DNA of 64,000 bases. It comes from Demequina sp. NBRC 110052 (GTDB lineage Bacteria > Actinomycetota > Actinomycetes > Actinomycetales > Demequinaceae). Of this stretch, positions 1 to 64,000 are shown one piece after another (position 1 is the first letter of the stretch; every line of letters begins with the position of its first letter). The stretch is taken from contig NZ_BBRI01000004.1 in the NCBI RefSeq assembly GCF_002090075.1, positions 248,001-312,000 on the forward strand, read 5' to 3'. The notes beneath the pieces were generated by a model. The model searched no databases. It saw only the letters and a program-made list of their open reading frames with translations, and had not been told where the DNA came from. Both the position numbers and the translations under genes were made by a program.

Positions 1-40
1 GCCCGACTACCTGTACTGCTCCGCCGCGTTCACCTGGTGA
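1..40 (+). CDS. 3' end of an upstream gene (partial)
   Basis: A reading frame open from the window edge ends at TGA (38-40) and would encode a tail of about 12 residues ending AAFTW. The fragment is too short to recognise. hisH often precedes priA in actinobacteria, but nothing here proves that identity. Confidence 0.25.
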
Positions 41-107
41 GCGGAGCGAGACGCGTCGCACCGGTACGCTGGAGCGCAGTCCGGACCCCACGCGAGAAAG
101 CGAATCC

Positions 108-845
108 ATGACCGATCAGCCCCGCCTCGAGCTCCTTCCCGCCGTCGACGTCGCCGACGGCCAGGCCGTCCGCCTCACGCAGGGCGAGGCGGGCTCGGAG
201 ACCAAGTATGGCGACCCCCTCGCGGCGGCGCTGGACTGGGTCAAGGGTGGCGCGGAATGGATCCACCTGGTGGACCTCGATGCGGCGTTCGGGCGCGGTT
301 CCAACGCGGACCTGCTGGCGTCCGTCGTGAAGGCCGTGGACGTGAAGGTCGAGATGTCGGGCGGCATCCGTGACGACGAGTCGCTCGAGCGTGCGATGGG
401 CACCGGCTGCGCCCGCGTGAACCTCGGCACTGCGGCTCTGGAGAACCCCGAGTGGACCGCGTCGGCGATCGACCGCTTCGGTGACCGCGTCGCGGTCGGC
501 CTGGACGTGCGCGGCACGACGCTTGCCGCACGCGGCTGGACCAAGGACGGCGGCGACCTGTGGGAGGTGCTCGCGCGCCTCGACGCCGCTGGCTGCTCGC
601 GCTACGTCGTCACCGACGTCAGGAAGGACGGCATGCTCACGGGCCCCAACCTGGAGCTGCTCGCGCAGGTGTGCGACGCCACTGACGCGCCGGTGGTCGC
701 GTCGGGAGGCGTCAGCTCGCTCGCTGACATCGCTGCACTGCGCACGCTCACGCACCAGGGCGTCGAGGGCGCGATCGTCGGCAAGGCGCTGTACAACGGC
801 AACTTCACGCTCCCGGAGGCCCTGGACATCGCGGGCCGTCCGTAA
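108..845 (+). CDS. priA: Phosphoribosyl isomerase A (HisA/TrpF bifunctional)
   Basis: A 245-residue (beta/alpha)8-barrel isomerase. It starts [15 protein letters not shown] and has the HisA-type signatures [37 protein letters not shown] and ASGGVSS. Asp14 and Asp180-region (TDVRKDG) are the expected acid/base pair. In actinobacteria this enzyme isomerises ProFAR in histidine synthesis and also PRA in tryptophan synthesis. The bifunctional call rests on lineage rather than a residue test. A purine-rich stretch (GCGAGAAAG) lies about 9 nt before the ATG. A lipoprotein gene and an SseB-like gene follow on the same strand, the latter being the usual neighbour. Confidence 0.93.
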
Positions 846-945
846 CAGCCTGGTGGCATGCCCGACGCGGTTTCGGGCGGCCCCAACGTTCCGGGCCCGT
901 CCAGCGTCGGGATTGGAGGGACGACTCCGGAACAAGGGGATGGCG

Positions 946-1569
946 ATGAGGATGCGACGATCCGGGCTGGCACTGATGGCGGCCAGCGTGCTGGCACTGT
1001 CCGCGTGCAGCTCCGGCCCGTGGGACGTGGGCGTCGCAGATCCGGGTTCCACCGCCGCAGGGGAGCTGTCGGAGCACGGAGGCGAGCCGTGCCCCGCGGC
1101 GCTGCCGCACTCGAGCGACGAGCACGGACTCGGCATCACGTCGTCGGCGATTCGCACCCCCGCGCCGATGACCTTCGACGCCGCGTGGCTGTGCGAGTAC
1201 GTGACGGACGACGGCACCCTCCAGGAGGACGGCAACGGCATGACGTTCGGGTGGGTGCGCCAGGGAGCGCCCGTGGAGTTCTCCCAGGCGGGACTCGACG
1301 CGCTCGCCGACGTGCTTGCCACGATCGCCCCGCCCGAGGACGCCGAGGGCATGGCCTGCACCTCGGATCTGGGCCCGCGCTACCTCGTCGTGACCGCGTC
1401 GGGCGAGGACCTCACGGGCATCGCGATCGACGACTTCGGCTGCCGGTGGGTGCGCCTCACCGAGGACCCCTACGTGACGGCGCCGGGGGAGAGTCAGGAG
1501 CTGCCCGCAGGCTTCTTGCTGGGCGAGTACGAGATCGTGAGCCAGATCCAGGCGGCGGCGAGAGCCTGA
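946..1569 (+). CDS. Predicted lipoprotein
   Basis: About 207 residues beginning with a short basic region, a hydrophobic stretch and the lipobox LSAC, so it should be diacylated and anchored outside the membrane. The mature part contains several cysteines (GEPCPAALP, AWLCEY, MACTSD, FGCRW) that could form disulfides. No family is recognised. The ATG at 946 has an AAGGGG Shine-Dalgarno at 934-939 with 6-nt spacing. ATGs at 940 and 952 are alternatives; 940 abuts the SD. Its C-terminal half vaguely recalls the lipoprotein at 57440-58144, which is also built around a CPW/CRW-type tryptophan-cysteine core, but homology is not established. Confidence 0.75.
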   Translation: MRMRRSGLALMAASVLALSACSSGPWDVGVADPGSTAAGELSEHGGEPCPAALPHSSDEHGLGITSSAIRTPAPMTFDAAWLCEYVTDDGTLQEDGNGMTFGWVRQGAPVEFSQAGLDALADVLATIAPPEDAEGMACTSDLGPRYLVVTASGEDLTGIAIDDFGCRWVRLTEDPYVTAPGESQELPAGFLLGEYEIVSQIQAAARA

Positions 1570-1654
1570 CGCCTCCCCTGCGTCGCGCATGCGCCCCGCG
1601 CGGTCTGTGACGAGGTGCACGCGCGCGCTCGTAGGTCACGTCGGCGCCGCGCCG

Positions 1655-1660
1655 TAGGCT
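1655..1660 (+). promoter_or_regulatory. -10 box of a leaderless promoter
   Basis: TAGGCT ends 6 nt before the ATG at 1667 and no Shine-Dalgarno is present. This is the TAnnnT-N6-ATG layout expected of leaderless transcripts. It recurs many times in this window. Confidence 0.6.
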
Positions 1661-1666
1661 GGGCGC

Positions 1667-2395
1667 ATGAGCGACGAGGACCCCCTCAAGGAGATCCCCG
1701 AGTCGATCTTCGCGGACGACGACGGCAGCGCCGACGCGCGCCTCGCACAGGCGCTCATCCGCCACAGCCGCGGCAAGGCACCGCTGGGCGAGGTCGTGGA
1801 CGCGCTCGCGTACGCCCGCGTGCTGGTGCCGGTGCTCGCGGACGGCGAGCAGCGGGGCATCGGCAAGCACGGGCTCGAGCAGGATCACGTCGCGAGCACG
1901 GGCGTCGTGGCGGTGCAGATGCCCGACGGGCGTGCGGCCCTTCCGATCTTCACCGACGTGGACGCGATGAAGACGTGGAACGCCGACGCGCGCCCCATCC
2001 CTGCGGAGGGCCCGCGCGCCGCGCTCGCGGCGATCTCCGAGGAGTGGTCCGTGATGGTCCTCAACCCCGGCATGGAGACCACGGTCATCCCGCGGCCCGC
2101 GGTATGGGCGCTGGGACGCGGCGAGAGCTACCGGCCTGCCATCAACGACGGCGTGATCGACGAGGACGTGCTGCAGGCGGTGCGCGACGCGGTGACGTTG
2201 GACGAGCGGCTCAAGACCGTGGAGGTTGCGCCCGGTCGCCGCAGCGAGGTCGCGATCGTGCTCGGACTCATCCCCGGGCTCACGCAGCCCGAGGTGGACG
2301 ACCTGCTGCGCCGCGTGCAGCGCGAGCTTGCACAGTCGGACGTGGTGGCCCAGCGGCTCGACAGCCTCGAGCTGCGCCTCGCACCCGCGTCCTGA
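1667..2395 (+). CDS. SseB family protein
   Basis: A 242-residue soluble protein with an SseB-type N-terminal domain: VLVPVLAD..., GVVAVQMPDGRAALPIFTDVDAMKTW and a later RPAVWALG. The C-terminal part (about residues 165-240) looks like the SseB C-terminal domain, with long helices and Leu/Arg pairs. SseB-like proteins sit between priA and the infC operon in many actinobacteria, as here. The molecular function is not known. It appears to have its own leaderless promoter. It converges with the protease gene, leaving a 22-nt gap and no obvious terminator. Confidence 0.85.
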   Translation: MSDEDPLKEIPESIFADDDGSADARLAQALIRHSRGKAPLGEVVDALAYARVLVPVLADGEQRGIGKHGLEQDHVASTGVVAVQMPDGRAALPIFTDVDAMKTWNADARPIPAEGPRAALAAISEEWSVMVLNPGMETTVIPRPAVWALGRGESYRPAINDGVIDEDVLQAVRDAVTLDERLKTVEVAPGRRSEVAIVLGLIPGLTQPEVDDLLRRVQRELAQSDVVAQRLDSLELRLAPAS

Positions 2396-2417
2396 CCGGG
2401 CGCCACGCGCGAGGGAG

Positions 2418-3131
2418 TCAGCAGCTCACGTCTTGCCGAGCGCGCAGGGACTCGTCCGTGAGGAACGCCTGCAGCGTCTCGAGCGCGACGCCGTAGCTCT
2501 CCTCGCCGCCGCCGGAGTATCCGGCGTACAGCACGGAGACGACGAGGCCCGAGGAATCCACGACGGCGGAGCCGGAGCTGCCGGGCTCGCTGTAGACGCT
2601 CATCCGCATGACCTTGTCGTCGTAGTCGCCGAACAGCTCGTCGACGTAGCCCTGGAAGAAGCCGTCGCCGGTGAAAAGGCGGTCGCCGGCGGGGTAGCCG
2701 ACGGTGGTGACGGGGTCGCGGGGCTGCGGGGCCGCGCCGGCGACGCCGAGCCAGGTGGGCAGCGACTCGGCGACCTCGAGCAGCGCGAGGTCGCCGTTGG
2801 TCGCGAGCCAGCTCGCCGTCACGGTGTAGTCGCGTCCGTCGAAGCTTGTGACCTCGATCTCAGCGCCGCCCTCGACGACGTGGCTGTTGGTGATGAGCTG
2901 GTGCTCGCCGATGGCCCACGCGGAGCCGTTGAAGAACGCGGTGCAGGACTGCATGCGCACGCGATACGCGGAGCGCTGCGCCTGCGTGAAGGCCTCGACG
3001 GTCTCGACGGGCGCGGCCGAGCTGACGGGTACCCACGCGTCGGGCAGGGGCGGGGGAGGAGTGGGGATCGCGCACCCTGCGAGGAGCGCGAGGGCCGCGG
3101 CGAGCAGACCGACGCGCGCGTCGCGTCTCAT
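2418..3131 (-). CDS. Trypsin-like serine protease lipoprotein (copy 2)
   Basis: A 237-residue secreted lipoprotein with lipobox LAGC (Cys20). It carries a chymotrypsin/HtrA-type catalytic triad: His84 in TNSHVV, Asp114 in NGDLALLE and Ser186 in PGSSGSAV. No PDZ domain is present. The ATG start at 3131 overlaps the stop of the upstream coiled-coil gene (ATGA), so the two are translationally coupled. It is the last gene of a five-gene minus-strand operon and a paralogue of the protease at 3835-4584. An active extracytoplasmic protease tethered next to a coiled-coil partner is the likely role. Substrate unknown. Confidence 0.85.
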   Translation of the reverse strand: MRRDARVGLLAAALALLAGCAIPTPPPPLPDAWVPVSSAAPVETVEAFTQAQRSAYRVRMQSCTAFFNGSAWAIGEHQLITNSHVVEGGAEIEVTSFDGRDYTVTASWLATNGDLALLEVAESLPTWLGVAGAAPQPRDPVTTVGYPAGDRLFTGDGFFQGYVDELFGDYDDKVMRMSVYSEPGSSGSAVVDSSGLVVSVLYAGYSGGGEESYGVALETLQAFLTDESLRARQDVSC

Positions 3132-3838
3132 CCGCGTCCCGCCTGGTAGTCCTCCCACGCGCCGATCAGGTCGTCGCAGTACTCGTCCAGGTCGTCCTGG
3201 ACGTTGCGCGCGTTCGAGTTGCTGTAGCTGTAGCCGTTGCGCAGCGCCTGCGTGAGCAGCGTGTCGTGTTCGTCGATGCACTGCACGAACGCGTCCGCGA
3301 GCCCTTCGAGGAAGTCCTGCGAGTCGTTCGCCTGCGCCTCCTCGTTCGCGAGGTCGCTGATGCGGGCGGTGACGTCCTCGAGCTCGACCTGCAGTGCGGC
3401 GATCTGCTCGGCCTGCTCCGCGGCGAGCCGCTGCTCCTCGCCGAGCGACGCCCCAAGCTCGGTCGCGGTGTCGCGCAGCGCCTCGTTCTGATCGGTCCAG
3501 CGTTCGTTGACGAACCACAGGTAGGTCGCGAGCGAAGCCATCGCGAGCAGCAGCACGACGGAGACGATGAGTCCCGCGAGGAGCCAGCGGTTCGCGCGGC
3601 GGGGCTCGGGCCCGTCCGACGCGGTCTCGGCTGGGGCCAGCGGCATGCCCGACGCGGGGGTCGACTGCGCAGCCTGCGCCGGGGTTTGCGGCGGGTACGA
3701 GGGCGGCGGGGTCGCTGCGGCGCCGAGAGCGGCTGCGGGCAGTGCGACGGTGGGCTGCGTGCCGGGGTCGGGCTCCCAGTGCTGCGGCGTGGGTCTCGGC
3801 GTGGGCGTGGGCGTGGGCTCGTCGCCGGGGGTGCTCAC
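3128..3838 (-). CDS. Coiled-coil single-pass membrane protein (copy 2)
   Basis: 236 residues. The Pro/Thr-rich N-terminus (about 1-80) is followed by one transmembrane helix (86-109), a predicted coiled coil (115-170) and a C-terminal helical segment with two cysteines (Cys187 and Cys221, 34 apart). The GTG start at 3838 overlaps the stop of the upstream protease gene (GTGA), and its own stop overlaps the next ATG. It is a paralogue of 4586-5374, which has the same order of parts and a Cys pair 33 apart. An N-in topology would put the coiled coil outside, beside the secreted protease. Function unknown. Confidence 0.82.
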   Translation of the reverse strand: MSTPGDEPTPTPTPRPTPQHWEPDPGTQPTVALPAAALGAAATPPPSYPPQTPAQAAQSTPASGMPLAPAETASDGPEPRRANRWLLAGLIVSVVLLLAMASLATYLWFVNERWTDQNEALRDTATELGASLGEEQRLAAEQAEQIAALQVELEDVTARISDLANEEAQANDSQDFLEGLADAFVQCIDEHDTLLTQALRNGYSYSNSNARNVQDDLDEYCDDLIGAWEDYQAGRG

Positions 3839-4584
3839 TCGTCGGTCTCGCAGTCGAGGGCTTCGGGGATCATGAGGGACGTCTCGCTCAGCAGGGTGCG
3901 CAGGGTGGATACGGGGATGATGAGGCTGTTGTTGGTGCCGTCGGGGATCTTCGCGTAGACCACGCCCACGACCTCGCCGGCCTCGTTGAGCGCGGGCGAG
4001 CCGGAGGAGCCCGAGACGACGGAGGCGGAGCTGACGTACACGGTGCCGACGGAGGCCTCGATCGGGTCCGAGGTGGTGCCGAGGATGACTCCATCGACGC
4101 TGGTGAGCTGGCCGCCGCCGGGGTAGCCGAGCACGGTGATGGCGTCGCCGATCTCGGGGTCCTCCTGCGCGAGGATCGCGTACGAGGTGCCGATGGGGTC
4201 CTCGGTGCGCACGATCGCGATGTCGGCGACGGACGTCGAGGACACGGTGGTCGCGGTGTACTTCACGCCGTTGTAGGTGGAGACCTCGATGCTGCGCGAG
4301 TCGGAGATGACGTGCTGGTTGGTGATGAGCGTGTTCTCGTCGAGCGCGAAGCCGGTGCCGGTGGCGATGAAGCCGCAGCCGATGTTGCGCACGCGCACAG
4401 TCATGCGCTGCGCGGAGTTGAAGCCGTCGGGGGAGAGCGCCGCAGGCACGTCGCCAGGGGACACGCTCGCGGCGGGGACCCACGTGGTGGCGAGAGGTCC
4501 GGGCGCGTCGGGCAGGGCGGCGCATCCTGCGAGGGTGAGCGCCGCCGCGGAGAGCGCGGCGAGCGCCGGGAGGCGGCGGCTCAT
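3835..4584 (-). CDS. Trypsin-like serine protease lipoprotein (copy 1)
   Basis: 249 residues with lipobox LAGC (Cys21) and an intact triad: His91 in TNQHVI, Asp121 in VADIAIV and Ser194 in SGSSGSPAL. The order and spacing fit the HtrA/trypsin-2 fold without PDZ. The cysteine in NIGCGF is conserved in position with the copy-2 paralogue (MQSCTAF). The start lies 2 nt after the upstream coiled-coil gene's stop. It probably acts outside the membrane with the coiled-coil partner. Confidence 0.85.
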   Translation of the reverse strand: MSRRLPALAALSAAALTLAGCAALPDAPGPLATTWVPAASVSPGDVPAALSPDGFNSAQRMTVRVRNIGCGFIATGTGFALDENTLITNQHVISDSRSIEVSTYNGVKYTATTVSSTSVADIAIVRTEDPIGTSYAILAQEDPEIGDAITVLGYPGGGQLTSVDGVILGTTSDPIEASVGTVYVSSASVVSGSSGSPALNEAGEVVGVVYAKIPDGTNNSLIIPVSTLRTLLSETSLMIPEALDCETDE

Positions 4585-4585
4585 G

Positions 4586-5374
4586 TCACTCGCTCAGCTG
4601 CGCCTGCAGCGCGGCGTTGGAGTCCTGCGCTGCCTTGCACAGCTCGTTGACCGAGTTCTCGTAGTCGAGCAGTTCCTGCGGCTCGTAGTCCTCGGCGTTC
4701 TTGACGTACTCGACGAGCTGCTTCTGGCCGTCCACGCAGCGCCCCAGTGCGTTCGCGACGGAGGAGGCGCTGCCCACGTAGCCCGAGAGCAGGTCGATCT
4801 GCTGGGCCATGTAGGCGCGGTCGTCGTCGAAGTTCGCGGTCTGGTCGGCGAGCTCGGAGATGCGCGTCTTGGCGGTGTCGAGCTGCTGCGTGAGCAGCGT
4901 GATGCGGTCGGTCTGCTGCGTGATCGTCGTGTTGGCGTCGGCGATCTCCTGGCCGAGCTCGTAGTTGGCGGCGTCGATCTCGTTGGAGCGCTGCTCCCAC
5001 TCCTCGGTGATGCCGACCATCTGGTACACCAGCACCGCCATGACGGTCGTGGCGATGGCGAGCACGGTGACGGCGACAATCCACCACGTGCGCTCGCGCG
5101 GCATGCGGCGCAGGGCTGCGAGCAGTCCCGCGTCGTCGTGGCGACGCGAAGGCGCGTAGGGGGAGCCGTCGGGGTCGTGATCGGGAGTCTCCGCCGCGTC
5201 GGGCGTGGGGGCCTGCGAGGTCTCCACCGCGTCGAAGTCGTCTGCCGTCTCGGGTGCGAGGCCGCCGTCGTCGGCGTCGAGGGTCTCGGTCGCGGTGTCG
5301 CCGGGGAGGGCAGGCGCGGAAGCCGAGTCGCGCTTCGCGCGCGCTCGGCTGCGATCCGACCTGCTGGTCCCCAT
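4586..5374 (-). CDS. Coiled-coil single-pass membrane protein (copy 1)
   Basis: 262 residues. An acidic, Pro-rich, presumably cytoplasmic N-terminus (1-90) precedes one transmembrane helix (about 97-119), a coiled coil rich in Gln/Thr/Asp (about 122-192) and a helical tail with Cys213 and Cys246. The ATG follows the DUF1844 stop directly (TAG then ATG), so the gene is in the same operon. It is a paralogue of 3128-3838. It is not a recognised family. The layout suggests a membrane scaffold for the adjacent secreted protease. Confidence 0.82.
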   Translation of the reverse strand: MGTSRSDRSRARAKRDSASAPALPGDTATETLDADDGGLAPETADDFDAVETSQAPTPDAAETPDHDPDGSPYAPSRRHDDAGLLAALRRMPRERTWWIVAVTVLAIATTVMAVLVYQMVGITEEWEQRSNEIDAANYELGQEIADANTTITQQTDRITLLTQQLDTAKTRISELADQTANFDDDRAYMAQQIDLLSGYVGSASSVANALGRCVDGQKQLVEYVKNAEDYEPQELLDYENSVNELCKAAQDSNAALQAQLSE

Positions 5375-5758
5375 CTAGCTGACTGCTCCCGTGTACTTCT
5401 CCCCGGGCCCCTCCCCGGGTGCGTCAGGGACGACTGACGCCTCCCTGAAGGCCAACTGTACGCTCCGCAGGCCGTCCCTCAGCGCCCGCGCGTGCGTGTC
5501 GCCGAGTTCGGGAGCGGAGGCTGTCACGAGGCCCGCGAGGGCGGTGATGAGAGTGCGCGCCTCGTCCAGGTCCTGGTGCTCCTCGCCCTCCTCGGCGAGG
5601 CCGCAGCGCAGGGCCGCGGCGCTGAGCAGATGCACGGCTACAGTGGAGACCAGCTCGACCGCAGAGACCTCGGCGAGCTCGCGCACCTGGTCCTCCGACT
5701 CGGACCAGGTCCGACGCTGGGGGGCCTGTCGCTCGGCTCCGGGCATTTCCGTGCTCAT
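5375..5758 (-). CDS. DUF1844 family protein
   Basis: 127 residues, mostly helical, with the family core LAEVSAVELVSTVAVHLLSAAALRCGL followed (in pieces) by DLDEARTLITALAGLV. DUF1844 genes are typically divergent from infC in actinobacteria, which is the arrangement here. The ATG at 5758 has AAGGA 7 nt upstream; a 23-codon upstream extension is rejected because it lies in the infC promoter region. It leads the operon that continues into the coiled-coil/protease pairs. Function unknown. Confidence 0.85.
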   Translation of the reverse strand: MSTEMPGAERQAPQRRTWSESEDQVRELAEVSAVELVSTVAVHLLSAAALRCGLAEEGEEHQDLDEARTLITALAGLVTASAPELGDTHARALRDGLRSVQLAFREASVVPDAPGEGPGEKYTGAVS

Positions 5759-5763
5759 AGTGC

Positions 5764-5983
5764 TATCCTTGTCTCTCGACCGGTCGTGGGATCCTCCTGC
5801 GACGCGCAAGTGGAGTCCGCCTCCCACCCTCGGGCCACATGATGGGCCAGGGTTCTGGTCCCGCCGCAGTGCGTGCCCCCATGGTACGTGCCGGTGGTTC
5901 CTCGGTGGCCTCTGCTCGTGTTCGGGCAGGGGCCTTTTCCTTTGCCCGGGGTCGCTTGAGCAAGGTCAACGAGGAGGAGCACC
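5764..5983 (+). promoter_or_regulatory. infC promoter and structured 5' leader
   Basis: A -10-like TATCCT (5764-5769) would give a leader of about 200 nt. Near its end CGGGCA (5923-5928) pairs with TGCCCG (5943-5948) around a pyrimidine-rich loop, shortly before the GAGGAGGAG Shine-Dalgarno (5971-5979). Long infC leaders are regulatory in other bacteria. The specific mechanism here is inference. Confidence 0.45.
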
Positions 5984-6631
5984 ATCAACGAGCCCCGCAT
6001 CAACGAGCGCATCCGCGTCCCGAAGGTCCGTCTTGTCGGTCCCCAGGGCGAGCAGGTCGGCATCGTCCGAGTCGAGGATGCGCTGCGTCTGGCGCAGGAG
6101 GCCGATCTCGACCTGGTCGAGGTTGCCCCCAACTCGCAGCCGCCGGTCGCCAAGCTCATGGACTACGGAAAGTTCAAGTACGAGGCGGCGGTGAAGGCGC
6201 GCGAGGCGCGTCGCAACCAGGCGAACACCGAGATCAAGGAGATGCGTTTCCGTCTCAAGATCGATGAGCACGACTACGAGACCAAGAAGGGTCACGTCGT
6301 CCGCTTCCTCAAGGGAGGCGACAAGGTCAAGATCACGATCATGTTCCGCGGACGCGAGCAGTCCCGCCCCGAGATGGGTCGGCGCCTGCTGCTGAAGCTG
6401 GCAGAAGAGGTCCAGGAGTTCGCCGTCGTCGAGAACATGCCGAGCCAAGAGGGACGCAACATGTCCCTGGTGCTCGGCCCGCTGAAGAAGAAGGCGGAGG
6501 CTCGCGACGAGCAGCGCAAGGAGCGCGAGGCGCGCAAGGCGGCACAGGACGCCGAGCGCACCGAGCGCGAGGCGGCCAAGTCGTCCACGAAGGCCGAGGC
6601 GTCCGACGCCGCGGCTGCAGACGAGGACTGA
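5984..6631 (+). CDS. infC: Translation initiation factor IF-3
   Basis: 215 residues. The N-terminal domain reads [19 protein letters not shown], followed by [10 protein letters not shown] in the linker and the C-terminal domain with [32 protein letters not shown] charged Lys/Glu/Ala tail (about 170-215) extends beyond the E. coli length. The start is ATC: upstream in frame there is a stop at 5957-5959 and no ATG, GTG or TTG before it, while GAGGAGGAG sits 4-5 nt upstream of 5984. Non-canonical starts underlie IF-3 autoregulation in other bacteria. First gene of infC-rpmI-rplT. Confidence 0.95.
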
Positions 6632-6640
6632 CCCGCCCAC

Positions 6641-6711
6641 CGAGGACGCGAGTCCTCGCCACAGGCTTCCGGGCCCAGGCCCGGTGAAACTGTGCCGTGC
6701 GTACGCACGGC
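6641..6711 (+). promoter_or_regulatory. Three consecutive hairpins before rpmI (possible L20/L35 control region)
   Basis: Three perfect short hairpins are stacked in the infC-rpmI gap: CGAGGAC/GTCCTCG (6641-6658, loop GCGA), CCGGGC/GCCCGG (6669-6684) and GCCGTGC/GCACGGC (6694-6711, loop GTAC). No U-tract follows, so a plain terminator is unlikely. The rpmI Shine-Dalgarno lies 13 nt downstream. L20 autoregulates this operon in E. coli and Bacillus by binding leader RNA. A similar role here is inference. Confidence 0.5.
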
Positions 6712-6734
6712 CTGACGTGAAGAAGGAGGCCATC

Positions 6735-6929
6735 GTGCCGAAGAACAAGACCCACTCGGGTGCCAAGAAGCGCTTCAAGCTCACCGGCACCGGCAAGGTG
6801 AAGCACGCCTCGGCGATGAACGTGCACAAGTTCGAGGAGAAGCACTCCTCGCGCAAGCGCCGCGTGGCCATCGACGGCATCCTGTCGGACGCCGACTCGA
6901 AGAAGATCAAGAAGCTGCTGGGCAAGTAA
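6735..6929 (+). CDS. rpmI: 50S ribosomal protein L35
   Basis: 64 residues, very basic, starting PKNKTHSGAKKRFKLTGTGK and ending KKIKKLLGK, the full normal length. It starts at GTG 6735 after the strong Shine-Dalgarno GAAGGAGG (6722-6729). An upstream in-frame ATG at 6684 lies inside the hairpin region and would add 17 non-homologous residues, so it is rejected. It lies between infC and rplT as usual. Confidence 0.97.
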   Translation: MPKNKTHSGAKKRFKLTGTGKVKHASAMNVHKFEEKHSSRKRRVAIDGILSDADSKKIKKLLGK

Positions 6930-6956
6930 GCCCCCGCGAGACACAAGGAGTAAGAA

Positions 6957-7337
6957 ATGGCACGCGTCAAGCGGGCGGTCAACGCCCAGAAGAAGCGCCG
7001 CAGCACCCTCGAGCGCGCCGCGGGCTACCGCGGTCAGCGCTCGCGCCTGTACCGCAAGGCCAAGGAGCAGGTCACCCACTCCATGGTCTACAGCTACCGG
7101 GACCGTCGCGCTCGTAAGGGCGAGTTCCGCAAGCTGTGGATCCAGCGCATCAACGCTGCGGCCCGTGCGAACGGCATGACGTACAACCGCCTCATCCAGG
7201 GCCTCAAGGCCGCAGAGATCGAGGTCGACCGTCGCATGCTCGCCGAGCTCGCGGTGAACGACGAGGCCGCATTCGCGCAGCTCGTCGAGGTGGCGAAGAA
7301 GGCCCTGCCGGCCGACGTCAACGCGCCTGCCGCGTAA
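6957..7337 (+). CDS. rplT: 50S ribosomal protein L20
   Basis: 126 residues with the L20 core: [54 protein letters not shown] and the C-terminal domain [11 protein letters not shown]. It has a strong AAGGAG before the ATG. L20 binds 23S rRNA during early 50S assembly and is the usual autoregulator of this operon. The downstream RNA methyltransferase gene starts 10 nt later and is probably co-transcribed. Confidence 0.97.
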
Positions 7338-7347
7338 CTCCACCCGC

Positions 7348-8169
7348 ATGACAGGACGCCCCGCCGGGCCCCGCCTTCGCGAGACGCTCTCGAACCCGAG
7401 AGCCGATCGTGTGAAGCGCGTGAGGGCCTTGGCGGGGCGTTCTGCGCGTGAGCGCTCCGGACTGCTGCTCGTCGAGGGTCCGCAGTCCGTGCGCGAGGCG
7501 GTGCGCTTCGCGCCCGAGCGCATCCGCGACATCTACGTGACGGACGGCGCGCGCGTCGCGCATCCGGAGATCGTGGACGAGGCCCTCGAGGCAGGGCTGT
7601 ATGTGCATCCCGTCACCGACGAGGTCGCCGCCGCGCTGAGCGGAGACGCGCAGGGAGTGACGGCGGTGCTGACGCGTGATCCCGACGCGGGGCTCGAGTC
7701 GCTCCCCGCCGCGCCTTCGCAGGTGCTGGTGCTGAGCAACGTGCGCGACCCCGGCAACGCGGGCGCGGCGATCCGCGTGGCCGACGCGGCGGGGGCCGAC
7801 GCCGTGGTCCTCGCAGGCGACTGCGTGGACGTGGACAGCCCCAAGGTGATCCGTTCGACCGCAGGCTCGCTGTTCCATCTGCCTGTGCTGCGCGGCGGCC
7901 CGCTCGGCGATGTGGTCGACGCGCTGCGGAAACGCGGCGTCGCGGTGCTTGCCGCGGACGTGAGCGGTCAACGCGAGCTGGGGCAAGCGACGTCGTCGCT
8001 CGTGGCTGAGTCGCACGCGTGGGTGATGGGCAATGAGGCTTGGGGGCTGTCGGCGGAGGAGCTCGCTCTCGTGGACGAGGCAGTGCGGATCCCCATCCGG
8101 GGGCGCGCGGAGAGCCTGAACCTGGCGACCGCCACCGCGGTGTGCCTGTACGCACGGGTGCTCGGCTGA
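7348..8169 (+). CDS. SpoU/TrmH family RNA 2'-O-methyltransferase
   Basis: 273 residues. An N-terminal substrate-binding domain (about 1-110) is followed by the SPOUT knot domain with all three motifs: SNVRDPGNAGAAIRVADAAG (motif 1), PKVIRSTAGSLFHLPV (motif 2) and WVMGNEAWGLS...RIPIRGRAESLNLATA (motif 3). These bind AdoMet and supply the catalytic Arg/Glu/Asn. It transfers a methyl to a ribose 2'-OH of rRNA or tRNA; the exact nucleotide cannot be told. A gene of this family between rplT and pheS is the common actinobacterial arrangement. Confidence 0.92.
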   Translation: MTGRPAGPRLRETLSNPRADRVKRVRALAGRSARERSGLLLVEGPQSVREAVRFAPERIRDIYVTDGARVAHPEIVDEALEAGLYVHPVTDEVAAALSGDAQGVTAVLTRDPDAGLESLPAAPSQVLVLSNVRDPGNAGAAIRVADAAGADAVVLAGDCVDVDSPKVIRSTAGSLFHLPVLRGGPLGDVVDALRKRGVAVLAADVSGQRELGQATSSLVAESHAWVMGNEAWGLSAEELALVDEAVRIPIRGRAESLNLATATAVCLYARVLG

Positions 8170-8226
8170 CGGGCCGCGCACTGAGGAATGCGGCACACTC
8201 GCTATCGCCATACTCGTCGCGCTGTC

Positions 8227-8232
8227 TAGCCT
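8227..8232 (+). promoter_or_regulatory. -10 box of a leaderless promoter
   Basis: TAGCCT lies 6 nt before the ATG at 8239 with no Shine-Dalgarno, so the diguanylate cyclase mRNA probably begins at its start codon. Confidence 0.55.
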
Positions 8233-8238
8233 GGTCCC

Positions 8239-9840
8239 ATGCCCTTCCGTCGACTCCTCCGCCCCGGCGCCCGCCACTGGAGCGGCGCGACGGTCATGGT
8301 GCTGCTGGGGCTGGGGCTGCTGGTCTCCCAGATGCTCGTCGCGTTCTGGATTCTGAGTACCACGCGTTCGGGCGCGGCCGAGGCCGTCGAGGACGTGCTT
8401 GGGTACGTGGCCGACGTCTCCGCTGACCGTGTGGGCCGCTACGTGGGTGATGCTTCCTCGACCACGGAGGAGCTCGCCGCGTGGATCGAGTCGGACTCTC
8501 CCGGGTTCGAGATGATCGCCGATCGCGTGCTGGAGGAGGTGCGCGTCAACCAGCAGGTGCGCGCCGTCGCGGTCGTGCACCCCGATGGTGGCTTCGTGAT
8601 TGCAACGCGGCCCGAGGAGGAAAGCGACTATGCGTTCCGCCTGACGATGGGTTCTCCTGAGGACGTGGCGGCGGGCGTGGCAACCACGCGCGAGTACAAC
8701 GACGGCGGGCGCTCCCGCTCCACGGTGCAGGCACCGCTGGGACTCGACCCTCGCATGCTGGACTTCTATGCAGTCGCGCTCGACAACGAGGCGCTGACGT
8801 GGACCGAACCAGCGCTGCGTCCCGTGACGCAGCGCCCGGGTACGTGGTCCACCGTCGCAGTGCGAAACGACGCGGGCGAGCCGGTCGCCGTGGTCGCGTC
8901 GGACTTCCTGCTCGGCTCGCTCTCGGTCGAGCTGAACGAGCTTCCGCTGGGCGCGGACGGCGAGGCATTCGTGCTGTACGAGGACCGTACGGTGATCGCC
9001 GCGCCTCCGGCCTCGATGGAGCGGGTCACGCAGAGCCTGCTCGCGGGCGGTGTCAGGCTCTCGGGGAATGAGCTGGGGATCGAGACCACCGCGCCAGCGA
9101 CGCCCGCGAGCAGCGCGGACGTGTTCGGCGCCATGGATGGCCTCGTGGTGGTCGAACGAGGACTCGGCGAGTACGGCGTCGACTGGGTGCTCCACATCCG
9201 TGCGAGCGGGGAAGGGCTGTCGCCTGGCGTGGCGCAGTTGGAGTCCACGCTCGTGTGGGCCACTGCGGCGATGGTGTTGGCGATCGGCGTGGCCGGCGCG
9301 GTGCTGCTGCGTTCGTGGAGGCCGCTCGGCGAACTGTCGCGCGCGGCGCGCAAGGACAGCCTCACAGGGCTTCTGAACCGCAGGCACTTCCACGCGGTCG
9401 CGCCCGGCATGATCGCGGCGCTCGCGCGTGAGGACCTGTGGGTGTGCACGGTCGCGCTGGACCTGGACAACTTCAAGTCCCTCAATGACACGCGCGGCCA
9501 CGGGGCAGGCGATGAGGCCCTTGAGCTGGTCGGCAACGCGCTGCGGGATCACACGCGCAGGCCGGATCTGGTGGTGCGATGGGGCGGCGACGAGTTCATC
9601 GCGCTGCTCGCGCTCGAGTCGGAGGGTCGCGCGGACGCGCTCGCGGAGCGGCTGCGCTCGCGCGTGGAGGCCGAGCTCCTCGAGGAGTTCGGCTCCGAGT
9701 TCCAGTTGGGTGTGACCGCGGGGTATGCGGTGAGCCGCGCGGCGGACGCCGAGGTGGATGACCTCGTCAGGCGGGCCGACCGCGCGCTCGTTCACGGCAA
9801 GCGCAGCGAGAAGTCGCGCGTGCACGCCGCCGGGATCTGA
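8239..9840 (+). CDS. Membrane diguanylate cyclase (GGDEF), with I-site
   Basis: 533 residues. A transmembrane helix near residues 16-38, a large extracytoplasmic sensor region (about 40-330, Cache-like by layout), a second membrane helix (about 333-353) and a C-terminal GGDEF domain (365-530). The active loop WGGDEF is intact (449-453), as are DSLTGLLNRR and LDLDNFKSLND. The product-inhibition motif RxxD (RRPD) lies five residues upstream, as in feedback-inhibited enzymes. It should make c-di-GMP in response to an external signal. It sits in tandem with a second cyclase and no EAL/HD-GYP partner is nearby. Confidence 0.9.
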   Translation: MPFRRLLRPGARHWSGATVMVLLGLGLLVSQMLVAFWILSTTRSGAAEAVEDVLGYVADVSADRVGRYVGDASSTTEELAAWIESDSPGFEMIADRVLEEVRVNQQVRAVAVVHPDGGFVIATRPEEESDYAFRLTMGSPEDVAAGVATTREYNDGGRSRSTVQAPLGLDPRMLDFYAVALDNEALTWTEPALRPVTQRPGTWSTVAVRNDAGEPVAVVASDFLLGSLSVELNELPLGADGEAFVLYEDRTVIAAPPASMERVTQSLLAGGVRLSGNELGIETTAPATPASSADVFGAMDGLVVVERGLGEYGVDWVLHIRASGEGLSPGVAQLESTLVWATAAMVLAIGVAGAVLLRSWRPLGELSRAARKDSLTGLLNRRHFHAVAPGMIAALAREDLWVCTVALDLDNFKSLNDTRGHGAGDEALELVGNALRDHTRRPDLVVRWGGDEFIALLALESEGRADALAERLRSRVEAELLEEFGSEFQLGVTAGYAVSRAADAEVDDLVRRADRALVHGKRSEKSRVHAAGI

Positions 9841-9963
9841 CGGCCGCGTCGGGACTGGAGCGGGTCGCGCGAGGCGATTGCCCCCATGATGAGTGCCCCA
9901 CATTGTGGGGCATCGGCATGCGTGTCGCTGGTAACCTCGGGCGAGATACCCCAGGAGGCTTGC

Positions 9964-10434
9964 ATGGAGAACACCGTCGCGCTCGACATCGCGGGCGCAC
10001 GCGGCACCGTCGAGGTGGAGGGTGTGCTCGGTGTGCTCGTGAAGGTGCTCGTGAACGGCACGCCCGTGAAGGCGCGCAAAGGCGTGTTCACTGTGCCTCG
10101 ACGCAAGGGCGCGGACGCCCAGGTGCGTGTGCGCGGGCTGCTGCCGGGCTTCCAGAAGGTCATGGTGGACGGCGAGACGGTGCTCGATCTGGGTGCCCAC
10201 GTGCCGACGGCGGCGCGCCTCACGATGTTCGCGCCCCTGCTGCTGGTGTTCGCGGCGGGGCTGGGCCCGTTCCTCGGCACGATCGGACTCGTGTTGGCGC
10301 TCGTGCTGTTTTTCATGTCGATCATGGTGGTCAAGAACCCGGACATGCCCGTGGGGCTGCGGATCGCGCTGCCGCTCGTCAATACCCTGGCCGCCGCCGT
10401 CGTGATCCTCGTGTTCGCGGGAGTGCTCGGGTAG
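9964..10434 (+). CDS. Small membrane protein between two diguanylate cyclases
   Basis: 156 residues. A soluble N-terminal beta-rich part (about 1-80, VEVEGVLGVLVKVLVNG...KVMVDGETVLDLG) is followed by two or three transmembrane helices (about 85-155). The ATG at 9964 has AGGAG at 9953-9957. The stop is 4 nt before the next cyclase start, so the two are probably one transcript and may be co-regulated. The family is not recognised. Confidence 0.75.
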   Translation: MENTVALDIAGARGTVEVEGVLGVLVKVLVNGTPVKARKGVFTVPRRKGADAQVRVRGLLPGFQKVMVDGETVLDLGAHVPTAARLTMFAPLLLVFAAGLGPFLGTIGLVLALVLFFMSIMVVKNPDMPVGLRIALPLVNTLAAAVVILVFAGVLG

Positions 10435-10438
10435 TGAC

Positions 10439-11947
10439 ATGATCCGCGTGCGTGGTCGGTTGAGGGACCCCTTCGCATGGGTGATCTTCGTGGCGTTCCT
10501 TGCGCTCGGAGTGATTGCGACGTCGTCGGTCGTGGTGGGGGTGCGCGTCTCGAACGAGGCGCGCGACATCACCGCGGGCGCTGTCGAAGTGCTGGCGGAC
10601 TCGGCCGCGGCGCAGCTGTCTGAGGCGTCGCAGCCGGCGGACGTGCTGATCGCCGCGCTCGAGTCGGGCATCGCCGCCGACCCGACGCTCGTGGACGAGG
10701 AGAACATCGTCGCCACTCTCGCGACGGCACTCGTCGCGTTCGCGGAGGTCGGCTCGATCCAGGTGCAGAACGCGAATGGCGACATGGCGAGCATGCAGCG
10801 CATGGCCGACGGATACGTGATGTACGGCGCGTACGCCAACGGCGGCGGGCGAGTCATGACGTTCGACCCGACGTTCACGACGCACACCGCCGAGGGCGAC
10901 GTGGCAGAAGGGCTTGCCGAGACTCTGGACCCTGTGGCGCCGGGGGAGCGTGTCGTGGGGGATCCGCTTCCGATCGGCAGCGAGGGCGCGCTCGCGCTTC
11001 CCGTGCGCGTGACGGTGTACGACGGCATCGGCGAGCTGGTCGCGAACCTCATGGTCGCGATCGACGTTTCGGTGTTCGAGCCGGTCCTCGCGAACACGAC
11101 TGCGGCGGACGTGGGTCCGGTGGGCCTGTACTCGCAGGCGGGCACGCTGCTCGCGGGCGTGGACGTCGTGGTGCCGGACGGGATCGTGTGGGTCGAGTCG
11201 GGCTCGGGCTCGCTGATCGTCGATGGCGACTGGGTGTACTACGTGAGGCCGCTGAGCCTCGCTGCGGGGCTCGAGTGGACCCTGGTGCTGCGCACGAACG
11301 TCGACGATGTGGTGCCACAGGCAGCCTCGGTATCGAACACCATGCTGGCGTACACGGTGATCGTGCTCGCGCTGTTCGCGTTGTTCGCGGCGGTCGCGTG
11401 GGTGCTGCGGCGTCCCGTCGGCGACGTCTCCCTCAGGGCCAGATCCGACGCGGTCACGGGCCTGTCCAACCGTCACCACTTCGAGCTGCGCGGACGTGAT
11501 GTGCTGCGGGCGGCGCAGCGTCGCGGATCGCACGCGGTGGTCGCGGTGTTCGACCTCGACGGTTTCAAGGCCGTCAACGACGCGGTGGGCCACATGGTGG
11601 GCGATCAGGCGCTGCGTGCCGCGGCCGACGCGCTGGCCGACGCGGCGGGTGCCCGCGACGTGGTGGCGCGCTTCGGTGGCGACGAGTTCGCGTTCGTGCA
11701 CTGGCTCAGCGTTGAGGAGCTGCCGGGCGACGCCGTGGAGCGCCTGCGTGCGGCTGCGGAGCGCGGCCTGCGGTCCATCGTCTCGGATGACATCCCCGTG
11801 GGCGTCAGCGCGGGTTGGGCCGACACGTCGCAGGGCCAGTACCGTCTCGACGCGCTCGTGCGCGCGGCCGACGCGGCGATGGTCCACGGCCGCCGCGACG
11901 CCAAGGGCGCCGCATACGAAGGCGACGCCGCCGTCCCGGTGGACTGA
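10439..11947 (+). CDS. Membrane diguanylate cyclase (GGDEF), no I-site
   Basis: 502 residues with membrane helices near 14-36 and about 298-320, an extracytoplasmic sensor part between them and a C-terminal GGDEF domain. The catalytic loop FGGDEF (413-417) and LDGFKAVND are intact, so activity is expected. The position where the inhibitory RxxD would sit reads GARD, so the enzyme probably lacks product feedback, unlike its neighbour at 8239-9840. It is a paralogue of that gene and follows the small membrane protein by 4 nt. Confidence 0.88.
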   Translation: MIRVRGRLRDPFAWVIFVAFLALGVIATSSVVVGVRVSNEARDITAGAVEVLADSAAAQLSEASQPADVLIAALESGIAADPTLVDEENIVATLATALVAFAEVGSIQVQNANGDMASMQRMADGYVMYGAYANGGGRVMTFDPTFTTHTAEGDVAEGLAETLDPVAPGERVVGDPLPIGSEGALALPVRVTVYDGIGELVANLMVAIDVSVFEPVLANTTAADVGPVGLYSQAGTLLAGVDVVVPDGIVWVESGSGSLIVDGDWVYYVRPLSLAAGLEWTLVLRTNVDDVVPQAASVSNTMLAYTVIVLALFALFAAVAWVLRRPVGDVSLRARSDAVTGLSNRHHFELRGRDVLRAAQRRGSHAVVAVFDLDGFKAVNDAVGHMVGDQALRAAADALADAAGARDVVARFGGDEFAFVHWLSVEELPGDAVERLRAAAERGLRSIVSDDIPVGVSAGWADTSQGQYRLDALVRAADAAMVHGRRDAKGAAYEGDAAVPVD

Positions 11948-11964
11948 CGCGTCGGGCGTGTGGG

Positions 11965-11970
11965 TAGTCT
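11965..11970 (+). promoter_or_regulatory. -10 box of the pheST leader promoter
   Basis: TAGTCT is 7 nt before the ATG at 11978, the leaderless layout seen elsewhere in this window. It supports transcription starting at the candidate leader peptide. Confidence 0.6.
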
Positions 11971-11977
11971 TGGCCCC

Positions 11978-12045
11978 ATGAGCACGCAGACGAGCACCCC
12001 CACCGGACGTGCCGCCGTGCCCGCGCCCACGCGCCTCTTTATCTA

Positions 12046-12046
<1 letters not shown>
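11978..12046 (+). CDS. Candidate pheST leader peptide (22 aa)
   Basis: A 22-codon frame starting MSTQTSTPTGRAAV and ending TRLFI, then TAG. The penultimate sense codon is TTT, a rare Phe codon in this GC-rich genome, and the stop is the first arm of a strong hairpin. A leaderless promoter immediately precedes it and pheS follows at 12152. Leader-peptide attenuation of pheST by Phe codons is known in E. coli. A single Phe codon is weak, so the sensing role is inference. Confidence 0.5.
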
Positions 12047-13240
<1,194 letters not shown>

Positions 13241-13241
13241 C

Positions 13242-15866
13242 GTGCCCAAGATTCCGCTGAAGTGGCTCGAAGAGTCCGTCGACCTGGTGCCCGGCTCGTC
13301 CGCTGAGGACGTCGCCTCCGCACTTGTGAAGGTGGGGCTTGAGGAGGAGGGCATCGAGGGCGGCTCCGTCACTGGACCGCTCGTGATCGGGCGGGTCATT
13401 TCGCTGGTCAAGGAAGCCCAGTCCAACGGCAAGACCATCAACTACTGCCGCGTGGATGTCGGGGAGCACAATGACCCGGCTGGCCCCGGTCACAAGCCTG
13501 ACAACAAGGACGAGTACCCCGCGTCGCGCGGCATCGTGTGCGGCGCGCACAACTTCGTCGAGGGCGACTTCGTCGTGGTCGTGCTGCCGGGCGCCGTGCT
13601 GCCCGGACCGTTCCCCATTGGCGGCCGCAAGACGTATGGCCACTGGTCGGACGGCATGATCTGCTCCGCCAAGGAGCTGGGCCTGGGCGAGGACCACGCG
13701 GGCATCATCGTGCTCAAGTCGCCCTCGGGGGAGTCCGACGTGTTCGCCGGCGCCTCCGTCGCCGACGAGGACCTGGTGCCTGGCGCCGACGCGATCCCGC
13801 TGCTGGGGCTCGACGAGAAGACCATCGAGATCAACGTCACGCCTGACCGCGGCTACTCGTTCTCGGTGCGCGGCGTCGCCCGCGAGTACTCGCACTCGAC
13901 CGGTCAGGTGCTGCGTGACCCGGCGGCGGTGCCGCTGACGGGCAAGCGCGGCTCTGGCTTCGAGGTCGACATCGACGACCAGGCGCCCATCCGCGGCAAT
14001 GTGGGCTGCGACCGCTTCGCGGCACGTGTGCTGCGCCGCTTCGACCCGACGGCGCCCAGCCCCGCGTGGATGAAGCGACGCCTGGACCAGGCGGGCATGC
14101 GCCCCATCTCGCTGGCCGTGGACGTCACCAACTACGTGATGCTCGAGCTCGGACAGCCCCTGCACGCCTACGACCTTGCGACGCTGCACGAGCCCATCCA
14201 GGTGCGCCGCGCCAAGCCGGGCGAGAAGATGACCACACTCGACGACGTGGAGCGTGAGCTGTCCGTCGAGGACCTGCTCATCACGGACTCGCCGAACGGC
14301 GAGCGTGGGTCGCGGGCCATCGGCCTCGCCGGCGTCATGGGTGGTCTCGACACGGAGATCTCGGAGACCACCACGGACATCCTGCTGGAGGCCGCGCACT
14401 TCACCCCCGTGACGATCGCGCGCACCGCCCGACGCCACAAGCTGGGTTCCGAGGCGTCGCGCCGCTTTGAGCGTGGCGTGGACACGGCGCTGCCGCCGTT
14501 CGCGATCGAGCGTGCGCTCGGGCTCATGCAGGAGTTCGGCGGGGGAGAGATCGAGGAGATCTACACCGACGTCAACGACGTGGATCCGGTGGAGCCGATC
14601 CTCATGGATCCCGACTTCCCGTCGCGCATCGTCGGCGTGGACTACGCGCCCGAGGCCGTCATCGAGTCGCTGGAGCGCGTGGGCTGCAAGGTCACGGTGC
14701 TGGACGGTGGGCGCCTGTCCGTCGTGCCGCCCACGTGGCGCCCCGACCTCGAGGTGCAGGTGAACCTGGTCGAGGAGGTCGCGCGCCTCGAGGGCTACGA
14801 CACGCTGCCCTCGGTGCTGCCCGTCGCGCCTCCCGGGCGCGGCTACACGCACTCGCAGAAGGTGCGCCGCTCCGTGGCGCGCACGCTGGCGGAGGCTGGT
14901 CTGACCGAGGTGCTCACGTACCCGTTCATGTCCGAGCAGCGCCTGGACGAGATGCTCGTGCCCGAGGACGACATCCGCCGTCAGCACGCCGTGCGCCTGG
15001 CCAACCCGCTGTCAGCGGACAAGCCGCTCATGCGTACCGGCATGACCGCCACGCTCATCGACGCCGTGAAGACCAACTTGGGCCGTGGCGCTCAGGACGT
15101 GGCGGTGTACGAGATCGGTCGCGCCTACCGTGCCGACCACATCGGTCAGGTGCCCACCTCGTTCTCGGGCACCGCCATCACGCCCGACGACGTGGAGCGC
15201 CTCAACGAGGCACTGCCGGGTCAGCCTCGGCGTGCGGCGGGCATGATGGTCGGCAACCGAGTCCCGGCATCGTGGAACCACGCCGCCGAGCCGTTCGACT
15301 GGACCGACGCCATCGCGATGGTGCAGAAGATCGCCGCCGTCTGCGGTGTGCAGCTCGATGTCTCGAGCCGTCCATTCGAGGGTCTGTCGCTGATGCCGAT
15401 GCACCCGGGCCGCGCCGCCATGTTCCGTCTGCTCGACGGCACCCCCGTGGGCTATGCCGGAGAGATCCACCCGAAGGTCGCCGAGAACCTTGGCCTGCCG
15501 CCGCGTTCCGTGGGCTTCGAGGTCATCCTTGACCCGATGATCGAGGCGTCAGAGGGCCGCATCGCGCCCGCGACGCCGGTGTCTCAGCAGGTGCTCGCCA
15601 AGGAGGACTTCGCGTTCGTCGTGGCGTCTGATGTGGCTGCTGGGGACCTGGTGGCTGCCGTGCGTGAGGCCGGTGGCGAGCTCGTCGAGGATGCCCACGT
15701 GTTCGATGTCTACACGGGCGAGCAGATCGGCGAGGGCAAGAAGTCGCTGGCCATCAACGTCGTCATGCGTGGAGCTGACCGGACGCTCTCGGCCGAGGAG
15801 GTGCTCGCCGTGCGCGAGTCCATCATCGCGGCGGCGGGGGAGAAGTTCGGGGCTGTGCTGAGGTAG
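13242..15866 (+). CDS. pheT: Phenylalanyl-tRNA synthetase beta subunit
   Basis: 874 residues from GTG 13242, which follows the pheS stop by 1 nt. A longer frame overlapping pheS is rejected. Domains in order: N-terminal region, tRNA-binding EMAP-like domain (about 40-160), B3/B4 editing domain (about 215-390), B5 (about 420-490), catalytic-like core (about 500-760) and the C-terminal FDX-ACB anticodon-binding domain (about 780-874, from SQQVLAKEDFAFVV to AVRESIIAAAGEKFGAVLR). The gene is intact. A decayed copy of its 3' part lies 4.4 kb downstream at 20304-20710. Confidence 0.96.
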   Translation: MPKIPLKWLEESVDLVPGSSAEDVASALVKVGLEEEGIEGGSVTGPLVIGRVISLVKEAQSNGKTINYCRVDVGEHNDPAGPGHKPDNKDEYPASRGIVCGAHNFVEGDFVVVVLPGAVLPGPFPIGGRKTYGHWSDGMICSAKELGLGEDHAGIIVLKSPSGESDVFAGASVADEDLVPGADAIPLLGLDEKTIEINVTPDRGYSFSVRGVAREYSHSTGQVLRDPAAVPLTGKRGSGFEVDIDDQAPIRGNVGCDRFAARVLRRFDPTAPSPAWMKRRLDQAGMRPISLAVDVTNYVMLELGQPLHAYDLATLHEPIQVRRAKPGEKMTTLDDVERELSVEDLLITDSPNGERGSRAIGLAGVMGGLDTEISETTTDILLEAAHFTPVTIARTARRHKLGSEASRRFERGVDTALPPFAIERALGLMQEFGGGEIEEIYTDVNDVDPVEPILMDPDFPSRIVGVDYAPEAVIESLERVGCKVTVLDGGRLSVVPPTWRPDLEVQVNLVEEVARLEGYDTLPSVLPVAPPGRGYTHSQKVRRSVARTLAEAGLTEVLTYPFMSEQRLDEMLVPEDDIRRQHAVRLANPLSADKPLMRTGMTATLIDAVKTNLGRGAQDVAVYEIGRAYRADHIGQVPTSFSGTAITPDDVERLNEALPGQPRRAAGMMVGNRVPASWNHAAEPFDWTDAIAMVQKIAAVCGVQLDVSSRPFEGLSLMPMHPGRAAMFRLLDGTPVGYAGEIHPKVAENLGLPPRSVGFEVILDPMIEASEGRIAPATPVSQQVLAKEDFAFVVASDVAAGDLVAAVREAGGELVEDAHVFDVYTGEQIGEGKKSLAINVVMRGADRTLSAEEVLAVRESIIAAAGEKFGAVLR

Positions 15867-15908
15867 TGAACGTCGGCGGGTTCGACATGCATGTGTCCCG
15901 ACACTTGA

Positions 15909-16766
15909 CTAGAGGACTGTACTGAAGCCTGCGCAGCGACCGAGGCACGCCGCGCATTCAAACCGCCCACCTTCACGACCGCTGCGGTTGCTGACGTCGA
16001 CGGTCATGGCGGTCACTCGTGCGTCTGGAAACCGGGGGTAGCGAACGATTGCCGCGTGATCGAGGCGTGGCGTGCCGAAGACTGTCCTAGTCTGCGCGAG
16101 CACCACTTGCCCTTCCCGGTGATCACACGGGACTGGTGAGCAAACGTTGCATGTCTCGTCGCGCCGATTGATGGTGTGAGGTGCGTCAGTCCCAGAGATG
16201 TGATCGCACATAGCTGCATTCTTGCCGCACGCGCTACAGAGCCTGCTGGTCTGAATTCCCGCCGACAGGCCGACGCGCCAGTGGGCTAGCCGGGTCGCAC
16301 AGTTCGTCCAGTACTCCCCGTCCTCGTATGTCAGACGGCATCCCACAAGAGCACGACGCAGTGCACCAGTTCTATGTATCCACGCATGGCACGCGTCGGC
16401 AAGTGAGGTCCGTTCGAGGTGGTTGAGCGCGGACACAGCCGCGCGTTCACTCTCCTGAACTAGCGTGGCCAGTCGCGCGTACTCAGGGGGGTCAAGCGTT
16501 CGGATCGATTCGCTGAAGTCCGATAACGCCCCCACATTTGTTCCTCGACAAGCCGTCAACGCTGACCATGGCGAACCCGGTGAGCAGATGGACGGGTCCT
16601 CTCTCCAAAGGTGTCCCCTGATTGCGAGGTCTCGTGTGGCATCGGAGTAGAGGCGACTTGCCGCATTCAGCGCCGTGGTGCCGTGCGCCCATAAGTATGC
16701 GTCTCGAAACGGGCCCGGCGCAGGTGGGATCTCGCCGTACTCAAGTACTAGCCCTCGAAATTGCAT
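15909..16766 (-). CDS. Cys-rich putative zinc-binding protein of the island
   Basis: 285 residues, no recognised family. The N-terminal 160 residues look helical and soluble. The C-terminal third holds two similar cysteine knuckles, CSACGKNAAMCDH and CNVCSPVPCDH, plus a final CAACLGRC, so zinc ribbons are likely. The ATG lies 3 nt after the stop of the 156-aa gene, giving a two-gene minus-strand unit. GC content and codon choice (ATA, TTG, AGA, TTT) are unlike the flanking core genes, a sign of transfer. Its stop is about 40 nt from the pheT stop, so it converges on pheT. Confidence 0.7.
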   Translation of the reverse strand: MQFRGLVLEYGEIPPAPGPFRDAYLWAHGTTALNAASRLYSDATRDLAIRGHLWREDPSICSPGSPWSALTACRGTNVGALSDFSESIRTLDPPEYARLATLVQESERAAVSALNHLERTSLADACHAWIHRTGALRRALVGCRLTYEDGEYWTNCATRLAHWRVGLSAGIQTSRLCSACGKNAAMCDHISGTDAPHTINRRDETCNVCSPVPCDHREGQVVLAQTRTVFGTPRLDHAAIVRYPRFPDARVTAMTVDVSNRSGREGGRFECAACLGRCAGFSTVL

Positions 16767-16769
16767 TCT

Positions 16770-17240
16770 CTACTCGAGGCCACTTAGCACGCGCTCGAGG
16801 GCCGCCAGCACGTCGGCTTGCTCGCCCGACACCTCGAGGCCCTCGACGGTGCCGTCAGGGGAGACCTTAGCAACCTTGACGGAGAGCATCGGTTGTTTGG
16901 CAACTCGCGATCCCCACCCGAGATGTCGGAGATACTCGATCACCACAAATCGCAGGGCTGCAATCGCCTCTGCGCTGGCGAACTGGGAGACGACTACCGC
17001 CAGAGCGAGATAGTCGACTCCCTCACCGTATTCCGTGAGAAACTGCGGGTCGTCGGTCCCCGCGAACGCAACATCCAACTGCTGAGCTCTCGCCCGCTTC
17101 GGAATCTCCAGCAGGGAGTCGTCGAAAGTGGGCTTCCCATCCCGGGCCGTGATCGGCAGGATCTCGACGCGACCGCTCGCCGGAGGCAAGACATCTACTC
17201 CCCAGAACTCAGGCTTCCAGCTCGAAATCTTGGTTCCCAT
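16770..17240 (-). CDS. Unknown 156-aa protein of the island
   Basis: 156 residues with a beta-rich N-terminus (WGVDVLPPASGRVEILPI), a hydrophobic helical middle (about 76-107, YLALAVVVSQFASAEAIAAL) and a C-terminal beta-hairpin plus helix (VSPDGTVEGLEVSG then EQADVLAALERVL). The small C-terminal fold resembles, in layout only, accessory components found with NTPase-based conflict systems. GGTGGGG precedes the ATG. It is the first gene of the minus-strand pair and divergent from the HEPN gene. No function assigned. Confidence 0.65.
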   Translation of the reverse strand: MGTKISSWKPEFWGVDVLPPASGRVEILPITARDGKPTFDDSLLEIPKRARAQQLDVAFAGTDDPQFLTEYGEGVDYLALAVVVSQFASAEAIAALRFVVIEYLRHLGWGSRVAKQPMLSVKVAKVSPDGTVEGLEVSGEQADVLAALERVLSGLE

Positions 17241-17472
17241 GTCCCCACCTTGTATGTCTCGTTAGGTATGAAGCAAGTGCATCTGAAGAATTCTGGCGTT
17301 GGGCGCTCCTTAGTGGGGTACTGTCGCCCTAGTTGGTTTGGCGCTAGGGGGTGTTGCGTTGCCATCCATCGGGCTCGAAGAGAGTGTTCTGAGAAGTTTT
17401 GCGACGCACACATGCGATCAGGTCGCGCAACTCGCTACGCGGCCCCGAGGAGCGCCTCGGCACGCCCCGCTG
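17241..17472. promoter_or_regulatory. Divergent promoter region of the island
   Basis: 232 nt separate the minus-strand pair from the HEPN gene. It is more AT-rich than the genome average and contains CATACCT and TAACGA-like elements on the minus strand. On the plus strand candidate -10 boxes are poor. The HEPN frame is open back to a TTG at 17338, so part of this stretch could be coding. No strong operator is seen. Confidence 0.35.
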
Positions 17473-17889
17473 ATGCCCGTAGACGACCTCATTCGGCGCG
17501 TTGCCGTTGACCGCCTGGAACTGTCTGCCACCCACCTTTCCGCTGCCGACCACTTGCTGCGTGAGTCACGATTCCGGATGTGCGTTGGGAGGTTCTACTA
17601 CGCCATGTACCACGTAGCACGTGCTGCGGCGTTCGTGGCCTTTCGCGGCGATGACTACGAACGCCATGCGGTGTTGCCGCAGAATCTACCGTCCGATTTG
17701 CGCGACGTTGACGCATTGAGCCAAGACCTTCAGTTCGCGCGCTTGCTACGAAATGACGCGGACTATGACCCCTACCCGGCGAGTGATCAAGTCTGGGAGG
17801 CAGACGCGAGAGGCTTGAGCGCTACTGCGTCATCGTTCTGTGCTGTTGTAGAGCAGTTTGTGCGATCCGAGTTGGAAAGTGGGATCTAG
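17473..17889 (+). CDS. UPF0332-type HEPN domain protein
   Basis: 138 residues from ATG 17473, a typical length for a stand-alone HEPN domain. The hallmark helix motif RFYYAMYHVARA (40-51) and the later LRNDADYDPYP (92-102) match UPF0332 HEPN proteins. The ribonuclease signature Rx4-6H is not in its usual place: the Asp-Tyr form RNDADY replaces it, so catalytic activity is uncertain. HEPN proteins of this kind usually pair with a minimal nucleotidyltransferase antitoxin. Here the partner is an ATPase whose GTG start overlaps this stop by one base (TAGTG), implying coupled translation. TTG starts at 17338 or 17359 would add up to 45 residues. Confidence 0.85.
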   Translation: MPVDDLIRRVAVDRLELSATHLSAADHLLRESRFRMCVGRFYYAMYHVARAAAFVAFRGDDYERHAVLPQNLPSDLRDVDALSQDLQFARLLRNDADYDPYPASDQVWEADARGLSATASSFCAVVEQFVRSELESGI

Positions 17890-19538
17890 TGCGCGAAGGA
17901 ATTAGCGACGCCATCGCTGAGCGTTTGACCGACGTCGGCGTGATTGCTACGGAGGTCTCGGAGCGACTCTTCCCAGACGAGTATTGGGTCGTCGTTCATG
18001 TAGACCCTTCCAGACTGGCTGTAGCCCAAGCCCAAGTCGCTCAACTCGAAGCAGCCGTGCGCCGCGCCGGCGCAGTGGAGTCCGACGTTGTAGTGGTGAT
18101 TCGTCCGAACCGAGCCGCTGACCCCACGCTAGTGCGCGGGGAGGTTCAAGGGCGTCTGTACAACGCCGAGATTGACCAGTTGATCCAGCTTCTCGAGGCT
18201 CGATCAAGGACTTCAGATGCGCTGCCAAGTCTGCGTTACGTCGAGGACCCTCGCGCTAGCCTGAGCACGGTAGCTGCCTCTCGACACCAGTTCATCTACG
18301 GACGCCGCGGGGTTGGAAAGACAGCCTTGCTCTTGGAGGCGAAGCGGCTTGCAGAGCAGTCTGGAAGCGTCGCTGTGTGGTTCAACGCGCAGGTCTTTCG
18401 CAGGAGTTCTCCGGAAAGCGCCTTCTTGACAATTGTTGAGCAACTGTGCAGCGACCTTCTGGGGACATTTGCCAACTCCACCAGTGATCTCCCAGTCGCG
18501 CTACAAAGTATCCGGGAACTCATTAGGGAGAGTCGATCAGCAGCGGCACCAAGTGCTGTCGGCGTCGGTGAGTTGCTACCGAAGATCAATACAGCCCTAA
18601 GGGGTACACTTCGCGGCGACCTTGTTAGGTTGTATCTCTACCTGGACGACTTCTATCTCTTTGACGTCGAGGCACAGCCCTTGCTGCTCGACTACCTGCA
18701 TTCGGCGCTCCGCGACTGCAACGGATGGATCAAGGTGGCGAGCATTGAGAGGCTCACCCGCTCCTACGACGCGGGTAGCCGTCTTGGGCTGGAGATTCCG
18801 CACGATGCAACCACCGTCAATCTCGACGTGACGCTCGAGGATCCGCAGGAAGCCCAGAGGTTCCTCGAACGGGTGCTGGCCGACTACACGGTTGCAGCTG
18901 GTATCCCGTCTCCGCGCCGCATCGCCAAGCCGGAAGCGCTTGCAAGGTTGGTGCTCGCTTCGGGAGGCGTTCCGCGCGACTACCTTAATCTGCTGGCCTC
19001 GTCGATTGTCGTGGCGAGGAAAGCACGAAACCTCGCTCGCGAAGTCGGCAAGGAAGATGTCGCACAAGCCGCCGGGCAGGCCGCGCGCACGAAGCGGAAT
19101 GACTTGGAGCAGGACGTCGGCGACGAGAACGCGGCGGGACTGCTCCGCAATCTTGATGCGCTGTCGTCTCAGGTGCAGGCGAGAGGGTTCACCTACTTCC
19201 TCGTTCGCGTAGACGTCCCTGTCGGCGGTGCGTACTCGCATCTCGAGAGACTCGTCGATCTGCGGTTCTGTCACCTGGTTCTTCAGTCGCTCTCTGATCA
19301 GCATCGGCCGGGGGTCAGGTACGAGGCGTACATGCTGGACCTGAGCGAGTTCGCTGATTTCCGGCTGAAGCGTGGCCTGAACGTGCTTGACCTTCAGGAG
19401 GGCCGCTGGACATGGAAGCTGACCGGCACAAAGGGAAGCGTCGAGCCCCTCGCCGGCACGAAGTTCAGGGATCGGCTTCGGCGCGGCCCCGTAGTCGACG
19501 CTGTGGGCTCCGACTTGACTCTCGCTGGCGAGGCCTAA
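17889..19538 (+). CDS. P-loop ATPase coupled to the HEPN protein
   Basis: 549 residues. The N-terminal 90 residues form a small alpha/beta domain (YWVVVHVDP, long helix, DVVVVIRP). Then comes an AAA-like ATPase: Walker A GRRGVGKTAL (138-147), Walker B LYLYLDDF (about 248-255), and a sensor-like SIERLTRSYD. A helical region follows, then a C-terminal domain (about 420-540) with YFLVRVDVPVG and FRLKRGLNVLDLQEG. No transmembrane helices or nuclease motif are seen. It starts at GTG overlapping the HEPN stop. By position it could regulate or be regulated by the HEPN protein, or sense a trigger. The exact family is not recognised. Confidence 0.8.
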   Translation: MREGISDAIAERLTDVGVIATEVSERLFPDEYWVVVHVDPSRLAVAQAQVAQLEAAVRRAGAVESDVVVVIRPNRAADPTLVRGEVQGRLYNAEIDQLIQLLEARSRTSDALPSLRYVEDPRASLSTVAASRHQFIYGRRGVGKTALLLEAKRLAEQSGSVAVWFNAQVFRRSSPESAFLTIVEQLCSDLLGTFANSTSDLPVALQSIRELIRESRSAAAPSAVGVGELLPKINTALRGTLRGDLVRLYLYLDDFYLFDVEAQPLLLDYLHSALRDCNGWIKVASIERLTRSYDAGSRLGLEIPHDATTVNLDVTLEDPQEAQRFLERVLADYTVAAGIPSPRRIAKPEALARLVLASGGVPRDYLNLLASSIVVARKARNLAREVGKEDVAQAAGQAARTKRNDLEQDVGDENAAGLLRNLDALSSQVQARGFTYFLVRVDVPVGGAYSHLERLVDLRFCHLVLQSLSDQHRPGVRYEAYMLDLSEFADFRLKRGLNVLDLQEGRWTWKLTGTKGSVEPLAGTKFRDRLRRGPVVDAVGSDLTLAGEA

Positions 19539-19743
19539 GCCCCTGCAGCGGGTGCGGCTGGGAAATCATCGACGGGTGACTATGAGACAAGAGCGCACGC
19601 TAAGTGGCGCGCGGTGCGGTCTGCTGTGCGAGTCTGCGAGACTTGTGGTGGCGGGCGGACCTGAGTGAATCCCCCGAGCCCTTGTTGCCCGGCTCAGAGC
19701 CACCGCCCGTGCCCGGTTCGACGTGTGAGCTCCCACAGGCCAA

Positions 19744-19914
19744 GTGGAGCCGGAGACCATCTGGGCCCCTCCGCGGCCCACAGAGAGCGCGACGGAGCCC
19801 GCGCCGAGCCCAGAACCCGTGGACGCCGACGCCGTTTCAGACTCCGTGTGGTGGCCTTGTGCGCTTGCACTTCCGATCGCCGTGGCCGCTTGGGCGAGCG
19901 TGGCCTCGAAGTGA
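19744..19914 (+). pseudogene. Decayed 3' fragment of a membrane/surface protein gene
   Basis: A frame preceded by a stop (19726-19728) encodes VEPETIWAPPRPTESATEPA, more Pro/Ser/Glu-rich sequence, and then a hydrophobic segment ALALPIAVAAWASVA before TGA at 19912-19914. This resembles a Pro-rich stalk plus C-terminal membrane anchor. Just upstream another frame also reads like a Pro-rich linker (EPLLPGSEPPPVPGS), suggesting a frameshift. No start or promoter is seen. The remainder of 19539-20303 contains no gene I can support; a short frame from 19954 with CNAPGHVDYTYCGH may be another remnant. Confidence 0.45.
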
Positions 19915-20303
19915 TAAGCGTGGGACCGCAGCCTCGGACGCGCGCGCACCGAGATGGCATGGCTCGTCGAAGCGCTCGTGCAGGAGGGGTTGTTCACGAC
20001 AACAGTCGCCGGGACTCCGGAGCTATCGCAGGTGGGCCGGCCGCGTGTGCTGCGCGCGGACATCCGACTCTGTGAGCTCAACGGTGAGGCGCCCACCGAT
20101 GCCTGCAACGCGCCGGGGCATGTGGACTACACGTACTGTGGGCACTCGCGGTATGCCTCGACAACCACGTCTCGATGCAGGCGAGCACGGGTGCCGATGT
20201 TCGTCGTGCAAGCCGGGCCACGCTCGATGCCGCTCGCGGCGGGCTGCAGACGATCTGGAGAGCAGCGGCGAAGTAGTTGTCGACGCTATAACTCGGACCG
20301 CGT

Positions 20304-20710
20304 GACGGTGACCCAACTGGTTGCGCTGGCGAGCCGAATCCGAAGGTGATGCAGAACCTGGTCAAAGGGCCAGGCGGGGTGGGCTTTGAGGTGATTGTGG
20401 CGCGGATGATCGAATCGTTCGAGGGCGGCATCGCGCCCGCGACGGTGGTGCCGCAGCAGGAGCGAGTCAAGGAGGACATCGCGTTCATCGTCTCGTCTGC
20501 GGTCGCCGCGGGGGACCTCATGATGACAGTGAAGGCCCCCAGTGAAGTGGTAGCGAGCATGCGCGATTGTTCGATGTCTACGCGGGCGCGCAAATCGTCG
20601 AGCGTAGGGACTCGCCGACGATCGACGTGGTGGGGCGCGCCGCAGGCAAGCCTCAGAGCTCCGACGAGGTACTCGCGGTGCGTGAAGCGATCACAGCGAC
20701 GGCGGGGTAG
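20304..20710 (+). pseudogene. Degenerate copy of the 3' end of pheT
   Basis: Translation gives GDPTGCAGEPNPKVMQNL, VGFEVI, MIESFEGGIAPAT, VKEDIAF and VAAGDL. Then, after a frameshift near 20540-20580, FDVYAGAQI and SSDEVLAVREAITATAG followed by TAG. Each piece lines up in order with the FDX-ACB end of the intact PheT (for example GTPVGYAGEIHPKV, VGFEVI, IAPAT, VAAGDL, FDVYTGEQI, EEVLAVRES). By eye about half of aligned residues agree. Weak similarity may extend upstream to about 20185. It has no promoter or catalytic part and cannot make PheT. It marks the far edge of the inserted segment. Confidence 0.85.
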
Positions 20711-20837
20711 AGGCCCGGGGCGGGGTTGCACAAGTTGGGTCGAACGTAGTCCACGCGGCAAGCGCATCGGCTTGCGTCGCGTAAGTGGTTGCGGAAAACT
20801 CATGGTCGGGAGTCGTGTAGTGAGCACGCGGGTTCTG

Positions 20838-23810
20838 ATGGGGGAAATTGTGCTGGTTGAAGCGAGCGCAGGAGCGGCGCTGTCCATTGCTTTTGAGCGT
20901 GTTCTCGACGGTGCATTGCGCGTTCTCCAAAACTCGGGTGTTGCTAAGCGCCAATCGAATCGAGAGTTGTTGGACGTTCGCGCGCAGATTGGGACTGCTT
21001 TCGCGCAGGTGAATCTGCCCCTGGTTGAGGTCCTTCCGGATGACGTATCAGTGCGCGCGTTCGAAGAGTTCTTGAGTACACCGGACTGCGGTTCACTGCT
21101 CGAAGACGTGGTCGCGCTGGTTCTCGTCGATGCGACGGAAGATGAATTTGGTGCAGCGCGCGCGACGTTTCTTGCCCTAACAGCAATGCATTTTGAGGGG
21201 GCTGTGGGCGATGAGAGCTCCCGGCTCGCGTTCGATCTCACCTTGGGAGCTGTGCGAAGCCGGATCGAGGCGCTCGAGCTCGACTCACAAGCGGCTATCC
21301 AGAGCCTTCGGAGTGCTGCTGTCCAGTCAACATTGCGGCGAAGTGCCGCATCGATTACGCATAGGGCGAGCGTCGCAGCCCAGTTCGTGGATCTAGCTGC
21401 ACGGATCAGGCTTGCTCAGTGGGAGCGAGACTACAAAGTCCAGGTTGCAAGCCAACACGGATACCTAACTCCGCCGGATCCCGAAGTCAGGCGGAAGGTC
21501 CCGTTCGACGAACTGTATGTTGCACCCCGACTGCACGTAGACGGCCCGGCAGCGACAAGTATTGACAAGGCGCCGATCGCGGTTGACGACTTTGCCCGGT
21601 CGCTGCAGCGGACCGTCGTGCTCGGAGACCCTGGAGCCGGCAAGTCGACCGTCGCGTCGTACATTGCGCACCGCGAAGCCGAGTTGGGCGACCGAGTCCC
21701 GTTCCTCGTCGTCGTGCGCGAGTTCGCAGCCACTATGCCGGTTCCGCATTCGGTCGCAGAATACATCAATCGTGCGGCCGGGAGCCGGTACCAAGCGACG
21801 CCTCCGGACGGGGCCGTCGAGTACTTGCTCAGGTCTGGGCGAGCGCTAGTGATCTTTGATGGGCTCGATGAACTAATTGAGACTAGTTCACGTCGTGAAG
21901 TTGCAGAGATCGTTGAGGCCTTTGCGAACGCATTTCCGCAGGCACGAATCCTCGTCACGTCGAGGCGAGTCGGTTACGCGCAGGCACGGCTTGACCCGAG
22001 GCTATTCGACTCGTTGGCAATTGCGGGGTTTCATCCTGAGGATGTGAGTGAGTACGCGGTCAAGTGGTTCAGAGTGGTCGCCGGCGCGGATCGAAGCCTC
22101 GAAGATCCAGACGTTCAAGCCGCTGCGTTCGTCCGTGACGCGGAGGCTGTTGCGGACTTGGCCGCGACGCCACTCATGCTGTCGCTCCTCTGTATTCTGT
22201 ATCGAGGCGAGGGCTACCTGCCTCGTGCGAGGCCAGAGGTCTATGCGGCGTGCGCAAACCTCCTCTTCAAGAAGTGGGATCACTCGCGCAAGATCCATGT
22301 TGAACTCGATGCCGCTCCCCACATCGACAATGCGATCAAGCACATCGCCTATTGGATGTATACATCTGTTGGTGAAGAGGCGGTCCTCGAGAGGGACTTG
22401 GTGCTCCAAACCTCTGAGTACCTCACGCCGTTCTTCTCTAGTGTTGAGGCCGCGCACGTCGCCGCGCAGCAGTTTGTGGATTTCTGCCGGGGGCGCGCGT
22501 GGGTGCTCTCGGAGGCAGGGACGGACCAAGACGGCCGCGCGCTGTACCGCTTCACACACCGAACCTTCCTGGAGTACTTCGCGGCCTTTGAGATCACCCG
22601 TCGTTTCGGTGAGTCGGAACAACTGGCCCGCTTGATCCTGCCGAGAGTCTCACGTGGCGAGTGGGATGAAGTCGCCCAACTGGCGATCCAGATCCATGAC
22701 GGGAATCGGCTGAACGGTGCCGAAGCAGTCATCAGACGCCTGATCTCAGATCGCCGTCGGAGGAGTTCGGACAAGGCGGATTTGGTTTCTGCCTTTGCGT
22801 GGAGGGTGCTGTCCACAGTCTCCGTGAGCCGCGAGCTCCTGGTCGCGTTGGTCGATCACTCCTACGCGACCTCGATGTTGGTTGCGCAGGAGTTCGGTCG
22901 CACGGGTATCTTGACCAACTTGGTACCATCGATCCTGCTCGCGCCAGATGTCCGGACCGACCTCGCGACCGTGGTAGCCGAGGCCGTGTTCGATCGCTGC
23001 AGCGCATCACTCGAAGACCGAGATGATGAGACGAGACGCGTAGCTGCCCACCTCGCGCTTGTATTCGGTGATACTTGGGGCCCGATCTACTCTGAGCGTC
23101 AACGCCTCCGTGCACGCCTCATTGATCGCAAGCGCGAGTTCTTGGACAGTCACCGAGAGATCCTCCTGGGCGGGAACAACGCTGACGAGGTCTGGGCCCT
23201 AGCCCTGATCGCCGGTGTAGCGAGCATTGCGGAGGTTATCGCGGCCGCACGCTCGGATGGCGCGCCGCCGTTTCAGTACTTGTTCCGACGAGTTGATCTC
23301 GCGATTGGGGGTATTGGGTTCGGCTCGGCCGCACAAAACATGCTTGCACACGTCACTCGCAACGTCCCCTCAACTCCCGAGGAAATGGGTGCACGCGTCA
23401 AGGACGCGGTGGGTACGGATCTTGAGGAACTTGCGGCTTCCTGCGGTGAGCTTGCCGATCTGCCGCTAGCCAGAACCTCGCGGACCTTGGACCGCCACCT
23501 CTGGTACATGGGCCAAGCGAGTTCCGCGCTACCCCTGACGCTTGATCCTGGTCAGCGCTGGGGCGCAATTCTCCTGTTGCTGTGTTTGGCGGAGCTCGGG
23601 GAGTTGTTGCCCGAGGGAAGCGCCTACTTGCCTCGTGGCGCGCAGGGGAACATTCTGCGTCTTGCGGTCTCCACTCGTCAGGGCAGGTTGCAGCAGGATG
23701 AACTGTGGGCCGCTGTCGGTGCCGAGTCAATCGGTGCGAACGAGCAGGGACTGTTGCGCGCCTGGTGCTCAGGAGAACTCGCACTTTGCGACGCCTCGCC
23801 GATTGACTAG
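20838..23810 (+). CDS. NACHT-domain NTPase (NLR-like), probable antiphage protein
   Basis: About 990 residues from ATG 20838; GTG 20820 and ATG 20802 are alternatives, and the open frame continues back into the pheT remnant, which is not part of the gene. The N-terminal 250 residues are helical. The NACHT module has Walker A LGDPGAGKST (262-271), Walker B ALVIFDGLDELIE (336-348), ILVTSRR and the winged-helix motif FTHRTFLEYFAAFE (572-585). The C-terminal 400 residues are helical and repeat-like, a plausible sensor. Bacterial NACHT proteins include STAND-type phage defence proteins. No recognisable nuclease, TIR or protease effector is visible; the helical N-terminus may be the effector or adaptor. 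GC is lower than in core genes. Confidence 0.88.
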   Translation: MGEIVLVEASAGAALSIAFERVLDGALRVLQNSGVAKRQSNRELLDVRAQIGTAFAQVNLPLVEVLPDDVSVRAFEEFLSTPDCGSLLEDVVALVLVDATEDEFGAARATFLALTAMHFEGAVGDESSRLAFDLTLGAVRSRIEALELDSQAAIQSLRSAAVQSTLRRSAASITHRASVAAQFVDLAARIRLAQWERDYKVQVASQHGYLTPPDPEVRRKVPFDELYVAPRLHVDGPAATSIDKAPIAVDDFARSLQRTVVLGDPGAGKSTVASYIAHREAELGDRVPFLVVVREFAATMPVPHSVAEYINRAAGSRYQATPPDGAVEYLLRSGRALVIFDGLDELIETSSRREVAEIVEAFANAFPQARILVTSRRVGYAQARLDPRLFDSLAIAGFHPEDVSEYAVKWFRVVAGADRSLEDPDVQAAAFVRDAEAVADLAATPLMLSLLCILYRGEGYLPRARPEVYAACANLLFKKWDHSRKIHVELDAAPHIDNAIKHIAYWMYTSVGEEAVLERDLVLQTSEYLTPFFSSVEAAHVAAQQFVDFCRGRAWVLSEAGTDQDGRALYRFTHRTFLEYFAAFEITRRFGESEQLARLILPRVSRGEWDEVAQLAIQIHDGNRLNGAEAVIRRLISDRRRRSSDKADLVSAFAWRVLSTVSVSRELLVALVDHSYATSMLVAQEFGRTGILTNLVPSILLAPDVRTDLATVVAEAVFDRCSASLEDRDDETRRVAAHLALVFGDTWGPIYSERQRLRARLIDRKREFLDSHREILLGGNNADEVWALALIAGVASIAEVIAAARSDGAPPFQYLFRRVDLAIGGIGFGSAAQNMLAHVTRNVPSTPEEMGARVKDAVGTDLEELAASCGELADLPLARTSRTLDRHLWYMGQASSALPLTLDPGQRWGAILLLLCLAELGELLPEGSAYLPRGAQGNILRLAVSTRQGRLQQDELWAAVGAESIGANEQGLLRAWCSGELALCDASPID

Positions 23811-24009
23811 CTAGACGCGGCAGCGCAAGTAGATTAGGTCCTGCAGGCATCAGCGGCTGGTATCCTTACCGAGTGCAGCCAGCAAGAACGGCCTGCATGC
23901 GTCGCAGATTGCTTCTCCTTCTCGCCAGCGCACGTCCCCAGACACAGCGCGGCTCGTAGAAATCCTCTCTTCGGCGAACGAACGCGAACACCTTCGCGCT
24001 TCGCCACCA

Positions 24010-24059
24010 CTGCCGGTGCCCTGAACTAGGGGACAAGCACGCTGACGCGCGCCCGGCAG
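24010..24059 (+). promoter_or_regulatory. Structured 5' leader of the DEAD-box helicase gene
   Basis: CTGCCGG (24010-24016) pairs with CCGGCAG (24053-24059) and encloses smaller stems (CCCT/AGGG and CGC/GCG), giving a branched structure 18 nt before the start codon. A -10-like TATCCT lies about 150 nt upstream (near 23862). Long leaders controlling RNA helicase genes, often by cold or autoregulation, are known. This instance is a prediction. Confidence 0.4.
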
Positions 24060-24077
24060 CAGACTTGAAAGGCATTC

Positions 24078-25592
24078 ATGCCCATCCACTTCGCCGATCT
24101 CGGCGTGCCCACGCAGCTCACCACCGTGCTTGAGCGCGAGGGAAAGCTCACCCCGTTCCCCATCCAGGAAGACACGCTTCCTGACACGCTCGCAGGCCGT
24201 GACGTGCTCGGCCGCGGCAAGACCGGCTCCGGCAAGACGCTCGCGTTCTCGCTGCCCGTCGCCGCGCGCCTGGGCGCCAAGGGCGGCAAGGCCCGTCCTG
24301 GCCGCCCGCGTGCCCTCATCCTCGCGCCGACGCGTGAGCTCGCCACCCAGATCGACGCCGTCATCGCGCCCCTCGCGGCCGCATACGGCATGAGCACCAC
24401 CACGATCTTCGGCGGCGTGAACCAGCGCCGTCAGGAGAACGCGATGGCTCGCGGCGCCGACATCGTCGTGGCGTGCCCCGGCCGCCTCGAGGACCTCATG
24501 AAGCAGCGCATCGTGTCGCTCGACGCGGTCGAGATCACGGTGCTGGACGAGGCCGACCACATGGCGGACTTGGGCTTCCTGCCCGGCGTGACCCGCATCA
24601 TGGCCGCCACCCCGCAGCGCGGTCAGCGCCTTCTGTTCTCGGCCACGCTGGACAACGGCGTGGACAAGCTCGTGAAGCGCTTCCTCGACAATCCCATCAC
24701 GCACTCGGTGGACAGCGCAGACAGCCACGTGGACGCCATGACGCACCACGTGTTCCACGTCAACGGCGCCGACGGCAAGCGTGACGTGGTCCGTGCCCTC
24801 GCGTCGGGCACCGGCCGCCGCATCCTGTTCATGCGCACCAAGCACCAGGCGAAGAAGCTCGCCAAGCAGCTCACCGCGGACGGCATCCCCGCCGTGGACC
24901 TGCACGGCAACCTCGCGCAGGGCGCCCGTGACCGCAACCTCGCAGCCTTCGCTGAGGGTCGCGCCAAGGTTCTCGTCGCCACCGACGTCGCCGCGCGCGG
25001 CGTGCACGTGGACGGCATCGAGCTGGTCATCCACGTGGACCCGCCCATGGAGCACAAGGCGTACCTGCACCGCTCCGGTCGTACGGCTCGCGCCGGCACC
25101 TCGGGCGACGTGGTCACCCTCGTGCTGCCCGAGCAGCGTCGCGACACGCAGCAGCTGCTGCGCAAGGCCAACATCAAGGCGGAGCCGCAGGCCGTCAACG
25201 CGACGTCGCCGCAGGTCGTCACGCTCATCGGCGAGGTCGCTCCCTACGTGAAGCCGGCCCCCATCACCGAGCAGCCTCAGCGCCAGGGCGGAGGCCGCGG
25301 ACGCGGTCGCTCGCAGGGTGCAGGCGGCGGCGCGCGTCGTGACGGTCAGCAGGGTTCCGGTCGCGGCCGTGGCCGCGGCCAGTCCGCCGGTGCAGACGCC
25401 CGACGCGGTCACACCGGTGAGACCGGACACGGCGGCCGCCAGGGTGGTCGTCAGGACGGCGCCTCCTCGCAGGGCGGCCAGCGTCGCCAGGGGAGCGGCC
25501 AGGGTCGCGCCTCGCAGACCACGCGCAGCCGCCACTCCGGCGGGCACTCGTCCGCCGCGGCGTTCTCCGCTGGCGGCCGCCGCAGCCGCTGA
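24078..25592 (+). CDS. DEAD-box ATP-dependent RNA helicase
   Basis: 504 residues. All helicase motifs are present: Q motif TPFPIQ, motif I RGKTGSGKT, Ia PTRELATQ, Ib CPGRLEDL, II DEADHM, III SAT, IV ILFMRTKHQ, V ATDVAARGVHV and VI HRSGRTARAG. After residue 395 comes a low-complexity tail rich in Arg-Gly and Gln (GRGRGRSQG-type), which usually binds RNA. It unwinds structured RNA, probably in ribosome assembly or cold adaptation. GAAAGG precedes the ATG. It marks the return to core-like base composition after the island. Confidence 0.95.
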   Translation: MPIHFADLGVPTQLTTVLEREGKLTPFPIQEDTLPDTLAGRDVLGRGKTGSGKTLAFSLPVAARLGAKGGKARPGRPRALILAPTRELATQIDAVIAPLAAAYGMSTTTIFGGVNQRRQENAMARGADIVVACPGRLEDLMKQRIVSLDAVEITVLDEADHMADLGFLPGVTRIMAATPQRGQRLLFSATLDNGVDKLVKRFLDNPITHSVDSADSHVDAMTHHVFHVNGADGKRDVVRALASGTGRRILFMRTKHQAKKLAKQLTADGIPAVDLHGNLAQGARDRNLAAFAEGRAKVLVATDVAARGVHVDGIELVIHVDPPMEHKAYLHRSGRTARAGTSGDVVTLVLPEQRRDTQQLLRKANIKAEPQAVNATSPQVVTLIGEVAPYVKPAPITEQPQRQGGGRGRGRSQGAGGGARRDGQQGSGRGRGRGQSAGADARRGHTGETGHGGRQGGRQDGASSQGGQRRQGSGQGRASQTTRSRHSGGHSSAAAFSAGGRRSR

Positions 25593-25660
25593 CGGCGACA
25601 CTCGCACTCGTGACGGGCGGCGTGTCGTAGACGGCACGCGCTGATCGTCCACAGGCGTAC

Positions 25661-25698
25661 GGAAGGACCCGGGTATCCACCGATGCCCGGGTCCTTCC
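25661..25698 (+). terminator. Strong intrinsic terminator hairpin
   Basis: GGAAGGACCCGGG (25661-25673) pairs perfectly with CCCGGGTCCTTCC (25686-25698) over a 12-nt loop, about 70 nt after the helicase stop. The stem is symmetric and could stop transcription from either side. No long U-tract follows, as is common in high-GC actinobacteria. Confidence 0.8.
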
Positions 25699-25780
25699 GC
25701 ATTCCTGGATGGTTGAAGGGTTAGTGTGTCCGGAGCGTCCACGCCCATGGGGCGGTGCGAGGGCGCTGCAAGGGGGAGAG

Positions 25781-26161
25781 ATGAGAAGGCTGACCATCTG
25801 GCTCAGCTGGGGAGCGGCCATCGTGGCCGCGATCGTGACAGGTGTCTTCGCGCTGCTCGAGGCCTACGCGGCCGAAGAGGAACTGCGTGGCATGCAATGG
25901 ACCACCGCGCTCACGGTGAGCGCCACCGTCACGTTGGCCGCAGCCGCGGTCGCGGCAGGCATCACGGCTGCCTGGTCCGAGGGCTGGGCCGACCGCGCAC
26001 GTGGCCCGTCCTCAGGAGCGACGCGGGTCGGCATCGCAATGCTGCTCGGCGGCGGAGCGCTCTCGATCGTGTTCCTCCCCGCGATCTCCGTGGCGATCTC
26101 AGGAGCGCTCGTGATCCTGCTGGAAGTGCTGCGCGGCGAGCCCGAGCCTGCCGACGACTGA
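25781..26161 (+). CDS. Small membrane protein
   Basis: 126 residues with three predicted membrane helices (about 5-27, 43-64 and 88-115) and an acidic C-terminal tail (RGEPEPADD). GGGGGAGAG precedes the ATG at 25781. No family recognised. It lies alone between the helicase terminator and a HAD-like gene. Confidence 0.65.
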   Translation: MRRLTIWLSWGAAIVAAIVTGVFALLEAYAAEEELRGMQWTTALTVSATVTLAAAAVAAGITAAWSEGWADRARGPSSGATRVGIAMLLGGGALSIVFLPAISVAISGALVILLEVLRGEPEPADD

Positions 26162-26245
26162 GCCGCGTCCGGCGTGGGGGACGCCCCGCGGTGCGTCCGC
26201 GTGTTGAGGTGGGCGTAGGCCCTAGACACGCGGGAGGTGCCGACG

Positions 26246-26782
26246 GTGGCCTCAGTGGCGATCCTCGTCGACGTGGACGGCGTGCTGTGCCCATTCCCCG
26301 GGGTTGACGCGTGCCGCGATCACTGGCCGGCCGAGGACTGGAGACACGACGCCGTCGGAAGAACGCTCGGCATCGAGTGGTCCAGCGGCGCAATTGACCG
26401 CCTGCGAGCCGTCACAGGCCTGCCCGGCGTCACGGCGTGGTGGTGCACCACCTGGCGCAGCCACGCGCCCCGCGTGCTCGCGCCCATGATCGGGCTCGGC
26501 GCCGACTGGGACGTGTGCGACGTCGAGGGCGGAGCCTTCGCCGAGGCCGGCTGGTGGAAGTCCCGCTGCGCACGTGACGCCGTCGGGATGTACGACGCCG
26601 TCGTGTGGATCGACGACATGCTCGACGCCTGGCAGGCCGAGATGGCTCTGTCCGGCGGCGACGGACCCGAGGAATGGCCAGGCGGACGCCTGCTCATGGT
26701 CTCCCCAGCGTCGGACCTGGGGCTCGAGGCCCACCACCTGGACCAGATCGAGGCGTTCGTGCGCGACGCTCTCGCCGACTGA
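26246..26782 (+). CDS. HAD-like hydrolase domain protein
   Basis: 178 residues starting ASVAILVDVDGVLCPFPG, the HAD motif I DxDG with the nucleophile Asp and DGVL. Later WWCTTWRSHA is consistent with motif II, Lys in GWWKSR with motif III and VWIDDMLDAW with the motif IV acidic pair. No cap domain is visible, so it resembles small phosphatase-like HADs of actinobacteria. GTG 26246 is chosen because GGGAGG lies 8 nt upstream; GTG 26237 overlaps that Shine-Dalgarno. Substrate unknown. Confidence 0.75.
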   Translation: MASVAILVDVDGVLCPFPGVDACRDHWPAEDWRHDAVGRTLGIEWSSGAIDRLRAVTGLPGVTAWWCTTWRSHAPRVLAPMIGLGADWDVCDVEGGAFAEAGWWKSRCARDAVGMYDAVVWIDDMLDAWQAEMALSGGDGPEEWPGGRLLMVSPASDLGLEAHHLDQIEAFVRDALAD

Positions 26783-26794
26783 GTAGGTGCTCGA

Positions 26795-27847
26795 CTACTC
26801 GGTAGCCGTCACCGCCTGCGACGCATCGGCGACCTCGCCCACCAGGCGTTCGATCACGTCCTCGAGCATCGCCGCTCCCAGCACCGTGCCCGCAGAGTCC
26901 TGCACGAGCGCCAGATGCGTGCCGCGCGCCTGCATGGCGGTCAGCGTCTCCTCGAGCGACGCGTCGGCGTCGATGGCGGTGAGGGGGCGCACCGCGTCGG
27001 ACGGGATCGGCTTGGTCGCCCCGCCTCGAGGCACCTCGACGAAGTCCTTGAGGTGCACGTAGCCCACGTACTCGCCGCCCGCGTCCACGAGCGGGAAGCG
27101 CGAGAAGCCCGTGCGCACGCACTCGCGCTGCGCGCGTTGCGGCGTGACATCCACCGGCAGCGTGACCAGGTCCTCCGCGGGCGTCAGCACATCGCGCACC
27201 GACTCGAACGACAGCTGCAGTGAGCCGTCCAGCACGCGACGCTCGTGCTCGTCCAGGAGCCCCTCCTGGTGCGACTCGGCGACTAGGGCTGCCACGCCGT
27301 CGGCGTCGAACGCACTCGCGACCTCCTCGGTCGGCTTCACGCGCAGCATGCGCAGCACGATGTTCGCCGACCAGTTCAGCAGCCAGATCACGGGCTTGAG
27401 GATCACGACCAGGAAGTACAGGGGCGGGCCCAGGAGCAGAGCGGAGCGCTCCGGCCCGGCGATCGCGATGTTCTTGGGCACCATCTCGCCCAGCACCATG
27501 TGCAGCGACACGACGATCAGCAGCGCGATGGCGAACGCGATCCCGTGCAGCCACGCTCCCTCGATGCCGATCGCCGCGAGCGGCTTCTCCAGCTTATGTG
27601 CGACGGCGGGCTCACCGAGCGCGCCGAGCCCCAGCGAGCACGCGGTGATGCCCAGCTGCGCGCCGGCCATCATGAGGGACACGCGGTCCATGGCGCGCAC
27701 GGTGATGCGGGCCGTGTACGAGCCCTTCTCCGCGTAGGGCTCGATCTGCGTGCGGCGCGCGGAGATCAGCGCGAACTCCGCGCCCACGAAGAAGGCGTTG
27801 CCCAGCAGCAGCACCACGGTGAGGGCGATCGCGAGGCCGTCAGACAT
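26795..27847 (-). CDS. CNNM/HlyC-type membrane protein (DUF21 + CBS)
   Basis: 350 residues. A DUF21 (CNNM) transmembrane domain with four membrane segments occupies about 1-190 (NAFFVGAEFALISARRTQIE, LGITACSLGLGALGEP, HMVLGEMVPKNIAIA). Two CBS repeats follow (about 215-335, MTP-like VLTPAEDLVTLPVD and PLTAIDADASLEETL). There is no C-terminal CorC_HlyC domain, unlike its neighbour. Such pairs act in Mg2+/Co2+ homeostasis. Its start overlaps the upstream gene's end by 8 nt, so the two are an operon. Confidence 0.9.
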   Translation of the reverse strand: MSDGLAIALTVVLLLGNAFFVGAEFALISARRTQIEPYAEKGSYTARITVRAMDRVSLMMAGAQLGITACSLGLGALGEPAVAHKLEKPLAAIGIEGAWLHGIAFAIALLIVVSLHMVLGEMVPKNIAIAGPERSALLLGPPLYFLVVILKPVIWLLNWSANIVLRMLRVKPTEEVASAFDADGVAALVAESHQEGLLDEHERRVLDGSLQLSFESVRDVLTPAEDLVTLPVDVTPQRAQRECVRTGFSRFPLVDAGGEYVGYVHLKDFVEVPRGGATKPIPSDAVRPLTAIDADASLEETLTAMQARGTHLALVQDSAGTVLGAAMLEDVIERLVGEVADASQAVTATE

Positions 27848-29225
27848 CGGCGGCCTCCTTCCTCTCGGTGGCCTCGTCCTCGGCAGGCATCACGTCCAGC
27901 AGCACGCGGTCCACGCGATGCCCGTCCAGGCGCGTCACCGTGAGGCGTACGCGCACCGGTGTGGCGAGGTCGTCCTCGTCGCGCTCGTCCTCGTCGCGCG
28001 CCTCGACAGTGATCTGATCGCCCAGGCGCGGGAAGCGCTCCAGGTGCTCGGTGAGGAAGCCGCCCAGCGTGTCCGACTCGCGCGCCTCCGGCATGTCGAC
28101 GTGCATGATGTCGCCCGCCTCGTCGGGCCTCAGCAGACCGGAAAGCGACCAGGTGCGCTCGCCCACGCGTCGGAAGCGCGAGACGGGACGGTCCTGCTCG
28201 TCCTCGATCTCGCCCACGATCTCCTCGACCAGATCCTCCAGCGTGACCACGCCGTCGGTGCCGCCATACTCATCCACGACCACAGCGATCTGCGAGCCCT
28301 CCCGCAGCGCCGCGAGGACGGCGCTCAACGGCATCGTGGACGGGACCGACGCGATGGGCAGGCAGATCTCGCGCATCGGCGTGGTGCGGCGCTTGCTCTT
28401 CGGCACCGCCAGCGCGCGCTTGAAGTGCGCGACGCCCACGATGTCGTCCACGTTCTCACCCATCACGGGGAAGCGCGCGTGGCCCGTGCGGGAGGCGAGG
28501 CTCAGCAGGTCCGCGACCGAATCGTCGGCGCTCACGAAGTGCACGCGCGTGCGCGGCGTCATGGCGTCCGACGCGGTGGTCGCCTTCATCTCCGCCGCAC
28601 GTTGCAGACGACGCGCCACCCGCGGCTCCAGCACGCCGCGCTGCGCGGAACGCTCCGCCACGGACTCGAGCTCCTGCGCCGAACGCGCCGACGCCAGCTC
28701 CTCGCGCGGCTCCATGCCCATCGCCCGCACGATCCGGTTCGCGGTGCCGTTCAACACGCGGATCAGCGGGCCCGCGAACCATGTGAAGCCGCGGTTCGCG
28801 CCCGCGACCGCGCGCCCCACGCGCAGAGGCTCCGCGAGGGCCCAGTTCTTGGGCACCAGCTCACCGAACACCATCTGCGAACCCGTCGCGATGATGAAGG
28901 AGATCGTCAGCGACACCGCGAGCGACGAGCCCTCCGGAAGCCCGAGCGCCTCGATCGGCCCACGCAGCAGCGTCGCGAGCGAGGGCTCCGCGATGAAGCC
29001 CACCAGCAGCGAGGTGACGGTGATGCCCAGCTGCGCGCCGCTCAGCTCCGTCGAGAGCTTCTTCAGCGCCGCCTGCATCGACGCCGCGCGCTTGTCGCCC
29101 TTCGCCGCGGCACGCTCCACCGTGGGCCGGTCAGCCGTGACGAACGCGAACTCGGCCGCGACGAACAGCGCATTCGCGCCGATCAGGGCGACCGCGAGGA
29201 CGAGGAGGAGCCAGGCCTGGGTCAT
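27840..29225 (-). CDS. CNNM/HlyC-type membrane protein (DUF21 + CBS + CorC_HlyC)
   Basis: 461 residues. The DUF21 domain (1-195: NALFVAAEFAFVTADR, LGITVTSLLVGFIAEP, MVFGELVPKNWALAEP) is followed by two CBS motifs (about 210-335, ending VVDEYGGTDGVVTLEDLVEEIVGEI) and the CorC_HlyC transporter-associated domain (about 350-440). Full family length. It is probably a Mg2+ or Co2+ exporter or its regulator in the cytoplasmic membrane. It is the first gene of a two-gene unit with 26795-27847 and divergent from the GntR-type gene. Confidence 0.92.
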   Translation of the reverse strand: MTQAWLLLVLAVALIGANALFVAAEFAFVTADRPTVERAAAKGDKRAASMQAALKKLSTELSGAQLGITVTSLLVGFIAEPSLATLLRGPIEALGLPEGSSLAVSLTISFIIATGSQMVFGELVPKNWALAEPLRVGRAVAGANRGFTWFAGPLIRVLNGTANRIVRAMGMEPREELASARSAQELESVAERSAQRGVLEPRVARRLQRAAEMKATTASDAMTPRTRVHFVSADDSVADLLSLASRTGHARFPVMGENVDDIVGVAHFKRALAVPKSKRRTTPMREICLPIASVPSTMPLSAVLAALREGSQIAVVVDEYGGTDGVVTLEDLVEEIVGEIEDEQDRPVSRFRRVGERTWSLSGLLRPDEAGDIMHVDMPEARESDTLGGFLTEHLERFPRLGDQITVEARDEDERDEDDLATPVRVRLTVTRLDGHRVDRVLLDVMPAEDEATERKEAADV

Positions 29226-29376
29226 CGGGCTGCCCCCATCGTCGACGCGTTCGCGACGCGGTGCGCGCGGGCGGGCAAGGGCGAGGGACTATGGCCATCT
29301 GGCATGCGGCGATTGTAGGCAGGCCCGACGCGCCGGTGCCTCCTACCCAGGGAGGAACCGCGCCGGGGTGAGTAGC

Positions 29377-29454
29377 GCGTCGGGCGGGCGCGGCGTGAGG
29401 GCGGCGCCAGCGTCGGGCGGGCTGGGGAGAAGGCGCGGGCAGCGTCGGACGGGC
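29377..29454 (+). repeat. Three phased 13-bp direct repeats upstream of the GntR gene
   Basis: GCGTCGGGCGGGC occurs at 29377-29389 and 29410-29422, and with one mismatch (GCGTCGGACGGGC) at 29442-29454. The repeats are spaced 33 and 32 bp, about three helical turns, and end 4 nt before the -10 box TAGGTT (29459-29464). The whole gap 29226-29470 otherwise holds nothing I can support. They look like regulator binding sites, perhaps for the adjacent regulator. Confidence 0.5.
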
Positions 29455-29470
29455 GCGCTAGGTTCGGCGT

Positions 29471-29842
29471 ATGGACCTGACCCAGGCGCTCGCCCTCGAC
29501 CCCGCCAGCTCCACCCCGCCCTACGAACAGGTGCGCGACCGTCTCGCGGCGTTGATCGTCTCCGGCGAGTTCGCCGACCAGGCGCGCCTGCCCGCCATCC
29601 GCGCGCTCGCCACCTCGCTTGGGTGTGCCGCGGGCACCGTTGCCCGCGCGTACTCCGAGCTCGAGGAGGCCGGGCTCGTGGCGACCGCCGGGCGCGCCGG
29701 GACCCGCGTCATCGGGCAGGCCGCAGGCGACGGCGAGCTGGCGGCTCTGGCCGACGCGTACGTCTCTGCCGCGCGGGCGCGGGGGCTCGACGCCGACGCG
29801 CTCGTCGCCCACCTCAGGGTGAGGTTCGCTCAGGGTTCCTGA
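29471..29842 (+). CDS. GntR family (YtrA-like) transcriptional regulator
   Basis: 123 residues. A GntR winged helix-turn-helix (about 17-83: PPYEQVRDRLAALIVSGEF, LPAIRALATSLGCAAGTVARAYSELEEAGLV, GRAGTRV) is followed by a short helical tail of about 35 residues. This is the YtrA subfamily layout without a large effector domain. YtrA-type regulators usually control ABC transporter operons; none is next to it. The -10 TAGGTT sits 6 nt before the ATG (leaderless). Its 3' end overlaps the convergent gene by 13 nt. Confidence 0.88.
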   Translation: MDLTQALALDPASSTPPYEQVRDRLAALIVSGEFADQARLPAIRALATSLGCAAGTVARAYSELEEAGLVATAGRAGTRVIGQAAGDGELAALADAYVSAARARGLDADALVAHLRVRFAQGS

Positions 29843-30282
29843 GCGTCGGGCGCGCTGCCAGGATCCCGTCGCCTTTGATCGGGCGCGGAGGAGCCGAACA
29901 CCGCCGCGAAATCGGGCTCATGGATGAAGCCCGCCATCAGCGGCGTCATCTCCTCATGCGAGGGACACTCCCGCCAGAACTCGGGCGAGGTGTAGGAGAT
30001 GAGACCCTTCGCCAGGGACGCGACCCCGTACGTGTAGCCCCGGATGACGAGGTCCCCGTGCTCGATGTTGCGTCGCACGATCGCGCGGCTCTCCTCATGC
30101 ATGCACCAGGCCTCGACATGGTCCGTGCCGTAGAGCGGAGCCACCAGGAAGCCGGTGCTGTGCTCGCCGACGAGCTGCACCAGGCGTGGTTCGCCCGCGT
30201 TGATGGCGAGTTCGAACTGCCTCGTATTGACCTTGTGCCCCACGCACTCGAAGAAGCACGTGTGCAGGCGAATGTGTTTCAT
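29830..30282 (-). CDS. Unknown 150-aa protein
   Basis: 150 residues, soluble, no signal peptide. It starts KHIRLHTCFFECVGHKVNTR and contains YGTDHVEAWCMHEESRAIVRR and SYTSPEFWRECPSHEE. Several His, Cys and Glu residues could bind metal, but no motif is recognised. The ATG at 30282 follows AAGGAGAG. The convergent overlap of 13 nt with the GntR gene puts both stop codons inside each other's frame. Confidence 0.65.
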   Translation of the reverse strand: MKHIRLHTCFFECVGHKVNTRQFELAINAGEPRLVQLVGEHSTGFLVAPLYGTDHVEAWCMHEESRAIVRRNIEHGDLVIRGYTYGVASLAKGLISYTSPEFWRECPSHEEMTPLMAGFIHEPDFAAVFGSSAPDQRRRDPGSAPDAQEP

Positions 30283-30432
30283 GACCTCTCCTTGAGGACC
30301 CGTTCTTCCCCGCGTGCGGTTCACCCAGGGCGGATCTCCCTCCAGGGGCACCGTGTCGGAACGCGGTTGCCAGCCGGCGAGCTGGAGGGCTTGGCGCCGG
30401 ACTTCTTGATCCACTCGTGACTCTATGGGTGA

Positions 30433-30505
30433 GGTCTGACAGGCGGCGAGTGCGGGGTGCCGTTGCGCGGGGTGCTGTGGGCGGGTTTGGGCGGAATGTC
30501 AGACC
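30433..30505. repeat. 9-bp inverted repeat upstream of the DUF222-HNH gene
   Basis: GGTCTGACA (30433-30441) and TGTCAGACC (30497-30505) are perfect inverted copies 55 bp apart, between the 150-aa gene and the HNH gene. The arms could be operator half-sites or remnants of a repeat boundary. The rest of 30283-30524 is GC-rich with no other clear signal. Confidence 0.45.
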
Positions 30506-30524
30506 CCGGTGATGGACTGTTCTC

Positions 30525-32063
30525 ATGGCAGTCGAGGTGTCCGATCTGGAGCGAGCGAGCGCGTGGGTGCGCTCGCGCGCCGCTGAGGACACCGCCGCGC
30601 TCGGGCGTGACGAGCTGATCGAGCTCTCGCAGGCGGTCGCGCGCCTTGAGCGCGTCGTCGGTGCGTGGGGAGCGCGCCTGGCGGGCGAGATCGACCGGCT
30701 GTCGGCGCCGGAAGCGCCCGGAGGCGGCCTGGCGCGGCAGTCCGGTTACGGGAACGCGCAGAAGATGCTCTCAACCATGCGGGGTACGTCGCAGGGCGCG
30801 GCGAAGCGATCGATCAGCGCAGGTCGCGCACACCAGCCCAAGGTGCCGGTCAGCGAGCGAGTGGGAACGCCATCGGCGCCGCCGAAGCCCAAGCATCCGC
30901 ACGTCGCGGCCGCATCGCTCGCGGGTGACCTCTCGGTCGAGGCCGCCGGGCTGATCGTCGAGGGTCTCGAGAGCCTCGCGGCGCGCGTCGAGGCGACCCA
31001 CCTGGACGCCATCGAGGAGCGGCTCGTCAAGGGCGCCGCTGGTCGGTCGGCGCACGACGTGCAGCGCATGGTGGCCCGGGCGGTCGCGCGCGTCGACAAG
31101 GAAGAGCACCTCGCGCGCGAGCGCAAGAACTACGACGAGCGGTACCTCTGGTGGAAGACCGGGCACGACGGCGTCGTGACCATCCACGGCAAGCTCGACG
31201 TCGTGACCGCCGCGCCGATCATCAACGTCATCGAGCAGATGACCACCAGATCAGTGCGTAATCAGTCGCGTCCTGGGCAGGGCGATGGGGTGGCTGACGG
31301 TGGCACGGGTGGTGTGGGGCCCGGTGGCAATGTGGCGGGTGAGGGCGGTCCGGTGGCGAGTGCAGGCGGCGCGGACGCGTGGGAGAGCGACACTCGCTCG
31401 ATCGGCCAGATGCGCGCCGATGCGCTGCACGAACTCGCGCGTCACGCGCTCGGGTGCAGCGGGACGCGCAGCACCGGCGTTCGCACCTCCATGGTGGTGC
31501 GCGTGGGCCTCGCTGATCTCGAACGCGGCGCGGGCCTCGGCACCATCGACGGCGTGGAGCAGCCCGTGTCCGTGCAGGAGCTGCGGCGGCTCGCGGGCGA
31601 CGCGGGGTTCATCCCCGAAGTGCTCGCCGGCGACGGCGAGGTGCTCGACCTGGGACGGCAGGTTCGCGCATTCACGCGTGCGCAGCGCATCGCGCTCCTG
31701 GAACGCGATGGCGGCTGCGCCAAGTGTCATGCGCCGCCGGAGCATTGCGAAGCCCACCACATCCGGTGGTGGGAATCGGGCGGGAGATCGGACCTCTCGA
31801 ACGGGGTGATGCTCTGCACCAGATGTCACCACGACATCCACCGCTATGGATGGGACATCGACATCGTTGGCGGCAAGGTCATGTTCACTCCACCGCCCGA
31901 AGTCGATCCGGAGGGCAGATGCGTCCTGGGAGGATCGGCCGCACTCGACGTGCTCGTACCACCAGACCCGGCGGCCGAAGCGCGAGACGACGACGCGATG
32001 ATCGCGCGCTGGGAAGCGGAGTTCCGCGAGTGGGATGCGCAGTTCGAACCAGCGCATCGTTGA
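30525..32063 (+). CDS. DUF222 / HNH endonuclease domain protein (13E12 repeat family)
   Basis: 512 residues. A helical DUF222 domain (about 25-300) has a low-complexity Gly-rich insertion (about 247-285). At the C-terminus is an HNH nuclease fold with zinc-type cysteines: CAKCH, then EAHHIRWWESGGRSDLSNGVML and CTRCHHDIH. The His-Asn-His active-site residues are present. This is the 13E12 repeat family abundant in actinobacteria; in mycobacteria such copies serve as prophage integration sites and some are LexA-regulated. No SOS box is seen here. Cellular role unknown. Confidence 0.9.
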   Translation: MAVEVSDLERASAWVRSRAAEDTAALGRDELIELSQAVARLERVVGAWGARLAGEIDRLSAPEAPGGGLARQSGYGNAQKMLSTMRGTSQGAAKRSISAGRAHQPKVPVSERVGTPSAPPKPKHPHVAAASLAGDLSVEAAGLIVEGLESLAARVEATHLDAIEERLVKGAAGRSAHDVQRMVARAVARVDKEEHLARERKNYDERYLWWKTGHDGVVTIHGKLDVVTAAPIINVIEQMTTRSVRNQSRPGQGDGVADGGTGGVGPGGNVAGEGGPVASAGGADAWESDTRSIGQMRADALHELARHALGCSGTRSTGVRTSMVVRVGLADLERGAGLGTIDGVEQPVSVQELRRLAGDAGFIPEVLAGDGEVLDLGRQVRAFTRAQRIALLERDGGCAKCHAPPEHCEAHHIRWWESGGRSDLSNGVMLCTRCHHDIHRYGWDIDIVGGKVMFTPPPEVDPEGRCVLGGSAALDVLVPPDPAAEARDDDAMIARWEAEFREWDAQFEPAHR

Positions 32064-32199
32064 GAGCGCGACGGGTCGGCGACAGCGTGCAGTCCCGGTG
32101 GGGATGCGCCGCGTCGACGAGTCTCGAGGTGCCCGAAGACCGTGCACATCAGACATTGCTGTGTGAGAGTAGGACCCATCGACGTAGGGGGAGGCGACG

Positions 32200-32853
32200 A
32201 TGAACCTGAGGAACTCTGTCCTGGGCGCGGGGGTCTGCCTGGCAATCGGAGCACTAGGGCTGAGCGGCTGCTCGCAGGCATCGACGACGGCGGATGCCAC
32301 TGGGCCCGCGGGTGAGACGGTCGATGAGGAGAACCTCATCACGCTCGACGCGATCACGATCACGCCATCACCGCTCGAGGAAGACGGGCTCGACCTCGGA
32401 GCGTGCGAGGAGATCGCGGTGCTGCTTGAGGACATGACCGATCTGGGGAACCTTGCTGACCCAGAGCGGATCTATGCTGCGGCATTCGCATTGTCGCAGG
32501 ACGACCTGGGCCCGGCGAAGGAAGCCGCGACGGAGATGAACACTCTGGGAGCCGACGTCGTCGCGTCGATCGATGCGGTACAGCCCGAGATCGCGAACGA
32601 CACGGTGGTCGCCGCGCTTGAAGGCGTCCGCGAGTACTACGACGTCGTGGTGTCGCCGATCTCGCAGATCTGGCTCGGGGCGAGCTCCAAGGAGCAACTG
32701 GAGTCCGATTCGACCTCGTACATGGTCTCGATCCCCGAGTCGACGCTGAGCGCCTGGTATCTCGATGCTGCCGTCATCGAGGCGTACGCCGAGAGCACGT
32801 GCGCGGTCGCCGTCGACGTCTTCACCGAGGCGGGGATCGACCCCGAGCCTTGA
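32200..32853 (+). CDS. Predicted lipoprotein
   Basis: 217 residues. A signal sequence with a lipobox LSGC (Cys25) is followed by a Thr/Ala-rich linker and a helical, acidic mature domain with only two cysteines (ACEEIAVLLE, STCAVAVDV). The general plan (acidic linker, helical domain, Cys near both ends) resembles the lipoprotein at 56726-57379, and the two could be distant paralogues. GGGGGAGG precedes the ATG. Function unknown. Confidence 0.75.
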   Translation: MNLRNSVLGAGVCLAIGALGLSGCSQASTTADATGPAGETVDEENLITLDAITITPSPLEEDGLDLGACEEIAVLLEDMTDLGNLADPERIYAAAFALSQDDLGPAKEAATEMNTLGADVVASIDAVQPEIANDTVVAALEGVREYYDVVVSPISQIWLGASSKEQLESDSTSYMVSIPESTLSAWYLDAAVIEAYAESTCAVAVDVFTEAGIDPEP

Positions 32854-32884
32854 CGCTTGAGTGCGAGTCCTGCCTGGACTTGAG

Positions 32885-32898
32885 CCCCCCCCCGGGGG
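32885..32898 (+). other. C9G5 run in a gene-free stretch
   Basis: Nine C followed by five G occur just after the lipoprotein gene. The run could act as a terminator stem or be prone to slippage or sequencing error. The rest of 32854-33114 holds a 10-bp palindrome ACGCTAGCGT (33032-33041) containing a TAGCGT -10-like box that may serve metP. Confidence 0.35.
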
Positions 32899-33114
32899 CG
32901 TGCTGCGAGAACGGGCGCCGCAGGCGCGGGTGCTCCACGAGGGTTGACCTGGGAGCGGCGTTGCGCCGGCGCAGCATCGGCGTCGGCGTCCGTCTCGGCA
33001 GGGCTCCTCACCGCGCATCGGATCCTTCCTGACGCTAGCGTGACCCGTATCGCGTCATGCGCCCAGGTGGTGCGACGGGATCGCGGGATCGCCTGAGCAG
33101 TCTGGAGGGCCGAG

Positions 33115-34689
33115 ATGTCATCATCACCGCCGCCTGGCGTCGCCCCGGGCACCGACGCGGACGCGGGGAAGCGCGAGCACTGGAGCGGCCAGACGGCGTT
33201 CATCCTGGCCGCGATCGGCTCGGCGGTGGGCCTGGGCAACATCTGGCGCTTCCCGGGGCAGGCGTTCGAGAACGGCGGCGGGGCGTTCATGATCCCGTAC
33301 CTGGTGGCGCTCGTGACGGCGGGAATCCCGATCCTTTTCCTGGAGATGGGGATCGGCCATCGCTTCCGGGGCTCGGCGCCGCTGGCGATGCATCGGGTCA
33401 CGCGACGCGGCGAGTGGGTCGGCTGGTTCCACGTCGCGATCTGCTTCGTGATCGGCCTGTACTACACGGTGATCATCGCGTGGGCGCTGAGCTACTTCTA
33501 CTTCAGCTTCGGCCTCGACTACGCCGACGACCCGGGCGGCTTCTTCCTCGGCGACTACCTGCAGCTAGGCGAGGCGGGCAGCCTCACCTTCGACGTCGTG
33601 CCGGGCGTCGCCCTGCCGCTCGTGCTGATCTGGGGCCTCACCATCCTGGTGCTGGCGCTCGGGCTGCACAACGGCGTCGAGCGGCTCAACGTCATCGGGA
33701 TCCCGCTGCTGGTGGTGACGTTCGGCATGCTCGCGGTGCGCGCCGTCACGTTGCCGGGCGCGGCCGACGGCATCGAAGCGCTCTTCACGCCCGACTTCTC
33801 GGCGCTGACCGACCCCGACGTGTGGGTCGCCGCCTACGGCCAGGTGTTCTTCTCGCTGTCGCTCGCGTACGGCGTGATGATCACGTACGCCTCGTACCGT
33901 CGCCGTCGCTCCAACGTGACGGGCCCCGCGCTGGTCGTCGCGTTCGGCAACAGTTCCTTCTCGCTGCTCGCGGGACTCGCGGTGTTCGGGGCCCTCGGCT
34001 TCCTCGCGACCCAGGAGGGCGTCTCGGTCGCGGACCTCGAGGGCATCGGGGGAGTGAGTCTCTCGTTCGTGACCTTCCCGGCCGTGATCGCGCAGATGCC
34101 CGCGGGGTGGTTCTTTGGCGCCCTGTTCTTCGCGTCGCTCGTGCTCGCGGGCCTGACGTCGCTGATCTCGATCATGCAGACCATCTCCGCGGCCTTCCAG
34201 GACAAGTTCGGCTGGGACCCACGCCGCACGGCAGTCACGGTCGGCATCGTCTCGGCGATCCTCTCCGTGATCGGGTTCTCGACGACAACAGGGCTGTATC
34301 TGCTCGACACGGTCGACCAGTGGTCCAATCAGTTGGGCATCGTCGCGGGGGCAATCGCGATGATCGGGGCCGCCCTCTGGATCGGACGCCGAGGAACGGA
34401 GCTGCGGCGGCACCTCTCGGCCGTGTCCACCTTCCGGCTGGGCCGTAGCTGGCTCGTGCTCGTCAACGTCGTCGCGCTGCTGCTCGTGTACATGTTCGTG
34501 TCCAAGGCGGTCAGCCTCGCCACCGAGGGCTACGCGGATCTGCCGACCTGGTACGTGCTCGTGTTCGGGTGGGGCACCGTCGCGTTCCTCGCCCTCGTCG
34601 CGGTCGTCATGCCGATGCTGCGGTGGCGTCGCGACGTGGAGCATCCCGACATCTGGCCCACCCACGAACAGTTGGAGCTCGAGCCATGA
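33115..34689 (+). CDS. metP: Methionine/alanine importer large subunit (NSS family)
   Basis: 524 residues with about 12 membrane helices. The sodium:neurotransmitter symporter signature near the N-terminus reads GSAVGLGNIWRFPGQAFENGGG, followed by PYLVALVTAGIPILFLEMGIG. Members with a tiny downstream subunit are the MetPS Na+-dependent methionine/alanine importers described in Corynebacterium. The metS start overlaps the stop (ATGA), which supports this. GGAGGG precedes the ATG at 33115. It acts in the cytoplasmic membrane. Confidence 0.9.
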   Translation: MSSSPPPGVAPGTDADAGKREHWSGQTAFILAAIGSAVGLGNIWRFPGQAFENGGGAFMIPYLVALVTAGIPILFLEMGIGHRFRGSAPLAMHRVTRRGEWVGWFHVAICFVIGLYYTVIIAWALSYFYFSFGLDYADDPGGFFLGDYLQLGEAGSLTFDVVPGVALPLVLIWGLTILVLALGLHNGVERLNVIGIPLLVVTFGMLAVRAVTLPGAADGIEALFTPDFSALTDPDVWVAAYGQVFFSLSLAYGVMITYASYRRRRSNVTGPALVVAFGNSSFSLLAGLAVFGALGFLATQEGVSVADLEGIGGVSLSFVTFPAVIAQMPAGWFFGALFFASLVLAGLTSLISIMQTISAAFQDKFGWDPRRTAVTVGIVSAILSVIGFSTTTGLYLLDTVDQWSNQLGIVAGAIAMIGAALWIGRRGTELRRHLSAVSTFRLGRSWLVLVNVVALLLVYMFVSKAVSLATEGYADLPTWYVLVFGWGTVAFLALVAVVMPMLRWRRDVEHPDIWPTHEQLELEP

Positions 34690-34832
34690 GCGCCGACGCG
34701 CTGGTCCTGATGATCGCGTCGATGCTGCTGATCTGGGGCGGCCTCGCGGGGGCCGTGGTGTTCCTCGCGCGCCGACCCGAGAGTTCCGACATGCCCAGCG
34801 GGGGAGAGGACGACCCTCCGCCCACGGCGTGA
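34686..34832 (+). CDS. metS: Methionine/alanine importer small subunit
   Basis: 48 residues: one membrane helix (about 5-27, LVLMIASMLLIWGGLAGAVV) and a short acidic, Pro-rich cytoplasmic tail. Size, single helix and the ATGA overlap with metP match MetS, which is required for transport in Corynebacterium. It is easily missed because of its length. Confidence 0.85.
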   Translation: MSADALVLMIASMLLIWGGLAGAVVFLARRPESSDMPSGGEDDPPPTA

Positions 34833-34877
34833 CCGGCGCGTCGCGCTCCGCCGCGAAGTCAGGCTGTGGGGCGCGCG

Positions 34878-35930
34878 TCAGCCGCAGTCGAACAAGCTGA
34901 GGGCCAGGGACTCCTGAGCGGTGGTGCTGTTGCCCGCCGCATCCTCCGCGACGACCGTGACGTTCACCAGGGGCGCGAGGAGGCCGCCCAGGTCGAGCAG
35001 CGACAGCGGCGCAAGAGTGCCGGTCCACGTGTCACCGCCCGCATGGTCGAGCGAGATGTCCGTAGAGATCACCGACAGGATCGACAGGTTGAGGCTCACG
35101 TCCTCGACTCCCACCGCATCGGACGCGACCACGTTGACCTGCGCCGTGTCGCCGCACAGCAGCGTGCCCGTGAGTCCGGACAGATCCACTGAGTGAATGA
35201 CGGGCGAGACGAGGTCCTTGACGGGGCCATCAGGCAGCAGATCGTCGACGTCGTCGACCACCTCGTCCACCAACTCGTCGGCACCCTCCACAACGCCGCC
35301 GACGAGACCTCCGCCCAGGTCGCCGCCCGAGTTGCCTTCTGTGCCGCCACCGGGGGTGTCGCCCGAGTCCTGCGAGACGCCGGAGCCGCCCGATGCGTCG
35401 GGGGCGCCGTTCTGCTGGCTGGCGTCCGTGTCGGGCGAGGCGTGGGGCGCCGTGATCGCTCCGGTGACGTCGCTGGCGTCCTGATCCTGGCCCGCCGCGT
35501 CGGCGCGCTCGATCGACGGCGTCGGCGCGGGTGTGGGGTCCTCGCCGCCCCCGAAGAACGGCACGCCGGTGATGAGTGCGCCCGCCGTCGCTGCGGCAGC
35601 CGCGGAGCCGATGCCGATCGCGACCCATCCCGCGATCCCGATGCCTGCGGCTCCCGCGACGCGGCCGCGCCGGCCGCGCGCACCGAGTGCAGTGACCTTC
35701 GAGGCGCTGCGAGCGTCGGCCGTCGCGACTGTCCCTGCGCCGGTACCGGGGATGGCGCTGAGGAACGAAGGCGGTTCTGGCGCGTCTGCGACATCCGCGC
35801 CGCCATCCGTGACGATGCGGGCCATCAGCACGTCGAGCAGCTCGTCCTCGCCCTCGACGCGCGGCTCCTCGGCCGCCGAGCGCAGAAGATCGCGCAGGTC
35901 CTCGTCTGACATGCCGTCGCGAGCCATCAC
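34878..35930 (-). CDS. Probable anti-sigma factor with extracytoplasmic domain
   Basis: 350 residues. A cytoplasmic N-terminus (1-88, MSDEDLRDLLRSAAEEPRVEGEDE) precedes a membrane helix rich in Gly/Ala (about 90-123). A disordered Gly/Asp/Ser stalk (125-220) and an Ig-like beta-domain follow (about 240-350), ending in Cys-Gly; two cysteines (LLCGD and FDCG) could bond. The start overlaps the ECF sigma stop (ATGA), the classic sigma/anti-sigma pairing. No zinc anti-sigma motif (HxxxCxxC) is present, so it is a non-ZAS type. Confidence 0.75.
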   Translation of the reverse strand: MMARDGMSDEDLRDLLRSAAEEPRVEGEDELLDVLMARIVTDGGADVADAPEPPSFLSAIPGTGAGTVATADARSASKVTALGARGRRGRVAGAAGIGIAGWVAIGIGSAAAAATAGALITGVPFFGGGEDPTPAPTPSIERADAAGQDQDASDVTGAITAPHASPDTDASQQNGAPDASGGSGVSQDSGDTPGGGTEGNSGGDLGGGLVGGVVEGADELVDEVVDDVDDLLPDGPVKDLVSPVIHSVDLSGLTGTLLCGDTAQVNVVASDAVGVEDVSLNLSILSVISTDISLDHAGGDTWTGTLAPLSLLDLGGLLAPLVNVTVVAEDAAGNSTTAQESLALSLFDCG

Positions 35931-36433
35931 GCCACCTCCTTCTTCAATCTCCCGGCGAGCGCCTCGCGCCCGCGGCTCAGCTGGGTCTTCACCGTTCCCG
36001 CCGACACCCCGAGCGTCTCGGCGATCTCTGCCACCGAAAGTCCGTCGAGGTAGTGCAGGACGACCGTCAGACGCTGCCGCTCAGGCAGGTCGGCGATCGC
36101 CTCATGGACCGCGATCGAGTCGACGGTCCTCTCGGACTCGTCGTCGGACGGGTCGTCCCACGTGGCGCACCTGACGTAGGCGCGGCCTTGGGCTTCGTTG
36201 CGCCGCCACGACTGGCGGATGAAGTTGATGGCGACGACGGTGATCCAACCCGCGAGATTCTCCGGCTCCTGATCCGCACTCAGCGCCTTCACGATCGCGT
36301 CCTGCACTGCGTCCTCGGCGCGGTCCTTGTCGCCCGTGTGCGTCGCGACTGCGGCGACTACGCGGGCGTAATCGTTGCGCAGGAAGGCAGCCACGCGTCT
36401 CCGCGTGGCCGCCTCCCCCTGCACCTCGATCAC
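35927..36433 (-). CDS. ECF-type RNA polymerase sigma factor
   Basis: 168 residues. Region 2 (about 15-85) includes KDRAEDAVQDAIVKAL and a WITVVAINFIRQSWRR stretch. Region 4 (about 110-165) has LPERQRLTVVLHYLDGLSVAEIAETLGVSAGTVKTQLSRGREAL, a complete helix-turn-helix for -35 recognition. It starts at GTG 36433 with GGGAGGG upstream. It is co-transcribed with its probable anti-sigma. The divergent or downstream Gly-rich secreted protein may be part of its regulon. Confidence 0.92.
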   Translation of the reverse strand: MIEVQGEAATRRRVAAFLRNDYARVVAAVATHTGDKDRAEDAVQDAIVKALSADQEPENLAGWITVVAINFIRQSWRRNEAQGRAYVRCATWDDPSDDESERTVDSIAVHEAIADLPERQRLTVVLHYLDGLSVAEIAETLGVSAGTVKTQLSRGREALAGRLKKEVA

Positions 36434-36483
36434 GTCCCTCCCCGAACGTTCTCGTCTTCGTCAACCGTAGCGTCTACTTCGGA

Positions 36484-37137
36484 TCAGTGTCCGAAGCCGA
36501 GCAGTGCGTCGAGGTCGACCTCGATCAGCGAGGGCTCGTCGATCTCGCCGACCTCCGCGTCAGCGTCCACGTCGAGCAGCTGCCCGACGGTGGTGTCCGC
36601 CTCGACGTCGACAAGGCCGCCCACGCCGCCCAGCACGCCACCCAGGGCGCCGCCGAGCACGTCGCCGGAGCCGGAGCCCGATCCGCCCAGGACGTCGGCG
36701 TCGAGGTCCACGTCGATCAGCGCTCCGTGGCTGTCGCCGTCACCCGAGCCCGACCCGTCGCCGCCGCCGCCGTTGCCGCCGCTGCCGGAGTCGCCGCCGC
36801 CGCCGTTGCCGCCGCCGCCGTTGCCCGAGTCGCCGCCCGATCCGTTGTTCGGGCCGTCCGCATCGACGTCGACATCGAGGTCGACCCCGATGACTCCGGG
36901 CTCGTCGCCGCCGTCGGTGTCACCGTCGTCGGCCGGAAGGCACAGGAGCCCGAACGGCAGTGATGCGCCGATGGCGACCTGTGCGTCGGGGTCGTCGAGC
37001 TCGTGGGCCTGTGCGGCGCTGGACGTTCCCCCGATCGCCCAAGCCGCGAGCAGTGCGAGCGAGGCGCCGGCGACCGCCGACGACGCTCCGATGGTTGCCA
37101 TCCTCTTCTCGGTGGCGTGCGTGTTTGATGCGTGCAT
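36484..37137 (-). CDS. Secreted Gly/Asp-rich repeat protein
   Basis: 217 residues from ATG 37137 (GAGAAGGA upstream). A signal peptide (about 10-42, ending SSAAQAHE) is followed by LPFGLLCLPAD and then low-complexity blocks. First come Asp/Val repeats (VDLDVDVDADG), then Gly-rich repeats of the type GGGGDSGSGGN (about 95-130), then further DVDLDADV and EVDLDALLG blocks. The Asp-rich repeats could bind Ca2+. It lies just upstream, in the transcriptional sense, of the ECF sigma gene on the same strand. No family recognised. Confidence 0.7.
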   Translation of the reverse strand: MHASNTHATEKRMATIGASSAVAGASLALLAAWAIGGTSSAAQAHELDDPDAQVAIGASLPFGLLCLPADDGDTDGGDEPGVIGVDLDVDVDADGPNNGSGGDSGNGGGGNGGGGDSGSGGNGGGGDGSGSGDGDSHGALIDVDLDADVLGGSGSGSGDVLGGALGGVLGGVGGLVDVEADTTVGQLLDVDADAEVGEIDEPSLIEVDLDALLGFGH

Positions 37138-37189
37138 GGTCCTTCTCCCCTCGTACAGAACGTGTGCTTCGTTGCTGGAACTGCATGTG

Positions 37190-37258
37190 TGGAAGGCCTT
37201 CCACGAATGAGATGCGCGAGGCGTCAAGTTGGTTGACACGTCAATCCCATTCGTGGAA
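37190..37258. promoter_or_regulatory. Dense palindromes upstream of the Gly-rich secreted protein gene
   Basis: Within 70 bp lie TGGAAGGCCTTCCA (37190-37203, a perfect 14-bp palindrome), an 11-bp inverted pair TTCCACGAATG (37199-37209) and CATTCGTGGAA (37248-37258), and TTGAC-AC-GTCAA (37233-37244) with another GTCAA at 37223. Such overlapping symmetry suggests operator sites for a dimeric regulator. The stretch 37138-37400 has no gene. Confidence 0.55.
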
Positions 37259-37388
37259 AGTCGCATGTCTGCCAGGGGTGATGCGCGGCGCCACGCGGGC
37301 CAGTCGCAGTGTCGGGCATATGGAGGGAGCGGTGGCGAAGGGCGCGACTCGCGGGGCGGTGTGTCGCGGAAGCGCCCCATGCCGGGGA

Positions 37389-37394
37389 TACCGT
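37389..37394 (+). promoter_or_regulatory. -10 box of a leaderless promoter
   Basis: TACCGT lies 6 nt before the ATG at 37401, with no Shine-Dalgarno. Confidence 0.5.
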
Positions 37395-37400
37395 GGACGC

Positions 37401-38153
37401 ATGCCCGGTTTCGCTGAGGACGCCGAGGATTTCTGGACCGCCCCGTACGACGGACGTTCCGTGATCGACTCGCGCGCGCTGCATCTTGTCGTCAATGAAG
37501 GTCTCGAGCATCGGCGCCGGGCCACGATCCTGGCGCGACCCGGCCTTCCCACGCTCGCGGCGGTCACCCCCGAGGTCGCGCTTCGCGCCGGCCTCGACCT
37601 GCGCGCCGTCGCCGATGCCGGGGCGATCGCGGCAGCGCCGGGAGTGACGAGCGTGGAGGATCTGCGGGTCCGGCTCGCGGACGCGGATGTCAAGCTCGGC
37701 GATCCCGACCTGGTCTACCTGTTCCCGGCCGCTCAGCGCACGGTGCTGCTCGCCGCGACCCCGCCGTCGACGGTGCGCGAACTCACGGCAGACGACGCCG
37801 ACGTGTTCGCAGACCTCATCGCCGCCTGCACGCCGGAGGATGTGGACCTCGCGTACGTCGAGCTCGACCATTGGCGCGTCGTCGGCTCGTTCGACGAGGA
37901 CGCCCTCGCGTGCGTCGCGAGCGCGTACCCCTGGGGCGAGGGCCCGATGGCGGACATCGGCGTGCTGAGCGCTCCCGACCGTCGCGGCAACGGCCACGCG
38001 CGCCGCGCGACGCGCGCGCTCGCAGCGGTCTGCTGGCGCGAGGGCTACGAGCCGCAGTATCGGACGCAGCCTGACAATCCCGCCTCGCAGGCGGTCGCGC
38101 TCGCGGCAGGCATGGAGCACTACGGCGACTGGGAGACCGTCGCCGAGGAGTGA
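37401..38153 (+). CDS. GNAT family N-acetyltransferase
   Basis: 250 residues. The N-terminal half (1-120) is a separate alpha/beta domain typical of two-domain actinobacterial GNATs. The C-terminal half carries the acetyl-CoA motif [28 protein letters not shown] (Q/RxxGxG/A-like RRGNGHA) and a final [23 protein letters not shown]. Substrate unknown. It is probably monocistronic, with its own -10 box and a hairpin after the stop. Confidence 0.85.
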
Positions 38154-38161
38154 CAGGGCCT

Positions 38162-38179
38162 GGCTCGCGTGCACGAGCC
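38162..38179 (+). terminator. Hairpin after the GNAT gene
   Basis: GGCTCG (38162-38167) pairs with CGAGCC (38174-38179) over a 6-nt loop, 9 nt after the stop codon. No U-tract follows. Confidence 0.45.
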
Positions 38180-38221
38180 GACCGGCGCGTGACCCGCCCG
38201 GCAGGCTCGGGCGGCGCTCGG

Positions 38222-38227
38222 TACGGT
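38222..38227 (+). promoter_or_regulatory. -10 box before the macrodomain gene
   Basis: TACGGT lies 6 nt before the ATG at 38234. The spacer GGAGGA is also Shine-Dalgarno-like, so either leaderless or very short leader translation is possible. Confidence 0.45.
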
Positions 38228-38233
38228 GGAGGA

Positions 38234-38749
38234 ATGAGCTCCGTACGCGTCTGGCTGGGGGACATCACGACGCTCGACGTCGATGCGATCGTCAACGCCG
38301 CCAACTCGTCGCTGCTGGGCGGCGGCGGGGTGGATGGCGCGATCCACCGCGCTGCGGGACCCGAACTCCGCGAGGAGTGCCGCGAACTCGGCGGCTGCCC
38401 CACGGGAGAGGCGCGCATCAGCGGGGGGCATCGCCTGTTCGCGCGCCACATCATCCACACCGTCGGGCCCGTGTGGCACGGCGGTGACAAGGGCGAAGAC
38501 GAGCTGCTCGCGTCCTGCTATCGCGCGTCGCTCGCGCTCGCGGAGGAGCACGACGTGCACACGCTCGCGTTCCCTGCGATCAGCACGGGCGTGTACGGCT
38601 TCCCGATCGAGCGCGCCGCGCAGATCGCGGTCCGTGAGGTGAGGGGCCACCTCGCAGGTCCCACGGGACTGGATGAGGTGATCCTCGTCGTGTTCTCCAG
38701 CCGTGACGAGGACGTGTACCGCGAGGCGCTGTTCCCGCACGGCGAGTAG
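38234..38749 (+). CDS. Macrodomain protein (ADP-ribose / O-acetyl-ADP-ribose hydrolase type)
   Basis: 171 residues covering one macrodomain of the YmdB/MacroD class. It has [35 protein letters not shown], in which the Asn pair and the Asp of GGGVDGAI bind ADP-ribose and catalyse, and later [11 protein letters not shown]. It removes acetyl or ADP-ribosyl groups linked to ADP-ribose. The cytoplasmic gene stands alone among acetyltransferase genes. Confidence 0.93.
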
Positions 38750-38817
38750 CCCTTGCCTCGAGCGCGCGGCACCCCGCGGCGCCACGGGATGGCCTGGCGG
38801 GGCTAGTCTCGACGGCT

Positions 38818-39372
38818 GTGAGTGAGGTGCACGCCATCGGCGATCCCGCGTCGGGTCCTGTCCGCGCGCCCGCAGGCTCGGCCGCGATCGAGATCGCCCT
38901 CGACTGTACGGATCGCGACCTGCCCGACGCGCTCGCGGTGATGCACGCGGCCTTCGCCGAGTACTCCGCGACGGGCAAGCCCTCAAGCGCCCTCGCCGAG
39001 ACGGTCGAGTCCCTGCGCGAGGAGCGGGGCAGGGGCGTCGGAATCGCGGTCGCGCGCCTCGACGGGGTCATCGTCGGGCTGGCCAAGCATCACGTGCGGC
39101 CCGAGGGTCTCCTGTACTTCGGTCGGCTCGGCGTTGCTCCCGACGCGCGAGGCAGGGGCGTCGCAAGGGCCCTCGTGGCCGCGCTTCGCGCCGCGGCGGT
39201 GCAGCGTGGTCTCGCGGGACTCACGTGCTACGTGCGCGCCTCCGAGCGCGCGAACATCGCGATGTACGAGCGACAGGGGATGCGCGTGGTCGACGAGCGC
39301 GAGGTGGTCAACAAGTTCGGCGTGACCTTCCAGATCGTGGAGATGCGCGACACGGCGCCCGAGGACGCTTGA
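38818..39372 (+). CDS. GNAT family N-acetyltransferase
   Basis: 184 residues from GTG 38818, with TAGTCT (38804-38809) as the -10 box 8 nt upstream. Motif A reads RLGVAPDARGRGVARALVAALRA (consensus RxxGxG/A), preceded by IVGLAKHHVRPEGLLYFG and followed by the motif B sequence NIAMYERQGMRVVDE. Substrate unknown. It is not fused to other domains. Confidence 0.88.
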   Translation: MSEVHAIGDPASGPVRAPAGSAAIEIALDCTDRDLPDALAVMHAAFAEYSATGKPSSALAETVESLREERGRGVGIAVARLDGVIVGLAKHHVRPEGLLYFGRLGVAPDARGRGVARALVAALRAAAVQRGLAGLTCYVRASERANIAMYERQGMRVVDEREVVNKFGVTFQIVEMRDTAPEDA

Positions 39373-39379
39373 CTCAAAT

Positions 39380-39395
39380 TCGAACGCATGTTCGA
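39380..39395. promoter_or_regulatory. SOS (LexA) box
   Basis: TCGAAC-GCAT-GTTCGA is a perfect match to the actinobacterial/Bacillus-type LexA operator TCGAAC-N4-GTTCGA. It ends 8 nt before the start codon of the radical SAM gene and overlaps the promoter position (TCGAAT, 39392-39397, 6 nt before the ATG), so LexA would block transcription until DNA damage. Confidence 0.85.
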
Positions 39396-39403
39396 ATGGC
39401 GGC

Positions 39404-40621
39404 ATGCGATGGGAGGGGCAGACGCTCGAGGCGGTGACGCCCGATGCGCTCCCAGGCCTCGCGCGCATGAGCAACCTCATCCGCTCGGTGCGCACTCCCG
39501 AGTTTGAGGGCATCGTGTTCCACGAGATCGCCGCGAAGAGCGCCCTCAACCGCGTCGGCTCCAACTCGGTGGTGCCGTTCACGTGGACCATCAACCCGTA
39601 TCGCGGATGCAGTCACGCGTGCGTGTACTGCTTCGCGCGTCCCAGCCATGAATACCTGGAGCTGGACGCGGGCCGTGACTTCGACTCCCAGCTGATCGTG
39701 AAGACGAACATCGCCGAGGCGCTGCGGCGCGACCTCGCCCGCCCCTCGTGGAGCCGCGAGCACGTGGCGCTCGGTACGAACACGGACCCGTATCAGCGGG
39801 CCGAGGGCCGCTATCGGCTCATGCCGGGCATCATCGCCGCGCTCGCGGAGTCGGGAACGCCGTTCTCGATCCTCACGAAGGGTTCGCTCCTGCGCCGTGA
39901 TCTGCCGCTGCTCGCGCAGGCGGCCGAGCGTGTGACGGTGGACCTCGCGATGTCGATCGCGATCTTCGACGACGAGCTTCAGCAGACGCTCGAGCCCGGA
40001 ACCCCGTCGACCGCCGCACGGCTGGCGACGGTGTCGGCGGCGGCGGAGGCCGGATTCGATGTCGCGGTGTTCATGATGCCGATCCTCCCGTTCCTGACGG
40101 ACGACGAAGAGCACCTCGACGCGGCGCTGGCCCGCATCAAGGCGGCAGGGGCCTCCTCGGTGACCTACACCGCGCTGCACCTGCGCCCCGGAGTCAAGGA
40201 GTGGTACGCCCGCTGGCTCAACACGTACCGCCCCGATCTCACGCCTCGGTACCGGGCGCTGTACGGCGATGGCGCCTACGCGCCGAAGTCGTATCGGCGG
40301 ACTCTCGCGGCCCGCATCAAGCCGCTGATCCGCGCGCACGGGCTGGAGCGGGCGGCGATCGACGAGAACACGGGCGGGCCCGCGTCCTCGGCGCCAGCAT
40401 CACCTTCGCGCGGGGGAGCGGCGGAGGCGCCCGACGCTGCGGTCGGTCGGTCTGCCGGTCGCCCCCGCCGCTCGGAGGCGCGCGACGCAGACGGCGAGTG
40501 GCGACGCACCCGCGTGGTGCGCGGCGCGAACTCGGAGGGCGCGATGGGCCGCGCCGGCGCGAACCTCGTCGAGCTCGAGCTCGCGCGTGCCGGCATCGCC
40601 GAGCCCGCGACTCTGTTCTGA
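39404..40621 (+). CDS. Radical SAM protein, Rv2578c / SplB-like family
   Basis: 405 residues. The iron-sulphur motif CSHACVYCFAR (CX3CX2C) follows TINPYRG, then SQLIVKTNIAEALRRDL, LGTNTDPYQRAEGRYRLM and GTPFSILTKGSLLRRDLPLL, all typical of the Rv2578c family related to spore photoproduct lyase. The C-terminal 90 residues are Arg/Ala-rich. The perfect LexA box in its promoter puts it in the DNA-damage response; the mycobacterial relative is also reported to be SOS-controlled. The exact DNA lesion or substrate is unknown. Confidence 0.92.
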   Translation: MRWEGQTLEAVTPDALPGLARMSNLIRSVRTPEFEGIVFHEIAAKSALNRVGSNSVVPFTWTINPYRGCSHACVYCFARPSHEYLELDAGRDFDSQLIVKTNIAEALRRDLARPSWSREHVALGTNTDPYQRAEGRYRLMPGIIAALAESGTPFSILTKGSLLRRDLPLLAQAAERVTVDLAMSIAIFDDELQQTLEPGTPSTAARLATVSAAAEAGFDVAVFMMPILPFLTDDEEHLDAALARIKAAGASSVTYTALHLRPGVKEWYARWLNTYRPDLTPRYRALYGDGAYAPKSYRRTLAARIKPLIRAHGLERAAIDENTGGPASSAPASPSRGGAAEAPDAAVGRSAGRPRRSEARDADGEWRRTRVVRGANSEGAMGRAGANLVELELARAGIAEPATLF

Positions 40622-40682
40622 GCCGCGACCCTGTTCTGAGCCACGATCCTGGTGGCCTGGACGCCGGCGCCGGGTGTGCCCC

Positions 40683-40688
40683 TAGTCT
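40683..40688 (+). promoter_or_regulatory. -10 box of a leaderless promoter
   Basis: TAGTCT lies 6 nt before the ATG at 40695, with no Shine-Dalgarno. Confidence 0.55.
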
Positions 40689-40694
40689 GGAGCC

Positions 40695-41081
40695 ATGTCG
40701 GGCCTGGACGACCTCGAGCTGCTGATCAGCGGCATCAGTCCGCGCTTGCACGAGGGACGCTACGTGTGGGCGACCGTCCCGTCGCTGCCTATGGGGGTGA
40801 CGCCCGTGGCCACGATCATGGAGGACGAGGGACTGTCGATCGTGATCGACGAGGCCACGGCGACCAATCTGCGACTCGCCGCCGAGTTCCCCTCGGCGTG
40901 GATCACGCTCCAGGTGCACTCCGCGCTTGACGCGGTGGGCCTCACTGCGGCGTTCTCCACGGCGTTGTCCGATGCGGGCATCAGCTGCAACGTCGTGGCC
41001 GGCACCAGGCATGATCACCTCTTCGTCCCCTACGATCAGCGTCATCAGGCGATGCAGGTGCTCGCCGAGATGGCGGGCTGA
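40695..41081 (+). CDS. ACT domain-containing protein
   Basis: 128 residues made of two ACT-like halves: an N-terminal part (PRLHEGRYVWATVPSLPMGVTPVATIMEDEGLSIVI) and a C-terminal ACT fold (AWITLQVHSALDAVGLTAAFSTALSDAGISCNVVAGTRHDHLFVPYDQRHQAMQVLAEM). This matches small stand-alone ACT proteins that probably bind an amino acid. The antiporter gene follows after 17 nt and may be co-transcribed. Confidence 0.85.
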   Translation: MSGLDDLELLISGISPRLHEGRYVWATVPSLPMGVTPVATIMEDEGLSIVIDEATATNLRLAAEFPSAWITLQVHSALDAVGLTAAFSTALSDAGISCNVVAGTRHDHLFVPYDQRHQAMQVLAEMAG

Positions 41082-41098
41082 CGGGCGGGGAGAGCGCA

Positions 41099-42739
41099 GT
41101 GGAAGAACTCTTGATCCTCGCCGTTCTGGCACTGATCGGCATCGCGGCGGCACACCTGATCAGCCCGCGCGTGGGCATCGCGGCGCCGCTGCTGCTCGTC
41201 GCGCTCGGTTGGGCGGCGAGCCTCGCGCCCGCGATGCCCGAGGTCGAGGTGGACCCCGAGGTGATCCTCGCCGGGGTGCTACCGCCCCTGCTCTATGCGG
41301 CGGCCGTGCAGATCCCAGCGACGGACTTCCGCCGCGAGCTCAGATCCATCTCGGGCCTGTCGCTCGCGCTCGTGCTCATCTCGACCGGCCTGATGGGCGT
41401 GTTCTTCCACTGGATCCTCGATCTGAGCTGGCCGTGGGCGTTCGCGCTCGGTGCGCTCGTGAGCCCCACGGACCCCGTGGCGACCGCGATCATCAAGCGC
41501 CTGGGAGTCAATCCGCGCGTGACGACGGTGCTCGAGGGCGAGTCGATGCTGAACGACGCCGTCGCGCTCGTGCTCCTGCGGGCCGCGGTGGCTGCGGCGG
41601 CGGCATCGGTCACGTTCTGGTCGGTCTCGGGCGTGTTCATCATGGCGCTCACGATCGCGGTCATCATCGGGTGGATCGTGGGCCGGCTCAATCTGTGGGT
41701 CCGCTCGAAGGTGCGCGACACCACGGTGAACACGGTCATCACGTTCACGGTGCCGTTCGTCGCGTCGATCCCCGCGGAGGCGCTGGGCGCCTCGGGTCTG
41801 GTCGCGGCTGTCGTCGCGGGACTCGTGACGGGCAACGGCGCCGCGCGCGTGCTCTCGCCGCAGCATCGGCAGTCCGACCGGCAGACGTGGCACGCGATCG
41901 AGCTCGTGCTCGAGGGCGCCGTCTACCTGGTGATGGGCCTCGAGCTGGTGGGCGTGATCGACGAGGTGGAGCGCAACCATCAGGGCGTGGGGCGCGCTGT
42001 CTGGATCGCCCTCGCGGCCCTCGCGCTGAGCCTCGTGATCCGCGCGGCCTTCGTGATCCCGCTCATGCGCGGCCTTCGACGCAGCGCGGAGGCCGCCGAC
42101 AGGAGGCGCGCACGCATCGCGGCCGACCATGCGCAGCTCGCGGATCTGAGCACGCCGCCCCCCACGACGCCGCTCGAGCGTCTGCTCATCCGCCTGCGTC
42201 CCGGCCGTTCCGACGAGGAGCTGCATGCGCGCATCCACGCGCGCCTGGTGAGGGCAGAGGCCGATGCGACGCACCTGGTCTCGTCCCGGCTGGGGTGGCG
42301 CGATGGCTCGCTGATCGTCTGGTCGGGCATGCGCGGCGTCGTCACCATCGCGGCGGCCCAGACGCTTCCGTCCGATGCGCCGGAGCGGTCGCTGCTGATC
42401 CTTGTCGCGTTCGTCGTCGCGATCGTGTCGCTCGGCGTCCAGGGCGGCACGGCGGCGCAGCTGGTCAGGGTGCTCAAGCCCGACCCGGGTCAGACGCCCG
42501 CGCAGCGCGCCGAAGAGTCCGCGCGGCTCGACGAGATGCTCGGCGCCGCGGCCAACGACGCGATGGACGAGGTGAACGCGCGCGGCGTGGAGCTCGACGA
42601 GACGGGGGAGCGCCTCACGGTGATCCGCGCTCAGCGTGAGGTGCTGCTCGAGGCGCGCTCCGTGGGCCTGTTCACGAGCGCGACCCTGCAGTCAGCGATG
42701 CGCGAGCTCGACGCCGAGCAGATCCGTCTCGAGCTGTAG
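41099..42739 (+). CDS. Na+/H+ antiporter (CPA1 family)
   Basis: 546 residues from GTG 41099, with CGGGGAGAG upstream. About 12 membrane helices span 1-400, including PTDPVATAIIKRLG and ESMLNDAVALVLLRA, the ion-binding ND and PTDP motifs of CPA1. A cytoplasmic helical tail (about 450-546) is regulatory. It exchanges Na+ (or K+) for H+ for pH and salt homeostasis. Confidence 0.9.
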   Translation: MEELLILAVLALIGIAAAHLISPRVGIAAPLLLVALGWAASLAPAMPEVEVDPEVILAGVLPPLLYAAAVQIPATDFRRELRSISGLSLALVLISTGLMGVFFHWILDLSWPWAFALGALVSPTDPVATAIIKRLGVNPRVTTVLEGESMLNDAVALVLLRAAVAAAAASVTFWSVSGVFIMALTIAVIIGWIVGRLNLWVRSKVRDTTVNTVITFTVPFVASIPAEALGASGLVAAVVAGLVTGNGAARVLSPQHRQSDRQTWHAIELVLEGAVYLVMGLELVGVIDEVERNHQGVGRAVWIALAALALSLVIRAAFVIPLMRGLRRSAEAADRRRARIAADHAQLADLSTPPPTTPLERLLIRLRPGRSDEELHARIHARLVRAEADATHLVSSRLGWRDGSLIVWSGMRGVVTIAAAQTLPSDAPERSLLILVAFVVAIVSLGVQGGTAAQLVRVLKPDPGQTPAQRAEESARLDEMLGAAANDAMDEVNARGVELDETGERLTVIRAQREVLLEARSVGLFTSATLQSAMRELDAEQIRLEL

Positions 42740-42769
42740 CGGCGCGGCGCCGCAGGCCTGGCCCGTGCG

Positions 42770-43672
42770 TCACCAGCTGACGTCGTGACACTGGGCGGTG
42801 GGTGCCGACTCGACCTGGAGCGTGGCGTGCGCGATGCCGTGACTGTCCTGCAGCACGCGCTGCGCGTGGTCGAGAACCTCGCGAGGGTCCGCGTCGGAGT
42901 CCACGATGAGGTGGGCCGTCGCGACGTTCATGCCCGAGGTGAGGGTCCACGCGTGCAGGTCGTGCACGTCCGCAACGCCTTGGACTGCGGCGAGGTCCGC
43001 GACGGCGGCCTCCACGTCGAAGCCCTGCGGCGCATGCTGGCCGAGCACGGCGAGCACCTCGCGGCCCAGCATCACGGCGCGCACCGCGACGAAGGCCCCG
43101 ATGGCGAGCGCGACGACCAGGTCCCACACTGGCGATCCGGTCGCCGCGATGAGCCCAGCGGCGACGAGCACCCCGACCGAGCCGGCAGCGTCGGCGACGA
43201 CCTCGAGGTACGCGCCCTTGACGTTGAGCGACTCGCGCGAGCCCGCGCGCAGCAGCACGAGGCTCACCGCGTTGACCGCGAGGCCGAGCGCGCCGACGAC
43301 CACCAGCGGTCCCGTGGGGATCTCGGGCGAGTCGCCGAAGCGGCCCACAGCCTCGACCACCACGTAGACCGAGACCGCGAGCATGACGAGCACCGCGAGC
43401 GCCGAGGCGAGCACCTCCGCCCGGTACGAGCCATACGTGCGGGTGCCGGAGGCGTCGGGCCTCGTGGCGATGCGGGTCGCGACGAGCGCCGCTCCCAGGG
43501 TGACGACGTCGGCGGCCATATGCCCCGCGTCGGACAGGAGCGCGAGCGAGCCGGAGGTGAGCGCGACGGCGAACTCGACCACCATGAACGCCGCGACCAT
43601 CGCGAAGACGACCGCGAGCCGTCCGCGGTGCCGGCCGGCCGCGTGCTCCGCGGGTCCGTGACTGTGCGCCAT
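42770..43672 (-). CDS. Cation diffusion facilitator transporter
   Basis: 300 residues. A His-rich N-terminus (AHSHGPAEHAAGRH) precedes six membrane helices with LTSGSLALLSDAGHMAADVV (the HxxxD zinc site of helix 2) and VVADAAGSVGVLVAAGL (the DxxxS-like site of helix 5). A cytoplasmic metal-binding domain (about 215-295) carries HDLHAWTLTSG. It exports Zn2+, Co2+ or similar. TAACTT (43685-43680 on the minus strand) is 7 nt before the ATG, again leaderless. Confidence 0.92.
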   Translation of the reverse strand: MAHSHGPAEHAAGRHRGRLAVVFAMVAAFMVVEFAVALTSGSLALLSDAGHMAADVVTLGAALVATRIATRPDASGTRTYGSYRAEVLASALAVLVMLAVSVYVVVEAVGRFGDSPEIPTGPLVVVGALGLAVNAVSLVLLRAGSRESLNVKGAYLEVVADAAGSVGVLVAAGLIAATGSPVWDLVVALAIGAFVAVRAVMLGREVLAVLGQHAPQGFDVEAAVADLAAVQGVADVHDLHAWTLTSGMNVATAHLIVDSDADPREVLDHAQRVLQDSHGIAHATLQVESAPTAQCHDVSW

Positions 43673-43785
43673 GGGTTCGAAGTTACGTGGCGAGGCCGCG
43701 AAGGAGAAGTCGGCGACGATGACCGTTCTCACGTGGATCGCGTGCGGCGTCGCCACAGGGGGGCGCACCGTGGAAGAATCGGCGC

Positions 43786-44058
43786 ATGATCCTCGCCGAC
43801 GCCGCCGAGTCCTCCATTGCCGGAACCCTGTCTCAGGGCTTCTTCTATCTCGCGATCGTGATCGCGGTGGGCTACTTCGGCTGGCAGTTCTACAAGGGCA
43901 CGAAGGACGGCGGCAACAAGCCCGACGCTGGCGACAGGTCCGAGGGCGCAGGAACCCGGGGCGACGCCCCGTCCGCAATCGAGTCGACAGGCGAGGACAC
44001 GACGGCCGACGGAGCCGACGACGCCGACGAGTCGGAGCCGGACAAGCCTCGTCAGTGA
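43786..44058 (+). CDS. Small single-pass membrane protein
   Basis: 90 residues: one membrane helix (about 16-36, LSQGFFYLAIVIAVGYFGWQF) followed by a hydrophilic, strongly acidic tail (EDTTADGADDADESEPD). GAAGAAT 6-7 nt upstream may serve as a -10 box. No family recognised. Confidence 0.6.
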   Translation: MILADAAESSIAGTLSQGFFYLAIVIAVGYFGWQFYKGTKDGGNKPDAGDRSEGAGTRGDAPSAIESTGEDTTADGADDADESEPDKPRQ

Positions 44059-44077
44059 TGCGCCGCCTGGCTTCGGG

Positions 44078-44701
44078 CTAGCCGGTCTGTTCGATCGTCC
44101 GGATCACCTTGGCGGGGTTGCCGCCCACGACGCTCATCGGCGGCACGTCCTTGGTGACGACCGCGCCTGCGGCCACCACCGAGCCGCGACCGATCGTCAC
44201 GCCGGGTCCGATCACGACGGATCCGCCAAGCCACACGTCCTCCTCGAGCACGATCGGGAACGCGCGCTCCCATCCTTCGCGCCGCAACTCGACGTCGAGC
44301 GTGTGGTTGACCGTGTAGAACCGCGCGTCGGGCCCGATCAGGGCGTTGTCGCCGATCGTGACCTCGCCGCTGCCCAGGATCATCAGGTTGGAGTTGATGA
44401 ACACGTTCGTGCCGAAGCGCACCCGCTCGCGGTACTCGAGGTAGATCGGCGGGCGGAAGTCGAGCCCCTCGCCGCATTCGGCGACCAGATCGGTGAGCGT
44501 GGCCGTCGCGCTCGCGGGGTCCTCGTAGTAGCGGCCCGAGAGTTCGCGCAGCGTGGCGAGGGTCGCGCGCTGCATGTCCGCGAGCTCGGGCCCCGCGCGG
44601 TAGCGGAACCACTCGTCGGCCATGAGCTTCTCGTACTCGGTGCGCGTCGGGTCCTCGACGGGTCGCTCGTTCATCTTGGCGCGCTGCTCTGCGGGATCCA
44701 T
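44078..44701 (-). CDS. Maltose/galactoside O-acetyltransferase-like protein
   Basis: 207 residues. An N-terminal Mac domain (about 17-75, TEYEKLMADEWFRYRAGPEL) precedes a left-handed beta-helix of hexapeptide repeats. The catalytic His lies in YTVNHTLD, and the later repeats include DVWLGGSVVIGPGVTIGRGSVVAAGAVVTKDVPP and GNPAKVIR. It acetylates sugar hydroxyls using acetyl-CoA, in the cytoplasm. TAGGTT (44713-44708, minus strand) 6 nt before the ATG marks a leaderless promoter. Confidence 0.92.
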   Translation of the reverse strand: MDPAEQRAKMNERPVEDPTRTEYEKLMADEWFRYRAGPELADMQRATLATLRELSGRYYEDPASATATLTDLVAECGEGLDFRPPIYLEYRERVRFGTNVFINSNLMILGSGEVTIGDNALIGPDARFYTVNHTLDVELRREGWERAFPIVLEEDVWLGGSVVIGPGVTIGRGSVVAAGAVVTKDVPPMSVVGGNPAKVIRTIEQTG

Positions 44702-44705
44702 GCCC

Positions 44706-47579
44706 TCAACCTAGCGCCGCGCCACGTGCCTCGGCGCCAGCACGCACTGTGGCGCCCCGGCGCGAGCGGAGCCGCAGAACCGCCTTGCGCGCCTCGATGG
44801 CGATCGGCACGACCAGGGCGAGCAGGGCGCACGCGCCCCACTGTGCGAGCGTGAGCGGTGCGGTCGAGAACGCGTCGTTGAGCGCAGGCACGTGAACCAC
44901 GGCGATCTGCAGCGCGACGGACAACGCGACTGCACCCCACAGCCACGGGTTGGTCCACAGGCGGTGCACCATGCTCGCCGCGTCGGACCGCGCGGAGAAC
45001 GCGTTCGTGAGGTGGGCCAGCACGAGCACGGTAAAGGCGGCGGTGCGGGCCGTCGTCACGTCGGCGTCGCCTTCGATGAGTCCGCCGGGCGCGAAGGCGT
45101 CGTAGGCGAGTAGCGTCGCTGCGGCCATCCACGCGCCGGTCCAGGCGATCGTGCCCCACATGGCGCGGTCCACGAGCGGCGAGACGAGCGGGCGGGGACG
45201 CCGCGCCATGAGGTCGTCGGCGTACCGCTCCGCGGACACCGCGAGCGCGGGTCCCAGGTCGGTGAGCAGGTTGATCCACAGGATCTGTGTCGCGAGAAGC
45301 GGCGCCACGAGCGATCCGTCTGCGGCGACGAAGCCGAACACGCCTGCCGCGACGACGCCCAGGAACACTGCGAGCACTTCGCCGAGGTTGGAGGCGAGCA
45401 GGTACCGCAGGAACCGCTGGATGTTGTCGAGGATGCCGCGGCCCTCGCGCACGGCGGTGACGATCGTGGCGAAGTCGTCGTCGGTGAGGATCATCGCGGC
45501 GGCTTCGCGCGCGACCTCGGTGCCCCCGCGCCCCATCGCGACGCCGATGTCCGCCGACCGCAGCGCCGGCGCGTCGTTGACGCCGTCGCCCGTCATGGCC
45601 ACCACTTCGCCGTGCGACTGCAGGGCGTCGACGATCCTGAGCTTGTCCTCGGGCGCGACGCGTGCGAACACGGACACGGTGCGCACGGCCTCGCGCAGTT
45701 CCTGGTCGCTGAGGCGCGCGAGCACAGCTCCCGCGAGCACGGGGGCTTCCGCGTCGGGCACGATGCCCAGCTCGGCCGCGATCGCCACGGCGGTCCCCGG
45801 GTGGTCTCCAGTGATCATGGCAACCCTGATGCCCGCACCCTGCGCCGCCGCGACGGCGTCGCGCGCCTCGGTCCGCGGTGGGTCCACGATGCCCGCGACT
45901 CCAGCGAGCACCAGGTCGTGTTCGAGCGCCTCCGTCGCGGCTCGATCGGGGGCGGCATCAGGATCGCGCCGGTAGGCGACCGCGAGGGTGCGCATGCCCT
46001 CGCCAGCGAGCGCGGCGATGCCCTCCTCGAGCCGGGTTCGCGTCGCCTCGTCGAGCACCGTCTCCTCGCCGCCCAGCAGGGCGTGCGTGCAGCGGGGGAG
46101 CACCGCGTCGGGCGCGCCCTTGACTGCGACGAGCGTCCCGCCGTCGGGGTGAGCGGCCACGACGGACATGCGCCGCCGCTCAGCGCTGAATGGCACGCTC
46201 CCGATGCGGTCGAGACCGTGGCGCGCGTGCCTGGCCTCGAGCGCGTACTCGGCCTCGAGCAGCGCGGTCTCGGTGGGGTCGCCCTCGAACGCCACGTCGT
46301 GGGACGCCACGTCGTGGGACGCGACGTCGTTGGCGGCCGTGGAGTGCGTCGCGATGCTGTCTCCGCCGCCGCGTCGGGCCACGGCGTCGCTCGCAAGGGA
46401 ACCGTAGGCCAGCGCGACGGCGGCGTCGTGATCCAGCGGGGCCTCTCCATCGCCGATACGAGCGCGCGCGTCGCGACCGGTGTCGACGGTGCCGCCTGCG
46501 GTGAGCACGCGACGCACCGACATGCGGTTCTGCGTGAGCGTGCCGGTCTTGTCGGAGCAGATCACGGACGCGGAGCCGAGCGTCTCGACGGACGCGAGGT
46601 CCTTCACGATCGCGTGCCGGCGCGCCATGCGCTGGACTCCGAGTGCGAGCACCACGGACATGATCGCCGGGAGCCCTTCGGGGACGGCGGCGACGGCGAG
46701 TGCGACGCCCAGCAGGAGCACCGCGACCACCTCGGGCAGCGTGGAGACGTCGCGCGTGGCGAACACCGTTCCCATGACGACGACGGCGATGATGACGACA
46801 ACCACGCCGAGCGTGCGCCCGAGCCTGGCGATCTCGCGTTGCAGCGGCGTGGGCTCGACCTCGGTGGAGGCGAGCAGGGCGGCGATGCGACCGGTCTCGG
46901 TGTCCATGCCCGTCGCGGTGACAACTGCAGTGGCGGCGCCGCGCGTCACGGCGGTGCCCGCGTGCACCATGCTCGTACGGTCACCGACGGTCGCGTCCTC
47001 CTTCACAGCGGCGGGCGACTTGGCTGCGGGCGCGCTCTCACCGGTGAGCGCCGCCTCCGCTGCCCACACGGCGCCGTCGGCGAGACGCGCGTCGGCGGCG
47101 ACCGCGTCGCCCTCGGCGAGCAGGAGCACGTCTCCGACCACGACGTCGGCGGCGGCGACCCGCGTGGGCTCTCCGGCGCGCCGCACGAGCGCGCTCGGTG
47201 CCGCCATCGCGCTGAGCGACTCCACCGCGCGGGCTGACCGGCCCTCCTGCGCGAAGCCCAGTACCGCGTTCGCGATCACGACCACGGCGATGACGAGCAC
47301 GTCGTAGGGCACGCCCTCGCGACCCTCGGCCCACCAGGCGACCAGCGAGATCCCGATCGCAGCGAGTAGCAGGTACACGAGAGGGTCAGCGAACTGTGAC
47401 ACGAAGCGGCGCCACGCGGGCACGGGAGCGGCATGGGTGAGCGAGTTGGGGCCGTCTGCCTCGAGGCGTGCGGCGGCCTCGCGCGGGGTCAGGCCCGTGC
47501 CGATGTCAGTCCGGGCCGCCGCGCCCACCGCCTCGGCGTGGAGCGCCCAGGGCGTGTCCGCCGCTGTGATGCGGGCCAT
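44706..47579 (-). CDS. P-type (type II) cation-transporting ATPase
   Basis: 957 residues. An N-terminal cation ATPase domain, actuator loop TGESAPA, PEGLPA in helix M4, phosphorylation site DKTGTLTQNR (Asp343), nucleotide-binding domain with KGAPD and hinge TGDGVNDAPAL, and about ten membrane helices including the C-terminal group. PEGLPA and overall length fit Ca2+ or Mn2+ type II pumps. A short repeat (SHDVASHDVA, near residue 415) lies in the nucleotide-binding loop. Its start is about 110 nt from the DUF4914-like gene's stop. Confidence 0.93.
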   Translation of the reverse strand: MARITAADTPWALHAEAVGAAARTDIGTGLTPREAAARLEADGPNSLTHAAPVPAWRRFVSQFADPLVYLLLAAIGISLVAWWAEGREGVPYDVLVIAVVVIANAVLGFAQEGRSARAVESLSAMAAPSALVRRAGEPTRVAAADVVVGDVLLLAEGDAVAADARLADGAVWAAEAALTGESAPAAKSPAAVKEDATVGDRTSMVHAGTAVTRGAATAVVTATGMDTETGRIAALLASTEVEPTPLQREIARLGRTLGVVVVIIAVVVMGTVFATRDVSTLPEVVAVLLLGVALAVAAVPEGLPAIMSVVLALGVQRMARRHAIVKDLASVETLGSASVICSDKTGTLTQNRMSVRRVLTAGGTVDTGRDARARIGDGEAPLDHDAAVALAYGSLASDAVARRGGGDSIATHSTAANDVASHDVASHDVAFEGDPTETALLEAEYALEARHARHGLDRIGSVPFSAERRRMSVVAAHPDGGTLVAVKGAPDAVLPRCTHALLGGEETVLDEATRTRLEEGIAALAGEGMRTLAVAYRRDPDAAPDRAATEALEHDLVLAGVAGIVDPPRTEARDAVAAAQGAGIRVAMITGDHPGTAVAIAAELGIVPDAEAPVLAGAVLARLSDQELREAVRTVSVFARVAPEDKLRIVDALQSHGEVVAMTGDGVNDAPALRSADIGVAMGRGGTEVAREAAAMILTDDDFATIVTAVREGRGILDNIQRFLRYLLASNLGEVLAVFLGVVAAGVFGFVAADGSLVAPLLATQILWINLLTDLGPALAVSAERYADDLMARRPRPLVSPLVDRAMWGTIAWTGAWMAAATLLAYDAFAPGGLIEGDADVTTARTAAFTVLVLAHLTNAFSARSDAASMVHRLWTNPWLWGAVALSVALQIAVVHVPALNDAFSTAPLTLAQWGACALLALVVPIAIEARKAVLRLRSRRGATVRAGAEARGAALG

Positions 47580-47692
47580 CGTGCACCTCCCGAGCGGTCC
47601 ACCTTGGCCGCATCGTCGCAGGTATGCGCCTGACTTCCCACGCTACCGCCGCGAGCCGGAGGGGGCGCGGGGAGTCCCCGCATCGGGCATCG

Positions 47693-49606
47693 CTACAGGT
47701 ACATGGGCGTGAGCGCCTCGTAGTCCTCCACGGTCGCGTCGTCCATGCAGGCCTCGATGATGCGGCGGCCCAGCGGGTCCAGGTCGTCCGTGAGGAACTG
47801 CGCGAGCTCGGACTTGAAGAACCCCGTGAGGATGCCGCAGCCCGCGTCGTACGCGGCCTCGCCCACCTGGCTCTGCAGTTCCGGGCGTAGCAGCGTACGC
47901 CGGATCGGCTGGCCGTCGAGCGTGATCTCCTTGGGGGCGTACCCGAACAGCGAGCAGCGCGCGGGCTCGAGCTGGTCGGCCCGCATGCGCCCGCCGCCCT
48001 TGCGGGCGAGCCACTCGCGCGTGAGCCATTCGGCGGAGAATCCCACTTTGTAGGCGCCCACATGCTGGTTGGGCACGAGCACGTAACGGACGCGGTCGTA
48101 CTCGGTGATCTGGTCGAGCAGCAGGTTCGCGGCGGCGACCTTGGTGCCGGTGGAGAACGGCCAGTACGACCCGACGCCCTCGGAGACCATGCCGCCGTGC
48201 GCGAGCCGCTGGACCGCGTCGGCCGCCTCCCCGATCGAGGGGTTCTTGTCGCCGCGGGGCGCGATGAGGCGCCACAGCCACGCGATCGACGGCGGTACGA
48301 AGTGGGCGAGTCCCATGATTCCGTAGCTCGGCGCGTCGGACGTGCACGCCGGCATGCGCACGCCGAACGTGCGGACGTCGACGGGCTCCGGCTCGTTCAC
48401 CACGCGGCGCACCATGCTCCGGGGGATGACAACGCGCGGGTTGGGGCACGGCGTGCCGGTCGAGTCGAGCGTGTGCTCCCACGGCAGCGCCGTCGAGTCC
48501 GCGACGCCGTCGATCGAGAAGAACACGAGCGGCTCGTCGGGGTGGATGACGGCGCGCTCGAAGTCGCGGTCGGAGCCGTACTCCTTGAGGCCGTCGACGC
48601 GCACGAACCAGCCGTCCTCCGCGTCGGCGACGACCATCTTGCCGCTGCCGTCCTGCACATCGGGGTGGCACAGAGTCATGTCGTCCGTCACGGGCGCGAG
48701 TTCGCTGGTCTCGGACAGCGTGATCAGATAGGGCTCGTCGGTGACGACGTTGCGGCCCACGAGGATGCGACCGTCGTCCTCGCGGCGAAGCTCCTGGCAC
48801 ATCTCCGACTTGCCGCCGCCTGAGGCGCCCTCGTGCATGATCACGGTGACGTTGTCATACGGCGTGGTGACACGCACCGACGAGGCGTGCGCGGTGATCC
48901 AGCGCTCGGACTCGCCGATGTCGAGCAGCACGGAGAACACGCCCTTCTTGGCGCTCGGGCCCGGGTACAGGTTGTAGGCGAAGATCTCGTGCAGCGTCTC
49001 GGTGCGGTCGTGCACCACGACCTGCTTGCCCTCGAAGTGCGTGTGGCGGAACGGCGGCGCCGCGTACAGGATCGAGCGCGGCGTGAAGGGCCCGATCTCC
49101 TCGAAGGTGGTCCAACCCTGCAGGTCGACGAGCGCCAGCGCGAAGAACGCGGAGCTCGCGGGGATGATCGCCACGGAGGGCGATCCGTGCGTGAGGCCGC
49201 CCGCCTTGAACGGCACGACGACGAGCTCCTGCGTGCCGAGCCACTCGAGCGTCTCCGAACGTACGCGGTCGAAGCTCTCGCCGAAGCGGTCCGCGTAGCG
49301 CGTCTTGTCGGTGGGACGGTCGTCGGCGATGACCATGCACTTGGGGTCGCGGCGACGCATGTAGTCCTCGGGGAAGTTGACGGCGATGCCGTTGCGGCAG
49401 CGTGTCACGGTCGCCTCGGTCACAGGCGCGCCGTTGACGTCGTAGTCGACGTTGAAGACCGGGCCGCCCTCGGGCCCGAGCGCGAGCCGGTACAGCTCGC
49501 CGCGCGTGGCGGGGATGGTGACCCGGGGGCTGGACTCGAGTGCCGCGCGCACCTCGGGCGCGAGGTCGACTCCTGGCAGCAGCTGGTTCTCGGTCGCGAT
49601 GCTCAT
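47693..49606 (-). CDS. PEPCK/HprK-like P-loop protein (DUF4914-type)
   Basis: 637 residues from ATG 49606 with AAGGAG upstream. The middle holds an unusual phosphate-binding loop EGASGGGKSEM (259-269), resembling the kinase loop of HPr kinase and ATP-type PEP carboxykinase, followed by acidic pairs. It lacks the GTP-PEPCK loop (PSACGKT) and the PckA motif (GLSGTGKTT), so it is not either enzyme. The whole resembles the uncharacterised DUF4914 family (family assignment from memory, moderate confidence). A kinase or nucleotide-dependent role is inferred. The gene is isolated. Confidence 0.7.
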   Translation of the reverse strand: MSIATENQLLPGVDLAPEVRAALESSPRVTIPATRGELYRLALGPEGGPVFNVDYDVNGAPVTEATVTRCRNGIAVNFPEDYMRRRDPKCMVIADDRPTDKTRYADRFGESFDRVRSETLEWLGTQELVVVPFKAGGLTHGSPSVAIIPASSAFFALALVDLQGWTTFEEIGPFTPRSILYAAPPFRHTHFEGKQVVVHDRTETLHEIFAYNLYPGPSAKKGVFSVLLDIGESERWITAHASSVRVTTPYDNVTVIMHEGASGGGKSEMCQELRREDDGRILVGRNVVTDEPYLITLSETSELAPVTDDMTLCHPDVQDGSGKMVVADAEDGWFVRVDGLKEYGSDRDFERAVIHPDEPLVFFSIDGVADSTALPWEHTLDSTGTPCPNPRVVIPRSMVRRVVNEPEPVDVRTFGVRMPACTSDAPSYGIMGLAHFVPPSIAWLWRLIAPRGDKNPSIGEAADAVQRLAHGGMVSEGVGSYWPFSTGTKVAAANLLLDQITEYDRVRYVLVPNQHVGAYKVGFSAEWLTREWLARKGGGRMRADQLEPARCSLFGYAPKEITLDGQPIRRTLLRPELQSQVGEAAYDAGCGILTGFFKSELAQFLTDDLDPLGRRIIEACMDDATVEDYEALTPMYL

Positions 49607-49831
49607 GAGGACTCCTTCGTCAGGCGGCGTCACGCGCCGCGGGGCTATGGAGGAGGGGGCGATCTTCGCCGCCGGGCACAGCACGCCCCTGCGCCGCGCC
49701 TTTACTCGGAGTTTGCCCTTTGGAGGCGGACTCTGGGTGGGACACAGGTCCCGGGCTGACCGTTCTGGGTCTCTTCGGACCGATTTCGGAGGAGTTCGCA
49801 GAATGGTCTTCCCCTCGCGCCCCGGCAGTGC

Positions 49832-49864
49832 TAGCGTCCTCGAGGATTCACCGCAGGAGTGAAT
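49832..49864 (+). promoter_or_regulatory. Promoter with adjacent inverted repeat
   Basis: TAGCGT (49832-49837) is a -10-like box. About 8 nt downstream, near the expected transcript start, ATTCAC (49846-49851) and GTGAAT (49859-49864) form an inverted repeat with a 7-nt spacer. It could be an operator or a 5' stabilising hairpin for the mRNA of the small genes that follow. The stretch 49607-49831 holds nothing else I can support. Confidence 0.45.
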
Positions 49865-49892
49865 CGACGACGAGGAAGGGAGCGTGGTTCCG

Positions 49893-50036
49893 ATGATGAT
49901 CGATATCACCGCCGCCATGCGGCGCACTGGCGCTCCCGTACGCCTCGGCACCCCCGTTTCCTGGGTGCCCGGAGGCGTCGCGGCCCGCGCTGGACGCGGG
50001 CGCAGCGGAGTCCTCGCCGGCATGATCGCCGGCTGA
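49893..50036 (+). CDS. Micro-ORF, 47 aa
   Basis: A 47-residue frame, MMIDITAAMRRTGAPVRL and then a Gly/Ala/Arg-rich end (GVLAGMIAG). A GGAAGGGAG stretch lies 8-16 nt before the start, next to a promoter-like box. It is the first of two small basic peptides in this gap. Coding potential is plausible but unproved. Confidence 0.4.
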   Translation: MMIDITAAMRRTGAPVRLGTPVSWVPGGVAARAGRGRSGVLAGMIAG

Positions 50037-50067
50037 CCCGCCCGCCACACGCGAACGCCCTTCGTCG

Positions 50068-50084
50068 TCGGCATCGCCGACGTC
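50068..50084 (+). terminator. Hairpin between two micro-ORFs
   Basis: CGTCGGC (50068-50074) pairs with GCCGACG (50078-50084) over ATC. It lies about 30 nt after the 47-aa frame and may terminate its transcript. Confidence 0.45.
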
Positions 50085-50237
50085 CGCCACGCTGACACGC
50101 CCCATCAGGGCCACGGCGTGCGCAACCCCGCCGCAGCGGTGGGGAGAACCGTCCGCACCGCCTGAGCTCCACGACCACCCGTCGTGGCGTGCTCCGGCCC
50201 TGCACCCTCCGAAACCGTCGGGGGGAGGTGAATTGAG

Positions 50238-50450
50238 ATGCATGACATGAACCCGCAGTCCCTGCTGCGAGCCGAGCGCGTGGAGCGCGCCGAGCGCGTC
50301 GCCGCAGCCGCGGCCTCGCGTGCGGCGTCACGGCGGCTGGATGCCCGCCTGCGCCGCATGCTGCGCATCGCCGCGCTTCGCGTCGCGCGCTGGGCGGACG
50401 CACCCCAGGCGCGCGCCGCCAGTCCGCAGATGCGTCGGGCCGCCTCGTGA
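50238..50450 (+). CDS. Small basic helical protein, 70 aa
   Basis: 70 residues dominated by Arg and Ala (RAERVERAERVAAAAASRAA, RRLDARLRRML), predicted to form one long amphipathic helix. GGGGGAGG lies 7-8 nt before the ATG at 50238 and a hairpin follows the stop, which favours a real gene. Such peptides often bind nucleic acid. No family recognised. Confidence 0.5.
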   Translation: MHDMNPQSLLRAERVERAERVAAAAASRAASRRLDARLRRMLRIAALRVARWADAPQARAASPQMRRAAS

Positions 50451-50478
50451 GGCCCGGCGGCCATCGTCCCCGAGGATG

Positions 50479-50500
50479 GCGCTCCGTCGAGAGACGGCGC
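50479..50500 (+). terminator. Hairpin after the 70-aa gene
   Basis: GCGC-T-CCGTC pairs with GACGG-CGC over a GAGA tetraloop at 50479-50500, 29 nt after the stop. A weaker GCCATC/GATGGC stem precedes it. Confidence 0.5.
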
Positions 50501-50555
50501 GAATCATCCCCGGGGGCGATGGTGCCTCTCCCCGCGACGGTGGGAGGGTGAGCGC

Positions 50556-51023
50556 ATGACCCGCTACCGCGTCTCTCAGTCGATCCTCGCGCAGCCGATC
50601 GCGCTGTGGTCGCTGGTGCTGTGCGCCGTCGCGATCGTCGCCGCCGTCGTCCTCGATCCCGTGACAGAGCTCGCCGACCGCCTCGCGCTGGGTGCCACCC
50701 TTGCCTTCATCGCCGGGCTTGCGTTCGCCCGCCTGGTCGTCACGGTGGACGACGAAGCCGTCGAGGCGCGGATCATGCGCGTCTTCCACACGCGGATCCC
50801 GCTGACCGACATCGCGAGCGTCGAGGCCCGCGACTACCGCCCGATCCGGCAGTTCGGCGGGTGGGGCGTGCGCGGTGGAGCCCATGGATCGCGCGCCTGG
50901 ACCATGGCGGGCTCCCGCGCCGCAGTCGTCACTCTCACTGGCGGGCGCGAGGTGTACCTCGGCGCTCCCGACCCCGACGAGCTTGCCCGCCAGATCGAGG
51001 CGGCGCTCCTCCCGCTCGGCTGA
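50556..51023 (+). CDS. PH-like membrane protein
   Basis: 155 residues. Two membrane helices (about 16-34 and 45-63) are followed by a beta-rich domain resembling bacterial PH domains (VTVDDEAVEARIMRVFHTRIPLTDIASVEARDY, AVVTLTGGREVYLGAPDPDELARQIEAAL). This plan is common in small actinobacterial membrane proteins of unknown role. GGGAGG precedes the ATG. It converges with gnd. Confidence 0.75.
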   Translation: MTRYRVSQSILAQPIALWSLVLCAVAIVAAVVLDPVTELADRLALGATLAFIAGLAFARLVVTVDDEAVEARIMRVFHTRIPLTDIASVEARDYRPIRQFGGWGVRGGAHGSRAWTMAGSRAAVVTLTGGREVYLGAPDPDELARQIEAALLPLG

Positions 51024-51033
51024 CGGCCTATAC

Positions 51034-52077
51034 CTATTCCCCGGTGGGCCGCTCGACGTGCCCGCCGAAGCCCTTGCGCATCGCGCTCAGCACCTTCTCG
51101 GCGTACGCGTCGAGGTCGCGTGAGGCGAAGCGCGAGTACAGCGCCGTGGTCAGCACAGGCGTGGGGACGCCTTCGTCGATCGCGGCGATGGATGTCCAGC
51201 GTCCCTCACCAGAGTCGGCGACGGCGCCGGAGAACTCGCTGAGCTCCGGCGAGGCGTGCAGCGCGTCGGCCGTGAGGTCCAGCAGCCAAGAACCCACGAC
51301 GGAGCCTCGGCGCCACACCTCGGCGACCTCGTCGAGCTTGAAGTCGTACTGGTAGTACTCGGGATTCGACATCGGCGCCGTCTGCGCCTCGTGCGCCGCG
51401 CTGCCCGGCGTGCCCGCGTTGGCCGCCTTGAGCACGTTGAAGCCCTCGGCGTACGCGGCCATCAGCCCGTACTCGATGCCGTTGTGCACCATCTTCACGA
51501 AGTGGCCCGCGCCTACAGGTCCGCAGTGCAGCCAGCCCTCCTCGCCGGGGCGCGCGTCGCCCGTCTTGCCGTGGGTGCGGCCCGCGGCCTCGATGCCGGG
51601 CGCGAGCGAGCGGAAGATCGGCGTCAGGCGTCCGACGGTCTCGTCGTCCCCGCCGATCATGAGCGAGAAGCCGCGCTCCGCGCCCCACACGCCTCCCGAG
51701 GTGCCCACGTCGATGAACGCGATGCCCCGCTCGGCGAGAGTCGCGGCGTGGCGCAGGTCGTCGCGGTAGTACGAGTTGCCGCCGTCGATGATCGCGTCGC
51801 CGGGCTCGAGAACGTCGGCGAGACGGGAGATCACGCTCTCGGTGATCTCGCCCGCGGGGACCATGACCCACACGGCGCGCGGCGCGTCGAGAGCCGAGAC
51901 GAGGTCGGCGAGCTCGTGCGCGGGCACGGCGCCCTCGGCGGCGAGCGCGTCGATCGCATCGGGCGACACGTCGTGAACGGCGACCGTGTGGCCGTCGGCC
52001 AGGAGCCGGCGCGTCAGCCCCGCGCCCATGCGACCCAGGCCGATCATTCCCAGCTGCCTCGGGGTGTCGGTGGTCAT
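51034..52077 (-). CDS. gnd: 6-phosphogluconate dehydrogenase (short, decarboxylating)
   Basis: 347 residues. A Rossmann fold GMIGLGRMGAGLTRRL, DGGNSYYRDD, DVGTSGGVWGAERGFSLMIGG (substrate loop) and the catalytic-lysine helix GAGHFVKMVHNGIEYGLM. The short length and sequence match the NAD-preferring GntZ/YqeC-type enzyme. It converts 6-phosphogluconate to ribulose-5-phosphate and CO2. The ATG overlaps the zwf stop (ATGA), so zwf and gnd are coupled. Confidence 0.94.
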   Translation of the reverse strand: MTTDTPRQLGMIGLGRMGAGLTRRLLADGHTVAVHDVSPDAIDALAAEGAVPAHELADLVSALDAPRAVWVMVPAGEITESVISRLADVLEPGDAIIDGGNSYYRDDLRHAATLAERGIAFIDVGTSGGVWGAERGFSLMIGGDDETVGRLTPIFRSLAPGIEAAGRTHGKTGDARPGEEGWLHCGPVGAGHFVKMVHNGIEYGLMAAYAEGFNVLKAANAGTPGSAAHEAQTAPMSNPEYYQYDFKLDEVAEVWRRGSVVGSWLLDLTADALHASPELSEFSGAVADSGEGRWTSIAAIDEGVPTPVLTTALYSRFASRDLDAYAEKVLSAMRKGFGGHVERPTGE

Positions 52078-53507
52078 GAGGGGGCTCCTTCGTCGGTGGT
52101 CGGATTCATCCAGGTGGTGTGCGCGGCGATGAGGTCGTCCGCCTCGGCGGGTCCCCACGTGCCGCGCTCGTAGGGGATCGCGGGGTGATGATCGTCGAGA
52201 ACCGCGTCGACGACTCTCCAGGCCGCCTCGATCGACTCCTCCTGCGTGAACAGCGACGGGTCGCCGCGCAGCGAGTCGGTGAGGAGCCGCGCGTACGCGG
52301 GCTGCTCGTCGGGGTGCTCCGTGATGGCGCGCAGCTCGTGCTGGTGGCCCCTGAACTCCTCGCCCGGCGACTTGACGCGCGCCGCGAGGGCGATCTCGGA
52401 CACGGGCGAGAGGCGGAAGCGAAGGTAGTTCGCACGCTCGGAGCCGTCGGCAGCGTCGTCGAAGAGCTGCTGCGGCGGCCGTTTGAACTCCACGACCACC
52501 TCGGCCGCCTTGGTCGGTAGGTGCTTGCCGGTGCGCAGGTACCAGGGCACTCCGGCCCAGCGCCACGAGTCGATCCACAGCCGCACCGCGGCGAACGTCT
52601 CCACGTCCGAATCCGGCGCGACGCCCGGCTCGTCCCGGTATCCCACGAACTGCCCGCGCACGAGGTCATCGCGCGTGAGCGGGCGCATCGCCTTGAACAC
52701 CGCCACCTTCGCGTCGTGCACTGCCTTGAAGCCCTGGTAGGCGGGCGGTTCCATGGCGAGCAGCGCCACCATCTGGAACACGTGGTTCTCGATGACGTCG
52801 CGCAGCGCGCCCGCGGACTCGTAGAACGACCCACGGCCCTGCACGCCGAAGTCCTCGGCCACCGTGATCTGCACGCTCGCGATGTGGTCGCGGTTCCAGG
52901 TGGGCTCCACGAAGGAGTTCGCGAAGCGGTAGTAGAGGAGGTTCATGATCTCCTCCTTGCCCAGGAAGTGATCGATCCGGTAGACGCGCTCGGGCGGGAA
53001 CGCGCGGTCGATCACCGCGGCGAGCTCCTTCGCGGACTCGAGGTCGCGTCCGAACGGCTTCTCGACGACCACGCGCGCGTCCTCGTTCAGTCCCACGGCC
53101 GCCAGCCCCTCGACGACCGTGCCGAACAGCGAGGGCGGGATCGCCAGGTAGTGCGTGGGCCGCCTCGCGTCGCCGAGCGTCTCGCGCAGCGCCTCGAACG
53201 TGGCGGTCTCGCGGTAGTCGCCGTCCACGTACCGCAGCAGTGACAGGAGCGTCGCGAAGTCCTCGGGGTACTTCTCCGCGGCCTCGCCCACGGCCTCGCG
53301 GGCGCGCCGCTTGAGGTCCTCGAGGCCCCAGCCCGACGCGGCCACTCCCACGACGGGCACGTCCAGCTGGCCGTCCCGCACCATGTCGAGGAGCGCGGGG
53401 AAGATCATCTTGCGCGCAAGGTCGCCCGTCGCTCCGAAGAACACGAACGCGTCGGCGCGCAACGGGGTCTCAAGGCTGGGGTCGTAGCGATGCGGAATGT
53501 CGCTCAC
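52074..53507 (-). CDS. zwf: Glucose-6-phosphate dehydrogenase
   Basis: 477 residues from GTG 53507, with GGAAGGA upstream. NADP-binding [29 protein letters not shown] and the active-site [13 protein letters not shown] are intact. It opens the oxidative pentose phosphate pathway. The usual actinobacterial partner opcA is not next to it. The divergent tal gene shares the intergenic region 53508-53728, where I see no clear operator. Confidence 0.95.
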
Positions 53508-53728
53508 AGGGGGTCCTTCCTGGGCGTCGCATGCCGCGGGCCGGGTTGTCCGCGACCCCGGCGTCCTGGGGGGCAACGTCACCACCGTGCCAGATTCTTC
53601 CCGGCAGCACCCGGCGGTTCACACGGACGTCACCTGAGCAGGGGCCGGGAACATCCGCACCGCGCCGCCTCGTTGGCAAAGGTGGAAGCGCGCATCCCTG
53701 CGCGGCACGCGATCCGAAGGAGGAGCCC

Positions 53729-54838
53729 ATGAGCACCCTCGCACCCGATCCGGTCAGCACGCTCGACGCCCTGCGCGCCGCTGGCGTCTCCGTCTGGCTC
53801 GACGACCTGTCGCGCGAGCGACTGCGCTCCGGGCGGCTCACCCGCGACATCGCTGAGCGAGGAGTCGTCGGAGTCACGACCAATCCGTCGATCTTCGCCT
53901 CGGCAGTGTCCGAGGGCGACGCGTACGACTCCCAGATCGCCGACCTCGCCGTACGCGGCGTCACCGTGGAGGAGGCGGTGCGCATGATCACCACCGCCGA
54001 CGTGCGCGATGCGGCCGACGCTCTTGCGGCCACCTACCGCGACACCGACGGCGAGGACGGGCGCGTATCGATCGAGGTGGACCCCCGGCTCGCGCACGAC
54101 ACCGAGGCGACGATCGCCGAGGCGCGCCAGCTCGCGTGGCTCGTGGACCGGCCCGGCGTGATGATCAAGATCCCCGCGACGCCCGAGGGCCTGCCTGCGA
54201 TCCGCCGCGCGATCGGCGAGGGCATCAGCGTGAACGTGACTCTGATCTTCTCCCTCGCGCGCTACCGCGAGGTCGTGGACGCGTATCTGGCGGGACTCGA
54301 GGACGCCCGCGCCGCTGGCCGTGACCTCTCCACGATCCGCTCCGTGGCCTCGTTCTTCATCTCGCGCGTCGATGCCGAGGTCGACTCGCGGCTGCCCGAG
54401 GGCTCCCCGTTGCGGGGCACCGCCGCCGTCGCCAACGCGACCCTCGCGCTCGAGCACCACCGGCAGGTGCTCGCGTCCGAGCGCTTCCTCGCGCTCGCCG
54501 ACGCGGGAGCGCACGCCCAACGGCCGCTGTGGGCGTCGACCTCCACCAAGGACCCCTCGTACCCGGACACCAAGTACGTCGACGAGCTCGTCACCGCAGG
54601 CGTGGTCAACACCATGCCGGAGGCGACCCTCGAGGCCTTCGCCGACCACGGCTCCATCACGGTGCCCGATGCGCTCGCGGGCCGCTACGACGAGGCACGC
54701 GAACGCCTCGACGCGCTCGCCGACGCGGGCGTCGACATGGAGGACGTCACGGCGCTCCTGGAACGCCAGGGCGTCGACAAGTTCGTCGTCTCGTGGCAGG
54801 AGCTGCTCGAGCACGTCGAGAACGCCCTGCGGAGCTGA
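53729..54838 (+). CDS. tal: Transaldolase
   Basis: 369 residues. The TalB-type barrel includes [15 protein letters not shown], the Schiff-base lysine in [16 protein letters not shown] and a late [23 protein letters not shown]. It moves a dihydroxyacetone unit between sugar phosphates. GAAGGAGGAG precedes the ATG at 53729. It is divergent from zwf-gnd, so oxidative and non-oxidative steps of the pathway are grouped. Confidence 0.95.
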
Positions 54839-54894
54839 GCGCGGGCGCCACGCGCCAGCACGCGTACCGCACATTCCCATGAGAGGAGCACGAC

Positions 54895-55065
54895 ATGGCT
54901 GACGACACCAACGACCGCGGCTGGAACGCAAAGCGCCGCCGCCAGTACGAGCACATCAAGGACTCGGAGCTCGAGATGGGCAAGTCCGAGGACACCGCCG
55001 AGGAGATCGCGGCGCGCACCGTCAACAAGGAGCGCGCGACGAAGGGTGAGACGAAGGGCAGCTGA
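54895..55065 (+). CDS. Small charged protein (plasmid-stabilisation-like family)
   Basis: 56 residues: a charged helix GWNAKRRRQYEHIKDSELE, then KSEDTAEEIAARTVNKERA. This short pattern (KRxRQYEHIK...SEDxAEEIAARTVNKERA) is widespread in actinobacteria and proteobacteria and is often called plasmid stabilisation protein without functional proof. GAGAGGAG lies 8 nt before the ATG. It probably shares the tal transcript. Confidence 0.8.
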   Translation: MADDTNDRGWNAKRRRQYEHIKDSELEMGKSEDTAEEIAARTVNKERATKGETKGS

Positions 55066-55072
55066 GCCGACC

Positions 55073-55078
55073 TAGGCT
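55073..55078 (+). promoter_or_regulatory. -10 box of a leaderless promoter
   Basis: TAGGCT lies 6 nt before the ATG at 55085, identical in layout to the box at 1655. Confidence 0.55.
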
Positions 55079-55084
55079 TGGCGC

Positions 55085-55912
55085 ATGCCGCGCCGCCTCG
55101 CCTCCGGGATCCTGTCGCTCGTGGGCGTCCTGGCTCTCGCGGCGTGCGCGTCGGGCGAGCCGGCTCCGGCGCGCACCGTGACCGTCACGCCGTCCCCGAG
55201 CGCCACGTCGGGCTCCGCTGGGCCGAGCGCTCCGGCAGGCCCGACCGGTTCCGCGACTCCCTCGGCGATCGAGACCGTCGAATTCGACGGCCAGTCCTTC
55301 GACGTCGCCGTGCTCGACCTCGACGCGTGGGAGGTGCGCGTCGTCTGGGACCCTGAGGCGAGCGACGGTACCTATCTGGGCGAGGTCGAGGGCGACGTCC
55401 TCACCAACGCCGGGATCTTCACGCCCTCGTACGTCCCGGGAGGTCTGCTCGTCTCCGACGGTGAGACCCTCGTGGGCCTCAACCTCAACGAGGGCAGCGG
55501 CAACTTCCATCTTCTGCCGAACGCAGTCTTCGCGCTACATGAGGACGGCTCGGCGTCCGTCGTCGACTCGACGCAGTACGACGGCACGGGTGTGACCCAG
55601 GCGACGCAATCGGGACCCGCGCTCGTCCTGGACGGCTCGCTGCACCCCGCGTTCACGCCGGGCAGCACGAACACCGCCATCCGCAACGGCGTGGGCGTCA
55701 CGGCGGATGGGCGCACCGTCGTGCTCGCGATCTCTCGCGCGCCCGTGAACCTTGAGACCTTCGCGCGGCTCTTCCGCGACGCCCTGGACTGCCCGGACGC
55801 GTTGTACCTCGATGGCCAGATCTCGGGTCTGTGGGCCGCCGGAGCGGGTCGCGACGTGGACCTCGTTCTCCAGCCCTATGCAGGGGTGATCTCGGCGACA
55901 CGCGCGCCATAG
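55085..55912 (+). CDS. Phosphodiester glycosidase family lipoprotein (YigE/NAGPA-like)
   Basis: 275 residues with a signal peptide and lipobox LAAC (Cys21), then a Ser/Pro/Thr linker. The NAGPA-like domain (about 60-275) has LTNAGIF, TQSGPALV, IRNGVGVTADG and DALYLDGQISGLW, matching the YigE/DUF2233 group. It probably cleaves a phosphodiester-linked sugar at the cell surface. GTACC-type repeats or regulatory elements are not seen. Confidence 0.85.
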   Translation: MPRRLASGILSLVGVLALAACASGEPAPARTVTVTPSPSATSGSAGPSAPAGPTGSATPSAIETVEFDGQSFDVAVLDLDAWEVRVVWDPEASDGTYLGEVEGDVLTNAGIFTPSYVPGGLLVSDGETLVGLNLNEGSGNFHLLPNAVFALHEDGSASVVDSTQYDGTGVTQATQSGPALVLDGSLHPAFTPGSTNTAIRNGVGVTADGRTVVLAISRAPVNLETFARLFRDALDCPDALYLDGQISGLWAAGAGRDVDLVLQPYAGVISATRAP

Positions 55913-56053
55913 AACCGGCCCATGGTCGCTCCTGCGGGTCCCTGATGACGATTTCGTCACGTTCGGGACCCGATTCATCGACATCCCCGAAGGCCGGGAG
56001 TACAACTGTCGCGTAAGCGGCATTCCGTGCCGCCGAGCGAGGGGAGAGGTGCG

Positions 56054-56704
56054 ATGCGTACCGCTGCGGCCATGGTCGCGGCCGTGTGCGCCGTCGCGGC
56101 CCTCGCAGGATGCTCCGCCGCCTCGGCTGACGTTCCCCACATCGCCGACGCGGCACTCCCCGTGACCGCCGCCCCCGCGCCGTCAATAGAGGTGGACACC
56201 GCGCGCGAGGACGCCGCCGCTGACGACAGCGCGAGTTCCGGCGCCTCGGGTGGCGCGGCGTCGGAGCAGGCTGGGGCGAACGTCTCCGGGGCTGAACGCA
56301 CCGCGTCGATCCATGCGGGGCCCGTGCGCGCCTCGATCGTCGCCACCAGGGCGTCGGACGGACAAGAGCTGCGCGTCGCGGTGGACCTGCCCCGCGCCTT
56401 CGCCGACGACCCGCTCGTCACGGTGGACTGCTCACTCGATTCGGACGCGGGTGGGCTCGCGGTCGTGATTCAGGACCTCGCGATCCAGGAGGGCATCGCG
56501 ACGGCCACGCTGGTCATTCCCGAGGCCGTTCAGGGGCCGGGAACGTACGACGGCGTGCTCGCCCTGCTCGGTGCCGAGGGCGAGAGCGTGCGCGCGCCCG
56601 GAGCTTTCACAGTCGCAAACGGGCTCTCCTCCGGCAGCTTCGCCGTCGAGGACCCGGCGACCGGCGAATCGTATGCCGGCGGCTGGGAGTGCCGCGCGCT
56701 GTAG
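56054..56704 (+). CDS. Predicted lipoprotein
   Basis: 216 residues with lipobox LAGC (Cys19), an acidic Ala/Ser/Asp-rich linker (about 40-85) and a beta-rich domain (about 86-180) ending AFTVANGLSSGSFAV and GWECRAL. GGGAGAGGT precedes the ATG. The gap 55913-56053 holds an inverted repeat TGACGA-TT-TCGTCA (55946-55959) and a TACAAC-like -10. No family recognised. It converges with the gene at 56726. Confidence 0.7.
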   Translation: MRTAAAMVAAVCAVAALAGCSAASADVPHIADAALPVTAAPAPSIEVDTAREDAAADDSASSGASGGAASEQAGANVSGAERTASIHAGPVRASIVATRASDGQELRVAVDLPRAFADDPLVTVDCSLDSDAGGLAVVIQDLAIQEGIATATLVIPEAVQGPGTYDGVLALLGAEGESVRAPGAFTVANGLSSGSFAVEDPATGESYAGGWECRAL

Positions 56705-56725
56705 CATCCGCGTGGATGCGCTGCT

Positions 56726-57379
56726 TCACCCCAGATCCTCGAGCTCAACCCCGCACCGGTCTGCCGTGTACTCCGCGACCTGTTCGCCGTACGTGGGCAC
56801 GGTCTCCAGCAGTTCGGCGATCTCGGGGTCGGTGCCGATCTCGGCGGTCGCCATTCCGAGCTCCTCGAAGGACGTGGCGTCGATCATCGCCTGCGCGAAC
56901 GGGATCGAGTACAGATCCATGAGCCGCGCGAGGCCGTCGATGCCTTCCTTCACTTCGGGGTCGTCGACGAGACTCGCCGCGTGCGCGTAGGTGTCGCTCG
57001 CGTCCTGCGCGAACTCGAGCACGACCTCGCCGGCCTCGTTGATGGATGTCATGTCGCCGTCCTCGATCGCCGCAGGGTCGGCGAAGCCGAGCATCGAGTC
57101 GCCGAGCTCTTCCATCGCGTCCGCGTACGAGGCCGTGCCGTCGATCATCGCGTCGCAGTACGGGTCGCCCGAGGCGGTGTCCGTGCCGCCGTCCGTACCC
57201 TCGTCTGCGTCCGTGGCATCCTCGGCCATCGCGTTGGGCGTGGTGGTGTCAGCGTCGGCCGTCGATCCGTCCTCGCCTTCCGAGGTGCCGCATGCCGCAA
57301 GCGTGCAGGCCAGCGCGGCCGCTGCGACGGCGCCAGCCGCCGCGGTGGTGCGGCGTCCTGTGGTCCGTGTCGCTCTCAT
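56726..57379 (-). CDS. Predicted lipoprotein
   Basis: 217 residues. Signal sequence with lipobox LAAC (Cys30), a long Asp/Thr/Glu-rich linker (about 33-70), then a helical domain (YCDAMIDGTASYADAMEEL ... YTADRCGVELEDLG) with cysteines near both ends that could pair. GGAGGAG precedes the ATG. The plan resembles the lipoprotein at 32200-32853. Function unknown. Confidence 0.7.
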   Translation of the reverse strand: MRATRTTGRRTTAAAGAVAAAALACTLAACGTSEGEDGSTADADTTTPNAMAEDATDADEGTDGGTDTASGDPYCDAMIDGTASYADAMEELGDSMLGFADPAAIEDGDMTSINEAGEVVLEFAQDASDTYAHAASLVDDPEVKEGIDGLARLMDLYSIPFAQAMIDATSFEELGMATAEIGTDPEIAELLETVPTYGEQVAEYTADRCGVELEDLG

Positions 57380-57439
57380 GTGTCTCCTCCTTCGAGTCGC
57401 GTCCCGTCCCTCCGTCGTTTCTCAGTTTGCGTGTGGCGT

Positions 57440-58144
57440 TCACAGCGCGCAGAACTCGCCGCCGACGCCGTCGTCGAGCCCGTCGCCCCAGGTGATCTCC
57501 CACACGAGTCCGTCGCTCAGGTCGAACACGAGCCCCATGCCGGCCGGCCCTGGCACCACGATCTGGGTGCGCGGGCCCCGCGAGATGTCATCGAACGTGT
57601 TCTCGAACGCGCCGGGGTAGGCGGCGTACACCTCGGCCTCGCTGGAGCCGATCGTGATGCCCTCGGCGGTGGCGGGCATCTCCGTCGCGGCCGCGGGGTC
57701 CGCGTAGTACAGCGCGTGGAAGAACATGATCGCATCGCCGGGCGCGTCCGGATCGGAGATCGCGGAGATGTACAGGTCCCCGGCCTCGACGATCGTCGTC
57801 ACCCACGGACAGGAGGGGTCGCCCTCGAGCGGCGGCCCACCGAACGTGCCGGAGGCCTCCGCAAAGGACATGCCGACGCAGATGCCTGCGTAGCGATGGA
57901 AGTCGATCGCCGCGGGCCCGTCGGGGTGGTAGCCGTCGTCCCACGGCGGGCAGTCGAGCGCGGCGGCCGTGGGGGAGCCCGACGCGCTGGGCGAGGGCGT
58001 CGCGCTCGGCGAGACCGTGGCGCTCGGCGTGGGTGCCGCCGTGAGGCTCGCCGTGTCGCTCGGCGAGGCGGACGGCTCGGAACCTGGCGTGCACGCGGCC
58101 AGGGCGAGGACGACGGTGACTGTGACAACGATGCGCGCGAGCAT
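57440..58144 (-). CDS. Predicted lipoprotein
   Basis: 234 residues with lipobox LAAC (Cys18), a Ser/Pro/Thr linker of SPSATP-type repeats (about 22-62) and a folded domain with four cysteines (DCPPW, GICVGM, SCPW, EFCAL), MSFAEASGTFG and ITIGSSEAEVYAAYPGAFE. The two latter segments look like duplicated halves of a beta-lactamase-inhibitor-like fold. GGGAGGAAG precedes the ATG. Substrate or partner unknown. Confidence 0.7.
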   Translation of the reverse strand: MLARIVVTVTVVLALAACTPGSEPSASPSDTASLTAAPTPSATVSPSATPSPSASGSPTAAALDCPPWDDGYHPDGPAAIDFHRYAGICVGMSFAEASGTFGGPPLEGDPSCPWVTTIVEAGDLYISAISDPDAPGDAIMFFHALYYADPAAATEMPATAEGITIGSSEAEVYAAYPGAFENTFDDISRGPRTQIVVPGPAGMGLVFDLSDGLVWEITWGDGLDDGVGGEFCAL

Positions 58145-58244
58145 GCTTCCTCCCCGGCATCCGCCCCCGCAGATGCCCCCGCTGTCCAGCATGCCACGGG
58201 GCACCGACCCGCGCCGGGCGGCGGCGCATGCGGTGGGTGCGGGG

Positions 58245-58745
58245 TCAGTACACGGGACGCGACAGGAGCGCGACGCGTACCGTCTGATCCTTGGTCCACT
58301 GCTCGGCGAGCTGGCGGAACCCGAGCCGCTCATGGAAGGTGAGCGAGCCGGGGTTCGGAGGCTCGACGTTGACCTCGCACGTGATCTCACTGGCGCCGCG
58401 CTGGCGGGCGCGCTCGAACACTGACTCGTACAGCGCGGTGCCGACGCCGGTGCCCTTGGCCGAGGGCGCGACGACGATGCGGTCGATGTACTGGTGGCGC
58501 ACGCCGCGATCCTCGAACCAGCGGTAGTTCTCTGAGTCGTACGCCTGACCGGGCGCGAGCGAGACAAGGAATGCGATGACCTCGCTCGCACGGTTCGTGG
58601 CCACGAGCGCGATGTCGCTCAACCCAAACAGCTCGCGCACCTCGTCCTCGGTGAGCAGGTTGACGGCGGGAGACGCGCCTGCGTTCAGCGCGGTCACCGA
58701 CGGCAGGTCGGCGTCGCGCATGAGGCGCATCCGGATGTTCTGCAT
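58245..58745 (-). CDS. GNAT family N-acetyltransferase
   Basis: 166 residues. Motif A reads YIDRIVVAPSAKGTGVGTALYESVFERA (KGTGVG) and motif B includes NPGSLTFHERLGFRQLAE. No Shine-Dalgarno is obvious; ATG 58745 and GTG 58751 are both possible starts. Substrate unknown. It lies upstream of the lipoprotein gene at 57440-58144 by 100 nt. Confidence 0.85.
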   Translation of the reverse strand: MQNIRMRLMRDADLPSVTALNAGASPAVNLLTEDEVRELFGLSDIALVATNRASEVIAFLVSLAPGQAYDSENYRWFEDRGVRHQYIDRIVVAPSAKGTGVGTALYESVFERARQRGASEITCEVNVEPPNPGSLTFHERLGFRQLAEQWTKDQTVRVALLSRPVY

Positions 58746-58802
58746 GGACACATTGTGCCTGGTGCTTATGTCCGGTGCGTGACGAATACGTGACGCATGC
58801 CG

Positions 58803-59783
58803 TCAGATCGTGAGCAGCACCTTGCCGGTGGTCTGACGGCCCTCCAGGGCCTCGTGGGCTTCGCGCGCCTTCGCCAGCGGGTGAGCGGCGCCGATGCGCA
58901 CGTCCAGCGTGCCATCGGAGATCGCTCCGAACAGCTCGCCGGCGCGCCAGGCGCGTTCCTCGGCGGTCGCGAGGAAGTGCGCGAGCGAGGGTCGGGTGAC
59001 TCGCAGCGAGCCGCCCGCGTTGAGGCGCTGCAGATCGAACGGCGGCACAGGGCCGGAAGCTGCGCCGAAGAGCGCGAGCATGCCGCGAGGTCGCAGCGAT
59101 GCGAGGGAGCCGTCGAAGGTGGTGCGGCCCACGCCGTCGAACACCGCGTGCACGCCCTCGCCGCGCGTGAGGGCGCGGACCGCGTCGGGCAGTTCTGTCG
59201 TCATGTCGTCGAACGCGTCGTAGCGGATGATCTCCGCACCGGCGCTCTCTGCGAGGGCTGCCTTGTGGTCGGTGCTGACGGTGCCCAGCACGCGCGCGCC
59301 ACGCGCGACGGCCATCTGCGTGAGCAACAGGCCGACGCCGCCCGCGGCGGCGTGCACGAGCACCGTCTCGCCGGGGGAGACCTGGTGCACGGACGTCACG
59401 AGGTAGTGCGCGGTCAGGCCCTGCAGCATCGCGGCCGCGGCGGTCTCGAGCGTGACGTCGTCAGGCACGGCGAACAGGTCCTCGACGGCAAGCGACGCGA
59501 TCTCGGCGTACGAGTGCGGGGCGAAGGCCCACGCGACGCGGTCGCCGACAGCGACTCCTGCGACTCCGTCGCCGACCTCGATCACTTCGCCGGCGCCCTC
59601 CTTGCCGAGCACGAACGGCAGCGCGGTCGGGTACTGTCCGGAGCGCTGGTAGGTGTCGATGAAGTTCACGCCCGCGGCGGCGACGCGGACGAGCACACGA
59701 CCAGGGGAGGCCAGGGGCGGGTCGATGTCGGCCACCGTCAGGACCTCGGGGCCGCCGTGCGCGAGAATCTGTATGGCCTTCAT
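58803..59783 (-). CDS. NADPH:quinone oxidoreductase (zinc-free MDR family)
   Basis: 326 residues. GroES-like N-terminal domain ([32 protein letters not shown]) and Rossmann domain ([23 protein letters not shown]). The zinc-ligand cysteines of alcohol dehydrogenases are absent, as in QOR/QorA proteins. It reduces quinones with NADPH. It is divergent from argC. Confidence 0.92.
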
Positions 59784-59857
59784 GGGTGCCAGCGTCTCAC
59801 GGCTCCGCCGCTCGCGCCGCGCGTCCCGCCCCTGCAAACAGTCAGTATTCCGCGCGG

Positions 59858-59871
59858 TGTATAGTTATGCA
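59858..59871. promoter_or_regulatory. ARG-box-like operator over the argC promoter
   Basis: TGTATA-GT-TATGCA is a 6-2-6 inverted repeat with one mismatch, close to actinobacterial ArgR half-sites (TGCATA/TATGCA). It overlaps the -10 box TATAGT (59860-59865), which is 7 nt before the ATG, so a bound repressor would block transcription start. Binding by ArgR is inference. Confidence 0.6.
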
Positions 59872-59872
59872 T

Positions 59873-60916
59873 ATGACGATCAAGGTGGCAGTCTCCGGAG
59901 CGTCCGGCTACGTCGGCGGCGAGGTGCTGCGCGTGTTCAGCGCGCATCCCGAGGTCGAGTTCGGCGCCCTCACGGCGCACTCGTCCGCAGGTGACCGCCT
60001 CGGCGCGCACCAGCCGCACCTGCCGCACCTCGCGGACCGCGTGATCGTCGACACGACCCCCGAGAACCTTGCGGGCCACGACGTCGTCGTCCTCGCGCTG
60101 CCGCACGGAACCTCGGGCGAGATCGCCGCACAGCTGCCGCCAGAGACCCTCGTGATCGATTGCGGCGCCGACCACCGTCTCGCGAGCGCCGAGGCCTGGG
60201 CCGAGTACTACGGCGGCGACCATTCCGGCACCTGGCCGTACGGCATGCCCGAGCTGATCACCGCTGATGGCCACCAGCGTGACGCCCTGCCGGGCACCAC
60301 GCGGATCGCCGTGCCGGGCTGCAACGTCACGGCCGTCACGCTCGGCCTCCAGCCCGGCGTGGCCGCAGGCCTCGTGGACGCGACCGACATCGTCGCCGTG
60401 CTCGCCAACGGATACTCGGGCGCGGGCAAGAAGCTCGCGACGCCGTTCCTGGCGTCCGAGGCTCTCGGCGCCGCCGTGCCGTACGCCGTGGGCGGCGTGC
60501 ACCGGCACATCCCCGAGATCGTGCAGAACCTGACGTCTGCCGGCGCCGCGGACGTGCGCCTCAGCTTCACCCCGACGCTCGTGCCCATGGCGCGCGGCAT
60601 CCTCGCCACGATCACCGCGCCGCTCGCGCAGGGCGTCGATCCGGCGACAGTGCGCGACGCGTGGGTCGAGGCCTATCGCGACGAGCCCTTCATGGTGGTG
60701 CTGCCCGAGGGCCAGTGGCCCACCACCGCGTCGGCCCTGGGCGCGAACGTCGCCCAGATGCAGGTCACGGTGGACGCGAAGGCCGGCCGCGTCGTCGTCG
60801 CGTGTGCGATCGACAATCTCGTGAAGGGCACCGCAGGGGCCGCACTCCAGAGCATGAACGTCGCGCTCGGGCTGCCCGAGACCACTGGACTCAGCACGAT
60901 CGGCGTCGCGCCGTAG
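59873..60916 (+). CDS. argC: N-acetyl-gamma-glutamyl-phosphate reductase
   Basis: 347 residues. NADP-binding [17 protein letters not shown], the catalytic Cys in [18 protein letters not shown] and GTAGAA near the end ([12 protein letters not shown]). It reduces acetylglutamyl phosphate, the third step of arginine synthesis. ATG 59873 follows the -10 box directly (leaderless); ATG 59867 would add two residues. First gene of argCJBD. Confidence 0.96.
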
Positions 60917-60935
60917 GGCGCGCGGGAAGGCACTC

Positions 60936-62111
60936 GTGACCATCACCTCACCTCAGGGATTCGTCGCCGCGGGCGTCGCGGCAGGGCTCAAGTCGACCGG
61001 CGCCAAGGACGTGGCGCTCGTGGTCAACGAAGGGCCGCTGCGCGTCGGCGCGGGCGTCTTCACCTCGAATCGCGTGTTCGCCGCGCCCGTCGCGTGGAGC
61101 CGCCAGGTGATCGCTGACGGCCGCATCGACGCCGTGATCCTCAACTCGGGCGGCGCCAACGCTTCCACCGGGCCTGAGGGCTTCGCCGACACGCACCGCA
61201 CTGCCGAGCACGTCGCCGAGGCGCTGCAGGCCGCCGGCCGCGACATCTCGAGCGGAGACGTCGCGGTGTGCTCGACGGGGCTCATCGGCGTGCGCCTGCC
61301 CATGGAGCGCCTCCTCTCCGGCGTCGACGCCGCGACGGCCACGTTGGCTGCGGACGGCGGGGACGACGCGGCGCACGCGATCATGACGACCGACTCCGTC
61401 GCCAAGCAGACGCTCGTCGAGCGCGACGGCTGGTCCGTCGGCGGCATGGCGAAGGGGGCGGGCATGCTTGCGCCCGGCATGGCCACGATGCTCTCGGTGG
61501 TGACGACCGACGCGGTCCTCACCGAGGCGCAGGCCGACGCGGTGCTCGCCGAGGCCGTCCGTACGACGTTCAACCGCGTCGACTCGGACGGCTGCATGTC
61601 GACCAACGACACCGTCCTCCTCCTGGCTTCCGGCGCATCGGGCGTGACCCCGTCGCTCGAGGACGTCCAGGCCGCCGTGACGGAGGCGTGTGCGGTGCTG
61701 TCGCGCGCGCTCGTGGCCGACGCGGAGGGCGCGAGCCACGACATCGCCGTGACCGTCGTGAACGCCACCAGCGAGGACGCCGCAGAAGCGGTGGCGCGCG
61801 CCGTCACCCGCTCCAATCTGTTCAAGGCCGCGATCTTCGGCAAGGACCCGAACTGGGGCCGCGTCATCGCCGCCGCGGGCACCGTCCCGGAGGACATCGC
61901 GCCGTATGACGCGAACCTCATGGACGTGGTCATCAACGGCGTTCAGGTGTGCCGCGCTGCGGGCGTGGGCGACGACCGCGACCTCGTGGACCTCGAGCCG
62001 CGCGAGGTGCGCGTCGAGATCGACCTGCACGCGGGCGACGCGAGCGCCACCGTCTGGACCAACGACCTCACGCACGACTACGTGCACGAGAACTCGGCCT
62101 ACTCCTCCTGA
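60936..62111 (+). CDS. argJ: Glutamate N-acetyltransferase / amino-acid acetyltransferase (ArgJ)
   Basis: 391 residues from GTG 60936. The autoproteolysis site lies in [21 protein letters not shown] (Ala-Thr in MATML), giving two subunits with the Thr nucleophile. It ends with the conserved ENSAYSS. ArgJ recycles the acetyl group between ornithine and glutamate. It lies 19 nt after argC and 7 nt before argB. Confidence 0.96.
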
Positions 62112-62118
62112 GGTGATC

Positions 62119-63039
62119 ATGACTCCTGACAGCTACCGGGTGCCCGAAGGCCTCAGCGCCGCCCAGAAGATCTCCGTCCTCATCGACGCGATGCCGTGGA
62201 TCGAGGAGTTCCGCGGCGCCGTGGTGGTCGTCAAGTACGGCGGCAACGCCATGGTCGACGACGAGCTCAAGCGCGCATTCGCGCAGGACGTGGTCCACCT
62301 GCGCCTGCTCGGCCTGCACCCCGTCGTGGTGCACGGCGGCGGCCCCCAGATCTCCGAGATGCTCAAGACGCTCGGCATCGAGTCCGAGTTCAGGGGCGGG
62401 CTGCGCGTCACGACGCCCGAGGCGATGGACGTGGTCCGCATGGTGCTGTCGGGCCAGGTCACGCGCGAGCTGGTGGGCCTCATCAACGAGCACGGTCCCA
62501 ACGCCGTCGGCATCTCTGGCGAGGACGCGGGCATGTTCCAGGCGCGCCGCCGCTACGCGACCGTCGACGGCCAGCCGGTCGACGTCGGCCTCGTGGGCGA
62601 CGTCGTCAAGGTCAACCCCGCCGCCGTGCAGGACATCATCGAGGCCGGCCGCATCCCCGTGGTCTCCACCGTCGCGCCCGACGTCGACGATCCGACCGTG
62701 GTGCTCAACGTCAACGCGGACACCGCCGCATCGGCGCTCGCGGTCGCGCTGCGCGCGCGCAAGTTCATCGCGCTCACCGACGTCGAGGGCCTGTACCGCA
62801 ACTGGCCGGACAAGTCGTCGCTCATCCAGCGCCTGCACGCGGGTGAGCTGGACACGATCCTGCCCACGCTCGAATCGGGCATGGTGCCCAAGATGGAGGC
62901 GTGCCTGCGTGCCGTGCGCGGGGGAGTGAAGCAGGCGCACGTCATCGACGGACGAGTGCCGCACTCGATCCTCACGGAGATCTTTACCTCCGAGGGCATC
63001 GGCACCATGGTGCTGCCGGACAAGGAGCTATGGACGTGA
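62119..63039 (+). CDS. argB: Acetylglutamate kinase
   Basis: 306 residues from ATG 62119 with GAGGTG upstream; a longer frame overlapping argJ is rejected. Amino-acid kinase motifs [19 protein letters not shown] and [12 protein letters not shown] are intact, and the N-terminal helix ([19 protein letters not shown]) suggests the arginine-inhibited hexameric type. It phosphorylates N-acetylglutamate, the second step of the pathway. Confidence 0.96.
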
Positions 63040-64000
63040 CCGACGACCTCGAGCCGCACGACGGCTCAGAGCTCAGCGCGCACGGCGAGGCCGGCACCAG
63101 CCACGGTGCCGTCGGGCTCAAGCGCTACGAGCACGCGCTCATGGGCACGTACGGCGTGCCGCAGCGCCTGCTGACGCACGGTCAGGGCAGCTACGTGTGG
63201 GACGCCGACGGCAACCGTTACCTGGACCTGTTGGGTGGCATTGCCGTGAACGCGCTCGGCCACGCGGATCCCGAGTGGGCCGGCGCGATCGCCACGCAGG
63301 CCGCCACCCTCGGCCACGTCTCGAACTTCTTCGCCACCGAGCCCCAGATCCGCCTCGCCGAGCGTCTGCTCGAGATCACCGGAGCGCCCACCGGCTCGCG
63401 CGTGTTCCTGTGCAACTCCGGCACCGAGGCGAACGAGGCTGCCTTCAAGCTGTCGCGTCGCACCGGCCGCACGCGGATCCTCGCGCTCGTGGACGCGTTC
63501 CACGGACGCAGTACCGGAGCGCTCGCCCTCACCCACAAGGCCGCATACCGCGAGCCCTTCGCGCCGCTCGCGCCAGGCGTCGAGTGGATCCCCGCGAATG
63601 ACATCGCCGCGCTCGAGGAGGCGATGGGCGACGATGTGGCCGCGCTGTTCGTCGAGCCCGTGCAAGGCGAGGCCGGAGTGATCCCGCTGACCCACGCATA
63701 CCTCAGCGCCGCACGCGAACTGACGCGTCGCCACGGCGCGCTCCTCATCGCCGATGAGGTGCAGACAGGCATCGGCCGCACCGGCACGTGGCTCGCCATG
63801 CAGGCACACGGCATCCAGCCCGACGTCGTGACGCTCGCCAAGGGGCTCGGCGGCGGCTTCCCCGTCGGCGCGCTCGTCGCGTACGGCCCCGAGGTCGCGA
63901 CGATGCTCGGCAAGGGGCAGCACGGCACCACGTTCGGCGGTAACCCTCTCGCCGCGGCTGCGGCACTCGCCACGCTCGATGCGATCGACCACCGCGGTCT
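63036..64000 (+). CDS. argD: Acetylornithine aminotransferase (5' part, cut by window end)
   Basis: 321 residues visible. A class III PLP aminotransferase: [69 protein letters not shown] and the PLP lysine in [19 protein letters not shown] 63036 overlaps the argB stop (GTGA) and has AAGGAG 8 nt upstream; ATG 63030 is too close to it. It makes acetylornithine. The 3' end lies outside the window. Confidence 0.95.

Follow-up and report, generated by a model that had tools for sequence, protein, structure and literature searches.

The window analysed here, a stretch of 64,000 nucleotides, contains the intact pheT gene (13242–15866, forward strand), 86% identical to its same-genus counterpart in G001, and from the stop codon at 15866 there extends an island of about 8 kb with low GC and foreign codon usage, which ends at about 23.86–23.90 kb, where the DNA common to 12 relatives begins. 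The 3′ end of pheT would be the left border of the hotspot proposed below, and its right border would be the conserved leader (23897–24077, forward), with long invariant blocks in an alignment of 13 sequences, of the right flanking gene, a DEAD-box helicase (24078–25592, forward). On the reverse strand are found the gene of a small protein of 156 amino acids, p156 (16770–17240), which leads a pair, and, 3 nt after it, that of Cys285 (15909–16766), a zinc-knuckle-like Cys-rich protein with two CxxC..CxH motifs and then a CxxC. On the forward strand follow: (i) a HEPN protein of the AF0298 type (17359–17889, 176 aa), whose start, judging by its homologues, is most likely the TTG at 17359; (ii) an AAA_16 or ORC-CDC6-like ATPase of 549 aa (17889–19538); (iii) a decayed copy of the gene c11 (19735–20237), recovered as tblastn pieces; (iv) a decayed and frameshifted copy of the final ~440 nt of pheT (20293–20728); (v) and finally, a stand-alone NACHT NTPase of up to 1002 aa (20802–23810), which starts at or after ~20802, the open reading frame ahead of that point being the pheT relic and not NACHT.

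The GC content is 0.617 between 15867 and 23850 and 0.706 in the remainder of the window, and the seven 1-kb segments with GC below 0.65 all fall within 16001–24000; in the five island genes GC3 is 0.64–0.74 and codon adaptation 0.25–0.38, versus 0.88–0.95 and 0.61–0.81 in nine flanking genes, seven of which formed the reference set for codon adaptation. The preliminary description had given these genes with the same strands and order, including the divergent pair of the 156-aa and Cys-rich proteins, the HEPN protein with its coupled ATPase, the NACHT NTPase and a decayed pheT 3′ end separating the latter from the rest, together with the lower GC and the different codon choice, and all of this holds; the decayed c11 copy and the position of the right edge had escaped it. 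Scans for Sigma-70 promoters and terminators gave no excess over shuffled sequences.

The HEPN stop codon overlaps the start of the ATPase gene (TAGTG), and both products pass the Pfam cut-offs (PF05168, 23.9 bits for a cut-off of 22; AAA_16, 35.6 bits for a cut-off of 32.6). The best fold match of the former, which has the HEPN fold, is 2hsb, also found as a sequence match (E 8e-4) behind two other HEPN chains. In the eight HEPN sequences compared H103, R131 and D135 are invariant, and the motif reads R-x-x-A-D-Y-(D/E), with the Arg kept, the motif His absent and a second conserved His upstream; as no His lies 5–7 residues past the conserved Arg in any of the eight, the canonical Rx4-6H is missing, and for this reason the protein might bind RNA without any catalysis. 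The AF0298-type HEPN-T proteins (PF05168; 2hsb), as set out in the available part of PMC3710099, have the same fold, and likewise keep the Arg, lack the motif His and carry an alternative His before it; the Demequina protein differs in being paired with a dedicated ATPase, a partner that is not listed in that part of the source. Most likely, the ATPase would sense a phage-derived signal and spend ATP, and the HEPN activated by it would work as an RNase of the AF0298 type using the alternative histidine, an activity that would shut down the infected cell. The AlphaFold model of the ATPase (pLDDT 51.9) is too poor for a fold search.

Comparison of the five island proteins with the PADLOC models gave no confident match (best E 0.0016, to the P-loop of mad8), and the NCBIfam scores fall below their cut-offs. 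The ATPase has a weak P-loop match to the Sll1717 family (NF047389; 25.6 bits versus 75) and to DS41_1 (NF053860; 20.5 versus 370), which is presumably the DS-41 of PMC13092281; its plasmid relative matches in the C-terminal part as well, and three ATPase relatives are likewise below both cut-offs. With the antiphage protein EruA (NF058535) the island shares the NACHT domain, at 27.2 bits for a cut-off of 1000, and the portions of the NACHT protein on either side of this domain, N- and C-terminal, have no assignment. Unlike the HEPN/MNT toxin-antitoxin systems, the HEPN gene has no MNT beside it, the partner being the AAA_16 ATPase, and no Rx4-6H.

The ATPase is 73% identical to a protein of Demequina maris at the same site; a recent joint transfer of the pheT end and the HEPN-ATPase pair between the two is not supported, since the pheT ends share 74% and the cassettes ~70% of their DNA. 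Wherever the ATPase aligns at no less than 36% identity over nearly its full length (seven places, the window counted), HEPN is directly 5′ of it, as it is in one of seven more distant or partial relatives, which makes 8 of the 14 compared; in the remaining six (G310, G538, G006, G017, G058 and G176) HEPN is absent from the available stretch, so that this ATPase family also works without HEPN. Plasmids hold 23 records, one of Paraburkholderia and 22 of Burkholderia, the latter, among the matches listed, at 28% over 42% of the query, the Paraburkholderia record being the one examined; 50,697 phage records gave no ATPase match. Among the places with annotated neighbours, the pair adjoins an S24/HTH repressor on one IMG/VR contig.

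Two overlapping genes, one of them with a HEPN fold, might also represent a selfish toxin-antitoxin-like pair, or one for housekeeping RNA processing, rather than defence: toxins of such pairs exist among the HEPN-T proteins (in the available part of PMC3710099), and the scanned neighbours of the pair in G648, two in number, encode a TetR regulator and a dehydrogenase and are thus no defence genes. This is unlikely, given that the HEPN partner is an ATPase of 549 aa and not MNT, that the ATPase has a patchy spread, with matches at E 1e-5 in 6 of 248 genomes of the order, this one included, and that three genomes have the pair at the pheT site, rich in defence genes, and the Paraburkholderia plasmid has it next to SIR2-HerA.

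Among 316 genomes of the phylum, Cys285 has one relative outside its own genome, in G499 (26%, E 4e-24), with shared cysteines as judged by eye, and directly upstream of it is a weak relative of p156 (27%, E 9e-5), on a contig of 9.7 kb that carries no HEPN-ATPase; p156 has no relative in the other genomes among the 248 of the order, and neither protein gave matches on plasmids. The NACHT domain is well above the Pfam cut-off (PF05729, 55.4 bits versus 26.7, E 9e-15), as befits a NACHT STAND NTPase; by sequence there is no PDB match at E 0.01, and distant relatives are found on plasmids and in two other genomes of the 248. This gene, alone behind the pheT relic, would be a separate sensor-effector of the STAND type.

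Since the five genes sit together, they could be thought of as one composite defence system. We consider this very improbable and disfavour it, as the modules are found separately: no locus examined in other genomes, where many stretches are short, has two or more of them; the HEPN-ATPase is without the other island genes in all seven of its other places (in the stretches available), and in the window itself the relic sets the NACHT gene apart. The earlier statement that the combination matches no named system agrees with PADLOC and NCBIfam, but the genes do not form a unit.

Beyond the pheT stop codon the relatives differ in sequence. In 12 of them pheT and the DEAD-box gene are on one stretch, at an interval of 0.34–11.9 kb (13 genomes with the window), so that conserved core genes enclose variable cargo; in the other genomes the stretch taken after pheT does not include the DEAD gene. 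A low-GC gene (called with a home-made gene caller, at least 100 aa, GC of at most 0.63, start within 6 kb of pheT) is present in 23 of 36 relatives (25 of 38 loci), counts that include G020 and G036, whose genes are probably ordinary. Forty hand-picked low-GC proteins from 18 genomes with such genes after pheT were scanned, and in 14 of the 18 there are defence-type Pfam families over the cut-off: restriction or methylase, HEPN, GmrSD, McrBC, Mrr, AIPR, SIR2, TIR, reverse transcriptase, AbiEii/OLD-like AAA, GHKL and kinase; eight of the 40 proteins have no Pfam family at E 0.01. DUF4062, DUF6119 and DUF6602 are also linked to defence.

Low-GC windows amount to 31% after pheT versus 0.7% at a control gene, present in 36 of the 44 genus genomes (18 of the 20 genomes taken had enough sequence), with 15 genomes up, one down and two equal (Wilcoxon p 0.0007, related genomes being treated as independent). 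In 17 of the 22 genomes of the order outside the genus, the five fragmented or split there being left out, low-GC windows are 0–15%, with one pheT match each, and in all 17 the site looks unoccupied. The putative defence island placed at the pheT 3′ end by the preliminary description is thereby supported, and more strongly than the sequence alone allowed: across the genus this site varies, with cargo that differs between species, and is rich in defence-type genes.

Our main reading, to which we give a probability of roughly 60%, is that this stretch is one occupant of a core defence hotspot of Demequina, made up of three modules independent of one another (p156-Cys285, HEPN-ATPase and the NACHT gene), an ATPase-gated HEPN being the most likely mode of action. 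The left anchor would be the 3′ end of pheT, and the right anchor, in many species, the DEAD-box gene. The modules would probably have arrived at different times, and the c11 and pheT relics would lie where a more recent left part, that of the HEPN-ATPase, meets an older one on the right, that of NACHT.

The pheT relic (~20293–20728), the longest direct repeat reported within 12000–28000, shares 297 of 432 aligned nucleotides (69%) with the 3′ end of intact pheT, and tblastn recovers it in two pieces in different frames (E 9e-30). The pheT genes of G001 (71%), G027 (69%) and G004 (67%) resemble it about as much as the resident one does (69%). When the intact pheT is compared with its three nearest relatives, identity does not fall off particularly at the 3′ end, so the replacement of the resident end by a foreign one is not supported. 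The c11 relic matches at 44% over 122 aa (E 8e-13), with a second piece; 16 of the 44 genomes of the genus have a match to c11, and here its one match, with stops, is the sole copy found in the genome. A tRNA as landing site is rejected, as the window holds no tRNA or tmRNA, and so is a nearby integrase: a scan of eight island ORFs shows no recombinase domain, and in the 37 genomes with a located pheT none of the PF00589 matches listed lies 100 kb or less from this gene on the same contig, some contigs being short.

In this genome (G000) and in G007, G017 and G027 the intact pheT is followed by fragments of its 3′ end, with cargo between or beyond them, and several junctions fall right at the pheT stop. 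This would also be expected if the island were what is left of a site-specific integrative element, one that carried its own pheT 3′ end, restored the gene on entry, left the displaced end as a relic and later lost its integrase. The element e14, which carries its own 3′ end of icd and restores this gene on entry, is a precedent. The relics of G000 and G007 begin at close distances from the gene end (~443 and ~436 nt, depending on the aligned sequence), in keeping with such an element; however, the starts, blurred by decay, are overall at ~443, 436, 235 and 307–372 nt, with those of G017 and of the second G027 piece near 235 and 62 nt, PF00589 is lacking as stated, and the pieces of c11 and c38 beside the pheT relics, like a DEAD 5′ piece in G031, come from chromosomal genes. 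We therefore regard this origin as improbable.

Rather doubtful, too, is that the pheT and c11/c38 relics are ordinary tandem duplications within one chromosome, with cargo arriving later by unrelated routes. The c38-pheT joint in G027, with a shared GCGCGA and two alignments overlapping by ~13 nt, resembles a local duplication at a short shared sequence; against this, the c11 of the present genome, found solely as a decayed copy, is not visibly the duplicate of a resident gene, and the cargo differs from one side of the relics to the other.

As a tentative possibility, the hotspot could have grown without an integrase, through chromosomal pieces of related Demequina, the HEPN-ATPase pair being a new two-gene abortive-infection system present in at least two phyla. 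Each piece would start inside pheT and end in a downstream gene (for example c38 or c11); it would recombine in pheT, and its far end would be joined in or close to pheT through a handful of shared bases. The outcome would be a tandem partial duplication whose redundant genes would then have been lost, the essential pheT remaining intact, in such a way that the pheT 3′ relics would record the arrival order of successive defence cargoes. Tandem copies left by integrating chromosomal DNA are likewise known from the merodiploids formed by transformation in pneumococcus, although the cases in the available part of PMC3784515 are mostly of ~100–900 kb and repeat-mediated, and Demequina has just short decayed ends.

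The relics of the anchor gene at the pheT site offer a legible record, and a route open to testing, of how defence hotspots that lack integrases are filled and turned over; the hotspot also supplies candidates without a name, such as the HEPN-ATPase pair, the p156-Cys285 pair and the unassigned genes of other species. Among the papers listed in our search, which lay outside the bioRxiv preprints, none describes a Demequina hotspot at pheT or the HEPN-ATPase pair. A close likeness is that to cDHS1 of Pseudomonas aeruginosa, where, in the available part of PMC10250203, immune genes that vary lie between core genes and are not tied to one type of mobile element, and the genes of the left side include pheS and pheT. 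That site has merR, ihfA and a proline tRNA, whereas in Demequina the cargo begins soon after pheT, the window is free of tRNA, and relics of pheT remain.

The gene set named in the preliminary description is present in full between the stop codon of pheT (15866) and the DEAD-box helicase gene (24078) of this 2.61 Mb genome (G000, with the window on contig 4), and the lower GC and different codon choice proposed for it were both borne out, the island having a GC of 0.617 against 0.706 in the rest of the window, and its genes a GC3 of 0.64–0.74 versus 0.88–0.95 and a codon adaptation of 0.25–0.38 versus 0.61–0.81. Seven 1 kb windows fell below a GC of 0.65 in a scan of the whole window, all of them within the island. 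The decayed copy of the pheT 3′ end is likewise real (a frameshifted match to the final 443 nt of pheT, identical at 297 of 432 nt), and is the longest direct repeat reported within 12000–28000. Directly upstream of this relic there is a decayed copy of a second gene, c11 (19735–20237), absent from that earlier account; c11 is intact near DEAD-box or HAD genes in G027, G010, G008, G036 and G033, a match to it was obtained in 16 of the 44 genomes of the genus, in some to a fragment only, and its sole match in G000 carries stops. The right border is sharp: from ~23.86–23.90 kb on, the DNA is an 80–95% match to the leader of the DEAD-box gene in 12 relatives.

The site downstream of pheT, checked for up to 16 kb in 36 genomes of the genus (G030 is one member) and 38 loci, three with less than 3 kb of contig remaining, agrees with the island proposed there. 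A called gene with a GC of at most 0.63 begins within 6 kb of pheT in 25 of the 38 loci (23 of the 36 genomes), and none does in 10 loci, plus three short ones; clustering of the genes from the fetched loci makes the majority of these low-GC genes singletons. The pheT–DEAD interval runs from 0.34 kb (G010) up to 11.9 kb in 13 genomes including the window. As a control we took the site downstream of a conserved gene (47699–49561), with enough sequence in 18 of the 20 genomes fetched: low-GC 500-base windows averaged 31% after pheT versus 0.7% after the control gene (15 genomes higher, one lower, two equal; p 0.0007, uncorrected for kinship), and content common to at least one other genome was 46% versus 76%. 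In 17 of 22 genomes of the order outside the genus, low-GC windows after pheT amounted to 0–15% and each stretch held a single pheT match; therefore, within this sample, the hotspot is a feature of the genus Demequina.

The cargo was sampled by a Pfam scan of 40 hand-picked low-GC proteins from 18 of the genomes with such genes. Families over the cut-off included HSDR_N, DNA methylases, McrBC, Mrr, HsdM, GmrSD with HEPN_MAE_28990, AIPR, TIR-TPR, SIR2, RVT_1, AAA_21/AAA_15, GHKL ATPase, protein kinase, DUF4145, HerA with SbcC, DUF4062, DUF6602 and DUF6119; an OLD TOPRIM match in G032 lay slightly under it. Families of restriction, Abi or other defence type occur in 14 of the 18 genomes, the other four having DUFs only (G033, G018), sub-cut-off matches only (G017), or superoxide dismutase and cytochrome b (G020); eight of the 40 proteins had no Pfam match at E 0.01. 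At 1e-5, 63 hotspot proteins (five from the window) matched 503 PADLOC families, pooled and unassigned to single proteins, the most shared models being mad, AriA, Old, HEC-01A, AbiLi and PtuA. In G017, a pheT relic is directly followed by a 790-aa protein (L057, 7089–9461, pheT orientation) that matches ORC-CDC6-like and AAA_16 models weakly; another ATPase from this broad family lies ~5 kb past it.

The pheT site is variable, with cargo of defence type, and is a hotspot of a known kind whose location is new and whose scars are unusual. Its nearest known counterpart is cDHS1, the core defence hotspot of Pseudomonas aeruginosa, which has pheS and pheT among its left-side genes (PMC10250203).

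The hotspot carries a HEPN–ATPase cassette unlisted so far (17359–19538, + strand), conserved and of assigned HEPN type, which would serve phage defence through a putative RNase step. On a Paraburkholderia plasmid (L113, NZ_CP051517.1 100259–113374) such a cassette adjoins SIR2-HerA and a PIN-domain gene in a small defence cluster. The p156 and Cys285 genes, 3 nt apart, form a pair, and among 316 genomes each has relatives only in G499 besides G000; the two genes are neighbours there as well, with their order kept, the similarity of p156 being weak (E 9e-5). There they adjoin genes for an 8xMP octameric membrane protein and DUF7701 (L117, ~3743–5025), possibly as a four-gene unit. Relatives of the NACHT NTPase were found in 84 plasmid records, among them 20 from Streptomyces and 20 from Nostoc, with 25–35% identity among the ten matches listed, and in the genomes G203 and G002. 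No two of these three modules co-occur in the loci examined from other genomes.

How the site fills may be read from its relics. Downstream of intact pheT, pheT 3′ relics occur in four of 37 genomes (G000, G007, G017, G027). The gene c38 of G027 has, besides its intact copy, a decayed 5′ portion that leads into a copy of the final 62 nt of pheT; the two alignments overlap by ~13 nt, with GCGCGA common to both, and intact c38 sits 7 kb beyond. A DEAD 5′ fragment with its leader, 3 kb ahead of the intact gene in G031 (L065, 6873–7413, pheT orientation), mirrors the pheT relics. Such joints connect the end of pheT with chromosomal genes lying downstream of it, and on these four decayed cases tandem insertion of chromosomal DNA would fit better than a fixed att site; the order of arrival, like this route, we infer. 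In pneumococcus, tandem duplications can arise by transformation (PMC3784515). A ~270-nt near-identical tract common to intact pheT and relic in G007, with diverged sequence on either side, is what a recombination tract would leave, a weak case because the assembly is fragmented. Two contigs of G007 (L067, L068) each have a pheT 3′ end. On one of them HEPN–ATPase comes next, on the other a HAD-like gene and the pheT relic, which reflects either a genuine duplication or the presence of a second strain in this assembly.

Across 13 Demequina genomes, conservation of the leader of the DEAD-box helicase gene (23897–24080, + strand) is striking, with invariant blocks such as GGCTCGTAGAAATCCTCTC. The leader is a candidate cis-regulatory RNA; its predicted fold has two-sided changes at three of 37 pairs, and it had no Rfam match at E 1. 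Its 17-nt core, with at most two mismatches, was found in six of 35 order genomes versus five for the reversed control, and exactly only in G000; hence there is no sign of the leader outside the genus. The sole Rfam match above gathering score in the window is a SAM-IV riboswitch (30297–30411, − strand).
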